Positions 1 through 64,000 of a stretch of 64,000 nt of DNA are shown here, in pieces. Every line of letters starts with the position of its first letter. The stretch's first letter is position 1. The notes below the pieces were generated by a model that was not told the origin of the DNA, did not search any database, and saw nothing but the letters and a program-made list of their open reading frames with translations. The position numbers and the translations under genes were made by a program. The stretch is from Hoeflea sp. BAL378 (GTDB lineage Bacteria; Pseudomonadota; Alphaproteobacteria; Rhizobiales; Rhizobiaceae). The stretch lies in NCBI RefSeq assembly GCF_000759435.1, contig NZ_JRJG01000010.1, forward strand, positions 1-64,000, given 5' to 3'.

Positions 1-225
1 CAGCGCATCGGCTACCGCATGCGCACCAATTCGCGCTGGCTGCTCAACACCATCCCCAGCCGGCTCGCCTATGGCCCGGAAGGCATCTTTGGCGGCGGCG
101 ACGGCGCCAAGGGAACCTTCCAGATCAATGGCGAGGATGTGGCCGACACCCGCAAGCGCGAGATGAACCCGGACGACGAGGTGTTCATGATCACGCCCGG
201 CGGCGGCGGCTACGGCAAGGCTTGA
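1..225 (+). CDS. Hydantoinase B/oxoprolinase family protein, C-terminal end (partial)
   Basis: Only the last 74 residues are in the window; the gene enters from the left edge in frame 1 and stops at TGA 223-225. The tail carries the pattern usual at the end of the HyuB/5-oxoprolinase B family: a Gly-rich stretch (GIFGGGDGAKG), a basic linker and a closing TPGGGGYG motif, which in this family lies in the ATP-dependent ring-opening subunit. The A subunit would be expected further left, outside the window. A ligase gene follows 74 bp downstream on the same strand, so they may share a transcript. The family call is firm; the substrate (N-methylhydantoin, oxoproline, acetophenone-type or other) is not readable. 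Confidence 0.8.
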   Translation, partial: QRIGYRMRTNSRWLLNTIPSRLAYGPEGIFGGGDGAKGTFQINGEDVADTRKREMNPDDEVFMITPGGGGYGKA

Positions 226-299
226 TTGCGCGCCCGGGAGCCATATGCTCCCGGGCATCGCTTGCAAGGGATGACCCGGCGGGACTGCGGAGAGACACG

Positions 300-1814
300 A
301 TGAACCTGGCAGAATGGCTCGTGCGCACGGCCAAGCGAGAGGCGGACAGGCCCGCATTGCTGTCGGGCGAAACGGTGGTGGCGAGCTATCGGGAATTCGC
401 CGATCACGCGGCGCGGATCGGCGCGGTGCTGCGCGCGCGGCACAAGGTCGAGCCCGGCGACCGGGTCGCCATCTTCATGAAGAACAGCCCGTCTTATCTC
501 GAGCTGCTCTACGGCATCTGGTTCTGCGGCGCGGTGGCCGTGCCGATCAACGCCAAGCTGCATGCCCGGGAGGCGGCCTTCATCCTCGCCGATTCGCAAA
601 GCCGGGTGGTGTTCGTCGCGGGGGAGGGTGAACTCTCCCCGCTGCTGCCGCCCGGCTGCGCGCTGCACGATCTCGACCGCCAACCCGCCTTCGAGCCGGG
701 CGGCGAAACGCTCGCCGCTCCGGTCGCCCGCCGAGGCGACGATCTCGCCTGGCTGTTCTACACCTCGGGCACCACCGGCAAGCCCAAGGGCGTGATGCTG
801 TCCAACGCCAATCTGCACGCCATGACCTATGCCTATTTCGTCGATGTCGACGATGTGCTGGAAGAGGACGCGGCGGTCTATGCGGCCCCCCTGTCGCACG
901 GCGCGGGCCTTTACAATTTCATGCATGTGCTGCGCGGCGCGCGCCATGTGGTGCCTGCCTCGGGCGGGTTCGACGCGGCCGAACTCTGCGCGCTGGCGCC
1001 GCGGCTCGGCAATGTGACGATGTTCGCGGCGCCGACCATGATCCACCGGCTTCTCGCCACCGCGCGCCAGACCGGCTATGCGGGGGAGGGCCTGCGCACC
1101 ATCGTCTATGGCGGCGGGCCGATGTATCTGGCCGACATCGAGGCGGCCACCGAGCAGTTCGGCGCCCGCTTCGTGCAGATCTACGGCCAGGGCGAATCGC
1201 CGATGACGCTGACCGCGCTGCCGCGCGGCGACATCGTCGACCGCACGCACCCGCGCTGGCGCGAGCGTCTCGCCTCGGTCGGCCGGGCGCAATCCTGCGT
1301 GAGCATCCGCGTCGTCGGCCCGGACGGAGCAGACAGGCCTGCCGGCGAGATCGGCGAGATCATCGCGGCGGGATCGCCGGTGATGCAGGGCTACTGGAAC
1401 AATTCCGACGCCACCGCGCAGACCCTCCGCGACGGCTGGCTCTGGACCGGCGACATGGGCTCGCTCGACGAGGACGGCTATCTCACGCTGCGTGACCGCT
1501 CCAAGGACGTCATCATCTCCGGCGGCACCAATATCTACCCGCGCGAGGTCGAGGAGGCGCTGCTCACCCATCCGGGCGTCGCCGAAGTCTCCGTGATCGG
1601 CCGGCCCAGCGCCGAGTGGGGCGAGGAGGTGGTGGCCGTCGTCGTCCCCGCCGGGCCGCAGGCCCCGACCGAAGCCGAGCTCGACGCCCATTGCCGCAGC
1701 CAGATCGCCGGCTTCAAGCGCCCCAAGGCCTATGTCTTCGAAGCCGAGCTGCCCAAGAACAATTACGGCAAGGTGCTCAAGACCGAGCTCAGGGCCCGCT
1801 TCGCCGCACCGTGA
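300..1814 (+). CDS. AMP-forming acyl-CoA synthetase (class I adenylate-forming)
   Basis: A 504-residue ligase predicted to activate a carboxylic acid with ATP and CoA through an acyl-adenylate. Visible motifs are the phosphate-binding loop YTSGTTGKPKG (about residue 153), YGQGESPMT in the A5 region, the hinge segment TGDMGSLDEDGYLTLRDRSKD, SGGTNIYPREVE, and the C-terminal catalytic lysine in NNYGKVLK. The reading frame is open upstream to 222, but ATG 300 is preferred because GGAGAG precedes it at good spacing and homology begins there (MNLAEWLV). Length fits the family. Acid specificity (medium/long-chain, aromatic or terpenoid) cannot be assigned. It lies between a hydantoinase-like gene and TRAP system 1. 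Confidence 0.9.
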   Translation: MNLAEWLVRTAKREADRPALLSGETVVASYREFADHAARIGAVLRARHKVEPGDRVAIFMKNSPSYLELLYGIWFCGAVAVPINAKLHAREAAFILADSQSRVVFVAGEGELSPLLPPGCALHDLDRQPAFEPGGETLAAPVARRGDDLAWLFYTSGTTGKPKGVMLSNANLHAMTYAYFVDVDDVLEEDAAVYAAPLSHGAGLYNFMHVLRGARHVVPASGGFDAAELCALAPRLGNVTMFAAPTMIHRLLATARQTGYAGEGLRTIVYGGGPMYLADIEAATEQFGARFVQIYGQGESPMTLTALPRGDIVDRTHPRWRERLASVGRAQSCVSIRVVGPDGADRPAGEIGEIIAAGSPVMQGYWNNSDATAQTLRDGWLWTGDMGSLDEDGYLTLRDRSKDVIISGGTNIYPREVEEALLTHPGVAEVSVIGRPSAEWGEEVVAVVVPAGPQAPTEAELDAHCRSQIAGFKRPKAYVFEAELPKNNYGKVLKTELRARFAAP

Positions 1815-2348
1815 CGGAGAGGGGCCAAGGGACCCGCCGCATCCCGGCAACGGGAGCAGCCGGATGCCCGCCCTTCAGCGGTTTGTGATCCCGGGCAGCC
1901 TCCGGGCGTATCGGGACCCAGGCGGCGCCGCGGGCAAAGGAGGGCACAAGTCCCCGGCCGTGTCCGGAGCGCATTCTGCAAGAATTGCCGGCTCCCGAAC
2001 TTGGACGCCTGCTTTTCAAGGGAAGGAGGCTGAAGATACCGGCAGTCGCGCCAGTTCCCAAATCTTTCCTGCGGCAGCCCGGTTTGCGCAACGCCAGCGT
2101 GTTGCGGCGTGTCGTTGCTTTCCGGCGGCGGATCCGCCCGCCGCGGTCCTTGCCGGGTCCGTCCCGGCGCGGCTTCCGGCGCCTGTCTGCTTTCCATGAC
2201 CATGAAATCACACAAATATGGCCGAAGGTCCCATATCGCTTTCTGGCATGGACATGCCCCCGCGGGGCGGAGTATGTCTCTCCCTCGAGGCTGTCTTTCA
2301 GGTTGTCAGGCATGCTTTCACGAGCTTATTCGATTTTGGAGGAAACCA
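1815..2348. other. Intergenic region upstream of TRAP system 1 binding protein
   Basis: About 530 bp with no convincing gene: the open frames on both strands have Arg/Pro/Ser-rich compositions typical of GC-rich non-coding frames. GC-rich hairpin-forming stretches follow the ligase stop (around 1905-1945) but lack a T-run. The last 150 bp are less GC-rich and should hold the promoter of the binding-protein gene, but no clear -35/-10 pair stands out. Confidence 0.5.
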
Positions 2349-3443
2349 ATGGATCGTCGTTCTTTTATCCGCAACGCAGGCATCGTCGGTGCGGGCGCCG
2401 TCGCCACGAGCCTTGCCGCGCCTGCAATCGCGCAAGGAAACATCACCTGGCGCATGGTCACGACCTGGCCCAAGAACTTCCCTGGCCTGGGCGTCGGCGC
2501 ACAGCGGCTGGCCGATCGCATCACCGCCGCCTCGGGCGGTCGCCTGACGGTTCAGGTCTATTCCGCCGGCGAACTGGTTCCGCCGCTGCAGTCGCTTGAC
2601 GCGGTCATCGACGGCACCGCCGAGATGAGCCATGGCGCCGCCTATTACTGGCAGAACAAGTCGCCGGCCCTGTCCTTCTTCACCGGCGTTCCCTACGGCA
2701 TGACCACGCCGGAACTCACCGCCTGGGTCCGCTACCTGGGCGGCCAGGAGCTCTGGGACGAGATCTACGACCAGTTCGGCGTCCAGGGCTTCCTGTCGGG
2801 CAACACCGGCACGCAGGCCGGCGGCTGGTTCCGCAACGAACTCAACAGCGTCGAAGACATCAAGGGCGTCCGCTTCCGCACGCCGGGCCTGGGCGGCCAG
2901 GTCTGGGAGAAGCTCGGCGCAACCGTCACCAACATGGCGGCCGGCGAGATTTTCCAGGCGCTGCAGTCGGGCACGCTTGACGCCGCCGAATTCGTCGGCC
3001 CCTACAACGACCTGGCGCTCGGCTTCTACCAGGTCGCCAAGAACTACTACATGCCGTCCTTCGTGGAATCGGGCCTGGCGACCGAACTTGTCGTCGACAA
3101 GAAGAAGTACCAGGAACTGCCCGCCGACCTGCAGGCGATCATCCGTGACATCAGCCAGGCCGAATACGACCAGGTTGCGTCGGACTTCATCGCCAACGAC
3201 CCGCGCGCGCTCAAGACCCTGGTCGACGATCACGGCGTGATCGTCCGCAACTTCCCCGAGGACATCATGGAAGCAGGCGCCAAGGCGTCGGTGGAACTGG
3301 TCGAGGGACTGCGCAACAGCTCCGATCCGCTGGTCAAGAAGACCACCGAAAGCTTCATCGAAGCGCTCAACCTGGTGCGTAACCGCACCGAGCAGATCGA
3401 TGCGCCCTATGTCGCCGCACGCCAGAAGTACCTGAAGTACTAA
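2349..3443 (+). CDS. TRAP transporter solute-binding protein (DctP family, TakP-like)
   Basis: A 364-residue periplasmic binding protein of a tripartite ATP-independent transporter. The N-terminus MDRRSFIRNAG followed by a small-residue hydrophobic stretch ending APAIAQ looks like a Tat signal peptide (RRSFIR), as in the TakP/2-oxoacid-binding branch. Core segments (WPKNFPGLG, SAGELVPPLQSLDAVIDGTAEM, AAGEIFQALQSGTLDAAEFVGP) fit that branch; the Arg in KGVRFRTPG is where the family binds the substrate carboxylate. ATG 2349 is chosen over the longer frame from 2109 because TTTTGGAGGAAACC is a near-ideal ribosome site. Its permease genes lie downstream on the opposite strand, convergent across a terminator. 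Likely cargo is an organic acid. Confidence 0.9.
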   Translation: MDRRSFIRNAGIVGAGAVATSLAAPAIAQGNITWRMVTTWPKNFPGLGVGAQRLADRITAASGGRLTVQVYSAGELVPPLQSLDAVIDGTAEMSHGAAYYWQNKSPALSFFTGVPYGMTTPELTAWVRYLGGQELWDEIYDQFGVQGFLSGNTGTQAGGWFRNELNSVEDIKGVRFRTPGLGGQVWEKLGATVTNMAAGEIFQALQSGTLDAAEFVGPYNDLALGFYQVAKNYYMPSFVESGLATELVVDKKKYQELPADLQAIIRDISQAEYDQVASDFIANDPRALKTLVDDHGVIVRNFPEDIMEAGAKASVELVEGLRNSSDPLVKKTTESFIEALNLVRNRTEQIDAPYVAARQKYLKY

Positions 3444-3467
3444 GCCCTCGCGGTCAGTCGCAGGAAA

Positions 3468-3496
3468 GGGTCCGGCGGAAACGCCGGGCCCTTTTT
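3468..3496 (+). terminator. Rho-independent terminator with GAAA tetraloop
   Basis: Ten-pair stem (GGGTCCGGCG / CGCCGGGCCC with one G-T pair) closed by a GAAA loop at 3478-3481 and followed by TTTTT at 3492-3496. It lies 25 bp after the binding-protein stop and ends the plus transcript. On the minus strand it is followed only by TTT, so it is at best a weak terminator for the convergent permease operon. Confidence 0.88.
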
Positions 3497-3501
3497 CATG
3501 C

Positions 3502-4893
3502 CTAGCCGGCCACCATGCGCGGCAGCCAGGTGACGATCTCGGGGAAGATGAACAGGATGGCGATCGCCACGATCTGCAGCGCCACGAAGGGGATGATGCC
3601 CTTGTAGATGGCGCTGGTCGGCAGGCCCTCGGGCGCCACCCCGCGCAGGTAGAACAGCGCGAAGCCGAAAGGCGGGGTGAGGAAGGATGTCTGCAGGTTC
3701 ACGCCCACCATGACGCCGAGCCAGACCGGATCGACGTCGAGCGCCAGCAGCACCGGCGCGGTGATCGGGATGACGATGAAGATGATCTCGAACGTGTCCA
3801 GGATGAAGCCCAGGAAGAACATGATGATCATCACCATGGCCACCGCGGCCATGGGGCCGCCGGGCAGGTTGCTCAGGAACTCGTGCACCAGATTGTCGCC
3901 GCCCATCATCCTGAACACCACAGAGAACACGGAGGCGCCGAGCAGGATGATGAAGACCATGCTGGTGATGGTCGCCGTGGCGATGACGGTTTCCTTGAGG
4001 ATGGTGAAGGACAGCCGCCAGCGCAGCGCCGCAAGCAGCATCGCGCCCACCGCGCCCACCGAAGCTGCTTCCGTCGGCGTGGCGATGCCGCCCAGGATCG
4101 AGCCGAGCACGGCCAGGATCAGCAACAGCGGCGGAACCAGGGCGACGAACACTTCCCTAAGGAGATCGCCCTTCTCGTCGGCCGGCACCGGCGTGGCCGG
4201 GCAGGAGGCGGGATCGGTCACCGCCTTGAACAGCACATAGGCGAGATACAGGCCGACCAGCAGCATGCCGGGCAAAAGGGCGCCGGCGAAGAGATCGCCG
4301 ACCGACACCGGGACCGGGGCGAAATTGCCCTTGGCCATCTGCACCTGGCTGTTGATGCCCGACAGCATGTCGCCCATGAAGATGAGCACGGTCGAGGGCG
4401 GGATGATCTGGCCCAGCGTTCCGCTCGCGCAGATCACGCCGGTGGCGAGCTTCGGGTCGTAGCCCGCGCGCAGCATGGCCGGCAGCGAGATCAGCCCCAT
4501 CGTCACCACCGTGGCGCCGACGACGCCGGTCGAGGCGGCCAGCATCGCGCCGACCAGGATCACCGAGAATCCAAGCCCGCCGCGCAGATTGCCGAACAGC
4601 TTGCCCATGGTCAGCAGGAGCTGCTCGGCGATCTGGCTTCGCTCCAGCATCACCCCCATGAAGATGAACAGCGGCACCGCGACCAGCACCTCGTTGGTCA
4701 TGAAGCCGATGTAGCGGTTGGGGAGCGAGCCGAAATTGGACGGATCGAACACGCCCAGCCACAGCCCGACGGCGCCGAACAAGAGCGACACGCCCGCCAG
4801 CGTGAAGGCGACGGGGAAGCCGATCAGCAGGAAGCCGATCACGCCGAAGAACATCAGCGCGGCGAGGATTTCGCCGATAAGCACCGGATCCAT
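3502..4893 (-). CDS. TRAP transporter large permease (DctM family)
   Basis: A 463-residue polytopic membrane protein, the substrate-translocating subunit of a TRAP transporter. It is hydrophobic throughout with about 12 membrane segments and family motifs such as LVAVPLFIFMGVMLERS, GTLGQIIPPSTVLIFMGD and VNLQTSFLTPPFGFALFYLRG near the C-terminus. GTG 4896 would also open the frame, but ATG 4893 forms a TGATG overlap with the stop of the small permease, the usual coupling in dctQM pairs, so it is preferred. The FLTPPFG ending and size resemble the large-permease branch partnered with TakP-like binding proteins, matching the binding protein at 2349-3443. Confidence 0.93.
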   Translation of the reverse strand: MDPVLIGEILAALMFFGVIGFLLIGFPVAFTLAGVSLLFGAVGLWLGVFDPSNFGSLPNRYIGFMTNEVLVAVPLFIFMGVMLERSQIAEQLLLTMGKLFGNLRGGLGFSVILVGAMLAASTGVVGATVVTMGLISLPAMLRAGYDPKLATGVICASGTLGQIIPPSTVLIFMGDMLSGINSQVQMAKGNFAPVPVSVGDLFAGALLPGMLLVGLYLAYVLFKAVTDPASCPATPVPADEKGDLLREVFVALVPPLLLILAVLGSILGGIATPTEAASVGAVGAMLLAALRWRLSFTILKETVIATATITSMVFIILLGASVFSVVFRMMGGDNLVHEFLSNLPGGPMAAVAMVMIIMFFLGFILDTFEIIFIVIPITAPVLLALDVDPVWLGVMVGVNLQTSFLTPPFGFALFYLRGVAPEGLPTSAIYKGIIPFVALQIVAIAILFIFPEIVTWLPRMVAG

Positions 4894-5471
4894 CACAGGG
4901 CCCCCTTGGAATGATCGACGACGAACTGGTCCGACTTGTACTGGATGGGTTCGGGAACCAGCCGCTCATTGCCCGACAGCACGAGGATGGAGCGGATCGC
5001 CATCGCCAGCCCCTGCAGCGCGATCAGCACGGCGAAGGCGATGATGAAGGATTTGAGGATGAACAGGCCCGGCATGCCGCCGACATTGGCCGAGGCCTCG
5101 CGGTAGCCCCAGGCGCGCAGCACGAAGGGCATGGAATATTGGTACACCACCCAGGTGAACGGCAGCAGGAACAGGAACACGCCGACGAGGTCTGCGAGCG
5201 CGCGCGTCCGCATCCCGGCGGGGCGGTAGAAGATGTCGACCCGGACATGGTCGTCGCGCAGCAGCGCAAATCCCGCCACCGCGGTGAACATCGCCCCGTT
5301 CAGCCAGACATAGAGATCCTGCATCCACAGGTGGCTCACCGAAAACAGGTAGCGCTGGACGACGACGGTGAAGCAGACGACGACGATGGCGAGCGCCAAC
5401 CAGGAGAAGGTCCGGCCGATCAAAAGGTTGACCGCGCATATCAATGAGGCAATTCGAGCAAGAAAGCGCAT
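4893..5471 (-). CDS. TRAP transporter small permease (DctQ family)
   Basis: A 192-residue membrane protein with four predicted membrane helices and the DctQ signature region around LWMQDLYVWLNGAMFTAVAGFALLRDDHVRVDI. It forms the inner-membrane complex with the large permease, to which it is joined by a TGATG overlap. ATG 5471 is chosen over the upstream frame to 5618 because AAGGGAGGGGG lies just upstream on the minus strand and the protein starts with the typical short cytoplasmic lead into the first helix. With its binding protein on the opposite strand, the three genes form a convergent rather than co-directional TRAP locus. Confidence 0.92.
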   Translation of the reverse strand: MRFLARIASLICAVNLLIGRTFSWLALAIVVVCFTVVVQRYLFSVSHLWMQDLYVWLNGAMFTAVAGFALLRDDHVRVDIFYRPAGMRTRALADLVGVFLFLLPFTWVVYQYSMPFVLRAWGYREASANVGGMPGLFILKSFIIAFAVLIALQGLAMAIRSILVLSGNERLVPEPIQYKSDQFVVDHSKGAL

Positions 5472-5899
5472 TTTCCCCCTCCCTTTTTTGTGTTCTGGTC
5501 TTTGTGGCGCCGCCCATCCTGCCGGATGCGCAAGAACGCTGTAACATATTGGATCGCTGCCTGTCCGGTCTCGTTCAGGGGATCCATTGGACGCAGCAGG
5601 CATCGGGCGGGCCTTCAATCGAAGCGTGGGGCGAAAAAGTCAAGAAGCAGGTGCCATCGACACAGGCAAACTGTGCTCCGTGCGCAGGGATTGTGGCCGG
5701 ACGGACACCGGGTCGGACCACCCCAACCGGCTGTCCCTTCAGCTCGAGCACAGCGTTCCCAAGCATCGGAACCGGTCATGACGTACCCTTCGCTGGCTCA
5801 ACCCTGTTGTTCGGATCGGGGAAGGGCCCGGTGGTGCATCTGCGCCGGAAAGAGGATGATCGACCCCATCCAGGATCTGCGCCGGACAAAATTCCGGCC
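5472..5899. other. Intergenic region between TRAP permeases and decayed MaoC gene
   Basis: About 430 bp. No open frame here has a recognisable product. A 63-codon minus-strand frame at 5575-5766 has a less biased composition than its surroundings but no ribosome site or family resemblance that I can name. Promoter elements for the small permease must lie within the right-flanking part of this stretch; none is clear. Confidence 0.4.
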
Positions 5900-6362
5900 T
5901 TACAGGGGTCGAAGATATTTGCGCAGGACAAGATCGGCAATGGCGGCGGGGTGTTCGGCTCCCTCGAGCTCGGCGATCGATTCGAGGATGATCTGAATCT
6001 GCTTCTCTCCGGTTTCCTCACCCGCTTTCAGGATGAAGCGGCCGCGGATCCGGCTGCCGACCGGAACCGGTGTGATGAACCCGGACGCGATTGAACCCGC
6101 AATTCACGGTCATCGCGGTTCCCTCCACCTGGGTGAAGGGCTGTTGAAGCGGCGCCAGGATGGACAGCGTCAGCAGGCCGTGGGCGATCGTTCCGCCAAA
6201 GGGCGACTGGCGGGCGCGGTCCGGATCGGTGTGGATGAACTGGCGGTCGCCCGTGCAGGCCGCGAACTGGTCGATGGCGGCCTGGTCGATGGTCACCCAG
6301 TCGGATGTTCCGAGCTCCTGTCCTATGCGCGCGCGCAATTCGTCGGGCGTGAAGACGGTCAT
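5900..6362 (-). pseudogene. MaoC-like hotdog dehydratase gene with a single-base frameshift
   Basis: From ATG 6362 the frame encodes MTVFTPDELRARIGQELG, then the MaoC active-site block (DRQFIHTDPDRA, FGGTIAHGLLTLS) and VNCGFNRVR. The frame then goes wrong and stops at 6018. Removing one C from the CCC run at 6080-6082 (plus strand) restores FITPVPVGSRIRGRF and continues to TAA 5900-5902 with a normal MaoC tail (IAELEGAEHPAAIADLVLR). The repaired product would be 153 residues, the usual length of this (R)-specific enoyl-CoA hydratase family. The start overlaps the stop of an SDR fragment by ATGA. Either a young pseudogene or a sequencing error in a homopolymer. Confidence 0.85.
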
Positions 6363-6553
6363 CGATCGACATACAGATCGAGCGCAAGCTCGGCGCCGGC
6401 CGGTCCGGTGCGGTACTTGCCAAAATCGCATTCTCCCGCTTCCCTGAGCACCTCGTCATCGACCAGCGTGCGGCCGGTCAATTTGCGTGCCGGTGCTCCA
6501 AGGATCACCGCGGCGGCATCCGCCACGATGCTCGGCTTTCGCGAGCGCGACAG
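6359..6553 (-). pseudogene. C-terminal fragment of a short-chain dehydrogenase (HSDL2-like)
   Basis: About 65 codons ending at TGA 6359-6361 match the C-terminal end of the hydroxysteroid-dehydrogenase-like SDR group: SRKPSIVADAAAVILGAPA, then KLTGRTLVDDEVLREAGECDF and GKYR. The Rossmann fold and the Tyr-Lys active site are absent; upstream codons in the same frame (to 6733) look random and run into the end of the metallo-hydrolase gene. An N-terminal deletion therefore removed about three quarters of the gene. The remaining ATGA overlap with the MaoC gene shows the two were once translationally coupled. Left boundary of recognisable homology is approximate. Confidence 0.72.
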
Positions 6554-6693
6554 AAGCTCCTCGCCGACTTCGGATTCGTCGATCGCAAGGCCGGGGCAGC
6601 AGGATAGGACCTCGATCGCGGGTCGCAATCCGGCTTCGGGCGGCAGCCTGGCCGGATCCGAGCGCGGCCGGAAGGTCACTGCGGCTTCCGCCC

Positions 6694-7737
6694 TCATCCC
6701 AGAGGGCTCCGATCCTTCAGGCCCACGGACCACACCGGTCCCGACGTATCGAGCCTAAGCCTGCCCTGTCCGATCATGTAATTGACGTGCGACAGCGTCT
6801 CGGCAAAGGCGAATGACATCTGATGATGGCTCAGGTCCTGGTCGAACAGCACCGGGACGAGATCGGCGACGGTCCTGGCGCCGTCGCGGCAGGCCTCCGC
6901 CACGATGTCGCAGCGCGCATGGTGATGCTCCACGAGCGTGTCGATCCGCTGATGGAGACCCGTGAACGGCCAGTCGTGCCCGGGCAAGGTGAGCGTCCCG
7001 TCGGGAATGGCATCCCTGATCGAAGCAAGCGACGTGAAAAAATGCTGCAGCGGATCCGAGCTCGGTTCGATGCCGGCGACGCCGATATTGGGCGTGATGC
7101 GCGGCAGCACCTGATCGGCGGCGACAAACAGCCCGTCTTCACGGCAATACAGCATCACCTGCAGCGAGGAATGACCGCCCCCGGTGACGATCTCGAAGGC
7201 GCGCGCGCCGATCATCACGGTTTGGCCGGCGACAAGGCGTGTGAAACTCAACGGCAGTCCGGTCGTGCGCCGCTGATAGTCGTGTCCCTCGCTCATCATG
7301 TGGGCCACGAAGTCCTCGCTCAGCCCGTGAAGCAGGTAAAGCTGCCGAAAGGCGCGTCCGTCGATGGCGTGGGGCGCGTTCGCATAATATTGGGCCAGCA
7401 GGAACTCCACCTCGCCCATCAGCAGCTCTGCCCCGGTTTCCCGGCAAAGCCAGCCGACCATTCCGACGTGATCGGGATGGTGGTGCGTGCAGACAATGCG
7501 GTTGACCGGTCGCCCCGCAAGCACCCCCGCCAGCAATGTCCGCCAGGCCTGTATGGATTGGTCGGTGCCAATGCCGGTGTCGATGACGGTCCAGCCGGCG
7601 CCATCGTCCAGGACATAGATATTGACGTGATTGAGCCTGTAGGGCAGCGGCAGGCGGATCCATAGAATGCCCGGACGGATCTCCACGGCGTCGCCGAAAG
7701 CGGGGGGCTCGGCATTGAATCGATGGCTGACGGTCAA
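6694..7737 (-). CDS. MBL-fold metallo-hydrolase
   Basis: A 347-residue metallo-beta-lactamase-fold protein. The metal-binding motif HxHxDH is intact at residues 85-90 (THHHPDHVG), a later His lies in VTGGGHSSLQVML, an Asp in FVAADQVLP and a His in LPGHDWPF, so a two-metal site is likely. This layout is found in the glyoxalase II-like/thioesterase-like hydrolases often seen near acyl-CoA genes, so it may hydrolyse a CoA or glutathione thioester or a lactone. The first codon is TTG 7737; no strong ribosome site precedes it, so the start is uncertain. It ends 140 bp before the SDR fragment, which appears to have lost its own 5' part here. Confidence 0.82.
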   Translation of the reverse strand: MTVSHRFNAEPPAFGDAVEIRPGILWIRLPLPYRLNHVNIYVLDDGAGWTVIDTGIGTDQSIQAWRTLLAGVLAGRPVNRIVCTHHHPDHVGMVGWLCRETGAELLMGEVEFLLAQYYANAPHAIDGRAFRQLYLLHGLSEDFVAHMMSEGHDYQRRTTGLPLSFTRLVAGQTVMIGARAFEIVTGGGHSSLQVMLYCREDGLFVAADQVLPRITPNIGVAGIEPSSDPLQHFFTSLASIRDAIPDGTLTLPGHDWPFTGLHQRIDTLVEHHHARCDIVAEACRDGARTVADLVPVLFDQDLSHHQMSFAFAETLSHVNYMIGQGRLRLDTSGPVWSVGLKDRSPLG

Positions 7738-8038
7738 GATATTGCTCGCTGTTGTTGCTTCGCCGGCTCGGCATTTCGCAGCGTCCGAATGGACAATTTG
7801 CCCGACATCGATGCGAAAAATGCGGCGCGTCGCGCGGGTCTAAAGCAGATACTCCCTGCGCCAGGCGGGCCGGGCGCATGATTGCCCTGCCTCGTGCAGG
7901 CATGGGACTGGCGTATCCCATGCCGCGTTTCCCGTCAAACCGTTTTCGGATTTACGTATAAATATCGCACTGGAGAAAAATCTTGATCCGCTGCCGTCGT
8001 GATGCGGGCAACCGGGTCTGGCGAGTGCGACCGTGCCG
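7738..8038. other. Intergenic region upstream of the metallo-hydrolase
   Basis: About 300 bp between the end of the LysR gene and the start of the metallo-hydrolase, both on the minus strand. No gene is supported. An AT-rich patch near 7950-7975 and a minus-strand TTGACG at 7933-7938 could be part of a promoter for the hydrolase, but the matching -10 (ATACGC around 7911-7916) is poor. Confidence 0.35.
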
Positions 8039-8998
8039 CTATGGCGACAGCCGGTGGCCGGCGGTCGACAGGTCGCGGTTGATCTGGGCATGCCAGATCT
8101 TGCTTTCGACCAGCGCATGCACGGTCTCGAGGATCGTATCGGTGACCACCCGCATCGCCCGTGTCGGCGGCCGCTCGTTGGCCAGGGAGAGCACGAGCCG
8201 GCGGTTGGGGGATGGATCGGCCAGCGGCGCGGCGCGCAACTGGCCGGCGTCGATGAGCTTGTGAATGGGCGAGAGCGGCAGCACCGTCCGGCCGAGGCCC
8301 GCCAGCACCAGGGCGATGATGGTGCTGTAGGAATCCGCCTCAACCCGGGTCGACAGGTGCAGGCGGGATTTGGCGGCGTAAATGTTGAGCACGGCCCGCA
8401 GTCCGTGCTGCGGGCTTGGCAGGATCAGTTGCTCGCCCGTCAATGTGCTGAACGGAACAGGGCGTGTCAGCGACAGCTCGCAGCTCGAGGGGCCGACCAG
8501 CAGCAGTTCTTCTGTGAGCAGCGGCGTCGAGCGCAGCGCCGACGTGTGCAGCGGATCGTAGAGCACCGCGATGTCCACGTCGCCTGATTGCACCCAGTCG
8601 CGCAGATGGCCGGTGAACGCGGTGACGATGCGCAGGTGGATTTCGGGGTAGCTTTCCCAGAGGGCCGACACGATCGGCGCCGCCATCATTTCCGCCACCG
8701 ACGGCGGCATGCCGAGGGTGACGTTGCCCGCCGGCGCGGTGCTGCTTTCGGCGGCGAACTGCTTGATGCCGTCCATCTCTGCCGTGACCCGCCGCGAGCG
8801 GTCGACCACGGCCTTGCCGGCTTCGGTCACGACCATGCCGCGGCCGTGCCGCTCGAACAACTGCAGGTTCAGTTCGCTCTCGAGAAAGCGGATCTGGCGG
8901 CTGAGCGCGGACGGTGCGATGTGCAGGCGCTCCGATGCCTTGCTGATGCTGCCGCTCTCGCTGACGGCGATCAGCGTGCGCAATTGGGTATCGTCCAC
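8039..8998 (-). CDS. LysR-family transcriptional regulator
   Basis: A 319-residue regulator: N-terminal winged helix-turn-helix (TQLRTLIAVSESGSISKASE, then IAPSALSRQIRFLESEL) and a periplasmic-binding-like effector domain with the usual LTRSASGNVTLG-type hinge (here APAGNVTLGMPPSVAEMM). GTG 8998 is taken as start because GGAGGAGGAG lies seven bases upstream; an ATG at 9028 would add ten residues but has no ribosome site. It diverges from the crotonase gene at 9176 and probably controls that operon from the shared 177-bp region, in response to a pathway intermediate. Confidence 0.9.
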   Translation of the reverse strand: MDDTQLRTLIAVSESGSISKASERLHIAPSALSRQIRFLESELNLQLFERHGRGMVVTEAGKAVVDRSRRVTAEMDGIKQFAAESSTAPAGNVTLGMPPSVAEMMAAPIVSALWESYPEIHLRIVTAFTGHLRDWVQSGDVDIAVLYDPLHTSALRSTPLLTEELLLVGPSSCELSLTRPVPFSTLTGEQLILPSPQHGLRAVLNIYAAKSRLHLSTRVEADSYSTIIALVLAGLGRTVLPLSPIHKLIDAGQLRAAPLADPSPNRRLVLSLANERPPTRAMRVVTDTILETVHALVESKIWHAQINRDLSTAGHRLSP

Positions 8999-9116
8999 GG
9001 CCCGACTCCTCCTCCGAGCTTTGCTCATCCGGCAAAACTGAATTCTGCCCGAGTATACACAAAACATCGGCCACCATATCGACTTTTTCGGAATAACGAA
9101 ATAAAAACGACCTAGT

Positions 9117-9126
9117 GAATATATTC
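9117..9126. promoter_or_regulatory. Perfect palindrome in the LysR/crotonase divergent region
   Basis: GAATATATTC, a 10-bp perfect palindrome in an AT-rich stretch about 50 bp before the crotonase start and 120 bp from the LysR start. It is placed where a LysR regulator would bind to control the divergent gene, but it is short and could occur by chance in AT-rich DNA. Confidence 0.3.
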
Positions 9127-9175
9127 CGGTCCTACCGCGATCCATCCGGCGGCATGAACGGGGGAGGGATCTACC

Positions 9176-9976
9176 GTGTCCGATTACGAGCAGGTTCTCT
9201 ATGAGCGGATCGGGCCGGTTGCGCGCATTTCGCACAATCGTCCCGAACGCCGCAATGCCGAGGGCACGCGCATGCTCGAGGAGATGGAACGCGCCATTGC
9301 CGAGGCGCTCGCCGATGACAGTGTCCGGGTTCTGGTCATTGCGGGCGTCGGCAATCATTTCTCGGCCGGCCACGACCTCAAGGAGGGGGAGTCGCGCCGG
9401 CATTATTCGGTCGAGCAGCGATACGCCCACGAGGAGCGGCTTTTCTACGATTTCTGCCTCAAGCTCCGGGATGCTCCCAAGCCGACGATCGCGCAGGTGC
9501 AGGGGGCGTGTCTGGCGGCCGCCTTCATGCTCGCGAATATGTGCGATCTGGTCGTCGCATCCGAGGACGCCTTCTTTGCCGACCCGGTGGTCAACACGCT
9601 GGGCGCCGCGGCGGTCGAGGTCCTGATCCATCCGAGCGTTCTGGGCATGCGCGCCGCCAAGGACCTGTTGTTCACCGGGCGTCGCATGGATGCGCGCGAA
9701 GCCTACAAGATCGGCATGGTTTCGCGCCTGGTGCCGCGATCGGAGCTCGAAGCCGAGACGCTGGCGCTGGCCGGTCAGATCGCCAAGGCGCCGCCTTTCG
9801 CGCTCAAGCTGGTCAAGCGCTCGCTGCACCGGACCATGGACATGGCGGGCTTCCGCGCCGGCCTCGATGCGCATTTCGATACCCACCAGTTGTCGCACGC
9901 ATCCGCGGCCTTCGGCGACGTCTGGGAAAAGGGCCTGAGCACCGCCATCGAAAGCGGCCGGAAGGCGGTCGGTTGA
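9176..9976 (+). CDS. Crotonase-fold protein (enoyl-CoA hydratase/isomerase family), lacks both catalytic Glu
   Basis: 266 residues. The CoA-binding/oxyanion segment HFSAGHDLK and the family core (GACLAAAFMLANMCDLVVASEDAFF) are clear. The two glutamates of classical enoyl-CoA hydratase (rat Glu144 and Glu164) align with Met in AAFML and Val in ADPVV, so ordinary syn-hydration is doubtful; another crotonase reaction (isomerisation, C-C cleavage, thioester chemistry) or use of other residues is more likely. GTG 9176 follows GGGGGAGGG. The stop overlaps the next SDR by TGATG. A close paralog lies at 14857-15654. Diverges from the LysR gene. Confidence 0.88.
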   Translation: MSDYEQVLYERIGPVARISHNRPERRNAEGTRMLEEMERAIAEALADDSVRVLVIAGVGNHFSAGHDLKEGESRRHYSVEQRYAHEERLFYDFCLKLRDAPKPTIAQVQGACLAAAFMLANMCDLVVASEDAFFADPVVNTLGAAAVEVLIHPSVLGMRAAKDLLFTGRRMDAREAYKIGMVSRLVPRSELEAETLALAGQIAKAPPFALKLVKRSLHRTMDMAGFRAGLDAHFDTHQLSHASAAFGDVWEKGLSTAIESGRKAVG

Positions 9977-10893
9977 TGCGCCCGCATCCCGAAGCCGCCG
10001 GCGGGCAGCCCATCCGTTTCGACGGCCGCGTCGCCATCGTGACCGGCAGCGGTCGGGGCCTGGGGCGCGAATATGCCCTGGCGCTCGCGGCGCGCGGGGC
10101 GCGCGTGGTGGTGAACGGGACGGGAACGGCGGGCGACGGCGCCGAAGACGGCGTCGCTGAAGAGATCCGCCGCGGCGGCGGCGAGGCGCTCGCCCTGATC
10201 GGATCGGTGACGGACCCGCATTGGTGCGAGGAAATGGCCGCCAGAGCCAAGGAGCGGTGGGGTCGGATCGACATTCTCGTCAACAATGCGGGCTTTGTCA
10301 GGGACAGCAGTTTCGGCAAGCTCACCCATGAGGATTTCAGCGCGGTCATGGACGTGCATGTGACGGGCGCGTTTCATTGCGCCAAGGCAGTCTGGGCCAC
10401 GATGAGGGACCAGCAGTACGGGCGGATCGTGCTGATCGGCTCGAGCAGCGGCCTGGCCGGCGCCTTCGGGCAGACCGCCTATGCGACGGCGAAAATGGCG
10501 CTCGTCGGGATGATGAACACGCTCGGCATCGAGGGCGCGCCGAAAAACGTGCACGTCAATTGTTTCGCCCCCGCCGGCGTCTCCCGCATGAACCAGTCCA
10601 TCCTCACGGCGCATGAAAAAGCCGTGCTGGCCGCCGACAAGGTCGCGCCGGGCATCGTCTTCCTGGCCTCCGAGCAGGCCCCCAATCGCGTCATCCTGAT
10701 GGGAGGCGGCGGCGCCTTCGAGCGGGCCTATGTCAGTTTCACGCAAGGGCGGCTGCTCGACGAGGGGAGCGCGGAGGAACTGGCGCGCCGGTTCGCCGAG
10801 ATCTCCGACCGTTCGGACGATCTGCTTCCCGAGGACATGCGCGCGCAGGTCGCCAATGAGATGAAACACTGGCCCGCGCCCGCCGGGGACTAG
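9976..10893 (+). CDS. SDR, (3R)-hydroxyacyl-CoA dehydrogenase-like (MFE-2 type)
   Basis: A 305-residue short-chain dehydrogenase whose sequence follows the dehydrogenase domain of peroxisomal MFE-2/HSD17B4: [21 protein letters not shown] (NAD-binding TGxxxGxG), [12 protein letters not shown], the Ser-Tyr-Lys site in [19 protein letters not shown], and [11 protein letters not shown]. It probably oxidises a (3R)-hydroxyacyl-CoA with NAD. The usual MFE-2 hydratase domain is absent, but a stand-alone hydratase-2 lies at 13769-14665. The start is fixed by a TGATG overlap with the upstream crotonase. EtfB follows 37 bp downstream. Confidence 0.87.
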
Positions 10894-10930
10894 GCTCGCC
10901 GCGGCCGCCGGGATTGTTTGGGAGAAACAG

Positions 10931-11680
10931 ATGAAAGCACTCGTCGCAGTCAAGCGGGTTGTCGACTACAACGTCAAGATTCACGTCAAGACGGACGGAT
11001 CGGGCGTGGAACTCGCCAATGTGAAGATGTCGATGAATCCCTTCGACGAGATTGCCGTCGAGGAGGCGCTGCGTCTCAAGGAGGCGGGCAAGGTCGACGA
11101 GATCGTCATCGTGTCGATCGGTCCGGCCCAGGCCCAGGAAACTATCCGCACCGCGCTCGCAATGGGCGCAGATCGCGGCATTCTGGTCAGGACCGATGAC
11201 ATCGTCGAACCGCTGAGCGTGGCGAAGCTGCTCAAGGCCGTTGTGGAGGCGGAAGGCGCCGAACTGGTCATTCTCGGCAAACAGGCGATTGACGACGACT
11301 CGAACCAGACCGGGCAGATGCTGGCGGCACTGCTGGGCTGGGGGCAGGGAACCTTCGCATCATCCGTGGAGCTCGGCGAAGGGCAGGTCAGGCTGGTTCG
11401 GGAAATCGACGGCGGTTTGCAGACCGTGGAGATCAGCCTGCCTGCCGTGATCACCACCGACCTTCGGCTCAACACGCCGCGTTACGCGAGCCTTCCCAAC
11501 ATCATGAAGGCGAAGAAGAAGCCGATCGAAGAGAAGGCCGCCGCAGACTATGGCGTCGAGATCCGGGCGCGCCTCAAGGTGCTCGCGACCGAAGAGCCGG
11601 GCCGGCGCCAGGCCGGGGTCAAGGTCGCGGACGTGGCCCAACTGGTCGACAAGCTGAAGAACGAAGCAGGCGTGCTTTAG
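10931..11680 (+). CDS. etfB: Electron transfer flavoprotein beta subunit
   Basis: 249 residues. Starts [17 protein letters not shown], then [21 protein letters not shown], the signature loop [17 protein letters not shown] (AMP-binding and ACAD-interaction region) and [29 protein letters not shown], the recognition loop that docks to dehydrogenases. Forms a heterodimer with EtfA and carries electrons from acyl-CoA dehydrogenases to ETF:quinone oxidoreductase. No ETF-QO gene is in the window. In one run with the crotonase and SDR upstream, so this ETF may serve the six ACADs of this region. Confidence 0.95.
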
Positions 11681-11698
11681 GGTCTGTCGGGAACACAT

Positions 11699-11712
11699 GG
11701 AAACCGGTTTCC
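11699..11712. repeat. 14-bp perfect palindrome between etfB and etfA
   Basis: GGAAACCGGTTTCC, perfectly self-complementary, 19 bp after the etfB stop and 88 bp before etfA. Possible protein-binding site or small RNA hairpin in an otherwise unusually long (119 bp) etfB-etfA spacer. No T-run follows, so it is not a standard terminator. Confidence 0.5.
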
Positions 11713-11799
11713 CCGGAAAGACAGACGACACCAAGAAATTGCGGCTCCGTCTGGTTCCGAGTGAACTTGAGCCTGGAGCAAGACCGAGGAGCACAAGAC

Positions 11800-12735
11800 A
11801 TGACCATTCTTCTTCTTGCCGAACACGACAACGTCACGCTGTCCGATCAGACGTCGAAGGTGCTGACGGCTGCGGCGCAGATCGGCCCGGACATCCATGT
11901 CCTGGTGGCCGGCAAAGGGGCGCGGGCCGTGGCCGAGGCGGCGGCACGGCTCAGCGGAGTGTCCAGGGTGCTGCTCGCCGAGAGCGACGCCCTGGAACAC
12001 CGCATGCCCGAGGCCCTGGCCGAGGCCATCGTGGCGCTGGCCGGCGGCTATGACACCATCATCGCCTGCGCCAGCAGCGTCGGCAAGGCGACCATGCCGC
12101 GCGTGGCGGCGCTGCTCGACGTCATGCAGGTTTCCGAAATTGTCGCGGTGGTGGCGCCCGACACGTTCAAGCGGCCGATCTATGCCGGCAACGCCATCCA
12201 GACGGTGCAGGCGCTCGACGCCACCAAGGTGATCACCGTTCGAACCTCGGCCTTTCAGGCGACGGGGACCGGCGGCAGCGCTGCGATCGAGACCATCTCG
12301 CCCGCGACCGGGGAAGTGCTGTCGACCTTCGTTAAGAACAACCTGTCCAAGAGCGACCGGCCCGAACTGCAGGGTGCGCGCATAGTTGTGTCCGGGGGAA
12401 GGGCGCTGGGGTCGGAGGCGAAGTTCCAGGAACTGATCCTGCAGTTGGCCGACGCATTGGGGGCCGCCGTGGGCGCCAGCCGCGCCGCGGTCGACGCCGG
12501 CTATGCGGCGAACGACCAGCAGGTCGGCCAGACCGGCAAGATCGTCGCCCCCGACCTCTACATTGCCGTCGGCATTTCGGGCGCCATCCAGCACCTGGCG
12601 GGCATGAAGGATGCCAAGGTCATCGTGGCGATCAACAATGACGAGGACGCGCCCATTTTCCAGGCCGCCGATTACGGGCTGGTCGGCGATCTGTTCGCGG
12701 TGCTTCCCGAACTGACCGCGGCGCTCAGGCCGTAG
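11800..12735 (+). CDS. etfA: Electron transfer flavoprotein alpha subunit
   Basis: 311 residues. N-terminal domain [11 protein letters not shown]..., central serine-rich switch region, and the C-terminal FAD-binding domain with the family pattern [12 protein letters not shown], then [43 protein letters not shown] and [23 protein letters not shown] 11800 is preferred over GTG 11761 because GAGGAG precedes it at good spacing and EtfA homology begins there. Partner of the EtfB at 10931-11680; the spacer is 119 bp and holds a palindrome. The gene ends convergent with an IclR gene. Confidence 0.95.
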
Positions 12736-12836
12736 GGGCGATCGTGAGACGCGCGCGCCGTGCCGCAGACGCTCCCGGGCGGGTCATGACCGGAACAGAG
12801 CGCTGTGCGATCTTCGGCCCGGCCGAACGGGCGCCG

Positions 12837-13625
12837 TCAAGCGGTGCGACCGAGTGCGCCGGCAACCTCCTGGGCGAGATGGGTGGCGTCCCTGACGATG
12901 GCGGCGATGGGGGCGTGCTCGTATTGCCGCTGGAACATCACCAGTTCGATGACGCCCAGCAGCCGTGCGTCGCCCGTCAGGATCGGCACGCCGATGGCGG
13001 CGACGCCGCGCTGGGTGACGCCGTGATCTTCGGTCCAGCCGCGCGCCTTGTCGTCGGCCACCAACTGCCTGAACGCCGCCACGGCCTTGTCGCCGGACAC
13101 GCCGATGCGGTCGAGTTGGGCGGTGAACTCGGCGGCGTCGAGCGTCGAGTAGGCGGCGAACATGCGGCCGGCGGCGCCCTGGAACAGCTTGTGCTCCTGT
13201 CCGGGGCTCAGCCGGATGCGAATCGGCGCGCTGCCCTCCGAGACGATGGTGGAGAGGTAGCTCTGGCTGCCGAACGGCTGGTAGATCGTCAGGTTGATGT
13301 CGTATTTGTCCGAGATGAGGTTCATGCTGTGCTGCACCTCGTGGAACTTGTCGGAGGGATGCAGCGCCCGCTTGGCCAGCTTGACCGTGCGCGCCCCGAG
13401 TTCATAGGATTTGCCCAGGGAACTGGCCTGCACCAGGCCGATGCTGACCAGGGTGCTGACCAGGTCGTGGCAGGAACTGGGCGTGAGGTGGGTGCCGCGG
13501 GCGATCTCGGTCATCGTCAAAGGCGCGTTCGCCGATCCCAGCAACCGCAGGATCGCGATCGCCTTGGAGATCGAGGCCACTGCGCCCTTCTCGCCGCCGC
13601 TGCCGCCTGCAATTTCCTCCGTCAT
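12837..13625 (-). CDS. IclR-family transcriptional regulator
   Basis: 262 residues. N-terminal winged helix (ISKAIAILRLLGSANAPLTMTEIARGTHL, then SSCHDLVSTLVSIGLVQ) and an IclR effector domain (LSPGQEHKLFQGAAGRMFAA, RGWTEDHGVTQRGVAAIGVPI). ATG 13625 with GGGGA seven bases upstream is preferred to GTG 13643. It diverges from the hydratase-2 gene at 13769, leaving 143 bp for a shared control region, and is convergent with etfA. Likely controls the neighbouring catabolic genes in response to an aromatic or acyl intermediate, as is usual for the family. Confidence 0.88.
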   Translation of the reverse strand: MTEEIAGGSGGEKGAVASISKAIAILRLLGSANAPLTMTEIARGTHLTPSSCHDLVSTLVSIGLVQASSLGKSYELGARTVKLAKRALHPSDKFHEVQHSMNLISDKYDINLTIYQPFGSQSYLSTIVSEGSAPIRIRLSPGQEHKLFQGAAGRMFAAYSTLDAAEFTAQLDRIGVSGDKAVAAFRQLVADDKARGWTEDHGVTQRGVAAIGVPILTGDARLLGVIELVMFQRQYEHAPIAAIVRDATHLAQEVAGALGRTA

Positions 13626-13768
13626 TTTCTGTTCCCCGTGCACGTCAGCGCCTCAACATCATCTGGTGTCTTTACCACCCGGCTTATAACCGGAGAAACG
13701 CGTCGGCGCCATGCCGGCAATAGGGGCGATGCAACCACAATGGATGATGAACCGGAAAGGTGTCGGGC

Positions 13769-14665
13769 ATGAAGATTTCAGGGGCTGACCTCATGAACCG
13801 AGAGATTCCGCGGACGGAGCAGATCTACACCGCCCGCGACACCATGCTCTATGCGCTGGGTCTCGGCCTGGGGCTCGATCCGCTCGACCCGCGCCAGTTG
13901 AGCTATGTCTACGAGGACGGCCTCAGGGCGCTGCCCACCATGGCTGCGGTCCTGGCGCAGGAGCGAAGCTGGTTTTCCGATCCCGGTATCGGCCTCGACA
14001 CCACCGGCGGAGTCGAGGTGCAGCACGGGCTCACCCTCCACCGGCCCTTGCAGCCTGCCGGCGCGTTGCGGGGAGAGACCCGCATCACCGATGTTCTGGA
14101 CAAGGGTGCGGCGCGCGGCGCGATCGTGGCCGTGCGGACCGACCTTTCCGACGCGGCCGGTCCGGTGGCCACCTCGATCCAGACGATCTATTTCCGTCGC
14201 GATGGCGGATGTGGCGGCAGCAACGGGACGGCGCGGCCGCAGCCGCAGCCCTGGCCCGCCGGGCCGCCGGACATTTCCTTTCTCCACCCGACCAGCGCGC
14301 AGTCCGCCCTGATCTACAGGTTGAGCGGGGACGACACGAGCATCCACGCCAGCCCCGCCGCGGCGGCCGCGGCCGGTTTCGACCGGCCCATCCTGCACGG
14401 TTTGGCCACCTACGGCATTGCAGCCTATGCCGTCATCGCGACCTGTTGCGACAACCGGCCGGAACGGTTGACCGAAATTGACTGCAGCTTCACGGCCCCG
14501 GTCTTTCCGGGCGAGACGCTGCGCATCGACCTCTGGCGCAACGGCGGCGCCGTGCGTTTTCGCGTCGTCTGCGCGGAACGGGACGTGGTCGTCGCCGATC
14601 AGGGCCGCGCGACGTTTGCACGGGACCAAGCATATTCCCGTGACACGAATAAAATTCGCCTATAG
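13769..14665 (+). CDS. MaoC-type hydratase-2 ((R)-specific 2-enoyl-CoA hydratase), double hotdog
   Basis: 298 residues, the size of the two-hotdog hydratase-2 domain of MFE-2. The N-terminal part has RDTMLYALGLGLGLDPLDPRQLSYVYEDGLRALPTM-type sequence and the C-terminal half has the active-site region RLSGDDTSIHASPAAAAAAG and FDRPILHGLATYG. The usual GDxNPLH is changed to GDDTSIH, but the catalytic Asp and His positions are kept. It should hydrate trans-2-enoyl-CoA to (3R)-hydroxyacyl-CoA, feeding the MFE-2-like SDR at 9976. ATG 13769 is preferred over GTG 13760 because GGAAAGG is correctly spaced. Diverges from the IclR gene. Confidence 0.87.
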   Translation: MKISGADLMNREIPRTEQIYTARDTMLYALGLGLGLDPLDPRQLSYVYEDGLRALPTMAAVLAQERSWFSDPGIGLDTTGGVEVQHGLTLHRPLQPAGALRGETRITDVLDKGAARGAIVAVRTDLSDAAGPVATSIQTIYFRRDGGCGGSNGTARPQPQPWPAGPPDISFLHPTSAQSALIYRLSGDDTSIHASPAAAAAAGFDRPILHGLATYGIAAYAVIATCCDNRPERLTEIDCSFTAPVFPGETLRIDLWRNGGAVRFRVVCAERDVVVADQGRATFARDQAYSRDTNKIRL

Positions 14666-14856
14666 GATAATACGAGCAACTCCGGCAGGCTGCCGGTGTG
14701 CCGGAGGGATATGAACTCCGCCGGCGTTTCGCGCGACGTGTCCGCGCCTCGCGGGATGGCCATCCGGCGACGCGGGGGCAACATGGTCCGTGCCGGCGCT
14801 TGGCCGGTCTCAAGACAACAGGAAGGGCGGCTCAGGGCCGTATCGCAAGGTTTCCC

Positions 14857-15654
14857 ATGACAGAGTATTCCAGCCTCATCTACGAGACCATCGGTCCCGT
14901 CGCCCGGATCTGGCTCAATCGTCCGGCCCAGCGCAACGCCCAGGACACCGCCCTGCTGACCGAACTCGACCAGGCCATGAACCTGGCCCAGGCCGACGAG
15001 GGCGTGCGCGTCATCATCCTGGCGGCCAAAGGCGCGCATTTCAGCGCCGGGCACGATCTCAAGTCGGCGGAGAACGACGGCCAGGGCTACAGCGTCGAGG
15101 AGCGTTATGCCTTCGAGAAGAAGTACTATTTCGATACGGCGATGCGCTTCTGGGATTCTCCGAAACCCACCATTGCCGCCGTACAGGGGGCCTGCGTCGC
15201 CGCCGGCTTCATGCTGGCCAACATGTGCGACCTGGTCGTCGTGGCCGACGATGCGTTCTTCTCCGATCCCGTGGTCAATCTGTTCGGCGCGGTGGCCGTG
15301 GAGGTTCTGGTGCACCCCCAGGTGCTCGGCATGCGCAAGGCCAAGGACCTGCTGTTCACCGGCCGCCGGATGGGCGCCCAGGAGGCGCTGGACTGCGGAA
15401 TGGCTTCCCGGCTGGTGCCGGTCGCCGAGCTCGAATCGGCCACCCTGGAGCTTGCCAACCAGATCGCCAAGGCGCCGCCCTTCGCGCTCAAGCTGGTCAA
15501 GCGCTCGCTCCATCGCACGCTCGACCTGCAGGGATTTCGCGCGGGCCTCGACGCGCATTTCGATTCCCATCAACTGGGTCATGTGTCCAACGAGTTCGCC
15601 GAGAAAACCCGCGCCGGCCTCACCGGCGTGCTGGCGAAGAAACCGGGCGCCTGA
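14857..15654 (+). CDS. Crotonase-fold protein, paralog of 9176-9976, lacks both catalytic Glu
   Basis: 265 residues. Shares long identical stretches with the protein at 9176-9976, including QIAKAPPFALKLVKRSLHRT, FMLANMCDLVV and AKDLLFTGRRM, so the two arose by duplication. It has HFSAGHDLK for CoA/oxyanion binding, but Glu144 and Glu164 of the classical hydratase are replaced by Met (AAGFML) and Val (SDPVV), as in its paralog. ATG 14857 is where homology starts; the frame is open to 14698. The 191-bp gap before it and the convergent crotonase after it make it either the second gene of the hydratase-2 transcript or a single unit. Confidence 0.87.
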   Translation: MTEYSSLIYETIGPVARIWLNRPAQRNAQDTALLTELDQAMNLAQADEGVRVIILAAKGAHFSAGHDLKSAENDGQGYSVEERYAFEKKYYFDTAMRFWDSPKPTIAAVQGACVAAGFMLANMCDLVVVADDAFFSDPVVNLFGAVAVEVLVHPQVLGMRKAKDLLFTGRRMGAQEALDCGMASRLVPVAELESATLELANQIAKAPPFALKLVKRSLHRTLDLQGFRAGLDAHFDSHQLGHVSNEFAEKTRAGLTGVLAKKPGA

Positions 15655-15812
15655 CGCCCGGCTCGCCTTCACCCTGGTGCCGCGACCATAGTTGATCCGC
15701 CGGGATGGGCGCGTTGGCAGGGCGGAAACGCCTCGAACGGCCGCGCTCGGCAGGCCGATGCGGTCTTGCGCGCCGCGACGCGGTGGAACCGAAGCGAGGC
15801 CGGATCCGACCC

Positions 15813-16613
15813 CTATTGCCCCTTGAAGGCCGGGGCGCGCTTCTCGACGAAGGCCTGCACCGCCTCGTGATGATCGTCGGTGGTGTGGCTCAGCGCCTGC
15901 ATGGCGGCCGACAGTTCGAGCAGTCCTGGAAGGGAGGCCGAGCGGGCTTCCTTGAGCAGCCGCTTGGCCATGCGCACCGCATGCGGCGGATTGCCGGCAA
16001 TCCTGCCGGCCAGCTCCCTGGCGGTGCCGAGCAGGTCGGCATCGTCCACGACGCGGGAGACGAGCCCGCAGGCGAGGGCCTCTTCGGCCGAAAGCATGTC
16101 GCCGGTGAGCGTCATTTCGGCCGCCTTCGCATAGCCGACGGCGCGCTGCAGCAGCCACGCGCCGCCATCACCCGGCACGATGCCGAGCTTGACGAAGCTT
16201 TCGGCGAAGCGGGCGCTGCGCGCCGCGATCCGGATGTCGCACATCAGCGTCAGATCGAGCCCCGCGCCGATGGCCGGACCGTTGACCGCTGCGATCACCG
16301 GCACCTCGAGCGCGTCGAAGGCCAGCGGCAGGCGTTGGATGCCCGACTTGTAGTTGCGTCGGGTCTGGACCGGCCTGGGATCGGCCAGGCCGCCCGGCGC
16401 CAGCATTTTCTTGACGTTGCCACCCGAGGAGAACGCGCTGCCCGCGCCGGTGAGGATGACGACCCGCGTCGCCATGTCCTCGTTCGCCAGCTCAATGGCC
16501 GCCAGCAGCGCCTCGATCATCGGCAGCTCCGAGATCGGATTGCGCGCGTCCGGATCGTTGAGGGTAATGGTCATGACGCCGTTGTCGATGTGGGTCAGCA
16601 CGCGGTCGCTCAT
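15813..16613 (-). CDS. Enoyl-CoA hydratase/isomerase family protein
   Basis: 266 residues, last gene of the minus-strand racemase operon. Crotonase core: GSAFSSGGNVKKM (oxyanion region), PAIGAGLDLTLMCDIRIAARSARFAESFVKLGIVPGDGG and a C-terminal FVEKRAPAFKGQ tail. The position of Glu144 is Asp and that of Glu164 is Phe; the ESFVKLGIVPGDGG block defines a widespread but functionally mixed subgroup, so hydratase activity is not certain. It starts 14 bp after the upstream acyl-CoA dehydrogenase and is convergent with the crotonase at 14857. Confidence 0.87.
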   Translation of the reverse strand: MSDRVLTHIDNGVMTITLNDPDARNPISELPMIEALLAAIELANEDMATRVVILTGAGSAFSSGGNVKKMLAPGGLADPRPVQTRRNYKSGIQRLPLAFDALEVPVIAAVNGPAIGAGLDLTLMCDIRIAARSARFAESFVKLGIVPGDGGAWLLQRAVGYAKAAEMTLTGDMLSAEEALACGLVSRVVDDADLLGTARELAGRIAGNPPHAVRMAKRLLKEARSASLPGLLELSAAMQALSHTTDDHHEAVQAFVEKRAPAFKGQ

Positions 16614-16627
16614 AGGTCTGTTCTCCG

Positions 16628-17791
16628 TTATCTCAGTCCAAGGCCGCGGGCGATGATGCCGCGCAGGATTTCACGGGTGCCGCCGCGCAACGAAAAGGTC
16701 GGGGCGTTGAGAAGCGTGTGGGCCAGCACGGCGCAAAATGCCTGCGTCGAAGGCTCCGTCGGCGCCGAATCCACCAGTTGCCGGGCGATCTCCGGAATGT
16801 CCTGTTCGAAACTGGCCCCCAGATCCTTGACGATGGAGGCCTCCAGTTGCGGGTTCTCTCCGGCTTCAAGCAGAGCCGAGATGCCGCGCGACAGCCGGCG
16901 CAGCACCGTGAGATGGGAGACCAGCCGGCCGAAGGCGATGGCGCCATGCTCCGACGGAGCGGGACCCAGCGCCAGCGCCAGTTCGCGCATCAGCGTGAAG
17001 GAGGAGAGGAACCGCTCCGGCCCGCTGCGCTCGAGCGCCAGTTCGCTGGTCACCTGCGCCCAGCCCTCGCCCTCCTTGCCGATCAGCGCGGAGGAGGGGG
17101 CGAACACGTCCTCGAACACCACCTCGTTGAAATGATGCTGCCCGGCCATGTCGATGATCGGGTTGATGGTGATGCCGGGCGACGCGAGATCGATCAGCAA
17201 CTGGCTGGTGCCCTTGTGCCGGTCCTCGGTCGAGCCGCTGGTGCGGCAGAACAGGATCATGTAGTGGCAGTTCTGCGCGTTCGTCGTCCACAGCTTGGTG
17301 CCGTTGATGCGATAGCCGCCCTCCACCGGCGCGGCCCTGGTGCGCACGGAGGCCAGATCCGAGCCCGAATCCGGTTCGCTCATGCCGATGCAGAAGTAGC
17401 AGTCTCCGCGCGCGATCCGCGGCAGGATAGATTGCCGCTGCTCCTCGGTGCCGAACTTCAAGAGCAGCGGGCCGCTCTGGCGGTCGGCGATCCAGTGCGC
17501 CGCGACGGGTGCGCCGGCGGCGAGCATTTCCTCGATGACCACGTAGCGCTCGAAGGCGCTGCGCTCGTGTCCGCCATAGGCCTTGGGCCAGGTCATGGCG
17601 ATCCAGCCCCGGGATCCCATCGCCTGGCTGAACGCGGCGTCATAGCCGTTCCAGGAATCGGATCGCGCCAGTGCCGGTCGGTCCCGCAACGCGTCGGCGA
17701 GGAAGTCTCGCACCTCCCCGCGCAGCCTCTCGGAGGCGGCGGAGTGCGGCGGGCTTGGGAAGCGGAAAGTGTGCATGTTGGGTCTCGTCAC
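16628..17791 (-). CDS. Acyl-CoA dehydrogenase, large-type subunit of a putative ACAD pair
   Basis: 387 residues. ACAD motifs: CIGMSEPDSGSDLASVRTRA (FAD/substrate region), YRINGTKLWTTNAQNCHYMILFCRT, and near the C-terminus LRGGTREILRGIIARGLGLR, the site that reads GGTxEI in most ACADs. It starts with GTG 17791 in a GTGA overlap with the stop of the ACAD upstream; ATG 17776 is an alternative. The coupled neighbour is a shorter, divergent ACAD, an arrangement typical of alpha2beta2 heteromeric ACADs known from steroid side-chain and ring degradation. Electrons would pass to the local EtfAB. Confidence 0.9.
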   Translation of the reverse strand: MTRPNMHTFRFPSPPHSAASERLRGEVRDFLADALRDRPALARSDSWNGYDAAFSQAMGSRGWIAMTWPKAYGGHERSAFERYVVIEEMLAAGAPVAAHWIADRQSGPLLLKFGTEEQRQSILPRIARGDCYFCIGMSEPDSGSDLASVRTRAAPVEGGYRINGTKLWTTNAQNCHYMILFCRTSGSTEDRHKGTSQLLIDLASPGITINPIIDMAGQHHFNEVVFEDVFAPSSALIGKEGEGWAQVTSELALERSGPERFLSSFTLMRELALALGPAPSEHGAIAFGRLVSHLTVLRRLSRGISALLEAGENPQLEASIVKDLGASFEQDIPEIARQLVDSAPTEPSTQAFCAVLAHTLLNAPTFSLRGGTREILRGIIARGLGLR

Positions 17792-18852
17792 AAAGCGGTC
17801 AGGAAAGGCCAGAGGCCGTCAGGCCCCTGCTGCAGGGCGGCGCGGCCGACAAGTTCGTTCCACTCCCGCTCGGTGCCGAACTCGTCGCGGCCGGCCCAGA
17901 GCTGGCGGGTGAAATAATGCAACTGGTATTCCTCGGTGACGCCGATGGCGCCGTGCAATTGATGCGCCAGCGGCGCGGCGATGCCGGCGGCCTCGCCCGC
18001 GCGCGACTTGGCCACGGCGATCCGCATCGGGTCGAACCCGTCGACAAAGGCTTCCGCCGCCAGTTCCGCCGCGGCGCCCGCGGCGACGGCCTGTTCGGCG
18101 ATCCTGGCCAGGTCGTGCTGGATCACCTGAAACTTGGACAGCGTCCGTCCGAACTGACTGCGCTCGCCGACATAGCCGATGGTGATCTCCAGCACCTTTT
18201 GCAGCGCGCCTGCGATGGCGATGGTCCGCAGCGCGGCCCCGCCACTGCGGAGGATGGTTTCGGGCAGTTCATCGCCGAGCGGTTGGACGCGGGCCTTGTC
18301 GAGGACGGCTGCGAAGTCCAGCCGGTCCGCCGGAAAGCCGCACAGGGTACGGCCCTGTTCGCCGACCGTCCAGCCGCCGGCGTCGACATGCACCAGATGC
18401 GGCCTGCCGTTCAGGTGCGCCACGGCCACCATGGTGTTTGCGAAACGACCCCAGGGCACGGCATGGGCTTCGCCGCTGAGCCTGTAGCCACCCTCGACCG
18501 GTTCCAGCTTAAGCTTGTCCTGCGCCAGGACCGGCGCGATCGATGCAGGGCCTGCGGCCGGTTTCATGCCTGCAAGGTCGAGAAGATGATTGGCGAAGAC
18601 GGTCTCGGCCAGCGGCAGCGGCACGGCGAAGCTCGCCGCGGCCCGGAGCAGGGCCAGGCCCTCCGCGGTGTCGATGCCGAGCTCGCCGTCGGCACCGCCG
18701 ACCAGTACCATTGGCAGGCCGAACTCCTCGAGCGCCTGCCATTTGTCGGCCAGCCACTCGCCGTGGGCCGCCCTGTGCAGGTCGGCGGGCGTGAAGAGCT
18801 CGGCAAACAGCCGTGTGGTCGTGTCGAGCAGCATCTGAAGAGTATCGCTCAT
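17788..18852 (-). CDS. Acyl-CoA dehydrogenase, small-type subunit of a putative ACAD pair
   Basis: 354 residues, shorter than typical ACADs. The N-terminal helical domain is diverged; the middle has VEGGYRLSGEAHAVPWGRFANTMVAVA and the C-terminal helical domain has YVGERSQFGRTLSKFQVIQHDLARI and HQLHGAIGVTEEYQLHYFTRQLW. The GGTxEI-type nucleotide-binding end of the partner is absent here. In alpha2beta2 ACADs the two chains share one active site and FAD between them, which fits this pair. It lies 68 bp after the crotonase gene start of the operon segment above it and overlaps the next ACAD by GTGA. Confidence 0.87.
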   Translation of the reverse strand: MSDTLQMLLDTTTRLFAELFTPADLHRAAHGEWLADKWQALEEFGLPMVLVGGADGELGIDTAEGLALLRAAASFAVPLPLAETVFANHLLDLAGMKPAAGPASIAPVLAQDKLKLEPVEGGYRLSGEAHAVPWGRFANTMVAVAHLNGRPHLVHVDAGGWTVGEQGRTLCGFPADRLDFAAVLDKARVQPLGDELPETILRSGGAALRTIAIAGALQKVLEITIGYVGERSQFGRTLSKFQVIQHDLARIAEQAVAAGAAAELAAEAFVDGFDPMRIAVAKSRAGEAAGIAAPLAHQLHGAIGVTEEYQLHYFTRQLWAGRDEFGTEREWNELVGRAALQQGPDGLWPFLTAL

Positions 18853-18920
18853 GCGCTGTGGTCCGGCTTGCCTGGATTGGGGATGTCCATGTCGGTCGTC
18901 TTTCCGTGGGTGTGGCGGCT

Positions 18921-19715
18921 TCAGCGCCCTTCAAACCTGGGCGCGCGCTTTTCCTTGAAGGCCGAGGTTCCCTCGGCGAAATCCTTCGTCGTGCCGGCCA
19001 CGCGCTGGGCCTCGCGCTCGCCCTGCAGGCTTTCGGCGAAACTGGACTGCAGTCCGGCATGCAGGCCGCGGCGGATCAGGCCGTAGGCAACGGTCGGGCC
19101 GCTGGCGAGACGCTGCGCCAGCGCCTCGACCTCCTTGTCCAGGGCCTCGTCTTCCACCGATCTGTGAATGAGGCCCCATGCCACGGCCTGGGCCGCGCCC
19201 ACCCGCTCGCCCAGCATCATCATCTCGGTGGCGCGGGCCTTGCCGATGAGCCGCGGCAGCATCCAGGTGGCGCCGGCATCGGGGATCAGCCCGACCCTGG
19301 CGAAGGCGAGCAGGAAATAGGCCGAATCGGAGGCCACCACCAGGTCGGCGGCGAGCGCAAGGGCGCAGCCGGCGCCGGCCGCGGCGCCGGTGACCGCGGC
19401 GACGATCGGCGCCGGAAAATCCGCCAGCTCGAGCATCAGCGCGTTGACCTGCAGTTCAAGGATCAGGCCGGCGTCGAAGGGCGCGTCGCCCCGGTTGGCG
19501 CCCGTCCCCTTGGCGATGTCGGCTCCGGAGCAGAAGGCGCGCCCGGCCCCGCGCACCACCAGCACGCGAACGCTCTTGTCCTCCGCCAGCACGGCCAGCG
19601 CCTGCCGGATTTCTGAAAGCATGGCGATGTTGAGCGCGTTGAGGGCTTCGGGACGGTTGAGCGTCAGCGTCGCGACGCCGCCGTTCTGGTCCAGGGTGAT
19701 TGCTTCATACGGCAT
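18921..19715 (-). CDS. Enoyl-CoA isomerase/hydratase, PaaG-like
   Basis: 264 residues. Crotonase motifs AFCSGADIAKG and AAAGAGCALALAADLVVASDSAYF. The segment VGLIPDAGATWMLPRLIG keeps the Asp (residue 146) that serves as catalytic acid/base in PaaG and delta3,delta2-enoyl-CoA isomerases (PDSGGTW type), while the Glu pair of true hydratases is absent. An isomerase moving a double bond into the 2-position is the best guess. ATG 19715 starts 11 bp inside the end of the racemase gene, so the two are co-translated. Downstream lies the ACAD pair. Confidence 0.87.
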   Translation of the reverse strand: MPYEAITLDQNGGVATLTLNRPEALNALNIAMLSEIRQALAVLAEDKSVRVLVVRGAGRAFCSGADIAKGTGANRGDAPFDAGLILELQVNALMLELADFPAPIVAAVTGAAAGAGCALALAADLVVASDSAYFLLAFARVGLIPDAGATWMLPRLIGKARATEMMMLGERVGAAQAVAWGLIHRSVEDEALDKEVEALAQRLASGPTVAYGLIRRGLHAGLQSSFAESLQGEREAQRVAGTTKDFAEGTSAFKEKRAPRFEGR

Positions 19716-20871
19716 CGGTGACGACCTCCATCGGACCCAGGGCTCCGCTCTTTTGCAGTTCCGCGATCTCGGCCGGACCGAAGCCGGCCGCGGCCAGGAT
19801 CGCATGGGCGTCTTCGCCGCGGGTCTGCGGCATGCGCGGCCGCACCGGGGGCGAGCCCATGAAGCGCGGCGCCGGCGCCGGCTGCAGCACGCCGTCGACC
19901 TCGATCAGCGGCTGCCGGGCCGCGTTGTGCGGGTGGTCCATGACCTCGTCCATCGCCAGCACGGGCGTGACGCAGGCATCCGCTCCGGCAAACACCTCGA
20001 CCCACTGGTCCCGCGTCTTCGTGCGGAAGCGCTCCGCCAGGGTCCGCTTGAACCGCGGCCAGACCGCCGGGTCGAGCTGGCGCTGCGCATCCGGATGGTC
20101 GGAGAGGCCCATGCGCGCGCAGAAGACCGCGTAGAATTCCGGCTCCAGGGATCCGACCGCCATGTAGCGGCCGTCGCTGGTCTCATAGGTGTCGTAGCAC
20201 GGCGCGCCGGTGTCGAGCAGGTTCTCGCCGCGCTTGCCGCTCCAGCGGCCCTGGCTGCGCATGGTCCAGATCATCGCGGAAAGCAGCGTTGCACCATCGG
20301 TCATGGCGCAGTCGACGACCTGGCCCTTGCCGGTGCTTTTGGCGGAGAGGATGCCGGCGAGCATGCCGAAGGCCAGCATCATGCCGCCGCCGCCGAAATC
20401 GGCGACCAGATTGGCGGCCGGCGTCGGCTTGTCGCCGGCGCGGCCCAGCGCGTCAAGCACGCCCGACAGGGCCAGGTAGTTGATGTCGTGGCCGGGCAGG
20501 TGGGCATCGGGTCCGGTCTGGCCCCAGCCGGTCATGCGGCCATAGACGAGCCTGGGATTTTGGGCGAGCAGCACATCGGGACCGAGGCCAAGCCGCTCCA
20601 TGACGCCGGGCCGGAAACCTTCGATCAGGCCGTCGGCGCCGCGAGCCAGCCTGCGCACAACCTCCAGGCTTGCGGGCTGCTTGAGATCAAGCACGATCGA
20701 CTTGCGCGAGCGGTTGAGAATGTCGAGATTGGCGGCGCCCCGGCGCGTGCGCACCGGCCGTTCGATGAGGATGACCTCCGCACCCTGGTCGGCCAGCATC
20801 ATGCCGCAAAACGGCCCCGGCCCGATACCGGCAAATTCCAGAATCCTGATGCCGTCCAATGGACCAGACAA
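19705..20871 (-). CDS. Alpha-methylacyl-CoA racemase (CaiB/BaiF family)
   Basis: 388 residues. The three residues that act in Mycobacterium MCR (His126, Asp156, Glu241) are found here at the same spacing: His128 in GHDINYLALSG, Asp158 in VADFGGGG and Glu243 in SLEPEFYAVF. This supports a racemase of 2-methylacyl-CoA esters rather than a CoA transferase. It is the first gene of a five-gene minus-strand operon, so the pathway probably meets a methyl-branched acid whose (2R) form must become (2S) for the ACADs. Start is TTG 20871, supported by GAGGGAGG six bases upstream. A good promoter lies at 20942-20970. Confidence 0.9.
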   Translation of the reverse strand: MSGPLDGIRILEFAGIGPGPFCGMMLADQGAEVILIERPVRTRRGAANLDILNRSRKSIVLDLKQPASLEVVRRLARGADGLIEGFRPGVMERLGLGPDVLLAQNPRLVYGRMTGWGQTGPDAHLPGHDINYLALSGVLDALGRAGDKPTPAANLVADFGGGGMMLAFGMLAGILSAKSTGKGQVVDCAMTDGATLLSAMIWTMRSQGRWSGKRGENLLDTGAPCYDTYETSDGRYMAVGSLEPEFYAVFCARMGLSDHPDAQRQLDPAVWPRFKRTLAERFRTKTRDQWVEVFAGADACVTPVLAMDEVMDHPHNAARQPLIEVDGVLQPAPAPRFMGSPPVRPRMPQTRGEDAHAILAAAGFGPAEIAELQKSGALGPMEVVTDAV

Positions 20872-20941
20872 ATCCAGCCTCCCTCACATTCACCCCTGCC
20901 GGTCACGCGGATGCTCTCCGCCCTGCCAGCCGCTGACGCCT

Positions 20942-20970
20942 GTCATAGCTAACCTAAAAATTTCCCTCAA
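20942..20970 (-). promoter_or_regulatory. Sigma70-like promoter of the racemase operon
   Basis: On the minus strand TTGAGG (20965-20970), a 17-base spacer and TATGAC (20942-20947), about 70 bp upstream of the TTG start. The -35 lies inside an imperfect inverted repeat (TTTCCCTC-AAGC-GAGGAAA, 20961-20979), a possible operator. Confidence 0.5.
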
Positions 20971-21046
20971 GCGAGGAAAATCCGATATTGAGAATAAATT
21001 GTTTTGGGCCAACATGACGGACTGGGTGCGGAAGCCATTGTAATCA

Positions 21047-21076
21047 TTGAGGTTATGTGTGATCTCCACATATAAA
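21047..21076 (+). promoter_or_regulatory. Candidate promoter of the flavoprotein-GMC operon with inverted repeat
   Basis: TTGAGG (21047-21052), an 18-base spacer and TATAAA (21071-21076). The spacer contains TATGTG-N7-CACATA (21054-21072), an inverted repeat that a repressor could use to block the promoter. It lies 280 bp before the first gene, in a divergent region with the racemase promoter, so a 5' leader of about 270 bases is implied. Confidence 0.45.
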
Positions 21077-21353
21077 ATTCCTATTTGCGTTATACATTCG
21101 TAATGAAAAAACTCTGGACGAAAGCCATCACTGTGATAATGACGGTCCCGGCCCAGTGTGTCTGGACCTGCGGCGGGCGCCGAGCGGCGATGAAGCGGCC
21201 GCCATCGTTCCGAATTCCCGGGACGCGGCGTGCGGGCGAAATCCCGCGCAGAAAAGTGCAGGCCCCCCACGGGGCGGCCCTCAAACGGGGGATCAATCGC
21301 GTTCGCACGGCGCCGTCGCGCCGGTTGTGCGGACAGAGTACCGGAGAAGTCCA

Positions 21354-22334
21354 ATGCCCATGCCTGACTCGCTCGCCGGTCGTCTGCGCTTGCCGGTCAT
21401 CGCCGCGCCGATGTTCATCGTTTCCCAGCCTGCGCTGGTCAAGGCGCAGTGCAAGGCGGGCATCGTCGGCTCGTTCCCGGCGCTGAATGCGCGTCCGCAG
21501 GCGGTGCTGGATGAGTGGCTGTCCGAGATCGAGGAGGATCTGGCCGCTCATGATCGCGCCAATCCGGCCCGGCCCGCAGCGCCCTTTGCCGTCAACCTGA
21601 TCGTGCACAAGTCCAACGACCGCGTCGAAGCCGATCTGGCGACCTGCGTGGCGCACAAGGTGCCGATCGTCATCACCTCCATGGGGGTAAGGAAAGAGGT
21701 CATGGAGGCGGTCCACGGCTATGGCGGGCTGGTCTTCCACGACGTCGTCAACTTGAAATTCGCCCGCAAGGCGGCCGAGTTCGGCGCCGACGGGCTGATC
21801 GCCGTGGCGGCGGGCGCCGGCGGCCACGCGGGCGCGCTCTCGCCCTTTGCCCTGATCCAGGAATTGCGGTCCTGGTTTCACGGTGCCCTGGCGCTGTCCG
21901 GCGCGATCGCCACCGGTCGCTCGGTGCTCGCGGCCCAGGCGATGGGCGCCGATCTGGCCTATGTCGGCTCCGCCTTCATCGCAACCGAGGAGGCCAATGC
22001 GGCGCCTGAATACAAGGCCATGATCACGGCGGGCGCGGCCGACGACATCATCTATACACCGGTGTTCAGCGGCGTGCCCGCGAACTATCTCAAGCCCTCC
22101 ATCGTCGCCGCAGGCCTTGATCCCGACAATCTGCCCGATCCGGCCAAGACGAATTACGGCGGCAGCGCCACCGGGCCCAAGCCCTGGAAGGATGTCTGGG
22201 GCGCGGGGCAGGGGATCGGCGCCGTGTCGGCCGTGGTGCCGGCGGCCGAGCTGGTCGCGCGCATGGCCCGGGAATATCTTTCCGCGCGGGATGAGATGCT
22301 GCAGGCCGCAGCAGGATGGGAGGCAGCGCAATGA
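21354..22334 (+). CDS. Nitronate monooxygenase/2-nitropropane dioxygenase-like FMN protein
   Basis: 326 residues with the FMN-binding TIM barrel of the NPD family: RLPVIAAPMFIVSQPALVKAQCKAGIVGSFPALNAR, ITSMGVRKEV, AAGAGGHAGALSPFAL (phosphate/active-site His region) and GADLAYVGSAFIATEEA. Family members oxidise nitronates or act as enoyl reductases or unknown flavin enzymes; no nitro metabolism is otherwise visible, so a role on an acyl-CoA or enone is possible. ATG 21354 follows GGAGAAG; the frame is open back to 21156 but without homology. First gene of a four-gene operon joined by ATGA overlaps. Confidence 0.87.
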   Translation: MPMPDSLAGRLRLPVIAAPMFIVSQPALVKAQCKAGIVGSFPALNARPQAVLDEWLSEIEEDLAAHDRANPARPAAPFAVNLIVHKSNDRVEADLATCVAHKVPIVITSMGVRKEVMEAVHGYGGLVFHDVVNLKFARKAAEFGADGLIAVAAGAGGHAGALSPFALIQELRSWFHGALALSGAIATGRSVLAAQAMGADLAYVGSAFIATEEANAAPEYKAMITAGAADDIIYTPVFSGVPANYLKPSIVAAGLDPDNLPDPAKTNYGGSATGPKPWKDVWGAGQGIGAVSAVVPAAELVARMAREYLSARDEMLQAAAGWEAAQ

Positions 22335-23149
22335 GCGAGTGGTTTGGCTCAAAACCCAATGGCGAACGCCATCCCGAAGGTCGCGTCACCACCGAACAGA
22401 GGGGACATGTCCTGCTGATCGGCCTTGACCGGCAGGAGAAGATGAACAGCTTCACGCCCAAGATGCACGCCGAACTGCAATCGGCCTATGTCGCGCTCGA
22501 CGAGGATCCGGAGCTGCGCGCAGGCGTGGTCTTCGGTCACGGAAAGTGCTTCTCGGCCGGCCTCGACCTGCCCAAATTCATGAGCCTCCTGGCGGACGGC
22601 CGCTCGCCGATCGAAATGGACAAGGTCGATCCCTGGTCGCGCTGGATAAGGTGCCGCAAGCCGGTCGTCGCCGCGCCCCGGGGGGTCACCTTCACGGCCG
22701 GCCTCGAACTCATCCTGGGCTGCGACATTATCATCGCCGCAGACGATTGCCGGTTCTCCCAGCTTGAGCCCAAGCGGGGAATCATGTCGTCCGCGGGCGG
22801 CATCAACCGCTTTGTCGAGCGCGGCGGGTGGGGCAACGCCATGTATCATCTGCTCACCTGCGACGAGTTCGGCGCCGCCGAAGCCTACCGGATCGGCATC
22901 GCGCAGGAAGTGGTGGCCGCCGGTCTCGAGCTTGACCGCGCCATCGCCATCGCCTCGCTCATCGCCGCCAACGCGCCATTGGCCGTGCAGGCCACGAAGG
23001 CGAATGCGCTGGTCTATGTGCATCAGGGAGAACGCGCCGCCCTGGAGGCGACGAAGCCGGCCCAGGCGGTGCTGACAAACAGCGAAGACTCTAGAGAAGG
23101 CTTGCGATCCTTCGTGGAGAAGCGGTCCGCGGAGTTCAAGGGCCGATGA
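22331..23149 (+). CDS. Enoyl-CoA hydratase/isomerase family protein
   Basis: 272 residues. Crotonase core with CFSAGLDLPKF, TAGLELILGCDIIIAADDCRFSQLEPKRGIMSSAGG: both acidic positions appear kept (Glu in GLEL, Glu in QLEPKRG), so real hydratase or related activity is plausible. C-terminal tail LRSFVEKRSAEFKGR is usual. ATG 22331 overlaps the stop of the flavoprotein gene (ATGA), and its own stop overlaps the GMC gene (ATGA), so it is translated as part of one unit. Confidence 0.9.
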   Translation: MSEWFGSKPNGERHPEGRVTTEQRGHVLLIGLDRQEKMNSFTPKMHAELQSAYVALDEDPELRAGVVFGHGKCFSAGLDLPKFMSLLADGRSPIEMDKVDPWSRWIRCRKPVVAAPRGVTFTAGLELILGCDIIIAADDCRFSQLEPKRGIMSSAGGINRFVERGGWGNAMYHLLTCDEFGAAEAYRIGIAQEVVAAGLELDRAIAIASLIAANAPLAVQATKANALVYVHQGERAALEATKPAQAVLTNSEDSREGLRSFVEKRSAEFKGR

Positions 23150-24762
23150 GCGTCTCGAGCGACCATGACGTGCTGATCGTCGGCGCCGGCCCCTCGGGCG
23201 GCATCGCCGCCAAGCACCTGGCCGAGGCCGGCTTCAGCGTGGTCTGCCTGGAACAGGGGGAATGGACCTCTCCGGACCAGTTCCACGGCGACAAGCCGGA
23301 AGGCGAGCTGATGGACCGCCAGCGCTGGCACTGGAGCCCCAATCACCGGCTGATCGAGGCCGATTATCCGCTCGATGAAAGCGGCTCCGATGTCGGCGTC
23401 GCCATGTACAATGGCGTCGGCGGCTCCACCGTGCTGTGGGGCGCGAACTGGCATCGGCTTGCACCGTCCGATTTTCGCGTGCGGTCGCTTGATGGCGTCG
23501 CCGAAGACTGGCCGCTGAGCTACGAGGACCTGCTGCCCTTCTATGAAGAGACCGAAGCGGCCATGGGCGTGTCCGGCCATGACGGCGATCCCGCCTATCC
23601 CGCGCCGATGCGCTATCCCAATCCCGCCTTTCCGATCGGCATTGCCGGACAGCATCTGGCCCGCGGCATGAACAAGCTCGGCTGGCACTGGTGGCCGGGA
23701 TCGAACGGCATGCCCTCGCGACCGCACCGGCATTTGGCCAGTTGCGTTCGCCTCGGCGTGTGTTCAAAGGGTTGTCCGGAGGGGGCCAAGGCCGAGGCCG
23801 GCCGGGTGTTCTGGTCGGATGCAATGGCCGCCGGCGCGCGCCTGGTCACCGGAGCGCGGGTGCGCGAGATCCTCATCGACGGCAACGGGCTGGCCACCGG
23901 CGCGGTCTATATCGACCGCTCGGGTGTCGAGCATGTGCAGAAAGCCAAGGTGGTCATCCTGTGCGCCAACGGCATCGGGACGGCGCGGCTCTTGTTGCTC
24001 TCCCGGTCGGGGCGCTTCGCAAACGGCCTCGCCAATTCGACTGGCCTGGTCGGCCGCAACCTGATGCTGCACCCGGTCTCGGCGGTGGTCGGCACGTTCC
24101 CGGACTCCATCGAGAGCTGGGTCGGGCCGGGCGGCATGTCGATCTATTCCATGCAGTTCTATGAGACCGACGCATCCCGCGGCTTCGTGCGCGGCGCCAA
24201 ATGGGCATTGATGCCGAGCGGCGGGCCGCTGTCGATCCATTCGGGCCTCGCCGGCGCGCCGCTCGAACGGGGCTGGGGCGCGGCCATGCATCGCAAGATG
24301 CGCCGTCTTGGCCGCAACGCCGTCTGGTCCATCGTCGGCGAGGATCTGCCGAATCCCGAAAACCGCGTGCTGCTCGACACCGAAATGACCGACAGCGACG
24401 GTGTCCCGGGCGTGAAGATCCAGTACCGCATCGGCGAGAACGAAAAGCGGCTCAAGGCCTGGCACATGGACCGGGCCGCCGAGTCGATGCTGGCCGCCGG
24501 AGCGTTGGAAACCCTCAAGGTCGCCGTCACCCCTCATAGCGGCGGCCACCTGCTCGGCACGGCGCGGATGGGGGACGATCCGGCGCGCGCGGTGACCGAC
24601 GCCTACGGCCGGACCCATGACGTGCCCAATCTGCACATCTATGACGGCAGCCTGTTCGTGACCTCCGGCGGCGTCAACCCGACCGCAACCATCTGCGCGC
24701 TGGCCGCGCGCTGCGTGCAGCACCTGATCGCCAATCGCCGCAACGAGAAGGTGGCGGCATGA
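23146..24762 (+). CDS. GMC-type FAD-dependent dehydrogenase with probable Fe-S motif
   Basis: 538 residues. FAD-binding VLIVGAGPSGGIAAKHLAEAG at the N-terminus, GGSTVLWGANWHR, and the C-terminal GMC region with His pairs (HSGGHLLGTARMGDDP; TSGGVNPTATICALAAR). Cys200, Cys206 and Cys210 (SCVRLGVCSKGCPEG) have the C-x5-C-x3-C spacing that binds a [3Fe-4S] cluster in bacterial FAD-glucose dehydrogenase and related sugar/alcohol dehydrogenases. It should oxidise an alcohol or a saturated ring position. The next gene is a small subunit, but the cytochrome c subunit of the periplasmic complexes is missing and no signal peptide is seen. ATGA overlaps on both sides. Confidence 0.9.
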   Translation: MSVSSDHDVLIVGAGPSGGIAAKHLAEAGFSVVCLEQGEWTSPDQFHGDKPEGELMDRQRWHWSPNHRLIEADYPLDESGSDVGVAMYNGVGGSTVLWGANWHRLAPSDFRVRSLDGVAEDWPLSYEDLLPFYEETEAAMGVSGHDGDPAYPAPMRYPNPAFPIGIAGQHLARGMNKLGWHWWPGSNGMPSRPHRHLASCVRLGVCSKGCPEGAKAEAGRVFWSDAMAAGARLVTGARVREILIDGNGLATGAVYIDRSGVEHVQKAKVVILCANGIGTARLLLLSRSGRFANGLANSTGLVGRNLMLHPVSAVVGTFPDSIESWVGPGGMSIYSMQFYETDASRGFVRGAKWALMPSGGPLSIHSGLAGAPLERGWGAAMHRKMRRLGRNAVWSIVGEDLPNPENRVLLDTEMTDSDGVPGVKIQYRIGENEKRLKAWHMDRAAESMLAAGALETLKVAVTPHSGGHLLGTARMGDDPARAVTDAYGRTHDVPNLHIYDGSLFVTSGGVNPTATICALAARCVQHLIANRRNEKVAA

Positions 24763-25169
24763 GCCGGTTCACCGCCGAGCAGCGCCAGGTGTTTGGCGCC
24801 CTGGCCGACATCCTCATTCCGGAGGCGGAGGGCATGCCGTCGGCGACCAGCGTCGGCGTGGCCGACGATCTGCTGGACCGGGTGGCCAATCTGCGCTCCG
24901 ATATCGTCGGCGATCTGCTCAGGGTCTGCCGCGTCGCCGCGACCCAGGATCCGCAAGCCGCCATCGGGAAGATCCGGGCCGAGGACGAGGAGGGCTTTGC
25001 CGCCCTGGCGCTGGCCGTCGCCGGTGGCTACTACATGTCCGATCCGGTGCGCCGGCTGCTCGGCTATACCGGGCCGGAACGACGGCCCGTTGCGACCGAT
25101 GCACCGGATGATTTTGGCGCGCTGCTGGACCCCGTCATCCGTCGCGGCCACATCTATCGCTCCGTCTGA
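24759..25169 (+). CDS. Small (gamma-type) subunit of the GMC dehydrogenase
   Basis: 136 residues. Resembles the gluconate 2-dehydrogenase subunit 3 group: FTAEQRQVFGALADILIPEAEGMPSATSVGVADDLLDRV is the usual opening, and length and position right after a GMC gene (ATGA overlap) support the call. In the well-known periplasmic enzymes this subunit carries a Tat signal and brings the large subunit across the membrane; here the protein begins MSRFTAEQRQ with no signal, so the complex is probably cytoplasmic. The similarity is moderate, judged by eye from opening motif, length and context. Confidence 0.75.
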   Translation: MSRFTAEQRQVFGALADILIPEAEGMPSATSVGVADDLLDRVANLRSDIVGDLLRVCRVAATQDPQAAIGKIRAEDEEGFAALALAVAGGYYMSDPVRRLLGYTGPERRPVATDAPDDFGALLDPVIRRGHIYRSV

Positions 25170-25478
25170 GCGGCCCGAAAGCGGCATGCGCCGATCGGCC
25201 ATGGCCGCTGCCGGCGTGTCACGGCAGACTGCCGATCAGGGCATCCGGCCTGAATCCCAAGCTGATCAAGAAACACCCGCGCGAAGGCGTGCGGCTGCGC
25301 CCCGGCACGGCCTTGATAACCGTTGAGGGGAGAGACATGTCGCTAATTCCGGCAATTCTCTTTTCTCATTTTTGTGTCACTGCGGTCATGCAGCCGCGAT
25401 ACAATAATATCACCATCTCGGAACTCTATCGCATTTAGAAAATTAGAGCCGGGGAATGCTTAGCTTTGGGAGAGAGCT
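25170..25478. other. Intergenic region upstream of the LIV-type ABC operon
   Basis: About 310 bp, becoming AT-rich from 25330 on. TACAAT at 25400-25405 would be a good -10 on the plus strand, but no matching -35 is found 16-18 bases upstream (TTGTGT is at 25372, too far), so an activator-dependent promoter is possible. No gene or terminator is evident. Confidence 0.4.
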
Positions 25479-26210
25479 GTGGCAGTACTGGAGGCGACCG
25501 GCCTGAGCAAGCGCTTTGGGGGTCTCAAGGCCTTGTCCGATGTGAGCTTCAGCCTGTCGGGAGGTGAGATCCTTGGAATTCTGGGGCCGAACGGGGCGGG
25601 AAAGTCGACCTTGATCAATGTCGTCTCGGGAGCGTTTTCGAGCGATGCCGGCCGCCTGATGCTGGCCGGCCGCGACATTGCCTCCCTCGACTTGCCGGCG
25701 CGCGCGCGGGCCGGACTGATCCGCAGCTTTCAGAACGTCCGCCCCAGCGAGATTCTCACGGTTGCCGAGCTGCTGCGCCTTGCCGAACATGTGCACGGTC
25801 ACGCGGGCGAACGCCGTTTCACCCGCGAACAGATCATCGAGCTGTGCAATCTGGAGTCCTGTCTCGATCAGGAACTGGATCTGCTTGCCTACGGCATCCA
25901 GAAGATCGTCAATCTTGCGGCGACGGCCTTGTGCAGGCCGAAGGTGCTGTTGCTCGACGAGCCGTTCTCCGGCGTCTCGGAAGCCGAGATCGTGAGCCTG
26001 TCGCAGATCATCTGCAGCTTCAGGGATGCCGGGGTCGGCATCGGACTTGTCGAGCACAATATCGGCTCGGTGATGGCCTTGTGCGATCGCGTCCTGGTGC
26101 TGGATTCGGGAACGCCGATCTTCACCGGCCGCCCAGATGTCGCGGCGCGCGATGAAGGCGTGCAGATCGCCTATCTGGGCAAACGCTATGCGGTGGCGGC
26201 CCATGGTTGA
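25479..26210 (+). CDS. LIV-type ABC transporter ATP-binding protein (LivG-like)
   Basis: 243 residues. Walker A GPNGAGKST, Q-loop region RSFQNVRPSEILTV, signature region LLAYGIQKIVNLAATAL (LSYGQQ in typical LivG) and Walker B VLLLDEPFSGVSEAE, followed by VEHNIGSVMALCDRVLVLDSG. Drives import with the permeases encoded downstream. The start is GTG 25479 after GGGAGAGAG. First gene of a five-gene transporter operon; its stop overlaps the next gene by 8 bp. In catabolic clusters such LIV-type systems often carry aromatic or other organic acids rather than amino acids, so leucine/isoleucine transport should not be assumed. Confidence 0.93.
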   Translation: MAVLEATGLSKRFGGLKALSDVSFSLSGGEILGILGPNGAGKSTLINVVSGAFSSDAGRLMLAGRDIASLDLPARARAGLIRSFQNVRPSEILTVAELLRLAEHVHGHAGERRFTREQIIELCNLESCLDQELDLLAYGIQKIVNLAATALCRPKVLLLDEPFSGVSEAEIVSLSQIICSFRDAGVGIGLVEHNIGSVMALCDRVLVLDSGTPIFTGRPDVAARDEGVQIAYLGKRYAVAAHG

Positions 26211-26910
26211 CATTCTCAAGATCGAACGCCTGAAAGGCGGCTATGGCGGCTCGGAAATCGTGCGGGATATCGATCTCGCCGTCGCCGCCGGCGAAGGCGT
26301 GGCGCTTGTCGGCCCCAACGGCGCCGGCAAGTCGACCTTCCTCAAGATTGTCTCGGGCCTGTTGCCTGCCCAGTCGGGCGCGATCCTTGTGCATGGCGAG
26401 GATGCGAGCCGGTGGACCTCCGCAGCCCTCGTGCGCAGCGGCCTCGTCCATGTGCCCGAGGGGCGCCAGGTTTTCCCGGGACTGAGCGTGGAGGAAAATC
26501 TCTGGCTCGGCGGCTATGCGGCGCCGCACCGCCGCAGGGAGCTGCGCGAGCAGGTCCTCGAGATCTTTCCCAAGCTCGGCCAGCGGCTCAGGCAGGCGGC
26601 CGACACCATGTCGGGCGGCGAACAGCAGATGCTGGCGATCGGCCGCGGACTGATGGCCGCGCCGCGCCTGCTGATGATCGATGAACCCACCCTTGGGCTG
26701 GCACCGGTGGTTGTCGATTCTCTCATCGAGGCGCTCGCCACGGTGCGCGAACGTCTGGGCATCGCCCTGTTGATGGTCGAGCAGAACGCCATGCTCGCCA
26801 AGGAGGTGTGCCACCTGGCCTATGTCATGGTCGGAGGAAAGATCGTTCTCAAGGGTCAAACGGAAAGCCTGACCCAGGAGGACCTGATGAAAGCCTACGC
26901 AGGACACTAA
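26203..26910 (+). CDS. LIV-type ABC transporter ATP-binding protein (LivF-like)
   Basis: 235 residues. Walker A GPNGAGKST, VHVPEGRQVFPGLSVEENL (a LivF hallmark), signature MSGGEQQMLAIGRGLM, Walker B RLLMIDEPTLGLAP and VEQNAMLAKEVCHLAYVM. Pairs with the LivG-like ATPase. ATG 26203 gives MVDILKIERLKGGYGGSEIV and overlaps the upstream gene by 8 bp; the longer frame to 26137 lies inside that gene and is not homologous. Confidence 0.94.
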   Translation: MVDILKIERLKGGYGGSEIVRDIDLAVAAGEGVALVGPNGAGKSTFLKIVSGLLPAQSGAILVHGEDASRWTSAALVRSGLVHVPEGRQVFPGLSVEENLWLGGYAAPHRRRELREQVLEIFPKLGQRLRQAADTMSGGEQQMLAIGRGLMAAPRLLMIDEPTLGLAPVVVDSLIEALATVRERLGIALLMVEQNAMLAKEVCHLAYVMVGGKIVLKGQTESLTQEDLMKAYAGH

Positions 26911-26932
26911 CGTTGAAATCCAGGGAGGGATT

Positions 26933-28114
26933 ATGAGGAACATTTTCACACTTGCAGCAGGATCGGTCTTCGTTCTGCTGGCATCCGGTCATGCCCATGC
27001 CGATACGCTCAGACTCAGCGACATGGAATCGCTGACCGGCGTCGCATCGGCCGTTTATGTGCCGCAGGCCAACGCGGTCCAACTGGCGGGCGAACAGATC
27101 AATGCAGCCGGCGGCGTCACCATTGGCGGCGTGAACTACACGCTGCAGATCGACCAGTACGATGATCGCACCGACACGTCCGCCGGCGTCGCCACCGTTC
27201 AGAAAATTCTCGGGCTGGGCGCGCCGAGCTTCATCATGGGCGGCGGCACCAGTTCGATTTCCGCGGCCTATTCCCCGATCATCAAGGATCGGACCGACGT
27301 CATCGTCATGGTCACCGCTTCGCTGTTGCCGGGACTGACCGACAATCCGTCGATCTACCGGCCGCGCGTCACGTCCAAGCAATACACCGATTCCATCGTC
27401 AGCTTCGTGACGGGCAATCCGGAGTTCAAGCGGGTTGCGCTCGGCGTCGACAACAAGAATGCCGGCCTCGTCAACGAAGTGCCCGCCCTCAAGGCCGGGC
27501 TGCTGGCGGCTGGCGTCGAGATCGTCGCAGAGGAGGAATGGGGCTCCGGCAATCCCCAGTTCGCCACGCAGATTGCCGCCATGAGCCGGAACAATCCGGA
27601 CGTGCTGGTGCTGCGCGGCTACCCGGCCGATGTCGCCCGGCTGGTGAAGCAGGCGCGGGAGCTCGGCTATTCCGGCCCGATCGTGACCAATTCGGGCATG
27701 TCGGCAACGGATGTCGAAAATGCGCAGGCCGCCGAGTCGATGGACGGTGTCGTCGAGGTCGTGGCGCCGGTCGTGAGCGATCTCATCGCCGGAGACCTCA
27801 ACAAGGAGGCCGCACAGAAGTTCGAGGATGCCTACCAGGCCCGCTTCGGGACGCCGTCCGGACTGCTGTCCGTCAGCGCCTACGATGCGGTCTTCATTCT
27901 GACCCGGGCGATGGAGCATGCCGGCACCACCACCGACGTGCCTGCGATCAAGGCGGCCCTCGATGTGCTGAAAGTGTCGGACGTTCCCGAGGCAGTGACG
28001 CCCATCAAGCCCTACGACGGCGATCTGCTGTTCAAGGACCGCCAGGCACAGTTCGTCACTGTCGTGCGGCAGTGGAAGGACGGCAAGTTCGTTCCTCTCA
28101 CATTCGTGAAGTGA
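26933..28114 (+). CDS. LIV-type ABC transporter substrate-binding protein
   Basis: 393 residues, type I periplasmic-binding fold. A signal peptide is visible (MRNIFTLAAGSVFVLLASGHAHA, then DTLRLSDMESLTG). Family landmarks: NAVQLAGEQINAAGGV, GGGTSSISAAYSPIIK, YPADVARLVKQARELGYSGPIVTNSG. A strong ribosome site (GGGAGGG) precedes ATG 26933. As the binding protein sets specificity, it decides what the whole operon imports; the strongly diverged pocket sequence gives no safe guess beyond an organic acid or amino-acid-like compound. Lies between the ATPase and permease genes. Confidence 0.92.
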   Translation: MRNIFTLAAGSVFVLLASGHAHADTLRLSDMESLTGVASAVYVPQANAVQLAGEQINAAGGVTIGGVNYTLQIDQYDDRTDTSAGVATVQKILGLGAPSFIMGGGTSSISAAYSPIIKDRTDVIVMVTASLLPGLTDNPSIYRPRVTSKQYTDSIVSFVTGNPEFKRVALGVDNKNAGLVNEVPALKAGLLAAGVEIVAEEEWGSGNPQFATQIAAMSRNNPDVLVLRGYPADVARLVKQARELGYSGPIVTNSGMSATDVENAQAAESMDGVVEVVAPVVSDLIAGDLNKEAAQKFEDAYQARFGTPSGLLSVSAYDAVFILTRAMEHAGTTTDVPAIKAALDVLKVSDVPEAVTPIKPYDGDLLFKDRQAQFVTVVRQWKDGKFVPLTFVK

Positions 28115-28118
28115 AACC

Positions 28119-28973
28119 ATGCAGGAGCTTGTCAACGGTCTCGCTCAGGGGTCGGTCTATTCCCTCACGGCGATGGGGCTGGTGCTGATCTTCAGCGTTG
28201 TCCGCGTTCCCAATTTTGCCCATGGCGAGGCCGTCATGTTCGGCGGCATGCTGACCCTGATGTCTGTGACAAGCTTCGGCCTGCCGCTGCTTCCGGCAAT
28301 CCTGCTTGGTGTCGTTGTCGCCACGGCTTTCGGCCTTGTCCTGTCCGTGGGGGTGTTCTCCCGCGTCAAGGACAAGAGCGAAATCGGCCAACTGATGATC
28401 TCGATGGCCATCGTCGTGATCGTCGGGGCGGCGGCGATCCAGCTCTGGGGCGACGAGGCGCGCACGGTGCCCGGCGCACCGAGCATGACATTCCTCGTCG
28501 CCGGCGCCTATGTCCCCGTCACCTGGGCGATCATCATCGCCGCGGCGCTGCTGGCGGCCATCGGCCTCGAGCTGTTCGTCCGGCAGACCACGGCGGGCCG
28601 CGTCATGCGGGCGATGTCCCTGCGGCCCGACGCAGCCAAGCTGATGGGCATTCCTGTCGACTACTACCAGGCGATGGCCTTTGCCATCGGCTCCGGTCTG
28701 GCGGGACTCGCCGGAGGGCTGTACGTGATGGCGTTCCCGGCGCAAGCCAGCATGGGACACATCATGTCGCTGAAGTCCTTCGTGGTGATCATTTTCGCGG
28801 GAATGGGATCGATTTCCGGCGCGTTCTTCGGCGGCCTGCTGCTGGGGCTGGTGGAGTCCTTCGGCGGCAGCTTCCTGTCGTCCGGCTACACCAATTCCTT
28901 CGGGTTCGTGCTGTTGCTGGCGGTTCTGCTGCTCAAGCCCAACGGCTTGTTCGGAGGGCGGTCGAATGCCTAG
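28119..28973 (+). CDS. LIV-type ABC transporter permease (LivH-like)
   Basis: 284 residues, about eight membrane helices. Opening MQELVNGLAQGSVYSLTAMGLVLIFSVVRVPNFAHGE is the LivH hallmark, and the cytoplasmic EAA-like loop lies around AMSLRPDAAKLMGIP. It starts 4 bp after the binding-protein gene and overlaps the next permease gene by 8 bp. Confidence 0.93.
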   Translation: MQELVNGLAQGSVYSLTAMGLVLIFSVVRVPNFAHGEAVMFGGMLTLMSVTSFGLPLLPAILLGVVVATAFGLVLSVGVFSRVKDKSEIGQLMISMAIVVIVGAAAIQLWGDEARTVPGAPSMTFLVAGAYVPVTWAIIIAAALLAAIGLELFVRQTTAGRVMRAMSLRPDAAKLMGIPVDYYQAMAFAIGSGLAGLAGGLYVMAFPAQASMGHIMSLKSFVVIIFAGMGSISGAFFGGLLLGLVESFGGSFLSSGYTNSFGFVLLLAVLLLKPNGLFGGRSNA

Positions 28974-29967
28974 GATCGACTGGCTTGGATATGTCGTGCT
29001 CGTCGCCGCGATGGCGGCCATCTACATCAATGGCAGCGGCTATGCCTTGACCATCGGCATGACCATCATGATCTGGTCGATGCTGGCCATCGGCCTCAAC
29101 GTGCCGCTCGGGCTGACCGGCTATTATCACATGGGAATCGGCGCCTTTTTCGGTCTCGGCGCTTACGGCGCCGGTTTCATGGCCGTTCGCCTGGGCCAGC
29201 CGTTGATCGTTCCGCTCCTCGTCATGCCCGTCATCGGCGCCGTCATCAGCGCCGCGATAGGACCCATCATCCTGCGCATCCGCGGGCTTCATTTCGCCAC
29301 CGCCACGCTCGCCATCGGCATGATTGCGTCCGACGTGATGAACAACTGGGTCGCCGTGACCGGCGGGCCGCTAGGGCTCGCGGGCATCGTCCGGCCGGCG
29401 CCGATGGTCTTCGGACCCGTGACGATCGACCTGTCGCAGAACAGCGGGTTCTACCTGCTGGGATGCGCGCTGACGCTGGCGCTGCTGATCTGGTTCGCCT
29501 GGTTTCGCACCACGGCGTTTGCGCTCGTCTTGCGCGGCATCAAGTCCGACGACCTGCAGACGCGGGCCTTCGGCTATTCCACCATGCGCTACAAGGTTGG
29601 CGCCTTCGCCATCTCCGGCGCGATCGCAGCGGCCGTGGGCGTCTATTATGCCTTCTTCATCCAGTACATCTCGCCCGAACCGTTCAGCTTTGCCGCCTCG
29701 TCCTTCCAGGCTTTCGTGATCCTGGCGGTGGGAGGAATCGGCTCGCTCTGGGGTCCCGTGCTCGGCGCGACGCTGATCACGGTGCTGCCGGAAGTGCTCG
29801 ATCTCCAACCCCAGGTCCGGGTCATGACCTATGGCGCCATCCTGCTCGTCGTCATCGTGTTCCTGCCGCGGGGCCTGGCCTCGTTCGGCGCCTATCTCCG
29901 TCGCGCCGGACGTGCGCCAGCGCGCGAGAAGGTGCAGCCGGCCCCCCTGGAGCAACCGGCCAAATGA
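28966..29967 (+). CDS. LIV-type ABC transporter permease (LivM-like)
   Basis: 333 residues, about ten membrane helices, with the LivM features NVPLGLTGYYHMGIGAFFGLGAYGAGFMAV, LRIRGLHFATATLAIGMI and the loop ALVLRGIKSDDLQTRAFGYSTMRYKV. C-terminal about 30 residues are a polar, Pro/Ala-rich tail. Second permease of the transporter, translationally coupled to the first. The gene ends 142 bp before the ThDP enzyme gene, with no obvious terminator between, so read-through is possible. Confidence 0.93.
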   Translation: MPRIDWLGYVVLVAAMAAIYINGSGYALTIGMTIMIWSMLAIGLNVPLGLTGYYHMGIGAFFGLGAYGAGFMAVRLGQPLIVPLLVMPVIGAVISAAIGPIILRIRGLHFATATLAIGMIASDVMNNWVAVTGGPLGLAGIVRPAPMVFGPVTIDLSQNSGFYLLGCALTLALLIWFAWFRTTAFALVLRGIKSDDLQTRAFGYSTMRYKVGAFAISGAIAAAVGVYYAFFIQYISPEPFSFAASSFQAFVILAVGGIGSLWGPVLGATLITVLPEVLDLQPQVRVMTYGAILLVVIVFLPRGLASFGAYLRRAGRAPAREKVQPAPLEQPAK

Positions 29968-30109
29968 ACCCGCTCGGACACACCGCCGTCGCGGCGTCGC
30001 TGGCGGCCAAGCGCGCGCGCTGTATAACAGGGCGGGTTTGGCGTCAGCGGCTCGCCGATCCTGCCGCAGGTCCATCCAGCTTGTATCCAAACCGTTGAAA
30101 GGAAAGACT

Positions 30110-31759
30110 ATGAAAACCACCGATACCAGCCGGATGAAGGTCCACTCGGCCATTGCGAGGGCCGTGCTGGACAATGGCGGCGGCACGATGTTCGGGCTGA
30201 TCGGGGACGCCAATCTCTACATGGTCGACAGCTTCATCCGCGATTATGGCGGACGCTATTTTCCGGTGGTCAACGAGGCCAATGCGGTCCTGGCCGCCAT
30301 CGGCTACGCCCAGGTTTCCGGTAAGGTCGGCGTGGCGACCGTCACCCACGGGCCAGCCATGACCAACACGCTGACGGCGCTGGTCGAGGGGGTCAAGTCC
30401 GGGGTGTCGATTGTTCTTCTGTGCGGCGACACCGCCGTCGAAGACAAGGAGCATCTCCAGAAGGTGCCGCAGCGCGAATTCATCCAGTCCACGGGCGCCG
30501 GCTTCGAGCAGCTCCGCGCGCCGTCCACCGTTTCGGAAGACGTCGCCACCGCGTTCCGCCGGGCGGCGCTGGAGCGGCGCCCGATCGTCCTCAACATGCC
30601 GGCCGAATTCCAGTGGCGCGATGTCGAGTACAGGAAGGTCGTCCACCGGCTCTATGAAGACCGTGCGGTGGTGCCCTCAAGCACCGAGCTCGACAATGCC
30701 GTGGGCATCATCGCCGCCGCCAAGCGGCCGATCGTGCTGGCCGGACGCGGATGCATGGAGCCGGAGGCGCGCGCCGCCGTGCTCAAGCTCGCCGAACGGA
30801 TCGAAGCGCCCCTGGCGACAACGCTGCGTGGCCGCGACCTGTTCCGCGGCGAGGCGTTCAACCTGGGCGTTTTCGGGACGCTGAGCAACCCCGTTGCTGT
30901 CGACGTCATCATGGAGAGCGACTGCGTCATCGCCTTCGGCGCAAGCCTCAACCAGTACACCGCGTCGCACGGCGCCCTGCTCGCGGGCAAGCGGGTCATC
31001 CAGGTCAATCTTGAACGGTCCGAAGTGGGCAAGAACATCCAGCCCGATGCCGGGCTGGTGGGCGATCCGGGACTGACGGCGGAGGCCATTGTCGGCTGGC
31101 TCGATATGGCGGAAATCCCGCCGTCGGGGTTCCGCACGCCCGAGCTGGCGGCCCGGATTGCCGATTACAAGTTGGACCCCAAGGCGTCCAGCCACAGTGC
31201 CGAAGGATGCGTCGATGTACGCGAGGCCTTGCTTTATCTCAATGCCGCCATTCCCGACAACCGCGTCGTCACCACCGACGCCGGCCGCTTCATTTTCGAG
31301 GCCTGGCGCATCTTCCAGGTCGAGCATCCGCGGTCCTTCGTCTATGGCGCGGGCTACGGCTGCATCGGTCTCGGCATGGGCGAGGCCCTGGGCGCCGCGG
31401 TGGCGGCCGAAGGGCGGCCCACCGTGCTCGTGAGCGGCGACGGCGGCTTCATGCTCGGCGGCCTCACCGAGTTCAATTCCGCCGTGCGGCACAAGTCGGA
31501 CCTGATCGTCATCGTCGTCAATGACGGCGGCTATGGCGCCGAACACATCCAGTTCCGCAACAAGCAGATGGACCCCTCCTTGTCGCTGTTCGAATGGCCG
31601 GATCTGGCGCCGGTCGCCATCGCGCTTGGGGGAGAGGGCATCACCGTGCGCTCGTCGGCAGACCTTCCGTCCGCCGCGGAAGCCATCCGCAACCGCAAGG
31701 CGCCGCTTTTGATCAATCTCCATGTCGATCCGGACCACATGCCGGCTGCGGCGCACTGA
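30110..31759 (+). CDS. Thiamine diphosphate-dependent enzyme (acetolactate synthase/benzoylformate decarboxylase superfamily)
   Basis: 549 residues with the three-domain layout of this superfamily. The cofactor-activating Glu is present (Glu56 in VVNEANAVLAA), followed by VTHGPAMTNTLTALVEG; the ThDP/Mg motif GDG begins at about residue 443 (SGDGGFMLGGLTEF) and ends with VNDGGYG. Possible activities are decarboxylation of a 2-oxo acid, C-C ligation, or cleavage of a 2-hydroxyacyl-CoA; the sequence alone does not decide. ATG 30110 follows GAAAGGAAAG; the frame is open to 29831 without homology. Placed downstream of the LIV transporter and upstream of a small SnoaL-like protein. Confidence 0.87.
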   Translation: MKTTDTSRMKVHSAIARAVLDNGGGTMFGLIGDANLYMVDSFIRDYGGRYFPVVNEANAVLAAIGYAQVSGKVGVATVTHGPAMTNTLTALVEGVKSGVSIVLLCGDTAVEDKEHLQKVPQREFIQSTGAGFEQLRAPSTVSEDVATAFRRAALERRPIVLNMPAEFQWRDVEYRKVVHRLYEDRAVVPSSTELDNAVGIIAAAKRPIVLAGRGCMEPEARAAVLKLAERIEAPLATTLRGRDLFRGEAFNLGVFGTLSNPVAVDVIMESDCVIAFGASLNQYTASHGALLAGKRVIQVNLERSEVGKNIQPDAGLVGDPGLTAEAIVGWLDMAEIPPSGFRTPELAARIADYKLDPKASSHSAEGCVDVREALLYLNAAIPDNRVVTTDAGRFIFEAWRIFQVEHPRSFVYGAGYGCIGLGMGEALGAAVAAEGRPTVLVSGDGGFMLGGLTEFNSAVRHKSDLIVIVVNDGGYGAEHIQFRNKQMDPSLSLFEWPDLAPVAIALGGEGITVRSSADLPSAAEAIRNRKAPLLINLHVDPDHMPAAAH

Positions 31760-31869
31760 CCTTTCCGGCCCTGCCGACAGCGGGGGCGTTTCCGTGGGAG
31801 GCGCCCCTGACCCACCAGGGCCGATGCCTTTGGCCGGTCCCATTCCGCACGCGCAAGGAAGGAAACAGC

Positions 31870-32265
31870 ATGACTGGCCGCGATCCGATCGAAGACGTCA
31901 ACCGGCTGGAAGACGCCCGCCACAGGGCCTTGATCGAAGGCGACGATGCTGCCCTGGAGGCCCTTCTGGACGACAGCCTGATCTACACCCATTCCAACGG
32001 TCTGATCGACACCAAGGCCGGGTTCCTAGACGGATTCAGGAACCGCACCTACAGCTATCGGAGCATCGAGCGCGATGCCGTCCAGTCCAGGCTGCACGGA
32101 ACGACTGTCTACATGGCCGGCGAAGCCAGGATGTGCATCGTCAGCAAGGGCGCCACGACCAATCTCAGGCTTCGCTATTCCGACGTCTGGATCAGCACGC
32201 CGGACGGCTGGAAGTTTGCCCTGTGGCATTCCTCGGCCGTGCCGGCGCCCGGGGGCTCGAAGTAG
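31870..32265 (+). CDS. SnoaL/DUF4440-like NTF2-fold protein
   Basis: 131 residues, cone-shaped NTF2-like fold predicted from the pattern VNRLEDARHRALIEGDDAALEALLDDSLIYTHSNGLIDTKAGFLDGF, then VYMAGEARM and RYSDVWISTPDGWKFALWHSS. Family members include isomerases, dehydratases, cyclases and proteins of unknown role; no catalytic residues can be assigned. ATG 31870 follows AAGGAAGGAAAC. It follows the ThDP enzyme by 110 bp and is convergent with a ligase gene. Confidence 0.75.
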   Translation: MTGRDPIEDVNRLEDARHRALIEGDDAALEALLDDSLIYTHSNGLIDTKAGFLDGFRNRTYSYRSIERDAVQSRLHGTTVYMAGEARMCIVSKGATTNLRLRYSDVWISTPDGWKFALWHSSAVPAPGGSK

Positions 32266-32350
32266 GGCGGCCGGTCCCCGGTCCCGGCTCGACGGTCGCA
32301 AGCACGGCTTCGAGGGGACTCGGGCCGCGCCTGGGCCTGCGCGCGGCGCT

Positions 32351-33919
32351 TCAGATCACTTTCTCTCTGTCCGCCCAATAGGGAGCGCGGATGTTGCGCC
32401 GGAGGGTCTTCCCGGCCGTGCTTTTTGGGAGGGCCTCGAGGAAATCGACGCTTTTGGGCACCTTGAACCCGGCGATGCGCTCGCGCGCCCAGGCCATGAT
32501 GTCCTCGGCCGTGACATCGCTGCCGCTCTTGCGGACGATGACGGCCTTGACTTCCTCTCCCCACCGCTCGGATGGCACGCCGACGACCGCGACCTCGGCC
32601 ACCCCTGGATGCCCGTAGATGGCGTTCTCCACTTCGGCCGGATAGATATTCTCGCCGCCGGAGACGATCATGTCCTTCACGCGGTCGCTGATGTAGAGAT
32701 AGCCGTCTTCATCCAGATAACCCGCGTCGCCGGTGGCCAGCCATCCATCCTTGTCGAGGGCTTTCGCGGTTGCTTCCGGATCGCGCCAGTATCCCTTCAT
32801 GTTGCCGGGCGAGAGAACATTGATCTCGCCCACTTTGCCCGGCGCCAGGATCGTGCCGTCGACGCCGCGGATCTGCAGTTTCACGCCGGGCAGGGGCTTG
32901 CCGCAGGAATTCAGTTTCGGGGCGTCGCCAAGATGTTCTTCCGGCAGCAGGACGACGATCGTTGCCGCGGTCTCCGTCATTCCATAGCCCTGCATGAAGC
33001 CGCAACCGAAGACCTCCAACAGTTCCGCCAGCAGTTTGCGCGGAATCGGACTCCCGCCATAGGTAATGGCCCGGATCCGGCTGAAATCGGTGGTCGCGGC
33101 GCGCGGGTCCCGCGCAATGGTCTGCAGGGCGGCGGGAACCAGGAAGAAGTTGTTCACGCCCTCGTCCCGGATGAAGCCGATGACGTCGTCGGGCGCGAAC
33201 TGCGGCGCGACGATGGATTTGATCCCGCCATAGAGCGCCCAGATGCCGGTGGCCGTTCCGCCCACATGGGAGACGGGCATCGCCAGGAGCGCGATGTCGT
33301 CGGGGTAGTATTTGTTGGCCTCGCCGCCCGATGTCGACATGATCGCGCGCATCTTGACGAAGTTCGCGTGGGTCAGCATGGCGCCCTTGGGGGCGCCTGT
33401 GGTGCCGGACGTGTAGATCTGCACCGCGACGTCTTCGGGATCGATGCGGACGGCGGGCTTGTCCGCGGACTGGGAATCGCGCCAGGCGATGAACGCGCCG
33501 TCGGCGTCGTTGACAGGCATGATGGCGCGCATGAACGGCAGGCCGTCGTCGCTGTAGGCGGGACGCAGCAATTCCCTCTCGACGAACAGCAGTTGCGCCT
33601 CGCTGTTGCGCAAGATCGTCACGACCTCAGGCTCGGCCAGACGCCATCCGATCGGCGCGACCACAATGCCGGCCTTCATCGCGCCGAACAGAAGCTCGAA
33701 GTAATGGTCGCTGTTGCGTCCCAGGAAGCTGATCCGGTCGTCCTTTTTTAGGCCGGCGGCGATCAGCCCGTTGGCGATCTGGTTGGTGTGGGCGTCGAAG
33801 GCAGCAAAGCTGGTGTGCCGGTCCTTGAAGACAAGCGCGATCTTGTCGCCCAGATCCTGGGCGTTGTAGGCCGAAAGCTCAACGAGGGTTGTGATCGGCA
33901 GTTCGCCACGGGCTTCCAT
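32351..33919 (-). CDS. AMP-forming acyl-CoA synthetase
   Basis: 522 residues. Motifs: YTSGTTGAPKGAMLTH (phosphate loop), GYGMTETAA, ATGDAGYLDEDGYLYISDRVKDMIVSGGENIYPAEVE, and the C-terminal lysine in PKSTAGKTLRR. Converts a free acid to its CoA ester with ATP. ATG 33919 is preceded by GAGGAGGAAAT, an excellent ribosome site. It diverges from the ACAD-crotonase-IclR transcript and has a well-formed promoter at 33964-33992. In the neighbourhood it could activate the acid imported by the LIV transporter or the precursor of the nine-gene operon pathway. Confidence 0.92.
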   Translation of the reverse strand: MEARGELPITTLVELSAYNAQDLGDKIALVFKDRHTSFAAFDAHTNQIANGLIAAGLKKDDRISFLGRNSDHYFELLFGAMKAGIVVAPIGWRLAEPEVVTILRNSEAQLLFVERELLRPAYSDDGLPFMRAIMPVNDADGAFIAWRDSQSADKPAVRIDPEDVAVQIYTSGTTGAPKGAMLTHANFVKMRAIMSTSGGEANKYYPDDIALLAMPVSHVGGTATGIWALYGGIKSIVAPQFAPDDVIGFIRDEGVNNFFLVPAALQTIARDPRAATTDFSRIRAITYGGSPIPRKLLAELLEVFGCGFMQGYGMTETAATIVVLLPEEHLGDAPKLNSCGKPLPGVKLQIRGVDGTILAPGKVGEINVLSPGNMKGYWRDPEATAKALDKDGWLATGDAGYLDEDGYLYISDRVKDMIVSGGENIYPAEVENAIYGHPGVAEVAVVGVPSERWGEEVKAVIVRKSGSDVTAEDIMAWARERIAGFKVPKSVDFLEALPKSTAGKTLRRNIRAPYWADREKVI

Positions 33920-33963
33920 ATTTCCTCCTCAACCGGAACCGGCATCTCAAATGCCCGGTCCCT

Positions 33964-33992
33964 AGCATACGTATGACGAAACGCCAAATCAA
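33964..33992 (-). promoter_or_regulatory. Sigma70-like promoter of the acyl-CoA synthetase gene
   Basis: On the minus strand TTGATT (33987-33992), 17-base spacer, TATGCT (33964-33969), giving a leader of roughly 40 bases before ATG 33919. The perfect palindrome CATACGTATG (33966-33975) overlaps the -10, so a regulator bound there would block transcription; one of the two IclR proteins is a candidate. Confidence 0.5.
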
Positions 33993-34088
33993 TTTCCCAT
34001 ACCGATAGAGCTTCGTATATGAGGAAATTTCCCCTGATTCCATCGATGTGCCGAGGTTCAAAATCTTCGTCATTTCGAAAACAATTCG

Positions 34089-34117
34089 TTGCAGGAAAAC
34101 TTTTGCCACGCTATTGA
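34089..34117 (+). promoter_or_regulatory. Candidate promoter for the ACAD-crotonase-IclR transcript
   Basis: TTGCAG (34089-34094), 17-base spacer, TATTGA (34112-34117). It lies about 210 bp before the ACAD start in the divergent region shared with the ligase promoter. A short inverted repeat, CGAAAACAATTCG (34076-34088), abuts the -35. Confidence 0.4.
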
Positions 34118-34329
34118 TAGGCTGGAACTTGACCGGCGGCGATGGGGCGCGTGGGCGGGATGGATCAGGCGGGTGCCGGGGAATTTTCGAATGCGCGGGC
34201 ATTGCGGAAGTCTGGCCGCCCTGGACCCGAGCCGTCGCGCGAAGCGCCGGACGCCGGCCATGGTGCTCGCATCATTCAGGCTGAGCGCCTGGGGCAGGGC
34301 CCGAAAGAGCGTGTCAATCAGAGTTAAAG

Positions 34330-35502
34330 GTGGTCTTCTTGCCTGTAATAAAAATACCCAAACCGGACTTCATGGACAATGAAGAGCTGAATATCTTCGA
34401 GACTTCGGTTCAGCGCAGTTTTGACTCCATAGTCTCTGACGGGGACGTGCGCAAATGGCGTGACCTGGGCACGGTGCCGCGCGACGTCTGGACACGGGTC
34501 GGCGAGGCGGGCCTGCTCGGGGTCTCCATACCCCAGCACTATGGCGGCGGCGGCGGCGATTTCCGCCATGAAGTCGTGATCATGCAGGAACTCGCGCGGC
34601 GAGACGCCACCGGATTTGCCATTCCGCTGCACAATGCGGTGGTCGCGCCTTATATTGTCGAGCATGCCACCGAGCAACTGAAGTCCCACTGGCTGGGACA
34701 GGCCGCGACCGGAGAGAAACTGCTGGCCGTGGCGATGACCGAACCGGCGGCCGGCTCGGACCTGCAGGGCATCCGCACCGTGGCCCGCCGGGACGGCGAC
34801 CACTATGTCATCAATGGGCAGAAGACCTTTATTTCCAACGGGCTGCACGCAGACATCATCGTCGTCGCGGTGAAGACTAATCCCGAAGCGGGCGCCAAAG
34901 GCATTTCGCTTCTCGTCGTGGAAACCGACAAGGCTGAAGGCTTCTCGCGCGGCAAGCTGCTGGACAAGCTCGGGCAGGAGAGCCGCGACACGAGCGAGCT
35001 GTTCTTCTCCGACGTGCGGGTCCCGGTGGAGAATCTGCTCGGCGGATCGGAGGGACAGGGTTTCCGGATGCTGATGGAGAACCTGCCGCAGGAGCGCATG
35101 GTCATCGCCTGGCTGGCGATGGGGATGATCGAAAGCGCGCTCGAGCACACAATGTCCTACGTGAAGGAGCGCAAGGCCTTCGGCAAGCCGCTTTTTGCGC
35201 AGCAAAACACCCAGTTCAAGCTGGCAGAATGCGTGGCCAAGGCGACGCAGACCAAGGTGTTCGTCCAGTACTGCACGCAGCTCCTGGTCGAGAAGCGGCT
35301 GGACGCCCCGACGGCGTCCATGGCGAAGCTGCTGGCGACCGAGACCCAGGCCGAGATCATCGACACCTGTCTGCAACTTTTCGGCGGCTACGGCTACATG
35401 CGGGAATACCCGATCGCCGAAATGTACCGGGACGCGCGCGGGTTCCGCATCTATGGCGGCACCAGTGAAATCATGAAGATCATCATCGCCCGATCGCTTT
35501 GA
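34330..35502 (+). CDS. Acyl-CoA dehydrogenase
   Basis: 390 residues, standard homotetrameric ACAD layout: AMTEPAAGSDLQGIRTVA, YVINGQKTFISNG, VKERKAFGKPL, LQLFGGYGYMREYPIAEMYRDARGFRIYGGTSEIMKIIIARSL. The YGGTSEI nucleotide motif is intact. It should desaturate a saturated acyl-CoA, passing electrons to ETF. Start is ambiguous among GTG 34330, TTG 34339 (better spaced from AAAGGTGG) and ATG 34372 (MDNEELNIFE). A crotonase with both catalytic Glu follows after 15 bp, making a desaturation/hydration pair. Confidence 0.92.
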   Translation: MVFLPVIKIPKPDFMDNEELNIFETSVQRSFDSIVSDGDVRKWRDLGTVPRDVWTRVGEAGLLGVSIPQHYGGGGGDFRHEVVIMQELARRDATGFAIPLHNAVVAPYIVEHATEQLKSHWLGQAATGEKLLAVAMTEPAAGSDLQGIRTVARRDGDHYVINGQKTFISNGLHADIIVVAVKTNPEAGAKGISLLVVETDKAEGFSRGKLLDKLGQESRDTSELFFSDVRVPVENLLGGSEGQGFRMLMENLPQERMVIAWLAMGMIESALEHTMSYVKERKAFGKPLFAQQNTQFKLAECVAKATQTKVFVQYCTQLLVEKRLDAPTASMAKLLATETQAEIIDTCLQLFGGYGYMREYPIAEMYRDARGFRIYGGTSEIMKIIIARSL

Positions 35503-35517
35503 AACGAGGAGTGTCGC

Positions 35518-36279
35518 ATGCAGGAAGTGTTGTTTGAGGTCGAAGACGGCGTCGCGATCATCACCATTAACCGTCCCGAGGCCAAGAATGCGGTGACCCG
35601 CGCCGTGTCGCAGGGGATTTCGGACGCGCTCGACGAGGTCGACAGCCGCAACGACATCCGCATCGCCATCATCACCGGCGCCGGCGGCACGTTCTGCGCC
35701 GGAATGGACCTGAAGGCCTTTCTGCGCGGGGAGATCGTCGGTCTCGAGGGCAGCGGCTTTGGCGGCATCGCGCGCCGCGTGATGACAAAGCCGGTGATCG
35801 CGGCGGTCGAGGGCTACGCGGTCGGCGGCGGCTTCGAGATCGCCCTGGCGTGTTCCATGATCGTGGCGGCGACGGACGCCAAATTCGCCCTGCCGGAAGT
35901 CAAGCGCGGGCTGGCCCCCACGGCGGGCGGCCTGGTTCGCTTGCCGCGCCTGCTGCCGCCCCGTATCGCCACGGAAATGGTGCTGACCGGCGATACGGTG
36001 ACGGCGGCCGATCTCGAACGCCACGGTCTCGTCAACAAGCTGGCCGAGCCCGGCGGAGCGCTCGCCGCGGCAAAGCAGTTGGCCGCCCGCGTCGCCGCAA
36101 ACGGACCCCTGGCGATCAAGGCCTGCGCGCAGGTCATGCGCGAGCAGCAGGACTGGACGACCGACGAAGTGTTTGCCCGCCAGGCCAAGATCACCGACGT
36201 GGTTTTTGCCTCGGCCGACGCGCGCGAGGGCGCAACGGCCTTCGCGGAAAAACGCAAGCCGAACTGGCAGGGAAAATAG
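35518..36279 (+). CDS. Enoyl-CoA hydratase (both catalytic Glu present)
   Basis: 253 residues. Canonical crotonase: TFCAGMDLKAF for the oxyanion hole, Glu in VGGGFEIALACSM and Glu in FALPEVKRGLAPTAGGLVRLPR, so true hydratase activity is well supported. C-terminal tail FAEKRKPNWQGK as in family. GAGGAG precedes ATG 35518. It lies in one transcript with the ACAD before it and probably the IclR gene 125 bp after it. Confidence 0.93.
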   Translation: MQEVLFEVEDGVAIITINRPEAKNAVTRAVSQGISDALDEVDSRNDIRIAIITGAGGTFCAGMDLKAFLRGEIVGLEGSGFGGIARRVMTKPVIAAVEGYAVGGGFEIALACSMIVAATDAKFALPEVKRGLAPTAGGLVRLPRLLPPRIATEMVLTGDTVTAADLERHGLVNKLAEPGGALAAAKQLAARVAANGPLAIKACAQVMREQQDWTTDEVFARQAKITDVVFASADAREGATAFAEKRKPNWQGK

Positions 36280-36404
36280 AGCGCACCACCAGCCTTGCGG
36301 GGAATTCGGGATCGATCCGGCACGATAGGGGAGTGCGGATCCGGCGGCCGGGCTTGTGTCCAGCGGGCATCAGGATATACATCCGGATACGCAGCGGGTA
36401 GCAG

Positions 36405-37247
36405 GTGGTTAGTGCCTTGGATCAAAACTCCCATTTGAATGTCAAGCAATCGGTCGACGGCGTGCTGATGCCGGTCGATACCATTGCCGACGGACGCAAG
36501 CAGGTCGGCGCGGTGGTTGCCGCCACGAGCGTGATCGAGAGCCTCTCCGCCAACCACCGGCGGCACCGCATGACGGCGATCGCCCGCGAACTCAAGATCC
36601 CGGTCAGTTCCTGCTTCAACATCCTCAAGACGCTCGTCAACGAACAGATCCTGGATTTCGACCCCGAGACGAAAACCTATGGCCTAAGCTACGGCCTGGT
36701 CGAAATCGCCCGGCATTATCTCGGACATGGCGGCGCGCTGCGTGTCGTCGCGCCCTTGCTGGAACAGCTCGCCCAGCATTACGAGGTGACGCTCGTGGTC
36801 TGGCGGCGTTCGGGCAAGAACATGGTGGTGGTCGACTATGTCGATCACGGCTCGGCCGTTCGGGTGCACATCGAGCCGGGGTCGCGGTTTCCGTTGCTGG
36901 CCGGCGCAATGGGGCGGGTCCTCGGCGCCTTTGGCGGCCTGACCACGCGGGAAACCCTGCACTTCTTCTCGCGCGTGAAATGGGACAGCCCCTTCACGTT
37001 CGAGCAGTTCATGGCCGAGGTGTCCGCGACCGCGGACCGGGGCTGGGCGATCGATGACGGGAGCTTCTCTTCGGGTATCTCGACGATCTCCGTTCCCATC
37101 TTCAACCGGCACCAGCATGCCGATGCGGTCCTCAGCGCCACGTCGTTCGTCAATCAATTGGGCGACAGGCAGCGTCGCGACATTGCCGAAGACCTGCAGT
37201 CTGTCGCGCATCTGATCGCGGAGATCCGTGTCGGCGATGACCTGTAG
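36405..37247 (+). CDS. IclR-family transcriptional regulator
   Basis: 280 residues. Winged-helix domain ATSVIESLSANHRRHRMTAIARELKIPVSSCFNILKTLVNEQILDFD and an effector domain (VWRRSGKNMVVVDYV, RFPLLAGAMGRVLGAFGG, DRGWAIDDGSFSSGISTISVPIF). Start GTG 36405 is the longest option; the first about 35 residues precede the homology, so a later start is possible. The gene is downstream of the ACAD and hydratase and is convergent with the nine-gene operon. It may control the divergent ligase/ACAD promoters and the operon. Confidence 0.87.
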   Translation: MVSALDQNSHLNVKQSVDGVLMPVDTIADGRKQVGAVVAATSVIESLSANHRRHRMTAIARELKIPVSSCFNILKTLVNEQILDFDPETKTYGLSYGLVEIARHYLGHGGALRVVAPLLEQLAQHYEVTLVVWRRSGKNMVVVDYVDHGSAVRVHIEPGSRFPLLAGAMGRVLGAFGGLTTRETLHFFSRVKWDSPFTFEQFMAEVSATADRGWAIDDGSFSSGISTISVPIFNRHQHADAVLSATSFVNQLGDRQRRDIAEDLQSVAHLIAEIRVGDDL

Positions 37248-37286
37248 CGAGGTCCCCCAAGGCGGGTCGCACCCGGGCGGCAAGGA

Positions 37287-38021
37287 TCAGAGGATCCGGC
37301 CGCCATCCACGACAAGCGTCTGCCCGGTGATGTAGGCAGCCAGCGGCGAGCTCAGGAACAGCGCAGGCCCGGCCATGTCTTCGACCGTGCCCAGCCGGCC
37401 AAGGGAAATCGTCCCCAGGGCGGCGTTCAGCCGGTCGGGATTGTTGACCGTCACGCCGGTCATCTTGGTCGCCACCATGCCCGGAGCCAGCACATTGACC
37501 CTGATGCCGTCACCGCCCCAGGCATCGCCGAGCGTGCGCGCCAGGGCGTGCACGGCGGCCTTGGACGCGGCATAGGCCGGGTTGCCCTTGACCGCCTTCA
37601 GCGCCCCGATCGAGCCGATGACGACGATGGAGCCCGAGGCCTGTTTCAGGCGCTGGTGGAAGGTCGTGGCGCACAGCATGACGCTCGAGAGGTTGACATC
37701 GATCACCCTGCGAAAGCTCTCCATCTCGAACTCGCGCCTTTTGTATTCGACGGCCCCTTGCGCCATGATCAGCACGTCAAGCTTGGGGATCCGGCCGGCC
37801 GCATCCTCGACCTCTGCGTCATTGCGCACATCGACCTTCGTGTAGGCAAGCCCCGAAAGGTTGGAGCCTTCGACACCGTCATAGTCGGCCGCGCTCGCGC
37901 GCGTGCCCCAGACGAGCACGTCCGCGCCATAGGCGCGGAACGCCTGGGCGATGCCGTTGCCGATGCCGCTCGAGCCGCCGACCACGAGCACTGTCTTTCC
38001 GGAAAAGTCGAACGGGTTCAC
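37287..38021 (-). CDS. Short-chain dehydrogenase/reductase
   Basis: 244 residues, classical SDR. NAD(P)-binding GGSSGIGNGIA, MAQGA in place of NNAG, active-site Ser in IGSIGALKAVKG and Tyr-Lys in AYAASKAAVH, and PGMVATKM. Oxidises or reduces a hydroxyl/keto group. Last gene of the nine-gene minus operon, joined to the crotonase by a GTGA overlap. In the Pseudomonas levulinate pathway an SDR makes the 4-hydroxyacyl-CoA for the kinase, so a 4-oxo/4-hydroxy role is an attractive inference for this one, or for the SDR at 44637. Confidence 0.9.
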   Translation of the reverse strand: MNPFDFSGKTVLVVGGSSGIGNGIAQAFRAYGADVLVWGTRASAADYDGVEGSNLSGLAYTKVDVRNDAEVEDAAGRIPKLDVLIMAQGAVEYKRREFEMESFRRVIDVNLSSVMLCATTFHQRLKQASGSIVVIGSIGALKAVKGNPAYAASKAAVHALARTLGDAWGGDGIRVNVLAPGMVATKMTGVTVNNPDRLNAALGTISLGRLGTVEDMAGPALFLSSPLAAYITGQTLVVDGGRIL

Positions 38022-38818
38022 TTGCCTGCCGCCTTTGCCTTCGCGGCCGCAGCCGCGGCCTTTGCCGCCTGCATGCCCCGCACGGTCTCCAGCAGTTCCG
38101 GCGCCTGGAAACTCTCGGCTTCCAGCATCAGGCCCAGTTCCAGCGTGCCATGGGCGATCTGTTGGGTGATCTTGTTGAAGGTGCGCTTGGTGCCCTGCAC
38201 GCCGAGCGGCGGATAGGAAACGATCCGTTGCGCGATCGAGAGCGCGTGCGGCAGCACCTCCTCCGGCGTGTCGACGAGATCGGTCACCACCCCCATGTCA
38301 TAGGCGCTTTCCGCGCTCAGCGGATCGCCCGTCAGCAAATAGCGCTTGGCGCGATTGATCCCCATCGCCTGTGTCCAGGCGATCACGCCGCCGTCGCCGG
38401 CGACGAGACCGAGAACCACATGGGGATCGATGAACCGGGCGTTCTTGTCGGCGACGATGATGTCGCTCGCGACCGCAATCGTGGCGCCGAGGCCCGCCGC
38501 GGTGCCCTGCACCGCGCTGATGACCGGGATGTCGAGCCGGGTGAGGATGCCGAACATTTCGGTGGCTTCATGCACCATGTGGCGCCGAAGCTCGAGCGAA
38601 TGATGGGCCTCGACAATCGAGTCCAGGTCGCCGCCGGCCGAGAAATGTCGTCCCGCGCCGGAAATGACCAGCGCGCGCAGGTCGGTCCTGCCCGCGATCT
38701 CCCGCAGGGCGCCGACAAGCTCGGTGTGCGCTTCCGGGTAGACCGCGTTGGCGATATCGGGCCGGTTCATCCGCAACTGCGCGATGCTGCTGCTGGTATC
38801 GAGTTCGAGAAAGCTCAT
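38018..38818 (-). CDS. Enoyl-CoA hydratase/isomerase family protein with Ala/Lys-rich tail
   Basis: 266 residues. HFSAGGDLDSIVEAH for CoA/oxyanion, AAGLGATIAVASDIIVADKNARFIDPHVVLGLVAGDGG for the core. The classical catalytic Glu positions are Thr and His; this DPHVVLGLVAGDGG subgroup is common in catabolic clusters, and its reaction is not established by sequence. The C-terminus ends in a low-complexity Ala/Lys run (MQAAKAAAAAAKAKAAGK). ATG 38818 is used; the frame continues to 38941 into the preceding gene without homology. 19 bp after the ACAD11-like gene. Confidence 0.87.
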   Translation of the reverse strand: MSFLELDTSSSIAQLRMNRPDIANAVYPEAHTELVGALREIAGRTDLRALVISGAGRHFSAGGDLDSIVEAHHSLELRRHMVHEATEMFGILTRLDIPVISAVQGTAAGLGATIAVASDIIVADKNARFIDPHVVLGLVAGDGGVIAWTQAMGINRAKRYLLTGDPLSAESAYDMGVVTDLVDTPEEVLPHALSIAQRIVSYPPLGVQGTKRTFNKITQQIAHGTLELGLMLEAESFQAPELLETVRGMQAAKAAAAAAKAKAAGK

Positions 38819-38837
38819 GGCGGATCCTAGCATGGGG

Positions 38838-40076
38838 TCAGGATGGGATGTCTTGCGGCGGGTAGCGCTTGTACTCGAGCCTTGCGACCGTGCGGGCGTG
38901 GACTTCGTCGGGTCCGTCGGCAATCCGCAGGGCACGCACACGCGCGAACAGCGCCGCGGTGCCGGCGTCCGAATCGAGGCCGCCCGCGCCGAAGGCCTGG
39001 ATGGCGTTGTCGATGATCCGAAGTGCGGTGAGCGGACCTGCGAGCTTGATCATGGCGATCTCGAGCCGCGCCTTCTGGTTGCCGACCTTGTCCATCATGT
39101 CCGCCGCCTTCAGGGTCAGCAGCCGGGTCATCTCGATGTCGACCCGTGCCTGCGCCACCCTTTGTTCCCAGATCGATTGATCGGCAAGCCTGCGGCCGAA
39201 TGTGTGCCGCGACTGCAGGCGCCGGACCATCTTTTCAAGCGCGACTTCCGCCATGCCGATGATGCGCATGCAGTGATGGATCCGTCCCGGGCCGAGCCGG
39301 CCCTGGGAAATCTCGAAGCCGCGCCCTTCGCCGAGCAGGAGGTTCTCCGCGGGCACGCGCACATTGTCGAAGGTCACCTCGAAATGGCCATGCGGGGCAT
39401 CGTCATAGCCGAAGCTGGTGAGCATCCGGCCGATGTGAATGCCCGGCGTGTCGCGCGGGACAAGGATCTGGCTCTGCTGCTGGTGCCGGGCGGCGGTGGG
39501 GTCGGTCTTGCCCATCACGATCATCAGCGTGCACCGCGGATCGCCCAGGCCGGAAATCCACCATTTCTTGCCGTTGATCACATAGTCGTCGCCGTCGCGG
39601 ACGATCGTCATGCTCACATTGGTCGCGTCCGAGGAGGCGACATCGGGTTCCGTCATGGCGAAGGCCGAGCGGATTTCGCCATCCAGCAGCGGGCGCAGCC
39701 AAGTCTGCTTCTGCGCCGCGGTGCCGTAGCGGTGCAGCACCTCCATGTTGCCGGTGTCCGGAGCCGAGCAATTGAAGACTTCCGAGGCCCAGGTGATGCG
39801 GCCCATTTCCTCGGCGAGCGGGGCGTAGTCGAGATTGGACAGGCCTGCGCCATGATAGTCGCTGGTGTCGTGCTCGGGCGAGGGCGGCATGAACAGGTTC
39901 CAGAGTCCTTTTGCCCGCGCCTTGGCCTTGAGCTCCTGAAGGATGGCGGGCTGCTGCCACCGGTTTTCGTCAAGCTGCGCATAATAGGTCGGCACGGCGG
40001 CCGCGACTTCGCTGCGCATGAAGCTGCGCACGGCGTCGAGATATTCGGCCTGCTTGTGTGAAAGATCAAAGTCCAC
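38838..40076 (-). CDS. ACAD10/ACAD11-like acyl-CoA dehydrogenase (4-phosphoacyl-CoA type)
   Basis: 412 residues. Its motifs match the dehydrogenase half of animal ACAD11: KGLWNLFMP (residues 57-64), [18 protein letters not shown] (101-118), [13 protein letters not shown] (141-153), [12 protein letters not shown], and [17 protein letters not shown] then IHHCMR (249-271), with [11 protein letters not shown] near the end. ACAD10/11 and the Pseudomonas LvaC enzyme act on 4-phosphoacyl-CoA, eliminating phosphate, rather than simply desaturating. GTG 40076 follows AGGGGT. It is 6 bp downstream of a kinase gene that corresponds to the N-terminal kinase domain of ACAD10/11, so the two make a split version. 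Confidence 0.88.
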
Positions 40077-40082
40077 GGCTGG

Positions 40083-41153
40083 TTACCCCTGTCTAGTGCG
40101 GCTGGTATCGTCGGCGATCCAGCCCAGTGCGCGCTGAAGCAGCGCTATTGCAGAACGGTGCAGGCGGTCCCCGGTCTGGCTGTCCACCAGCCCGGCGCAG
40201 GAACGCGCGTAAGTGCCCTCGAGGATGATGCCCAGCTTGAAGCAGGACAGGATCTCGAACCAGCGCAGGTGGGTGAGATCGCGCCCCGTCAGGCGGACAT
40301 ATTCGGCGATCAGTTCGCTGCGTCTGGGAAACCCGTCGGCAGGCTCCACGCGCAGGCTCAAGGGCGTGTCGCCGTTCTCGTCCGGCCAGGTGGAGAGCAG
40401 GCGCCCCAGGTCCAGCAGCGGGTCGCCCAGCGTGGCCATTTCCCAATCGGCGATCGCGGCCAGCCGGCCGTCCGCATCGAAGATCACATTGCCCAGGTGA
40501 TAGTCGCCATGAATAATGCCGGGCTGCATCCGGGGCGGGAGATTGCGGTCCAGCCACTGGCGGATGTCCGTGAGCCCCGGCAGCTCGTCGCGGCCCGTCC
40601 AATTGGCGAAGGCGTCATAGCTGTCCAATTGCTTGGTCCAGCGGCCGGTCTGGCGTTCGAGAAATCCCTCGAGCCGGCCGAAATCCGCCAGTCCCATCTC
40701 GAGCGGGTCGAGCGCGGCGAGCCTTGCCAGCCCTCCCACGAGTTCCAGGCCGAGGCGATGCCGGAAACCGGCGTCGGTGCGCAATCGCGGGGGCGGATCG
40801 AGCGTGGCGTTGAAGCCCGGCACAAAGGCCGTCAGGTAAAAGCTCGCGCCCAGCGCCTCCGGCCCGTCCGATCCGGCGATGAAGGCGGGATGGGGAACAT
40901 TGGTGCCCTCGAGCGCCGCCAGCAGCCGGGCCTCGCGGGTGATGATGCGATTGCTTTCGTCGCGCAGGTTCTCGGGCCCCCGGCGCACGACGAACGTCTC
41001 GGTGCCGCGGCGAAAGCACAGAAGGATGTTCTGGGTGCCGCCGGCGAGCCGCACCACATCGCTGATGGGTCCGGCGGCGATGCCCTGCGCATCCATCCAG
41101 CGCTCCAGGCGCGCCAGGTCAATGCCGAAGTGCTGCTCGGTGGCGGTGGTCAA
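40083..41153 (-). CDS. Aminoglycoside-phosphotransferase-fold kinase, ACAD10/11 kinase-domain-like
   Basis: 356 residues. Kinase landmarks: G-rich loop LAGGTQNILLCF, FVVRRGPENLRDESNRIITREARLLAALEGTNVPHP (matching the ACAD10/11 and LvaA type), catalytic loop HGDYHLGN (residues 215-222) and the metal-binding Asp236 in IADWEMATLGDPLLDLG. By family knowledge it would phosphorylate the 4-hydroxyl of an acyl-CoA. The start is TTG 41153, supported by GGAGG six bases upstream, and overlaps the preceding ACAD stop (TTGA). No antibiotic-resistance role is implied. The small LvaB partner of the Pseudomonas system was not found nearby. Confidence 0.88.
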   Translation of the reverse strand: MTTATEQHFGIDLARLERWMDAQGIAAGPISDVVRLAGGTQNILLCFRRGTETFVVRRGPENLRDESNRIITREARLLAALEGTNVPHPAFIAGSDGPEALGASFYLTAFVPGFNATLDPPPRLRTDAGFRHRLGLELVGGLARLAALDPLEMGLADFGRLEGFLERQTGRWTKQLDSYDAFANWTGRDELPGLTDIRQWLDRNLPPRMQPGIIHGDYHLGNVIFDADGRLAAIADWEMATLGDPLLDLGRLLSTWPDENGDTPLSLRVEPADGFPRRSELIAEYVRLTGRDLTHLRWFEILSCFKLGIILEGTYARSCAGLVDSQTGDRLHRSAIALLQRALGWIADDTSRTRQG

Positions 41154-42259
41154 AGCAATCCTCCAAACCGCTGTGCAACCATCTCCGCGAACGGGGCATA
41201 GAGCTTCTCAGCAGTGTCGGAGGGGCCGCCGGCAAGATGCTCGTCGAGCAGCGCGCGTTGCAAAAACAGATGGCAATCCTGCTCCGCGGTGAAGCCGATG
41301 CCGCCATGGATCTGGATGGCGTCCATCGCAATGCGCCGGTAGACCTCGGTCGCCCAGAGCCGCGCCCCGCCGGCCAACGGGGTGTCGCAGCCTTGTTCGC
41401 TCATCACCTGCGCCGCATGGGAGACCAGCGCTGACGCGGATTCGAGCCAGGTGCGCATGTCGGCGCAGCGATGCTTGATCGCCTGGAAGGAGCCGATGGC
41501 GCGCCCGAATTGCTGGCGGGTGATGCTGTAGTCGATCGTGTCCTGGAGGGCCTGCGCCGCGCCGCCGATCGCATCGCCGGCAATGGCTAGGTCAAAATGC
41601 GCCTGGGCACGCAGGATGGCCGCGCGCGCGGGGTCGCCGACGTGGATCAGCGCGGTTTCCGGAACGGTGAAGCCGGAGAAGGTCACCCGGGCGAGCGCGC
41701 GCGACGGATCCCAGAACGCGACCGGGGCGATCTCCAGTCCCGCGCCACCTGTTTCGACGATCGCGATGGCTGGCTCGCCCGCCTGCTCGATCACAATGAC
41801 AAGATGGGTGGCTTGGGAAGGGGCAAGGCAGTGGGCAATTTCGCCGTCCAGGCGCAGCCCGTCGCCCGCGGGGCTTGCGGCCAACGGCGCGTCATGCGGC
41901 CGGTGCAGCGCGACGACAATCTCGCCGGATGCGATGCCTGCGTAGAACTGCCCGGCAAGCGCCGAGCCTTTTAGCATCTCGACCAGGAGCATGGAGTTCA
42001 AGAGCGGCGCGGGCGACAGGACGCGCCCCAGCTCGCTGTAGAGGGGGACGAGCGTCGTGTAGGGCTGCTCGAGGCCGTCGAAGGCGCCGGGGATGGCGAG
42101 CGTCAGCCATCCGAGGTCGACCAACTGCCGCCAGTGATCCTGCGCGGCCCGGGGTTCGGCCAGCGCCCGTCTTTGCGGATGATTGGCCAGGACGCGATGC
42201 GCGGTATCCGCCATCTCCGCCGCATCAATCACGTCGATACTCTCTTCCGTCGCGCTCAC
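41150..42259 (-). CDS. Acyl-CoA dehydrogenase, small-type subunit of second ACAD pair
   Basis: 369 residues. Diverged ACAD: WRQLVDLGWLTLAIPGAFDGLEQPYTTLVPLYSELGRVLSPAPLL in the N-terminal domain, then SITRQQFGRAIGSFQAIKHRCADM and DAIQIHGGIGFTAEQDCHLFLQRA in the C-terminal domain. It lacks the SEPxxGSD and GGTxEI motifs found in its partner, as expected for one chain of an alpha2beta2 ACAD. Start GTG 42259 overlaps the partner's stop (GTGA); upstream codons to 42343 belong to the partner in another frame. Confidence 0.87.
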   Translation of the reverse strand: MSATEESIDVIDAAEMADTAHRVLANHPQRRALAEPRAAQDHWRQLVDLGWLTLAIPGAFDGLEQPYTTLVPLYSELGRVLSPAPLLNSMLLVEMLKGSALAGQFYAGIASGEIVVALHRPHDAPLAASPAGDGLRLDGEIAHCLAPSQATHLVIVIEQAGEPAIAIVETGGAGLEIAPVAFWDPSRALARVTFSGFTVPETALIHVGDPARAAILRAQAHFDLAIAGDAIGGAAQALQDTIDYSITRQQFGRAIGSFQAIKHRCADMRTWLESASALVSHAAQVMSEQGCDTPLAGGARLWATEVYRRIAMDAIQIHGGIGFTAEQDCHLFLQRALLDEHLAGGPSDTAEKLYAPFAEMVAQRFGGLL

Positions 42260-43425
42260 GATGTCTTCTCCCGCGGCATTCCCAGAACGCGTTCGGAAAT
42301 GATGTTGCGTTGAATTTCGTTGGTGCCGCCGGCGATGGTCCACATGTAGGAATTGAGGAAGTCGAACATCCAGTTCCCGGTTTCATGTCCCGCGCCCAGC
42401 ACCAGGGGCGATTTGGCCAGGCCATGCATGCCTTCGACGCCGAGGCCGAGCTGGGTGAATTCGCGCAGCACCTCGGCATAGAAATGCTTGACGAAGGAGG
42501 AATCGCCGGGCGCGTCTTCGCCTTTGCCGGCGCGCCGCATCATCTGTCCCGTCAGCGCCCGCAACGCCTCGATCTTGATCTGGACCATGGTCCCCTTGCG
42601 CCGGAATTCGGCGTCGCCCGACCGTCCGGACCGGTTCATGGCCTCGAGGAGCCGCCAGACGGCCCGATGCATGCGCTCGGCCAGTTCCAGGATGGTCAGG
42701 CCGCGTTCGGAGGCAAGCGTCGTCTGCGCCACCTTCCAGCCTTCGCCCTCGGCGCCCAGTCGGTTCTCGACCGGGATGACGACGTCCTGGAGGAAAAGCT
42801 CGCTGAATTCCTCGTCGCCGGTGATCTGCCGGATGGGTCGCGTGACGATGCCCTCGGATTTCATGTCCATGAGAAGAAAGGTGATTCCGGCCTGCTTCGG
42901 CCCCTCTTTCGACGTCCTCACCAGCAGCAGGCACCAGTCGGCATGCTGGCCCATGGTCGACCAGATTTTCTGCCCGTTGACGATGTAGTTGTCGCCGACG
43001 CGTTCCGCCCGTGTCCGCAGCGACGCCAGATCCGAGCCGGCATTGGGCTCGGAAAAGCCCTGGCACCAGATCGCCCCCTTGAGGATCGCATCGAGGTGCT
43101 GCGCCTTCTGCGCCTCTGTCCCCCAATGGCTGATGGTCATGGCGGCGTGATAGAGAGAGATGAAATACAGCAGCAGCCGCGGCGCGTCGGCGCGCGCCAT
43201 TTCCTCAAAAATGATGACCTGTCTTTCGAGCGGCAATCCGCCGCCGACCCAGGCGGAATCCCAGTGGGGCGTGGCATAGCCCGACGGGATGATGGTCTCG
43301 AACCATTCGCGTTGCAGCTCCACGAAGGCTGCCGTATCCGCGCCTTCCATGCGGGCGCGCCAGTCCGAAGGCAGGTTTGCCGAAATCCAGGCCCTGACCT
43401 GCTTCCGAAATGCATCATCTGTCAT
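42256..43425 (-). CDS. Acyl-CoA dehydrogenase, large-type subunit of second ACAD pair
   Basis: 389 residues. CQGFSEPNAGSDLASLRTRA, YIVNGQKIWSTMGQHADWCLLLVRT and the C-terminal WTIAGGTNEIQRNIISERVLGMPR show complete FAD and nucleotide motifs. The GYATPHWDSAWVGGGLPLERQVIIFEEMARADAPR opening is typical of the FadE group used on steroid-like and other bulky CoA esters. Coupled by GTGA overlap to the smaller ACAD downstream, with which it probably forms a heterotetramer. It starts 33 bp after the OYE gene. Confidence 0.9.
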   Translation of the reverse strand: MTDDAFRKQVRAWISANLPSDWRARMEGADTAAFVELQREWFETIIPSGYATPHWDSAWVGGGLPLERQVIIFEEMARADAPRLLLYFISLYHAAMTISHWGTEAQKAQHLDAILKGAIWCQGFSEPNAGSDLASLRTRAERVGDNYIVNGQKIWSTMGQHADWCLLLVRTSKEGPKQAGITFLLMDMKSEGIVTRPIRQITGDEEFSELFLQDVVIPVENRLGAEGEGWKVAQTTLASERGLTILELAERMHRAVWRLLEAMNRSGRSGDAEFRRKGTMVQIKIEALRALTGQMMRRAGKGEDAPGDSSFVKHFYAEVLREFTQLGLGVEGMHGLAKSPLVLGAGHETGNWMFDFLNSYMWTIAGGTNEIQRNIISERVLGMPREKTS

Positions 43426-43458
43426 CAGGTATTCTCCGTGCTGATGGCCCTGCTTCTA

Positions 43459-44634
43459 TCACTCGAGCGTTTCGAGCTGCCTGGGATGGAACGGGTGCGG
43501 GAGCGTATGATCGAGCATTTTCCTGGTCCAGTCCGGATCGCCGATCAGCGCGCGCCCGACGGCGACCATATCGAATTCGCCGCGGGCGAAGCGGGCCATG
43601 ATCTTGTCGATATTGTCGACGGCTGCCAGGCCTCCGGCATCGTCGAAGGTCCCCTTGTTGAGGCCGACCCCGCCGACGGTCATCGACAGCTTGCCGGTCA
43701 GCTTCTTGGCCCACCCGGCGAGGTTCATGTCCGAACCCTCGAACGCCGGGCGATCGAAAAAGCGCACGCTGGCGTCGAACATGTCGACACCCGCCTCGGC
43801 CATGGGGCCCAGGATTTCCTCCAGTTCCGAAGGCGTGCGCGCGAGTTCGGCGCGGTAGTCCTGCAGCTTCCACTGCGAAAACCGAAAGATGATGGGGCGA
43901 CGGTCGCCGATGACGCGACGGATCCCCGAGAGGATCTCGACGATCACCGCGTTGCGCCGCTTGCGGTCCCCGCCCCAGCGATCGGTGCGCAGATTGGTGC
44001 CTTCCCAGAGGAAATTGTCCAGCAGATAGCCATGCGCCCCGTGGATGGCGATTCCATCGAAGCCGACCCCGACCGCATTGGCGGCCGCGCCGACGAAGGC
44101 GTCGATCACGTCCTGGATCTGTTCGTCGGTCAGGGGATCTCCGAGAACGGGATTGGAGGGGATCTTGTCGCTCTCCAGCGAGGTCGTGCCGAGCGGCCCC
44201 CACACGCCGGACGGGCCGATCGTCGGCGCGTCCGGGAACGGGCCTGTCCCCGGTGCGCGGATGACGCCCTGGTGCCAGAGTTGCGGGACGATCTTGGCGC
44301 CTTCCGCATGCACCTGCTCCACCACGCGGCGCCAGCCTTCAAGCGGTTTGGTCCCGTACAGGACCGGCGCTTCGTCGATCCCTTGCCCGGCCTCGCCGAG
44401 GGCTGAGGGATGCTCGACGCCCACGGCCTCGGTGATGATCAGTCCCGTGCCGCCCCTTGCCCGGCGCGCGTAATAGTCCGCGCTGGCCGCTGTCGGGATG
44501 CCGCCGGCGCTGAAGCCGCGCGTCATCGGCGCCATCGCGATGCGGTTCGGGATGGTGACGGCGCGGATGGTGAGCGGCTCCCCGAGAGCCGCCCGGTCGA
44601 GATGACGGGGTGTCTGTGCTGCAGAATCGGTCAT
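43459..44634 (-). CDS. NADH:flavin oxidoreductase / Old Yellow Enzyme family reductase
   Basis: 391 residues, FMN-dependent TIM barrel. IPNRIAMAPMTRGFS at the start, VPQLWHQG, the substrate-binding pair His198/His201 with Tyr203 (IHGAHGYLLDNFLW), TDRWGGDRKRRNAVIVEIL, and MVAVGRALIGDPDW for phosphate binding. No C-terminal Fe-S/FAD domains, so it is the short OYE type, not a full 2,4-dienoyl-CoA reductase. Reduces an activated C=C bond. It is third in the nine-gene operon, 2 bp after the HSD10-like SDR, and could reduce an alpha,beta-unsaturated ketone or dienoyl intermediate. Confidence 0.92.
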   Translation of the reverse strand: MTDSAAQTPRHLDRAALGEPLTIRAVTIPNRIAMAPMTRGFSAGGIPTAASADYYARRARGGTGLIITEAVGVEHPSALGEAGQGIDEAPVLYGTKPLEGWRRVVEQVHAEGAKIVPQLWHQGVIRAPGTGPFPDAPTIGPSGVWGPLGTTSLESDKIPSNPVLGDPLTDEQIQDVIDAFVGAAANAVGVGFDGIAIHGAHGYLLDNFLWEGTNLRTDRWGGDRKRRNAVIVEILSGIRRVIGDRRPIIFRFSQWKLQDYRAELARTPSELEEILGPMAEAGVDMFDASVRFFDRPAFEGSDMNLAGWAKKLTGKLSMTVGGVGLNKGTFDDAGGLAAVDNIDKIMARFARGEFDMVAVGRALIGDPDWTRKMLDHTLPHPFHPRQLETLE

Positions 44635-44636
44635 GC

Positions 44637-45401
44637 TTACCTCGGGGCCATCCGTATTGCGCCATCGATGCGAATTGTCTCGCCATTGAGCATCGCGTTG
44701 TCGATGATGTGGGCTGCGAGCTTGGCGTATTCCTCGGGCCGGCCCAGCCGGGCAGGATGGGGCGTCGCCTTCTCGAGCGCAGCCTTCACTTCGGGTTTGA
44801 CGCGATCGAGAATGGGCGTCTCGAATGTGCCCGGGGCGATGGTGCAGACCCGGATCTTGCGGCTGGCCAGATCGCGGGCCGCGACAATGGTCATGCCGTG
44901 GATGCCGGCTTTCGCCGAGGCATAGGGGATCTGGCCGATCTGCCCCTCGAACGCGGCCACGGACGCGGTCAGGACGACCACGCCGCGTTCACCGTCGACC
45001 TCGTCGTTCTTGGCCATCGCGGCGGCGGCGAGTCGCAGCGTGTTGAAGCTGCCGATCAGATTGATTTCGACGACTTCCCGGTAAAGATCCAGCGAACCGG
45101 GATTGCCGTCCCTGTCGACCACACGCACCGGGCCGCCGCGGCCGGCGCAGTGCACGCAGGCGCGCAGCGTCCCCAGTTCCGCCGCCATGTCGAACGCGGC
45201 CTGCATCTGGTCGGCGTCGCGCACATCGGCCGGCGAGAAGCGCGCCGCGTCGCCGAATTCGGCGGCGACGGCCGCGCCGTTCGAGCTTGGTAGATCGACG
45301 ATGACAACCTTGGCGCCTTCGGCGATCAGCTTCTTGACCGTCGCATAGCCCAGGCCTGACGCTCCGCCGGTGACAACGGCAACATTACCCTTGATATCCA
45401 T
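44637..45401 (-). CDS. SDR, HSD10-like 3-hydroxyacyl-CoA dehydrogenase
   Basis: 254 residues. Close in pattern to type-2 3-hydroxyacyl-CoA dehydrogenase (HSD17B10): [49 protein letters not shown], catalytic [24 protein letters not shown] and the characteristic ending [18 protein letters not shown]. Converts (3S)-hydroxyacyl-CoA to 3-oxoacyl-CoA with NAD, which suits the thiolase encoded 12 bp upstream. Together they form the last two steps of a beta-oxidation round within the operon. Confidence 0.92.
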
Positions 45402-45413
45402 TTTCCGTGTTCC

Positions 45414-46595
45414 TCAAAGTCTCTCGATGATTGTCGCATTGGCAAGCCCGCCTGCCTCGCACATGACCTGAAGGCCATAGCGCCCGCCGGTTTGTTCGAG
45501 GCCGTTGAGCATGGTCGCCATCAGGCGGCCGCCCGAAGCGCCCAGCGGGTGGCCCAGTGCAATGGCGCCGCCGCGCGGATTGAGCTTTGCCGGATCCACC
45601 GCATATTCCTTCTGCCAAGCCAGCGGCACGCTGGCAAAGGCCTCGTTGACCTCGAAATGGTCGATGTCGCCGATCTTGAGACCGGCTTTCTCGAGGACGC
45701 GCTTCGTGGCCGGGATCGGGGCCGTCAGCATCATGATGGGGTCGTCGCCGATGACGTCGAAGGCAACGAACCGCGCCCGCGGCTTCAGGCCGAGGCGGTT
45801 CGCCGTGGCTTCGCTCATGACCAGAACCGCCGAAGCCCCGTCGGCCAACTGGGACGAATTGCCCGCCGTAATGCTCCAGTTGATCTGCGGGTAGCGCTCC
45901 TTGAACGCCGGGTTGTCGAAGGACGTCTTCAGTTCGGCCAGGGCCTGCGGGGTCGAGGAGTCGCGGATAGTCTGGTCCCGCGCGACCAGCCCGCCCGGCG
46001 CTTTCGCCGCGACGACTTCATTGTCGAATCCGCCTGAATCGCGGGTCGCGGCGGCGCGCTGGTGGGATGCGGCCGCGAAGGCATCCATCTCGGCGCGGGT
46101 GATGTTCCATTTGGCGGCGATGCGCTCGGCGGCGATGCCCTGAGGAATCAGGCCGCCTTCATACCGGGCGTGAAGCATGGCGCCGGTCGGGTCCTGGCCG
46201 ATGCGCGCGGTGAACATCGGCACGCGGCTCATCGATTCCACGCCGCAGGCGATGACGATGTCATAGGCCCCGGCCATGATGCCCTGGGCGGCGAAATGGA
46301 CGGCCTGCTGGCTCGATCCGCAGCGCCGGTCGACGGTGGTGGAGGGGACGTGTTCGGGGAACCCGGCGCCGAGCCAGGCAATGCGCCCCGGCGACCCGGC
46401 CTGTTCGCCGACCTGGCTGACGCAGCCGGTAATCACATCGTCCACCGTGCCGGGATCGAGCCGGTTGCGGGCAACCAGCTCCTGAAGAAGGACCGCCAGC
46501 AGGTCCGTGGGGTGGATTGCCGAGAGTGCGCCACCTTCCTTGCCGCGTCCCATGGGCGTGCGCACCGCATCTACAATTACCGGTATGCCTGTCAT
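45414..46595 (-). CDS. Thiolase (acetyl-CoA acyltransferase family)
   Basis: 393 residues, degradative-thiolase layout. Nucleophile Cys92 in VDRRCGSSQQAVH, His349 in ALGHPLGASGGR and Cys379 in VMCEAGGLANATI are all present; VNEAFASVPLAWQ is also typical. It should cleave a 3-oxoacyl-CoA to acetyl-CoA or propionyl-CoA plus a shortened acyl-CoA. ATG 46595 is chosen because GGAGG lies eight bases upstream; TTG 46610 has no ribosome site. First gene of the nine-gene minus operon (46595 to 37287); its leader holds a hairpin and an inverted repeat. Confidence 0.94.
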   Translation of the reverse strand: MTGIPVIVDAVRTPMGRGKEGGALSAIHPTDLLAVLLQELVARNRLDPGTVDDVITGCVSQVGEQAGSPGRIAWLGAGFPEHVPSTTVDRRCGSSQQAVHFAAQGIMAGAYDIVIACGVESMSRVPMFTARIGQDPTGAMLHARYEGGLIPQGIAAERIAAKWNITRAEMDAFAAASHQRAAATRDSGGFDNEVVAAKAPGGLVARDQTIRDSSTPQALAELKTSFDNPAFKERYPQINWSITAGNSSQLADGASAVLVMSEATANRLGLKPRARFVAFDVIGDDPIMMLTAPIPATKRVLEKAGLKIGDIDHFEVNEAFASVPLAWQKEYAVDPAKLNPRGGAIALGHPLGASGGRLMATMLNGLEQTGGRYGLQVMCEAGGLANATIIERL

Positions 46596-46621
46596 GATGG
46601 TGTCCTCCAAGAGCGTATGTC

Positions 46622-46642
46622 GGCTCGCAAAAGCTGCGAGCC
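46622..46642. promoter_or_regulatory. Hairpin in the leader of the nine-gene operon
   Basis: Perfect 8-bp stem GGCTCGCA / TGCGAGCC with a five-base loop, 27 bp upstream of the thiolase ATG on the minus strand. No U-run follows in that direction. It may protect the mRNA 5' end or control translation; as a plus-strand structure it would be followed by TCTTTC but no plus gene is near. Confidence 0.5.
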
Positions 46643-46682
46643 TCTTTCAATTGCGGCAATCGACGGGACAGGTCAATCCCAA

Positions 46683-46703
46683 ATAGCGTTATTTTTTCGC
46701 TAT
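46683..46703. promoter_or_regulatory. Inverted repeat in the promoter region of the nine-gene operon
   Basis: ATAGCG-N9-CGCTAT with an AT-rich spacer, in the 130-bp gap between the ligase end and the thiolase start. On the minus strand TTGATA overlaps one arm and TTGACC (46669-46674) follows, so the repeat is well placed as an operator over the operon promoter. Exact promoter hexamers are not certain. Confidence 0.42.
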
Positions 46704-46725
46704 CAAGAAAAATTTGCCGTCAACC

Positions 46726-48372
46726 TCAGCCCTGTCCGCCCGCCTGCCGGGCAAAGTCCTCGACGATCCTCGCCCGCAGAATGTGCTTCTGGACCTTGCC
46801 GGAGGGCGTGCGCGGCAGATCGTCCACATATTCGATCCGTTCCGGCCATTTCTGCGCGGCAAGGCCCATGGAGCGCAGATGCTCCGCCAAGGCCCCCTGG
46901 TCCGGGCGCCGTTCGCTTGCCGGGATGATGAAGGCATAGACCCCTTCTCCCAGCCGGGCATGGGGCATGGAGGTGATGGCCACCTCGCGAATGTCGGGAT
47001 GGGTGTGAAGCGCGTCTTCGATCTCCTTGGGGGAGAGATTCTCGCCGCCGCGGATGATCAGGTCCTTTTTCCGCCCGGTCACGGTCAGCACGCCGTCAGC
47101 GGTGACCCGGCCGATATCGCCGGTGCGGAAGAAGCCCTCGTCGTCGAAAGCCTCCGCCGTGGCGACGGGATCGGTATAGCCCATGAACATGGCCGGTCCC
47201 CGCGCCAGGATTTCCCCGTCGAGACCCGGCGCGACAATGCGGCCGGCATCATCGACGACCTTGACCTCATAGTCGTAGATGCGTCCGTCCGTCGTGGCCG
47301 AAAGCTCCGGGTCTTCCGGGCAGCCCTGGGTGATCATCGGGCACTCCGTGGAGCCGAACACCCGGAATGTCCGGCAGTTCCGGAAAACCCTGTTGGCGCG
47401 CCTGATCAGGTCGGGCGGGACGGCCGCGCCGCCGCAAAAGAACACCTCCAGGCTGGGCAGCGTCGACCCGGCGCGCTCGGCAGCCTCGAGCAGGCCGGCG
47501 AGAAAGGGCGTTGCCCCGACCATCACCTGCGCGCCGAGCGAATCGATCAGCTTGACCGCGTCGTCGGCATCCCAACGCTCCATAAGGATGGTCTGGGTGC
47601 CGAGGTAGAAGCAGTTGTCGATGCCGTAGCTCAGGCCGCTCACATGGCCGACCGGCGTGCCGATGAGAAAGGTCGCGCCGGGTTTGAGGCCGAACGCGGC
47701 TTCGCTGTTGGCCAGGGTCCGGCGCGCCTGGTTATGGGTCCAGATCACCCCCTTGGCATGGCCGGTGGTGCCCGATGTGTAGACGATCTGCTTGACATCG
47801 TCCGGGTGGGCGGCCTGAAGCGTGGCGTTGCTCGCCCGGCCCAGGGTAATAATGTCCTCATACCCCGGTCCGGCGCTGCCCGGGCTGCGGACCGGAACGA
47901 CATGGTCGAGTCCCGGGACTGCCTCCCTGATCTCGCGCAAGACCTCGAGATGGTCGGTGGTGCGGTAGATCCCGGGAGAGAAGATGAGGCGCGACCGGCA
48001 ATCGTTGAGGATCGAGCGCAGCTCGAACCCGCGATAGATCGAGACGATGGGGTTCATGACGAAGCCGCCCATCACCGCGGCCAGATCGATTTCCGCCGCC
48101 TCGATCCAGTTGGGCAATTGGAGGCTGATCGTGTCTCCCGGCTTCAGCCCGAGTTCCATCAGGCCGCGGGCCAGAGCCGTTGCCCGGTCTATGAGGTCCG
48201 AGATCGTGTGGGTCCGTCCGTCGGCGACGATCACCGGACGGTCGGGATTTTCCGATCGGGCCTCAGCCGCGTAATCGGCGATCGTCTTGCCCGTCCATAT
48301 CTTCCGGCCTGTCAGGTCGCGTGATTTTTCCGCCAGCGATGGCGATGTCCAAGGCGTGTTCTTCGTCTGCAT
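46726..48372 (-). CDS. AMP-forming acyl-CoA synthetase
   Basis: 548 residues. Motifs VYTSGTTGHAKGVIWTH, VFGSTECPMITQG, FRTGDIGRVTADGVLTVTGRKKDLIIRGGENLSPKEIE and the C-terminal lysine in TPSGKVQKHILRARI. The RKKDLIIRGGENLSPKEIE block and longer N-terminus resemble cyclohexanecarboxylate/terpenoid-acid CoA ligases, but specificity is not certain. ATG 48372 is nine bases from GGGAGG; ATG 48378 is too close to it. The open frame runs back to 48621 without homology. It diverges from TRAP system 2, so it may activate the acid that system imports, and it precedes the nine-gene operon by 130 bp. Confidence 0.92.
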   Translation of the reverse strand: MQTKNTPWTSPSLAEKSRDLTGRKIWTGKTIADYAAEARSENPDRPVIVADGRTHTISDLIDRATALARGLMELGLKPGDTISLQLPNWIEAAEIDLAAVMGGFVMNPIVSIYRGFELRSILNDCRSRLIFSPGIYRTTDHLEVLREIREAVPGLDHVVPVRSPGSAGPGYEDIITLGRASNATLQAAHPDDVKQIVYTSGTTGHAKGVIWTHNQARRTLANSEAAFGLKPGATFLIGTPVGHVSGLSYGIDNCFYLGTQTILMERWDADDAVKLIDSLGAQVMVGATPFLAGLLEAAERAGSTLPSLEVFFCGGAAVPPDLIRRANRVFRNCRTFRVFGSTECPMITQGCPEDPELSATTDGRIYDYEVKVVDDAGRIVAPGLDGEILARGPAMFMGYTDPVATAEAFDDEGFFRTGDIGRVTADGVLTVTGRKKDLIIRGGENLSPKEIEDALHTHPDIREVAITSMPHARLGEGVYAFIIPASERRPDQGALAEHLRSMGLAAQKWPERIEYVDDLPRTPSGKVQKHILRARIVEDFARQAGGQG

Positions 48373-48907
48373 GATCATGCTCCTCCCAAGCGGCACCAGA
48401 AGTATCGTATTCTCCATTACGAAGCAATTTCGCATAATAGAATTTTTTGGTTCGGTGTACAGACCCGCCGCCTTGGCCGGATTGAGAAAATTCCGCTTGG
48501 CGCACAGGCGGATCAGAGAGGAATGCGAGCCGGCCTCAAAGGGGGATTGGCCCAATCCGGCCGGCGCCGGACGGGCAGGCGTCAGGTCCGGGAGTCGAGG
48601 GGCCGTTCCGGCGGACGACATCTGTGCGGGAAAGCGCGCGGCGGCGGCCCGGACAGGCGCGACCCGGCCCGCGCCGGCTGGGTGGAGCGGCCGGTGCGCA
48701 GACCTAATTTTTTTCTATCTACGAATTTATATCGATATTAGGATTGAAAATTGTCCGACATGTGCATAGGGTCATGTCCTAGCATGCGAGGAATTGCCTT
48801 TGATGGGTGCGGGTTGCCGCCACAAGAGGCACAGGCGATTGCTCCGTGTGATGAACAGTAGCTGGCGATAACGCATGCCGAGGATATTCGGTATCGGGAG
48901 GATTCAC
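48373..48907. other. Divergent control region between the ligase and TRAP system 2
   Basis: About 535 bp, no gene supported. On the plus strand TTGAAA (48744-48749), 17-base spacer, TAGGGT (48767-48772) is a candidate promoter for the TRAP genes, with an AT-rich block just upstream (48708-48750) suited to an UP element. On the minus strand a good -10 TATTAT (48434-48439) precedes the ligase gene, without a good -35, suggesting an activated promoter. The middle, 48480-48700, is GC-rich and featureless. Confidence 0.4.
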
Positions 48908-50044
48908 ATGAAAAGCAAAATGACCAGGATGACGGCGCTGGCTCTGGCCGGTGCGATGTCGGTGGCGGGCACGGCCGTTGCCGGGGAGCTCGTTTATTCC
49001 AGCTTCTTGCCGGACACGCATTACGACAACGCTTATGTCATGAAGCGTTTCTCGGACAGCATTTCCGAGGCGTCCGGCGGAAAGCTCAGCCTGAGCATTT
49101 CGGGCGGCGGCGTGCTTGCGTCGGCCACGACGCAGTTCGAAGCCATCAGCAAGGGCATTGTTGATGCCGGAAACGTCACCTATGCCTACACCCCGTCGCT
49201 TGCACCCGCGGTGACGCTTGTCGCGGACATGCCCGGCACGATCCAGCAGGTCTCGGCAGCGGCTGTCACCGAAACCCTGATGCTCGACTGCCCCCAGTGC
49301 AAGGAGGAGCTGGACGCTCTCGGCGTCACCTTCGTGGCCAACGCTTCCACCGAGCCGTTCAGCCTCATCTGCACGAAGAAGGATGTTGCCTCGCTTGCGG
49401 ACCTGAAGGGCGCGAAAGTGCGCGCCACCGGCGCGCTTGCCCGGCTGATGGCCGCGGTTGGCGCGACGCCGGTGAACATCACCTTCGCCGAGATCTACGA
49501 AGGCTTTCAGCGCGGCCAGATCGATTGCACCGCGATCGGCGCGGCGACGCTTGCCACCCTGCAGCTTTGGGATGTGGCGGACTCGGTCACGGTCGAGCTT
49601 CCGCTCGGGACCGTCACCCATTACGGCCTGCTCCTGGTCAACAGCGGCGTCTGGAACGGCTTGAGCGCCGAGGACAAGCGCGTCATGCTGGACGCAGCAC
49701 CGGGCATCGTGGCCGACAATGGCTATGTGACGCTCAAGAGCTCCGGCGAGGCGATGGTGACCGCCACGACCGAGAAGAGCATGAAAGCGGTTGAAGCCGA
49801 CCCGGAACTGCAGGCGGCCGTCAAGGAGGCCCTTGCCAAACAGGCCGACGACGCCGTCGCCTCCGCGCGGGATCGCGGCGTCAAGGACCCCGAAGCCATT
49901 GTCGCCGCCTTCACAAGCAATGTGGACAAGTGGACCCAGATCTACAACGAGATCGGCAGCGACGGCAATTGGAATGACGATCAGTGGGCAACCTTCCGCG
50001 CCCGCCTGAAGTCGGAGATTTACGACAACGTCTCTGTCCAGTAA
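48908..50044 (+). CDS. TRAP transporter solute-binding protein (DctP family)
   Basis: 378 residues. Sec-type signal peptide (MKSKMTRMTALALAGAMSVAGTAVA, then GELVYSSFLP). Core DctP features: NAYVMKRFSDSISEASGGKLSLSISGGGVLA, the conserved Arg in LKGAKVRATGALARLM expected to bind the substrate carboxylate, and FAEIYEGFQRGQIDCTAI. Unlike the binding protein at 2349 it is in the more common DctP branch. ATG 48908 follows GGGAGGATT. It leads a SBP-DctQ-DctM-FAD oxidase run, so the cargo may be a 2-hydroxy acid or a related carboxylate. Confidence 0.92.
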   Translation: MKSKMTRMTALALAGAMSVAGTAVAGELVYSSFLPDTHYDNAYVMKRFSDSISEASGGKLSLSISGGGVLASATTQFEAISKGIVDAGNVTYAYTPSLAPAVTLVADMPGTIQQVSAAAVTETLMLDCPQCKEELDALGVTFVANASTEPFSLICTKKDVASLADLKGAKVRATGALARLMAAVGATPVNITFAEIYEGFQRGQIDCTAIGAATLATLQLWDVADSVTVELPLGTVTHYGLLLVNSGVWNGLSAEDKRVMLDAAPGIVADNGYVTLKSSGEAMVTATTEKSMKAVEADPELQAAVKEALAKQADDAVASARDRGVKDPEAIVAAFTSNVDKWTQIYNEIGSDGNWNDDQWATFRARLKSEIYDNVSVQ

Positions 50045-50052
50045 GCGCTTCT

Positions 50053-50079
50053 GCAACCCGCCGAAAGGCGGGTTGCTTT
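50053..50079 (+). terminator. Intra-operon hairpin after the TRAP binding-protein gene
   Basis: Perfect 10-bp stem GCAACCCGCC / GGCGGGTTGC with a GAAA tetraloop (50063-50066), followed by only TTT. It lies 8 bp after the stop of the binding-protein gene and 43 bp before the DctQ ribosome site. Such a weak terminator lets part of the transcripts continue and protects the 3' end of the binding-protein mRNA, giving more binding protein than permease. Confidence 0.75.
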
Positions 50080-50121
50080 CGCCGCTTGCCGCAGCGTTTT
50101 GCACCGACTTTGGGGAAGAGA

Positions 50122-50670
50122 ATGGCAAGATTGTACAGGGCTGTCGATAAACTGGGCCTCGCCTTGATGGTGATAGCAGGGGTGGCGCTGCTGCTGATGC
50201 TCTTGAACGTCGTCGGCGACATCGCCGGAAAATACCTGTTTTCCCAGCCGATCCCGGGCACGATCCAGATCGTCTCCTGGTATTACATGGTCGCGGCGGT
50301 GTTCCTGCCGATCGCCTATGTGCAGCTCAAGCGCGAGAACCTCATGGTGGAGCTCTTCACCATGGGACTGTCCGAGCGCAAACGATCGGCCTTCGACGGC
50401 GTGGCTGAAATCGCGGGCTTCATCTATATCGGGCTATTGACCTGGCTGGTGTTTAACGAGGCCATGGCGGCGACGGCGCGCAACGAGATCCAGGACATCA
50501 CCTATCTCGACATGCCGGTCTGGCCGGCGCGATGGATCCTGCCGATCGCGTTCGGGCTGATGGCCATCGTCATGCTGCTCCAGGCCATCGACGACCTGCG
50601 GTTCGCCATCACCGGCAAGGGTCCGCGCCATTTTTCGCCTCAGACATCGCATGATTTAGAGGGCATCTAG
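50122..50670 (+). CDS. TRAP transporter small permease (DctQ family)
   Basis: 182 residues, four predicted membrane helices. VIAGVALLLMLLNVVGDIAGKYLF in the first helix, then PGTIQIVSWYYMVAAVFLPIAYVQLKRENLMVELFT, the usual DctQ central pattern. ATG 50122 follows GGGGAAGAG. It sits between the binding-protein hairpin and the large permease. Confidence 0.9.
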   Translation: MARLYRAVDKLGLALMVIAGVALLLMLLNVVGDIAGKYLFSQPIPGTIQIVSWYYMVAAVFLPIAYVQLKRENLMVELFTMGLSERKRSAFDGVAEIAGFIYIGLLTWLVFNEAMAATARNEIQDITYLDMPVWPARWILPIAFGLMAIVMLLQAIDDLRFAITGKGPRHFSPQTSHDLEGI

Positions 50671-50721
50671 CGCCTGGCGCCAGCGGTCTGCCCTCAGTCA
50701 GCGTCAATCAAAGGTTCATTC

Positions 50722-52035
50722 ATGTCCAATCTTTCCATTGGTCTGTCGGCAATACCGGTTCTGCTCGTGTTGCTTGCCCTCCGTGTTCCCATCGCCCTGG
50801 CCCTCGGCGGTGTCTCGCTGGTCGGCTTGCTGCTGATCCGGGGGCCCAATGCGACGCTCGGCATTTTCGGCAGCATGCCGATGGAGTTCGGCGGGAGCTG
50901 GACCCTGTCCGCTGTCCCCATGTTCATCCTCATGGGGGCGATCGCCTTTCATACCGGTCTGACGAAGGGCATTTTCGATGCCGCCAAGGTCTGGCTCGCC
51001 CGTCTGCCGGGTGGCCTCGCGGTGGCGACGAATTTTGCCTCCGCCGGCTTTGCCGCGGCTTCCGGATCCTCGCTTGCGACCTGCGCGGCGATGGGGCGCA
51101 TCGCCATCCCGCAGATGCTCAGGGCCGGGTATGATCCGGCGCTGGCCGCCGGTTCGGTCGCCGCCGCCGGAACCCTGGGCGCGCTGATCCCGCCCAGCAT
51201 CCTGTTCGTTCTGTATGGCTGGTTCACGGAAACATCGATCTCCGCCCTCCTGCTCGCCGGCATCCTGCCCGGCCTGCTGACGGCATTCATCTACGCGCTC
51301 CTGATCATTGTCCGCTGCCACCTCAAGCCGGAACTTGCGCCGATGGTGGATATCCAGCCGACATTTGCCGAAAAGATGCGGTCGCTTGTCGATATCTGGC
51401 CGCTGCCACTCCTCGTGCTGGGGGTGATCGGGTCGCTCTATTCCGGGATCGCCACGGCCACGGAGGCCGCAGCGCTCGGGGCGGGGTTCACGGCCGTGAT
51501 CGCCGTTGTGCGCGGGGCGCTGACCAGGAAGGCGATCTTCGACAGCATCCGCGAAACCTTGCTGAGCACGTCGAGCATCTTCTTCGTCGCCATCGGCGCG
51601 CTTCTGCTCACGCGGTTCTTTGCCTTTTCGGGCGTTCCGGCCTTTCTGGCGGAGCAGGTGTCCGCGCTCGGCGCGAATTCGCTGATGCTCATCCTCGGCG
51701 TTTCGCTGATGTATCTCATCCTGGGATGCTTCCTGGAGCCGCTGGGGCTGATGCTTCTGACCCTGCCGGTCATCTATCCGATCTTCAAGGCGCAGGGGAC
51801 CGACCTGATCTGGCTCGGCGTCATCGTCGTCAAGTACCTCGAAATCGGCATGATCACGCCGCCGGTGGGCCTCAATGTCTATGTCGTCAAAGGGGTGATG
51901 GGCGACAGGATCCCGCTGCCGACGATCTTCCGGGGCGTCCTGTGGTTCCTGGCGGCGGAAGTGGTCATCATGGCGCTTCTGATCGGCTTCCCGTCGATCT
52001 CGACCTTCATCCCCTCCCAGCTCTTGAGCCGGTAA
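50722..52035 (+). CDS. TRAP transporter large permease (DctM family)
   Basis: 437 residues, about 12 membrane helices. Family motifs: LSAVPMFILMGAIAFHTGL, AAAGTLGALIPPSILFVLYGWFTE, and LEIGMITPPVGLNVYVVKGV near the end, the standard DctM C-terminal signature. Completes TRAP system 2 with the two genes upstream. The FAD-linked oxidase gene starts 46 bp downstream, probably on the same transcript. Confidence 0.95.
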   Translation: MSNLSIGLSAIPVLLVLLALRVPIALALGGVSLVGLLLIRGPNATLGIFGSMPMEFGGSWTLSAVPMFILMGAIAFHTGLTKGIFDAAKVWLARLPGGLAVATNFASAGFAAASGSSLATCAAMGRIAIPQMLRAGYDPALAAGSVAAAGTLGALIPPSILFVLYGWFTETSISALLLAGILPGLLTAFIYALLIIVRCHLKPELAPMVDIQPTFAEKMRSLVDIWPLPLLVLGVIGSLYSGIATATEAAALGAGFTAVIAVVRGALTRKAIFDSIRETLLSTSSIFFVAIGALLLTRFFAFSGVPAFLAEQVSALGANSLMLILGVSLMYLILGCFLEPLGLMLLTLPVIYPIFKAQGTDLIWLGVIVVKYLEIGMITPPVGLNVYVVKGVMGDRIPLPTIFRGVLWFLAAEVVIMALLIGFPSISTFIPSQLLSR

Positions 52036-52080
52036 CCGACAGGCTTTCCATGAGGCTCAGGGCTGGAGGCAGGACGACAC

Positions 52081-53460
52081 ATGCTGCATGACGAAGACCT
52101 TGTTGCCGGATTGCGGGCCGTGGCGGGCGCCGGCGGAGTCGTCACCGGCGATCAGCTTTCCACCCGCTCCTGCGACCCCTTCCACCATGTCGCGCCGCGC
52201 GGGCCGGCCCTTGTCCGTCCGGCAAGCACGCGCGAACTGGCGGAGGTGGTCGGGCTCTGCGCCGCCAGAAAGCAGAAGATCGTCACCCATGGCGGCTGCA
52301 CCGGCGTCGCCGGCGGGGCCTATGCGGACGATGACGAGATCGTGGTCTCGCTCGAGCGCATGAACAGGATCGAGCACATCGACGCCACGGGCGGGTTTGC
52401 CATCGTCCAGGCGGGCTGCACGCTTCAGGCTCTCGATGATGCGCTGGAGCCGACCGGCACGTTCTATCCCGTCGATCTGGGCTCCCGCGGCACGGCCACC
52501 GTCGGCGGGACGCTGGCGACCAATGCCGGCGGCAATCGCGTCATCCGCTGGGGCATGACGCGCGCCAATGTGATGGGGATCGAGGCGGTGCTGGCGAACG
52601 GCACGGTGGTGACGTCGCTCAACAGCTTTCTCAAGAACAATTCCGGCTACGATCTCAAGCAGCACTTCATCGGCAGCGAGGGCACTCTCGGCATCATCAC
52701 CCGCGCGGTGCTGCGCCTGGCGGCGAGGCCAACCTCCCAGTCCGTGGCGTTTCTGTCCGTAGGCTCGTTCGGACAGCTCCTGCTCATTCTCGAACAGGCG
52801 CGAAGGTTGATGACGCTTTCCGCGTTCGAAGTGCTCTGGCAGGATCACTATGCGCTGGTTGCCGGCGATGGCGGCGACCGGCGGCCGGTCGCGCCCGACC
52901 AGCCCTTCTACGTCCTTGTCGAGACCATGGGCTTCGATGAGGTGAGGGACATGGAAGCGCTGGAGCGCTTCTTGGAACAGGTGGTCGCTGACGATTTGTG
53001 CGTTGAGGGCGTGTTGGCGCGGTCCCAGCGCGAGGTGGACGCGCTGTGGCGGGTGCGCGAGGCGTCCGACATCATCGTCCGCGACATGGCTCCCTTCATC
53101 TCCTTCGATGTCAGCGTCGACATCGCCGGCGCCGCCGCCTTTGCGGAGCGCGCGCGCCATGACCTGCGCGCCCGGTTTCCCGATGTCCGGACCGTCACCT
53201 TCGGCCATCTCGCGGACAACAATATCCATTTGGGCGTGCATGTCGGCGAGCGGACCCTGGAGCGGGAAGGCGAGATCGAAAAGCTGGTCTACGACGCGCT
53301 GAGCGCCTGTGGCGGCATGTTGACCGCCGAGCACGGCGTGGGCCGGGCGAAAAAGCCGTTCCTGAGCCAATTCCGGACTCCCGAGGAAATCGCCGCCATG
53401 CAGATGATCAAACACGCCTTCGACCCAGACCGGTTGCTCAACCGCAACGTCCTGATCTGA
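52081..53460 (+). CDS. FAD-linked 2-hydroxyacid dehydrogenase (GlcD/D2HGDH/D-lactate dehydrogenase family)
   Basis: 459 residues. VAO-type FAD-binding domain (RPASTRELAEVVGLC, THGGCTGVAGGAY, VDLGSRGTATVGGTLATNAGGNRVIRWG, GSEGTLGIITRAVLRL) and the C-terminal substrate domain with the metal-binding-like HLADNNIHLGVHV and TAEHGVGRAKKPFL. This pattern fits D-2-hydroxyglutarate/D-lactate-type dehydrogenases working without an Fe-S partner; no glcE/glcF genes are near. It would oxidise a D-2-hydroxy acid to the 2-oxo acid, perhaps the compound brought in by TRAP system 2, passing electrons to ETF or quinone. Confidence 0.9.
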   Translation: MLHDEDLVAGLRAVAGAGGVVTGDQLSTRSCDPFHHVAPRGPALVRPASTRELAEVVGLCAARKQKIVTHGGCTGVAGGAYADDDEIVVSLERMNRIEHIDATGGFAIVQAGCTLQALDDALEPTGTFYPVDLGSRGTATVGGTLATNAGGNRVIRWGMTRANVMGIEAVLANGTVVTSLNSFLKNNSGYDLKQHFIGSEGTLGIITRAVLRLAARPTSQSVAFLSVGSFGQLLLILEQARRLMTLSAFEVLWQDHYALVAGDGGDRRPVAPDQPFYVLVETMGFDEVRDMEALERFLEQVVADDLCVEGVLARSQREVDALWRVREASDIIVRDMAPFISFDVSVDIAGAAAFAERARHDLRARFPDVRTVTFGHLADNNIHLGVHVGERTLEREGEIEKLVYDALSACGGMLTAEHGVGRAKKPFLSQFRTPEEIAAMQMIKHAFDPDRLLNRNVLI

Positions 53461-53936
53461 CACGCGGCAGATCTGCCGGCTCACGATAGTTTCGCGGTGA
53501 ACGGTCGCGTGAGGCGTGTCACGACATCGCGAGATTCTTCTTGTGCGCGTGTCCGTGTTTTCACGTAAAAATGAATAATAACACGAAGAACCGCATATTT
53601 TTAGAAATTATATAAATCAAATTTGCAATTTTTATTTGCAGGTTAATAGATTTATGAAATCTAATACATAGTGTAATCTAGTTAAATTTTATTAGTTTAT
53701 ATTTAAATTGATTTTCCACTCCTATTCCGGCTTCGGAAGCTTCCGGTAGACCCGGCGCCAGCGTGGCAACAACTCTTAGCAAGACGAAACCCACGGCAAT
53801 GAAAAACCTGAGCTAATGCCCCCACCGGAACCGCGCGGGCCCGCGTCCGGGATGAATGCGCTCGCAGGCGTCCGATCGGGACGCAAGCGCGGGAGCCGTC
53901 ATCATCAAGGCATCGCCGAATTCAGGGAGTATCCTC
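53461..53936. other. Intergenic region with an AT-rich island
   Basis: About 475 bp. 53561-53716 is strikingly AT-rich against the GC-rich background. It contains the inverted repeats TAGATTT-ATG-AAATCTA (53647-53663) and TGCAA-N7-TTGCA (53624-53640) and many A/T tracts, suitable for a DNA-bending or silencing protein and for the promoter of the hydroxylase gene. Near the oxidase stop, CGGCAGATCTGCCG (53465-53478) is a perfect palindrome but has no T-run. Confidence 0.6.
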
Positions 53937-54896
53937 ATGCCGACTCTTGCCGTCCTGGTCGCGTTCGTGACCGCGAGCATCGTGTACGTGTACCGCTTCC
54001 GGGGCGAGGCCCGCTACGAAAGCCTGGGCGAGTATTTTCGCAAGGGATGGCCGATATTTACGCCGCTGAACTGCCTGTTGTACATGACGACGCTGCGGCG
54101 CGGCTCGAAGCCCATTCTCGACCCGGCCGATTTTCCGGAACTCGACCTCTTGCGCCAGAACTGGCAGACGATACGCGATGAAGGCATGGAACTGCTGCGG
54201 CAGGACTCTTTGGACGCCGCGAAAAAGCCGGGTTCGGCCGGGACCTACGACGTCGGCTTCCGGACCTTCTTCAAATACGGCTGGAGCCGGTTCTACATCA
54301 AATGGTACGGATACACCCATCACTCGGCTCAGCGCCTGTGCCCCAGGACGGTCGAGATCCTCCGGAAGGTTCCGTCGGTGGAGGGAGCGATGTTTGCCTA
54401 TCTCCCCGAAGGCGGCCGGTTGAGCCGGCACGCCGATCCGATCGCCGTGTCGCTGCGCTACCATCTCGGTCTCGCCACGCCCAACTCCGACGCCTGCTTC
54501 ATCAATGTGGACGGCCGCAACCAGAGTTGGCGCGACGGGGAGGTTCTCCTGTTCGACGAGACCTATCTCCACTTCGTGCGCAACGAGTCCGAGTCCGGCC
54601 GGCTCATCCTGATGTGCGACGTCAAGCGGCCCTTGAATCCCTTGGGGCGGGTGGTCAACTTTTTCTACAAGGGGCTGACCCGCGCCACGGTGGTCCCCAA
54701 TACGCCGGAAGACCGTCGCGGCCTGGCCAACCGGGTCTTTGCCGGGCTCGCGCCGGTGCTGGCTCGCAGCAAGGCATTGAAATCGACGAACAGGCCCATC
54801 TACCGCCTCGTCAAATGGTCCGTGAACATCCTGCTCGGGGTGTTGCTGCTGGTGTTGGCCGCAGCCGTGGGGCAGGTGCTGGGCCGGCTTGTCTGA
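53937..54896 (+). CDS. Aspartyl/asparaginyl beta-hydroxylase family protein, LpxO-like
   Basis: 319 residues. One membrane helix at each end (residues about 2-20 and 293-315) around an Fe(II)/2-oxoglutarate dioxygenase domain. Metal and cosubstrate residues are visible: His165 and Asp167 in SRHADPIAVSLRYHLGL, His212 in DETYLHFVRNES and Arg222. The retained HxD and the two-helix layout resemble LpxO, the inner-membrane enzyme that adds 2-hydroxyl groups to lipid A acyl chains. That role would fit the envelope genes that follow; another acyl substrate is possible. ATG 53937 follows AGGGAG; the frame is open to 53856. Confidence 0.83.
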   Translation: MPTLAVLVAFVTASIVYVYRFRGEARYESLGEYFRKGWPIFTPLNCLLYMTTLRRGSKPILDPADFPELDLLRQNWQTIRDEGMELLRQDSLDAAKKPGSAGTYDVGFRTFFKYGWSRFYIKWYGYTHHSAQRLCPRTVEILRKVPSVEGAMFAYLPEGGRLSRHADPIAVSLRYHLGLATPNSDACFINVDGRNQSWRDGEVLLFDETYLHFVRNESESGRLILMCDVKRPLNPLGRVVNFFYKGLTRATVVPNTPEDRRGLANRVFAGLAPVLARSKALKSTNRPIYRLVKWSVNILLGVLLLVLAAAVGQVLGRLV

Positions 54897-55660
54897 AGCC
54901 CTGCGGGGAATGCCGGAAGCGCAGTCCCCGCACGATGTCCCCGTCGATCACGGCTCCCGCATCCATCGGACATCCGGGAGGGAACAGCCAGGGTCAGGGC
55001 ACGGCCAATCCCTGCAGCCCTGGACGACATGACCCCGTTGGACACCCCTTTTTCTTCCGTTCCTGGGGCGCCAACGGCGCCATGGTCGGTCTCTTCCTAT
55101 ATTCTTGTCGGCGTTAGACAGCTCCGCCTGATCCAGGATCTGGCTGGATTTCCTGTCCTGTTGCGTGGTCGGGCGAGGCGACGAAGGTCCACGGCGTCAT
55201 CTGACTGCCGGGCGCCGCTGAGATCCGATCGGCGTGACAGCCGGCCGAAGGCGCCGCGGATTCCAACTCCTGCGCCTGCCTTGTATCCAGCACCAATCAA
55301 TGCGGAACAGCGGCTCGAGCGCATTGAATGACGGCTTCGCACAGGGGAAGAAGGAACAGGGCCTGTCGGATCGCGCGGGCGATGATGCCGCCGGGAGTGT
55401 CCGGGGAGGGGACCTTCAAAGGGCAGACCGTGCCATAGTGATCGTCGGTGCCGCTCGGATCGATGGTGGCGGGCGGCCTGCACCGCCAGTTCTCGCGACC
55501 GCCCGCAAGCAACGCCGGCCTGGCCGTCGTGGTGGCCTTGAGAGAACCCCGGCCGGAACCGCGTGCCGAATGTCGTGCGCGTGGCTGGCGATCAAAAGAT
55601 CGCCTTGTCGCGCTCGACGGAGCGGAATGACCCGGAGGCGAAACCGCGGAGGATCGGTCC
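54897..55660. other. Intergenic region, no gene recognised
   Basis: About 760 bp between the hydroxylase and the end of the RND efflux gene. Several open frames exist on both strands but all have Arg/Ser/Pro/Gly-rich, low-structure composition and none resembles a family I know. It may hold remnants of a lost gene, but I see no alignable motif, repeat or terminator with a T-run. Confidence 0.4.
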
Positions 55661-58600
55661 TCAGGCGGGCTGCTGCTCCGGCACTCGTCCGCCGAAGGGC
55701 CGTTTGAGAAGCAGCAGGAAGTCGTCGACAAAGGTGAAGATGACGGGAATGACCACGAGGCTGAGGACCGTCGAGGTCAGCAGCCCGCCGATGACGACGA
55801 TCGCCATGGGTTGCCGGAAGCTCGAATCGCCGCCGCTCAGGCTCAGGGCCACCGGCAGCATGCCGCCGCCCATCGCGATCGTCGTCATCACGATCGGGCG
55901 GGCCCGCTTGTGGCAGGCGTCGACGAGGGCCTCGAAGCGCGAAAGACCGGCGCGCCGGGACATGATCGCGTATTCGACCAAGAGGATCGAATTCTTCGTC
56001 ACCACGCCCATCAACATAAGAAGTCCGATCACCACCGGCATGGAGAAGCTGGTGCCGGTCAGCACCAGCGGCAGCAGGGCGCCTCCCAGCGACAGCGGAA
56101 GCGCCATCAGGATGGTCAGCGGCTGGAGGAAGTCATGGAAGAGCAGGACCAGCACGGCATAGATGCAGAAGACGCCGATGGCCATGGCGATGGCGAAATT
56201 GTCGAAAAGCTCCGAACTGCGCTCCAGTTCACCCTGTTCGACAAGCCTGACTGTCTCCGGCAGGGCTTCAAGGGCGGGCAATGCCAGCGCTTCGCCATAG
56301 ACCTCGCCGAGAATGCGTCCGTTGAGTTCGACCGACAGTGTAACATTGCGCGAACGATCGATGCGGCTGATCTCCGACGGGCTGCTGCCGACGCGGAGCT
56401 CGGCGATCGAGCCGAGGTCGACGCTGCCTCGGGCGCCGGCAACGCGAAGGCCGGCGATGTCATCAAGCGTCGACCGGTTGTCGGGATCGAACCGGACGCG
56501 GATCGAGAGCTGGCGCTGTGGCAGATTGAGCTTGGCGAGCGCGGGGGAATAGTCGCCGCTCGTCGCCACGCGCACCGCCTCGGAGATCTGGTTGACCGTC
56601 ACGCCAAGGGCTGCGGCGCGGTCGAGGTCCGGAATGATCTGGATCTCCGGCGCCTGCAGCGAGGCGCTGGACGTCACCGCGCCGATGCCTTCCAGGCTGC
56701 GCAGTTGCGTTTCGAGCGCCTCGGAGGCCTGGTCAAGTGCGTTGGAATCGTCGCTGGCGAGGGTGATGTCCAGCGTCGTTCCGTTGCCGCCCGCGCCAAC
56801 CTCCACCATGACGCCGGGAAGAACGGTCAGCGCCTGCCGGATATCGTTCTCGATTTCGGCCTGCTTGCGGCTGCGCTCGCCGAGCTTCACCAGATCGACG
56901 ACGAGCGAGGCGGTGGCTGAATTGGCCGTCGTCGAGGAATCGAGCAGATCGCCCGATGTCGCGCTTCCGACGGAGGCAAACACGCCCGAGATGTCGGGCA
57001 GGCCGGAAATGATATCGGTGGCGCGCCGCGTCATCGCATCGGTCTGTTCGAGCGTGGTGCCGGGCTGCAGCGTCAGCGTCACCTGCGTCTGCGAGTCGTC
57101 CGACGGCGGCAGGAAGCCGGTGCTGAGCATGGTCATCGTCGACAGCGAGAGCCCGAGAAAGATGCAGACGCCGAGAATGGTCGGTTTGCGATGAGACAGG
57201 CACGTCCGGACCAGCGACATATAGGCCAGCATGATCCAGCCGTCCTTTGTCTCGACGGGATGCGGCTTCATCAAATAGGCGGCCATCATCGGCGTCAGCA
57301 GGCGCGCGACTACCAGGGAGGCGAGCACCGCAACGGCGGCCGTCACTCCGAACTGGCGAAAGATGAGACCCGGGATGCCGGTCATGAAGGCGGTCGGCAG
57401 AAACACGGCGACGAGCGTCAGCGTGGTTGCGATGACGGCAAGGCCGATCTCGTCGGCAGCTTCGAGCGCCGCCTCCTTGGGCGGTTTTCCCATCTGCAGG
57501 TGGCGGGCAATGTTTTCTATCTCGACGATCGCATCGTCGATGAGAATGCCGACCACGAGCGAGAGCGCGAGCAGCGTGACCGTGTTGAGGCTGAAATCCG
57601 CCAGGTACATGACAAGGAAGGTCGGGATCACCGAGAGCGGCAGGGCCACCGCTGACAGCAAGGTCGCCCGCCAGTCGCGCAGGAAGAGCCAGACCACCAC
57701 GACGGCGAGAAACGCGCCTTCATAGAGCATGTTCATGGAGCCGTTGTAGTTTTCGATGATGGGGCCCACCGTGCTGTAGGCCTCGACGATCTCGACATCG
57801 GGATTGGCGGCGGCCAGTTCCTGCATGGCTGCGGCGACGCCCGTCGCCACGGCCGTATCCGAAAAGCCGTTTGACCGCTTCACCAGTGCTGCGATCACCG
57901 GCTCGCCGTCGAGATAGGCGATCGACGTCCTCTCGGCATGGCTGTCCGTCACCGTGCCGATGTCGTCCAGCCGCACCAGCGCGCCGCCCGGAAGCGGTAT
58001 GGCGAGCGCCTCCAGCTCCTCGATCGAGGACACCGCGCCCAGCGTGCGGATTGCCTGCTTGCCGCCGCCAATTTCGGCGCGACCGCCCGAGGTGTCCGAC
58101 TGCACCGATTTCAGTTGCGAGGAAACGGTTGCGGCGCTGAGACCCAGCGCGCCCATGATCTGCGGATTGAGGTCGACATGAACTTCCCGATTGATTCCGC
58201 CGATGCGGCTGACCTCTCCGACGCCGGATACGGAGAGGAGGGCTTTCGTCATGTCGTTGTCGACGAACCAGGAGAGTTCGGTCTCGTTGAAGCGCTTGGA
58301 GCGCAACGCGTAGGTCACGAGAGGCGAGGCCTGCACCGAAATCTTGGTCACGCCCGGCGTCCGCATGCCTGCGGGAAGCTCGCCGCTGGCGCTGTCGACA
58401 GCATTGCGCACCTCGTTCAGCGCTTCCTCGCTGTCCTTGCCTAGCTTAAACGACACATTGATGCTCACCGACCCGTCGGTGATCGTCGTCGTGATGTGGT
58501 CGAGGGGGCTGAGCGAGGCGAGCCTGTCCTCGATCTTGCGCGCCACCTCCGTTTCAAGCTGGGCCGGTGCGGCCCCTTCGAGCGTGGCGCTGATCTGTAT

Positions 58601-58732
58601 CGTTGGCAGGACCATGTCCGGAAAATTCTGGACCGCAAGCCGGTCGAAGGCGAGCAGGCCACCGACGCTGAGCAGGATGAACAGGAGGATGGCGGGAACC
58701 GGATTGCGGATGGACCAGGCGGAGAAGTTCAT
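55661..58732 (-). CDS. RND efflux transporter, inner-membrane permease (AcrB/MexF-type)
   Basis: 1023 residues, full length for the hydrophobe/amphiphile exporters. NFSAWSIRNPVPAILLFILLSVGG in helix 1, then the large periplasmic loop, and the proton relay is intact: the Asp pair in GILIDDAIVEIENIARHL (residues 399-400) and the Lys in GVVTKNSILLVEYAI. DRLAVQNFPDMVLPTIQISATLEGAAPAQLE opens the first porter domain. Exports drugs, lipophilic acids or toxic intermediates, driven by protons. Last of a three-gene operon; its ATG overlaps the stop of the adaptor gene (ATGA). Confidence 0.95.
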   Translation of the reverse strand: MNFSAWSIRNPVPAILLFILLSVGGLLAFDRLAVQNFPDMVLPTIQISATLEGAAPAQLETEVARKIEDRLASLSPLDHITTTITDGSVSINVSFKLGKDSEEALNEVRNAVDSASGELPAGMRTPGVTKISVQASPLVTYALRSKRFNETELSWFVDNDMTKALLSVSGVGEVSRIGGINREVHVDLNPQIMGALGLSAATVSSQLKSVQSDTSGGRAEIGGGKQAIRTLGAVSSIEELEALAIPLPGGALVRLDDIGTVTDSHAERTSIAYLDGEPVIAALVKRSNGFSDTAVATGVAAAMQELAAANPDVEIVEAYSTVGPIIENYNGSMNMLYEGAFLAVVVVWLFLRDWRATLLSAVALPLSVIPTFLVMYLADFSLNTVTLLALSLVVGILIDDAIVEIENIARHLQMGKPPKEAALEAADEIGLAVIATTLTLVAVFLPTAFMTGIPGLIFRQFGVTAAVAVLASLVVARLLTPMMAAYLMKPHPVETKDGWIMLAYMSLVRTCLSHRKPTILGVCIFLGLSLSTMTMLSTGFLPPSDDSQTQVTLTLQPGTTLEQTDAMTRRATDIISGLPDISGVFASVGSATSGDLLDSSTTANSATASLVVDLVKLGERSRKQAEIENDIRQALTVLPGVMVEVGAGGNGTTLDITLASDDSNALDQASEALETQLRSLEGIGAVTSSASLQAPEIQIIPDLDRAAALGVTVNQISEAVRVATSGDYSPALAKLNLPQRQLSIRVRFDPDNRSTLDDIAGLRVAGARGSVDLGSIAELRVGSSPSEISRIDRSRNVTLSVELNGRILGEVYGEALALPALEALPETVRLVEQGELERSSELFDNFAIAMAIGVFCIYAVLVLLFHDFLQPLTILMALPLSLGGALLPLVLTGTSFSMPVVIGLLMLMGVVTKNSILLVEYAIMSRRAGLSRFEALVDACHKRARPIVMTTIAMGGGMLPVALSLSGGDSSFRQPMAIVVIGGLLTSTVLSLVVIPVIFTFVDDFLLLLKRPFGGRVPEQQPA

Positions 58733-59826
58733 GGCGTTTTGTCTTTCAGTTGGACGAGCGCTGCCTGCTCGACCCGAACAAGGGCATCGTCAGAAAGGAA
58801 GGCGCCGCCGGCCATGACCACTTCGGCCAAGGGGTCGAGGCCAGCAGTGATCTCGACCTCGCCGCCGTTGCGGCGGCCCGTCTCCACACGGACGCGGGAT
58901 GCGCGGTTGTCCGCATCCACGGTGAAGACGTAGGCGATGCCGTCGCGCATGACGATCGCGGTCTCGGGGACGGTGAGAGCCATGGTGGTTTCCAGCTCGA
59001 TCTGGCCGGTGACGTAAAGACCGGTCGGCGGGTTCGCCTCCGCGGGCAGCGAGACATAGGCAATCACCCGGCCGGTATCGGTGCTGACCGTCGGTCCGAC
59101 GAGCCGGACCGTGCCGGTGACGCGACGGTCATCCGGACCGATGATCGTCGCTGTCAGCCCCTCTTCGATGCGCGAGAAATGCCGTGCCGACACCTCCGCC
59201 TGCCATTCGACGCGCTGCTGGCGCAGCAGGCGGAACAGCTCGGCGCCGGAGGACACCACGGCGCCAAGCTGTGCTGAACGGGACGTGATCAGCCCGTCGT
59301 CGGCCGCTGCGATGGTGGTCTGGCCGAGTTTGATTTTCTGGCTTTCAAGCGCGGCTTCGGCGGAGTCGACGCCTGCAATCGCCGTTTGTTCGGCGATCAG
59401 ATATTCATTGATCTTCTCGTCCGAGAGCGCGCCGCCCTTTTCGATGCTGCGCACCCTGTCGGCATTGGCTTTCGCCTTGGCCAGGTCGGCCTTGGCGGTG
59501 GCGAGCGCGGCTTCTTCCTTTCGGACATCGGCACGAACGGACTCGTCGGCAAACCGCGCGAGAGGCTGGCCCTTTGAAACGATGGAGCCGACGTCCGCAA
59601 GGACTTCCGTTATGCGCAAGCCGCTGATTTCAGCCGCTATGATCGATTCATGCCAGGGCTTGAGCCAGCCGCTGGCCGGTACGGTTTCGGGCCATTGGCG
59701 CTCTGCCGGTTGGGTCAGGGCGACGGTCAGCGATGCGGCCTCTCGCTGCTGCGCAAGGGCGGGATCCGCGACCGACAAAAGCAAGGTGTTCAGCAGAAGA
59801 GCCGATAAAAGGGGAGTTGATCGCAT
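58729..59826 (-). CDS. RND efflux periplasmic adaptor (membrane fusion protein)
   Basis: 365 residues. A signal peptide is present (MRSTPLLSALLLNTLLLSVADPALA). The barrel-sandwich halves are SGWLKPWHESIIAAEISGLRITEVLADVGSIVSKGQPLARF and KLGQTTIAAADDGLITSRSAQLGAVVSSGAELF, separated by an alpha-hairpin of about 70 residues rich in Ala/Lys/Glu (coiled coil). Beta-barrel and membrane-proximal domains follow. No lipobox, so anchored by other means or soluble. Bridges the RND pump to the outer-membrane factor; coupled by overlaps on both sides (TGATG and ATGA). Confidence 0.93.
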   Translation of the reverse strand: MRSTPLLSALLLNTLLLSVADPALAQQREAASLTVALTQPAERQWPETVPASGWLKPWHESIIAAEISGLRITEVLADVGSIVSKGQPLARFADESVRADVRKEEAALATAKADLAKAKANADRVRSIEKGGALSDEKINEYLIAEQTAIAGVDSAEAALESQKIKLGQTTIAAADDGLITSRSAQLGAVVSSGAELFRLLRQQRVEWQAEVSARHFSRIEEGLTATIIGPDDRRVTGTVRLVGPTVSTDTGRVIAYVSLPAEANPPTGLYVTGQIELETTMALTVPETAIVMRDGIAYVFTVDADNRASRVRVETGRRNGGEVEITAGLDPLAEVVMAGGAFLSDDALVRVEQAALVQLKDKTP

Positions 59827-61286
59827 CAGGTCCGGTTTCCTTTGGCTACCTGTGGAAGGGGCATCGGCGAGACGGCATCCGCATCCCAGCCGCCGCCGAG
59901 CGCCTTGTAGAGCGCAATCCAGTAGCGCACTGTTTCGCGGCGGATTTCGATGAGGGACACCTCGGCCGAATGGGCCGAGCGCCGGGCGTCCTCGCGCTCG
60001 AGCAGACTTGCCCCGCCGGCCTTCCAGTTTGAATCCACCGTGTCGAAGTAGAGACGGTAATTGCGCGCCGCGCTGGCGGCGTCGCCGATCCGCGATCGCG
60101 CGCTGTCGATCCGCACCAGTGCCGTCTCGACTTCGGAAACCGCGGTCAGTACCCCGGATCTGTAGTTCGCTGCTGCCGCGTCATAGGCGCCTGCGGCGCC
60201 TTTGACGGTCGCACGGCGCGCGCCGCCGTCGAGAAGCGGGATCGAAAGCGCAGGACCGAAAGACCAGGGCGCCGAGGTTCCCGCCAGCGAGGACCCGCTG
60301 ATCTGCAGCGTCCCGCCGAGACTGAGGCTCGGATAGAGATCGGCTTTCGCGGCCCCGAATTCGGCCATCGCCGCTGCGACTTCCAGTTCGAGCGCGTTGA
60401 TGTCGGGACGCTGCCGCAGCACCTCCGCCGGCACGGACGTCAATTTGAGCGCCTTGGGCTGCGGTATGCTCGCCTTGCCCTTCTTGAGAAGGGACCGCAC
60501 GAAAGGCTCGTCGCCGCCGGTCAGCCGCGCAAGCGACTTGACCAGGATCTCGCATTCGGCGCGCTGGGCGGTCAATGTCGACGCCGAGGAGGCGGTGCTC
60601 GCCCGTGTCAGCGCAACTTCGCCGCTGGATTTGAAGCCCGAACTTGCGGCCGTTTCCGTCGCCCGCATGGTTTCGCGCTGGGAGGTGACTTCAGCGGCAT
60701 AGGCTCTCTCCAATTGCCGGCAGGCGCGGAACTGGACGTAGTGATCCGCCACTTCTGCAGCGAGCGAGACGCGCGCGGCGTGCCAATCCGCAAACCTTTC
60801 ATCGACCCGAATCCGCGCTGCCTCATTCCTGTGGCGCAACTTTCCGAACAGATCGATCTCCCAGGACGCATCAAGTGTGCCCGCACTCGTCGTGGACGCC
60901 GCAAGCCGGTTGGACGCATCGCCGCCCGTCCCCGATCGCTTCAGGGATGCCGCGCCGTCGAGCGTCGGAATTCGGTGAGACTGGGCCGACTGGAGAGCGG
61001 CGCGTGCCCTCTCGATCTCCGCGGCGGCAACGTCCAGATCGGGGCTCTTGGCCTGCGCCTCCGCAATCAGGGCGGTCAGCGACGGATCATCAAAGGTCGA
61101 CCACCAGGACACGAGTTCGCTGGTTTCCCCGCCATGCGGCAGGGTCGCGTGCCAGACTTCGGCGATCTTCGCCTCATGGGAGCGGAGACCGGCGACGGTG
61201 GTGCAGCCCGAGACGAGCAGGCAGGCCACAACGCTTCCGATGGTGATGATTTTCCGACAGGCCAGATATTCATGTGTCTTTCGCAT
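59826..61286 (-). CDS. RND efflux outer-membrane factor lipoprotein (NodT family)
   Basis: 486 residues. Lipoprotein signal peptide ending LLVSGCTT (Cys28 as acylation site), then the TolC-fold repeats: SWWSTFDDPSLTALIAEAQAKSPDLDVAAAEIERARAALQ, DASWEIDLFGKLRHRNEAA, and the C-terminal ALSIPLLDGGARRATVKGA and YRLYFDTVDSNWKAGGASLLE. NodT-type outer-membrane channel for the pump. First gene of the operon; ATG 61286. The stop shares bases with the adaptor start (TGATG). No pump regulator gene is adjacent. Confidence 0.93.
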   Translation of the reverse strand: MRKTHEYLACRKIITIGSVVACLLVSGCTTVAGLRSHEAKIAEVWHATLPHGGETSELVSWWSTFDDPSLTALIAEAQAKSPDLDVAAAEIERARAALQSAQSHRIPTLDGAASLKRSGTGGDASNRLAASTTSAGTLDASWEIDLFGKLRHRNEAARIRVDERFADWHAARVSLAAEVADHYVQFRACRQLERAYAAEVTSQRETMRATETAASSGFKSSGEVALTRASTASSASTLTAQRAECEILVKSLARLTGGDEPFVRSLLKKGKASIPQPKALKLTSVPAEVLRQRPDINALELEVAAAMAEFGAAKADLYPSLSLGGTLQISGSSLAGTSAPWSFGPALSIPLLDGGARRATVKGAAGAYDAAAANYRSGVLTAVSEVETALVRIDSARSRIGDAASAARNYRLYFDTVDSNWKAGGASLLEREDARRSAHSAEVSLIEIRRETVRYWIALYKALGGGWDADAVSPMPLPQVAKGNRT

Positions 61287-61525
61287 TCCGCAGTTCGTAC
61301 ACGCGGAGTGGCGGAACGTGTGTGTCGTAGGGTCAAGCTAGGTTAAGTTAGATTAAGGGACAACCGAAGCGCTCCGGCATCCGCCGCTCCCGAGAGGACT
61401 GGGATCCTCCGGGGGCGGCCGCGATGCGGTGGTCACGGGATGTCTCGGTCCCGGCTCGAGCCAATCTCACCCTACGCAAAGTGACCCGGCCGCATGGGCT
61501 GATGGCCTTCAGGCGGGAGCCGGCG

Positions 61526-64000
61526 TCAATCGGGGCGGCGGAATCCGTAGCCGATCCTGTAAAAGAAATGGCCCGCCACGGCGCCGTTCTTTCGCACCGC
61601 CTGCTGCTCGACCGGGCCGATGCTCTCAAACCATGCGGACAATCCGTCATCGGAAACGCCGGGTTCCTTGACGCTGATCATGATCACGTCCCGTCCGTCG
61701 GAGGAGTGGTTGGAATACCAGGTGTCGAACATCAGGCCGTTGCGGCCGAAAAGGTTCTGACTTGTGACGGTATCCACCGCCGCCGGCCCTGTGCCGTAGA
61801 AGGCCAGTTCGCTGGCGATATTGTAGGTGTCCATGCCGACAAGCAGCGGCTGTTGGCCGGTTTCGGCTTCCACGCTCGCCCTGATCCGCCCCGCTTCGGC
61901 GCCAAACTCTTCCCAGGCCACCGGCAAGCCGCGCAGCTTGCCTGTAGGGCCGATCAAGGGCAGGCCCAGAGCCAGGTAGTGCAACAGCAGCGCGAACGCC
62001 ACGATGCTGAGTGCAGTGGTGACTTGCAGGGATGTCATGAAGCGGGGTCTGTCGCCCTTCCTTATCGCTTTGACGACAACATTTGCCATGGCAGGCAACA
62101 ATGCCAGCCAGACCGGCCCTGTCCAGTTGAGCTTGACGGGGTGGAACAGGCTGTAGAAGACGAAAACCGAAAGCGGCGCCAGGGTGAAGACGATGACGAA
62201 CATGCCGGCCTCCCTCAGAAACGTCCGCGTCGGGAGCCGGACCATCCGGCTGGCTGCATGTCCGGCGAGGGAGATCCCGATCGGGCCCAGCAGCGCCGCC
62301 ATGAACAGCAGCAGGGTGGGCGTGGAAAACTCGAGGTCGCCCTGGAACCATCGCCTGCTTCCCTGGAATTGAAACGAGGCCCAGCCGTGGTTCGCGTTCC
62401 ATGCAATCACCGGCGTAAACAGGACCGCCGCCACGCCCGCGCAGATATACGGCGATGTCGTGAGCAGCCACCGGCGAGACTGCGGATGGAGGAGCAGATA
62501 GACCAGCGTCGCAGGGCCCAGCAAGGCAATGGTGTATTTCGACAGCATGCCTAGGCCCACGCAGAGACCGGCGCCAAGCCAGGCCCGGGCGTCTTTTGCC
62601 CGCAACGCACGCTCCAGGAAATACAAGGCTCCCGCCCAGGCGGCGGCAAGCGGCGCGTCAGGCGTGGTCAGGATCCCGATCAGGAAATAGAACGGGAAAA
62701 CCGACAGCAGCATCAGAGCCAGGAACGCGGCGGTCTGTCCGAAGAGGTTCTTCGTAAGCCGGAACATAAAAAAGGCGGTCGTCAGCCAGGAAAGCGTGGC
62801 CACGATGCGAACGCCGAATTCGGAACCGCCGAAGACGGCCGTTCCCAGCCATATCAGCCACGCCACCATCGGCGGATGGTCGAGGTAACCCAATGCGGGA
62901 TGCTGGGCGTAGTTCCAGTAGTAAGCCTCCTGGGGGATCAGGTCTATGCTGCCCTGGTAGACGATCCTCAGCGCCACGGCATAGACGGCTATGGCGACAG
63001 CCGCCAGTCTCCATCGGGCCGCGGAAGACAGGAAACGGTCATTCCGGAAGACATAGAACTCGTTGCCGATGTAGCTCACGACCCCGCCGCCCGCGATGCC
63101 CGAGAGCACCACGGCGAAGAAGGGAAAATCGAGCTCGGTCGCCGCCGCGATGAAGCCGCCGCGCAGGGCAATGGCCATGGCCGACACGAGAATGAACCGC
63201 GCGAACTGCGATTTCTCCCTGGGGCGATCGTGGAACGACCACTTCATGTGGCCAAGATAGTTGAACGCCGCCGAAAGGCAGAATCCGGAGACATGCGCGA
63301 TGGCGATGCTGGCGCCGAGCGACTGCAGGGCCGCGACCACAAGAAAGTCCAGGAAGAATCCGGCCATGCCGACCAGCGCGAAGCGATGCATGGCGACAGC
63401 GGAGGTGGCGCCCCTGGAAAACCGCAGCAGTTGGTTGAGGTAGGCGATCGTCTGACTGGCGCCTATTTTCGATGTTCCATGAACCCGGTCGGTGAAGGAA
63501 ATCGGTACCTCGCATACCCTGATGCGGTCGCCGCCGGCGACGATCGCTTCCAGTCCGATCTTGAATCCTTCCGCCTCCGCGCCCGCGGCCAGGAGATAAG
63601 TGCGTCGTATCGCGAAAAAGCCCGACAGCGGGTCCTGGATGTCGGTAAAGGGGGCCGCGAGCGCCGCGCCGAGGCGCGATAGCGCCCGGCGCCGGAAGGG
63701 CCAGTCGACCGTGGCGCCACCGGCGACATACCGGCTGCCGATCGCCATGTCGTAACCGCCTGACGCCACGGAATCCACGAGGGACGCGATCGCTGAAGCC
63801 GGATGGCTTCCATCTGCATCGAGCACGACGACAATCGGAAATCTGGCGCTCAACGCCGCGGCACGGACATCTTTGGCGAGCCCGCCGCCGCCAATGTTTC
63901 CAAGCAGGCGAACCGGTTGATCCTTCTCCCAGCCGGCCACCCTTTCGCGCGTGCCGTCGGTCGACCCTCCATCCGTGACGATGATCTCGAAATCAAACCG
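61526..64000 (-). CDS. GT2-GtrA-GT39 fusion glycosyltransferase (N-terminus beyond window)
   Basis: 824 residues are visible; the start lies right of the window. Three parts follow in order. First a GT2 domain of the polyprenyl-phosphate mannose synthase type (DGGSTDGT at visible residues 10-17, DADGSHP at 61-67, SGFFAIRR, VHGTSKIG). Second, a GtrA-like four-helix flippase domain (FALVGMAGFFLDFLVVAALQSLGAS, NYLGHMKWSF, SYIGNEFYVFRNDRF). Third, a GT39/PMT-type lipid-linked sugar transferase (LIPQEAYYWNYAQHPALGYLDHPPM) with about ten membrane helices and a soluble C-terminal end. One chain would make a lipid-linked sugar, flip it and transfer it outside the membrane, perhaps onto lipid A or polysaccharide. 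Confidence 0.88.
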   Translation of the reverse strand, partial: RFDFEIIVTDGGSTDGTRERVAGWEKDQPVRLLGNIGGGGLAKDVRAAALSARFPIVVVLDADGSHPASAIASLVDSVASGGYDMAIGSRYVAGGATVDWPFRRRALSRLGAALAAPFTDIQDPLSGFFAIRRTYLLAAGAEAEGFKIGLEAIVAGGDRIRVCEVPISFTDRVHGTSKIGASQTIAYLNQLLRFSRGATSAVAMHRFALVGMAGFFLDFLVVAALQSLGASIAIAHVSGFCLSAAFNYLGHMKWSFHDRPREKSQFARFILVSAMAIALRGGFIAAATELDFPFFAVVLSGIAGGGVVSYIGNEFYVFRNDRFLSSAARWRLAAVAIAVYAVALRIVYQGSIDLIPQEAYYWNYAQHPALGYLDHPPMVAWLIWLGTAVFGGSEFGVRIVATLSWLTTAFFMFRLTKNLFGQTAAFLALMLLSVFPFYFLIGILTTPDAPLAAAWAGALYFLERALRAKDARAWLGAGLCVGLGMLSKYTIALLGPATLVYLLLHPQSRRWLLTTSPYICAGVAAVLFTPVIAWNANHGWASFQFQGSRRWFQGDLEFSTPTLLLFMAALLGPIGISLAGHAASRMVRLPTRTFLREAGMFVIVFTLAPLSVFVFYSLFHPVKLNWTGPVWLALLPAMANVVVKAIRKGDRPRFMTSLQVTTALSIVAFALLLHYLALGLPLIGPTGKLRGLPVAWEEFGAEAGRIRASVEAETGQQPLLVGMDTYNIASELAFYGTGPAAVDTVTSQNLFGRNGLMFDTWYSNHSSDGRDVIMISVKEPGVSDDGLSAWFESIGPVEQQAVRKNGAVAGHFFYRIGYGFRRPD

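Follow-up and report, generated by a model that had tools for sequence, protein, structure and literature searches.

The two adjacent genes at 38838-41153 of the window (i.e., the whole 64,000-nucleotide stretch of DNA that was analysed) belong to a ten-gene acyl-CoA operon and probably specify a split unit for dehydroxylation in two steps, similar to ACAD10/11. Split kinase and acyl-CoA dehydrogenase (ACAD) genes are themselves common in bacteria and their chemistry is published; what is new here is the kinase, which appears, from its phylogeny, to belong to a distinct lineage (hereafter clade A) that is separate from the ACAD10/11 kinases and apparently uncharacterised. A route through a phosphorylated intermediate would be the best reading of the pair, since the active site of the ACAD is complete and the catalytic and CoA-contacting residues of the kinase are present. 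Phosphorylation-dependent removal of hydroxyls from acyl-CoAs has been worked out recently (for levulinate and for mammalian 4-hydroxy acids). If our reading is true, there would be one more kinase lineage, equipped with a reductase of its own and with interchangeable lyases, which would make this chemistry a reusable module in bacterial degradation, and the clade A system would supply testable enzymes for ketone and hydroxyl removal.

Organization of the operon

The kinase and the ACAD are separate ORFs that are not fused into one chain, and both lie where the sequence-only reading had placed them (Table 1). A 6-nt gap separates them, and the start of the kinase shares 4 nt with the preceding gene; both lie within a minus-strand run that encodes, in order, a CoA ligase, a thiolase, an SDR, an OYE, two ACADs, the kinase, the ACAD, an enoyl-CoA hydratase and a second SDR; the nine intergenic gaps of this run, based on the longest ORFs, range from -104 to 115 nt. 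The larger operon described earlier, with its ACAD pair, OYE, SDR and thiolase, is thus confirmed and also includes the CoA ligase. The operon SDR that had been labelled HSD10-like has as its best match a generic 3-ketoacyl reductase, below cut-off. The ACADs at 41150 and 42256 are probable heteromeric partners. Homologues of the hydratase/isomerase that are 48-50% identical occur at two related loci (L040 and L041), and relatives of the conventional ACAD at 34330 (42-52% identical) at 4 of the 21 other clade A loci described below. The repeats listed for 30000-54000 are short, imperfect ones only.

Elsewhere in the window, 15813-24762 forms a second acyl-CoA catabolic block with a split-looking ACAD pair, one member having N-terminal and middle domains only and the other the C-terminal domain only, together with hydratases, a CoA-transferase III, a nitronate-monooxygenase-like protein and a GMC oxidoreductase.

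Table 1. Genes of the operon and of its surroundings, with positions in the window.
Feature	Coordinates	Strand	Basis
ACAD10/11-type acyl-CoA dehydrogenase family protein, 412 aa, GTG start; predicted phospho-acyl-CoA lyase	38838..40076	-	similarity, residues, tree
APH-fold kinase, 356 aa, TTG start after GGAGG; clade A	40083..41153	-	Pfam, residues, tree
SDR, 244 aa, YAASK, glycine motif GGSSGIG; proposed keto-acyl-CoA reductase, LvaD-like role	37287..38021	-	
Enoyl-CoA hydratase/isomerase; probable start ATG at 38833, not 38941	38018..38941	-	
ACAD without Pfam middle-domain match; best NCBIfam match IpdE2, below cut-off	41150..42343	-	
ACAD, PimC-like large subunit, below cut-off	42256..43425	-	
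OYE-family flavin reductase; 61% identical homologue beside Cupriavidus triad	43459..44634	-	
SDR, probable 3-hydroxyacyl-CoA dehydrogenase; homologues 70% (Cupriavidus locus) and 52% (Sphingomonas JE1)	44637..45401	-	
Thiolase, TIGR01930 above cut-off; 73% homologue at Cupriavidus locus	45414..46610	-	
Acyl-CoA ligase (AMP-binding), heads the run, 115 nt before thiolase	46726..48621	-	
Conventional ACAD, divergent unit	34330..35502	+	
Enoyl-CoA hydratase, divergent unit	35518..36279	+	
IclR-family regulator, possible regulator of the cluster	36405..37247	+	
TRAP transporter DctP, DctQ, DctM, divergent from operon; possible uptake system	48875..52035	+	

The dehydrogenase belongs to the ACAD10/11 branch

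On sequence and phylogeny, the assignment of the ACAD at 38838-40076 as a true ACAD10/11-branch enzyme is solid. A phmmer search returned 4hr3 (443 bits) and the three ACAD11 chains 8v3u (436), 8v3v (433) and 2wbi (431), with the next ACAD at 138 bits, so that the resemblance greatly exceeds what chance would give; we take 8v3u and 8v3v to be the mouse ACAD11 entries of PMC12440821. Identity to mouse ACAD11 is 54%. The "many exact signatures" of ACAD11 claimed from the letters alone correspond to three motifs that are indeed present (at residues 105, 141 and 249 of 412), although the wording was slightly generous, with one motif being identical to that of ACAD11 and the others differing by one and two residues.

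The available part of PMC12440821 names R626, H634, R637 and R631 together with the catalytic D753 in mouse ACAD11, with R631 being called general, and that of PMC11342911 describes a special active-site proline in ACAD11 (human P463); the assignment of residues to CoA and phosphate contacts relies on simulations published for mouse ACAD11 rather than on a complex with substrate. All six residues are kept in the window ACAD. That is, P106 corresponds to human P463, and R260, R265, H268, R271 and D387 correspond to mouse R626, R631, H634, R637 and D753, equivalences assigned by motif; the HCMR motif (H268, R271) and the Arg upstream of it (R260) are included. None of three control ACADs of the window has the six-residue set: two retain only the R631 equivalent, and in one the proline column is occupied by a Pro.

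In a 57-row tree (53 hand-picked rows out of 167 extracted ACADs, plus 4 references, after removal of eight further long or control rows that an earlier tree had contained), the window ACAD, mouse ACAD11 and 4hr3 share a clade of 42 rows that has 100/100 support. The sequence-only claim of an ACAD10/11-branch dehydrogenase is therefore upheld by both the clade and the complete published active site; a placement outside the ACAD10/11 branch, which the sequence-only reading had set as its refutation, did not occur in this tree, which speaks to ACAD10/11 and not to true LvaC.

The kinase forms part of a separate clade

The neighbouring protein matches the Pfam family APH (5.9e-34), and the HGDYHLGN loop reported from the sequence is intact (residues 215-222). 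Catalytic D217 and N222 and metal-binding D236 are present, as are R73 and R167, the equivalents of the CoA-contacting mouse R86 and R176; the match of R73 to R86 rests on the wording of the available published text (beside the alphaC Glu), the counted numbering being off by two there. Membership of the APH family, together with weak NCBIfam hits on macrolide and aminoglycoside kinases, would also fit an antibiotic phosphotransferase located beside an ordinary acyl-CoA dehydrogenase. We find this scarcely credible, however, given matches of 21-24 bits against cut-offs of 205-650, the catabolic operon context and an ACAD without an ordinary active site.

By sequence, the kinase is nearest to 9o56 (125 bits), 3dxp (109) and ACAD11 (91). 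Its predicted structure is of moderate confidence (pLDDT 77, with residues 211-221 around the catalytic loop below 50), and the fold matches of the model are headed by 3dxp (Z 25.2), followed by structures of the Sterolibacterium 25-hydroxysteroid kinase (25-HSK; Z 20.7-21.4); ACAD11 is absent from the fold matches listed, which is no evidence either way, and the prediction seems to add little beyond the sequence. The high rank of 25-HSK, as well as four clade A loci without an ACAD11-like neighbour (below), could indicate that the kinase acts on a free, non-CoA alcohol as 25-HSK does and that the ACAD is independent of it, with another substrate. This is quite improbable in our judgement, because sequence favours 3dxp (148 bits) and ACAD11 (124) over 25-HSK (52), the CoA-contacting arginines are invariant, and an ACAD is found at 12 of the 16 loci that were recovered by means of the kinase.

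Where the sequence-only reading went astray was in taking the kinase to be the matching ACAD10/11 one. In a 65-row tree (61 kinases hand-picked from 168 extracted, plus 4 references; the APH rows L041_4228, L042_6646, L043_6596, L044_7318, L044_18254 and L133_349 were removed), the window kinase is part of clade A (22 rows, 100/99). Clade B (29 rows, 98/92) is of the ACAD10/11 type and includes mouse ACAD11, 3dxp and a resident kinase of the same genome, and clade C (100/100) consists of 12 kinases from loci with DUF6285. The tests reject a grouping of clade A with the kinase of mouse ACAD11 (p 0.0017), whereas a joint clade of A and C is not rejected (p 0.148) and one of A and B is only weakly rejected (p 0.021), so that more than one branching order of the three clades would fit. 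The catalytic D and N, the metal-binding D and both CoA-contacting arginines are invariant in clade A (22/22) and in the ACAD10/11-type kinases (29/29); in clade C, the first of these arginines is found in 1/12 and the second in 0/12. Twelve positions distinguish clade A from the ACAD10/11-type kinases.

No paper on clade A was found in the literature searched, which included little subscription literature and, for kinase plus ACAD chemistry, comprised the ACAD10/11, levulinate and 25-HSK papers; among the papers listed for its organisms and plasmids none was relevant, and searching by gene name also found none. As a separate observation, L041 has a further APH-family gene of a different kind (4228-5157) within a few kb of its kinase and ACAD, and similar genes are found at L042, L043 and L044; they lie near lipid-transfer-type thiolase-like genes.

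Distribution of clade A and its association with an SDR

At E 1e-60, a class sample yielded clade A in 4 of 384 genomes and a phylum sample in 5 of 397, own genome not counted (one genome being in both); ACAD11-like proteins at E 1e-100 were found in 129 of the 398 phylum-sample genomes, own genome included. Among the plasmid matches listed, clade A kinases are carried by Cupriavidus, Sulfitobacter, Rhodococcus, Sphingomonas, Massilia, Variovorax and Caulobacter (search at 1e-5, best 40 of 259 records; 7 of the top 13 were examined, with near-duplicates left out).

The loci examined amount to 21 plus the window. L040-L044 were found via ACAD similarity, and the presence of an ACAD there is by construction. 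The 16 loci found by the kinase (7 on plasmids and 9 from 8 genomes) include 12 with an ACAD11-family gene and 10 with an orthologue of the SDR at 37287 (at least 50% identity); when all 22 clade A loci are counted, the numbers are 18 and 13, respectively. An ACAD11-like gene is missing from the 20 kb examined at four loci (L146, L148, L149 and L150), three of which have ordinary ACADs only nearby. Among 75 control ACAD11-like loci (L045-L119, several of them short-flanked), whose kinase is of another kind or absent, 0 have an SDR orthologue at the same identity, and the best SDR match there is at most 37%. The 13 SDRs adjacent to clade A kinases form one clade (100/100) with the lva-like SDR outside, in a tree in which many other branches are weak.

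The Cupriavidus plasmid (L120) carries the trio with identities of 65% (SDR37287), 55% (kinase) and 78% (ACAD), and divergently adjoining it are the OYE (61%), SDR44637 (70%) and thiolase (73%). Across loci, with the window counted, relatives of the thiolase occur five times, of ACAD34330 five times and of SDR44637 four times. A zinc alcohol dehydrogenase gene lies beside the clade A kinase or its ACAD at L144 (11907-12944), L148 (8408-9445) and L151 (6410-7450); its product may be another enzyme that makes or consumes the hydroxyl.

Apparent exchange of the ACAD partner

The trees place the 18 ACADs that accompany clade A kinases in three branches. One is the seven-row clade of the window, whose other six members are 76-80% identical to the window ACAD; the others are a second core branch of six rows (52-58%) and an outlying branch of five rows (34-39%). 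A single clade for all 18 is rejected (p 2e-10) and three changes are needed, and all six published residues are present in 18/18, the window's included, down to 34% identity. The closest ACADs beyond the seven-row clade (67-70% identical; Bradyrhizobium and others) have kinases, where found, that are about 30% identical to the window kinase, and among the eight such loci the kinases that were placed in a tree belong to clade B. Judging from the trees, the clade A kinase thus seems to have joined the window's ACAD branch at the base of the seven-row clade. Such exchange is not special to clade A, as kinases nearest to the ACAD11 type also stand beside ACADs of a further outlying branch (relatives of the genome).

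The best reading of these patterns is a modular cassette, in which the SDR would reduce, the clade A kinase would phosphorylate and an exchangeable ACAD would eliminate the phosphate. It is tempting to go further, although here our confidence stops a little short of even, and to hypothesize that hydroxyacyl-CoA kinases have in clade A a third lineage, independent of the ACAD10/11 and LvaA types, that evolved jointly with a keto-acyl-CoA reductase of its own and has repeatedly recruited different ACAD lyases, i.e., a mobile "ketone removal" cassette for cyclic or branched compounds.

The pair in its host genome

The genome has a second, resident pair on another contig (C130, 3684-7636; L152), with an ACAD that is 52-55% identical and a clade B kinase; the two genes are on opposite strands there, and they offer a natural control for the window pair. 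No close homologue of either window gene was found in 17 same-genus genomes, where ACAD matches are 52-59% only and kinase matches 30-35% only (best E 1.6e-37), and these low identities suggest that the window pair is probably an accessory acquisition. As far as the kinase and the ACAD are concerned, the same values disfavour a genus-wide function. The search for a near-identical plasmid copy found none, the best place covering 4% of the 24-kb query.

Proposed pathway

Since LvaD reduces levulinyl-CoA to 4-hydroxyvaleryl-CoA (available part of PMC6692424), the SDR-kinase-ACAD trio suggests a keto, hydroxy, phospho and enoyl sequence. Specifically, the SDR at 37287 probably reduces a gamma-keto acyl-CoA to the gamma-hydroxy acyl-CoA, and the kinase, with its intact catalytic and CoA-contacting residues, would move a phosphate from ATP to the hydroxyl. 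In the ACAD, by analogy with mouse ACAD11, Asp387 and FAD would take the alpha proton, and the phosphate held by His268, Arg271 and Arg260 would be expelled to give the 2-enoyl-CoA with no net oxidation; the hydratase, SDR and thiolase of the operon would then complete beta-oxidation. That is, 4-ketoacyl-CoA would be converted to 4-hydroxyacyl-CoA, 4-phosphoacyl-CoA and 2-enoyl-CoA, followed by hydratase, SDR and thiolase. While gene order, protein families, residue conservation, phylogeny and recurrence are direct observations, the substrate, the position of its hydroxyl and the order of the steps are what we infer, and the "4-hydroxy acid" and "more complex substrate" of the sequence-only reading should be taken in the same sense.

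Because clade A is distant from the assayed kinases that were compared, its kinase may act at another position or on a non-CoA alcohol. The first of these would mean that the kinase phosphorylates an other-position or a cyclic or hindered hydroxyl, still as a CoA ester, and that the ACAD removes that phosphate, the "4-hydroxy" label being carried over from the mammalian enzymes. A kinase in its own clade, with the mouse ACAD11 grouping rejected and twelve separating positions, is in line with this, as is the gene content of related loci, which hints at ring compounds: lipid-transfer-type thiolase-like proteins at L040 and L041, a BaiCD/FadH-like OYE at L040, a KstD-like dehydrogenase (below cut-off) at L120 and P450s at L124. 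Lipid-transfer-type thiolase-like proteins are retro-aldolase partners in steroid side-chain degradation. We nevertheless consider such a shift in position unlikely, as full conservation of the gamma-phosphate-holding residues in the ACAD speaks for an unchanged position of the phosphate, and we favor the gamma-hydroxy route. Steroid ring degradation, which the IpdE2-like and PimC-like ACADs had suggested, was set aside, as a search of the genome for delta-1-dehydrogenase, the one steroid enzyme looked for, gave nothing above cut-off (106 of 789 bits at best).

Comparison with known systems

Sterolibacterium 25-HSK resembles the window kinase in its APH fold and in ATP-driven removal of a hydroxyl via a phosphoester. 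It differs in acting on a steroid alcohol without CoA, according to the available part of PMC8449060 (where its lyase partner was unknown in 2021), and its sequence match to the window kinase is only 52 bits.

The Pseudomonas putida LvaA/LvaC/LvaD system is similar in having, by family, a kinase, an ACAD, an SDR and a CoA ligase in one operon and in the proposed keto, hydroxy, phospho and enoyl sequence. The differences are that no LvaB-like gene was found in the window operon, that the window kinase stands apart from the sampled lva-like kinases (although the data do not reject a joint clade, and L202 serves as the reference on the strength of its gene order), and that the SDR at 37287 is outside the clade of the lva-like SDR. 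L202 (8365-13547, contig 18 of G790) is an lva-like operon in the order kinase, DUF6285, ACAD, SDR and CoA ligase. DUF6285, which we take to be the family of LvaB, has no match in the host genome; it occurs in 38 of 398 phylum-sample genomes, with an APH-type kinase match at 30/30 of the DUF6285 loci examined, and at L179, L182 and others its matches are in open frames of about 455-500 aa, long enough for kinase-DUF6285 fusions. The L202 ACAD keeps THCMR and DGP but is 35% identical to mouse ACAD11, as opposed to the 62% and 56% given for LvaC to ACAD10 and ACAD11 in the available part of PMC11342911, and hence L202 may not be a true levulinate operon. The absence of LvaB noted from the sequence holds insofar as no gene lies between the kinase and the ACAD, but it is not distinctive, since a levulinate cluster of Pseudomonas citronellolis without lvaB is described in the available part of PMC6692424.

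Separate bacterial pairs, for example in Bradyrhizobium (solved relatives: 3dxp for the kinase and 4hr3 for the ACAD), share the split genes, and their ACADs are up to about 71% identical while being outside the window's seven-row clade; unlike in the window pair, the kinases of those that entered the tree are of the ACAD10/11 type, at about 30% identity to the window kinase. Mammalian ACAD10/ACAD11 differ in that the window genes are separate and the window kinase is outside the ACAD10/11 kinase clade. They are alike in the ACAD domain (54% to mouse ACAD11), with the same catalytic Asp, HCMR, phosphate-holding Arg and Pro, and in the catalytic and CoA-contacting residues of the kinase. According to the available part of PMC11342911, separate bacterial kinase and ACAD orthologues functioned in place of the ACAD10 domains.
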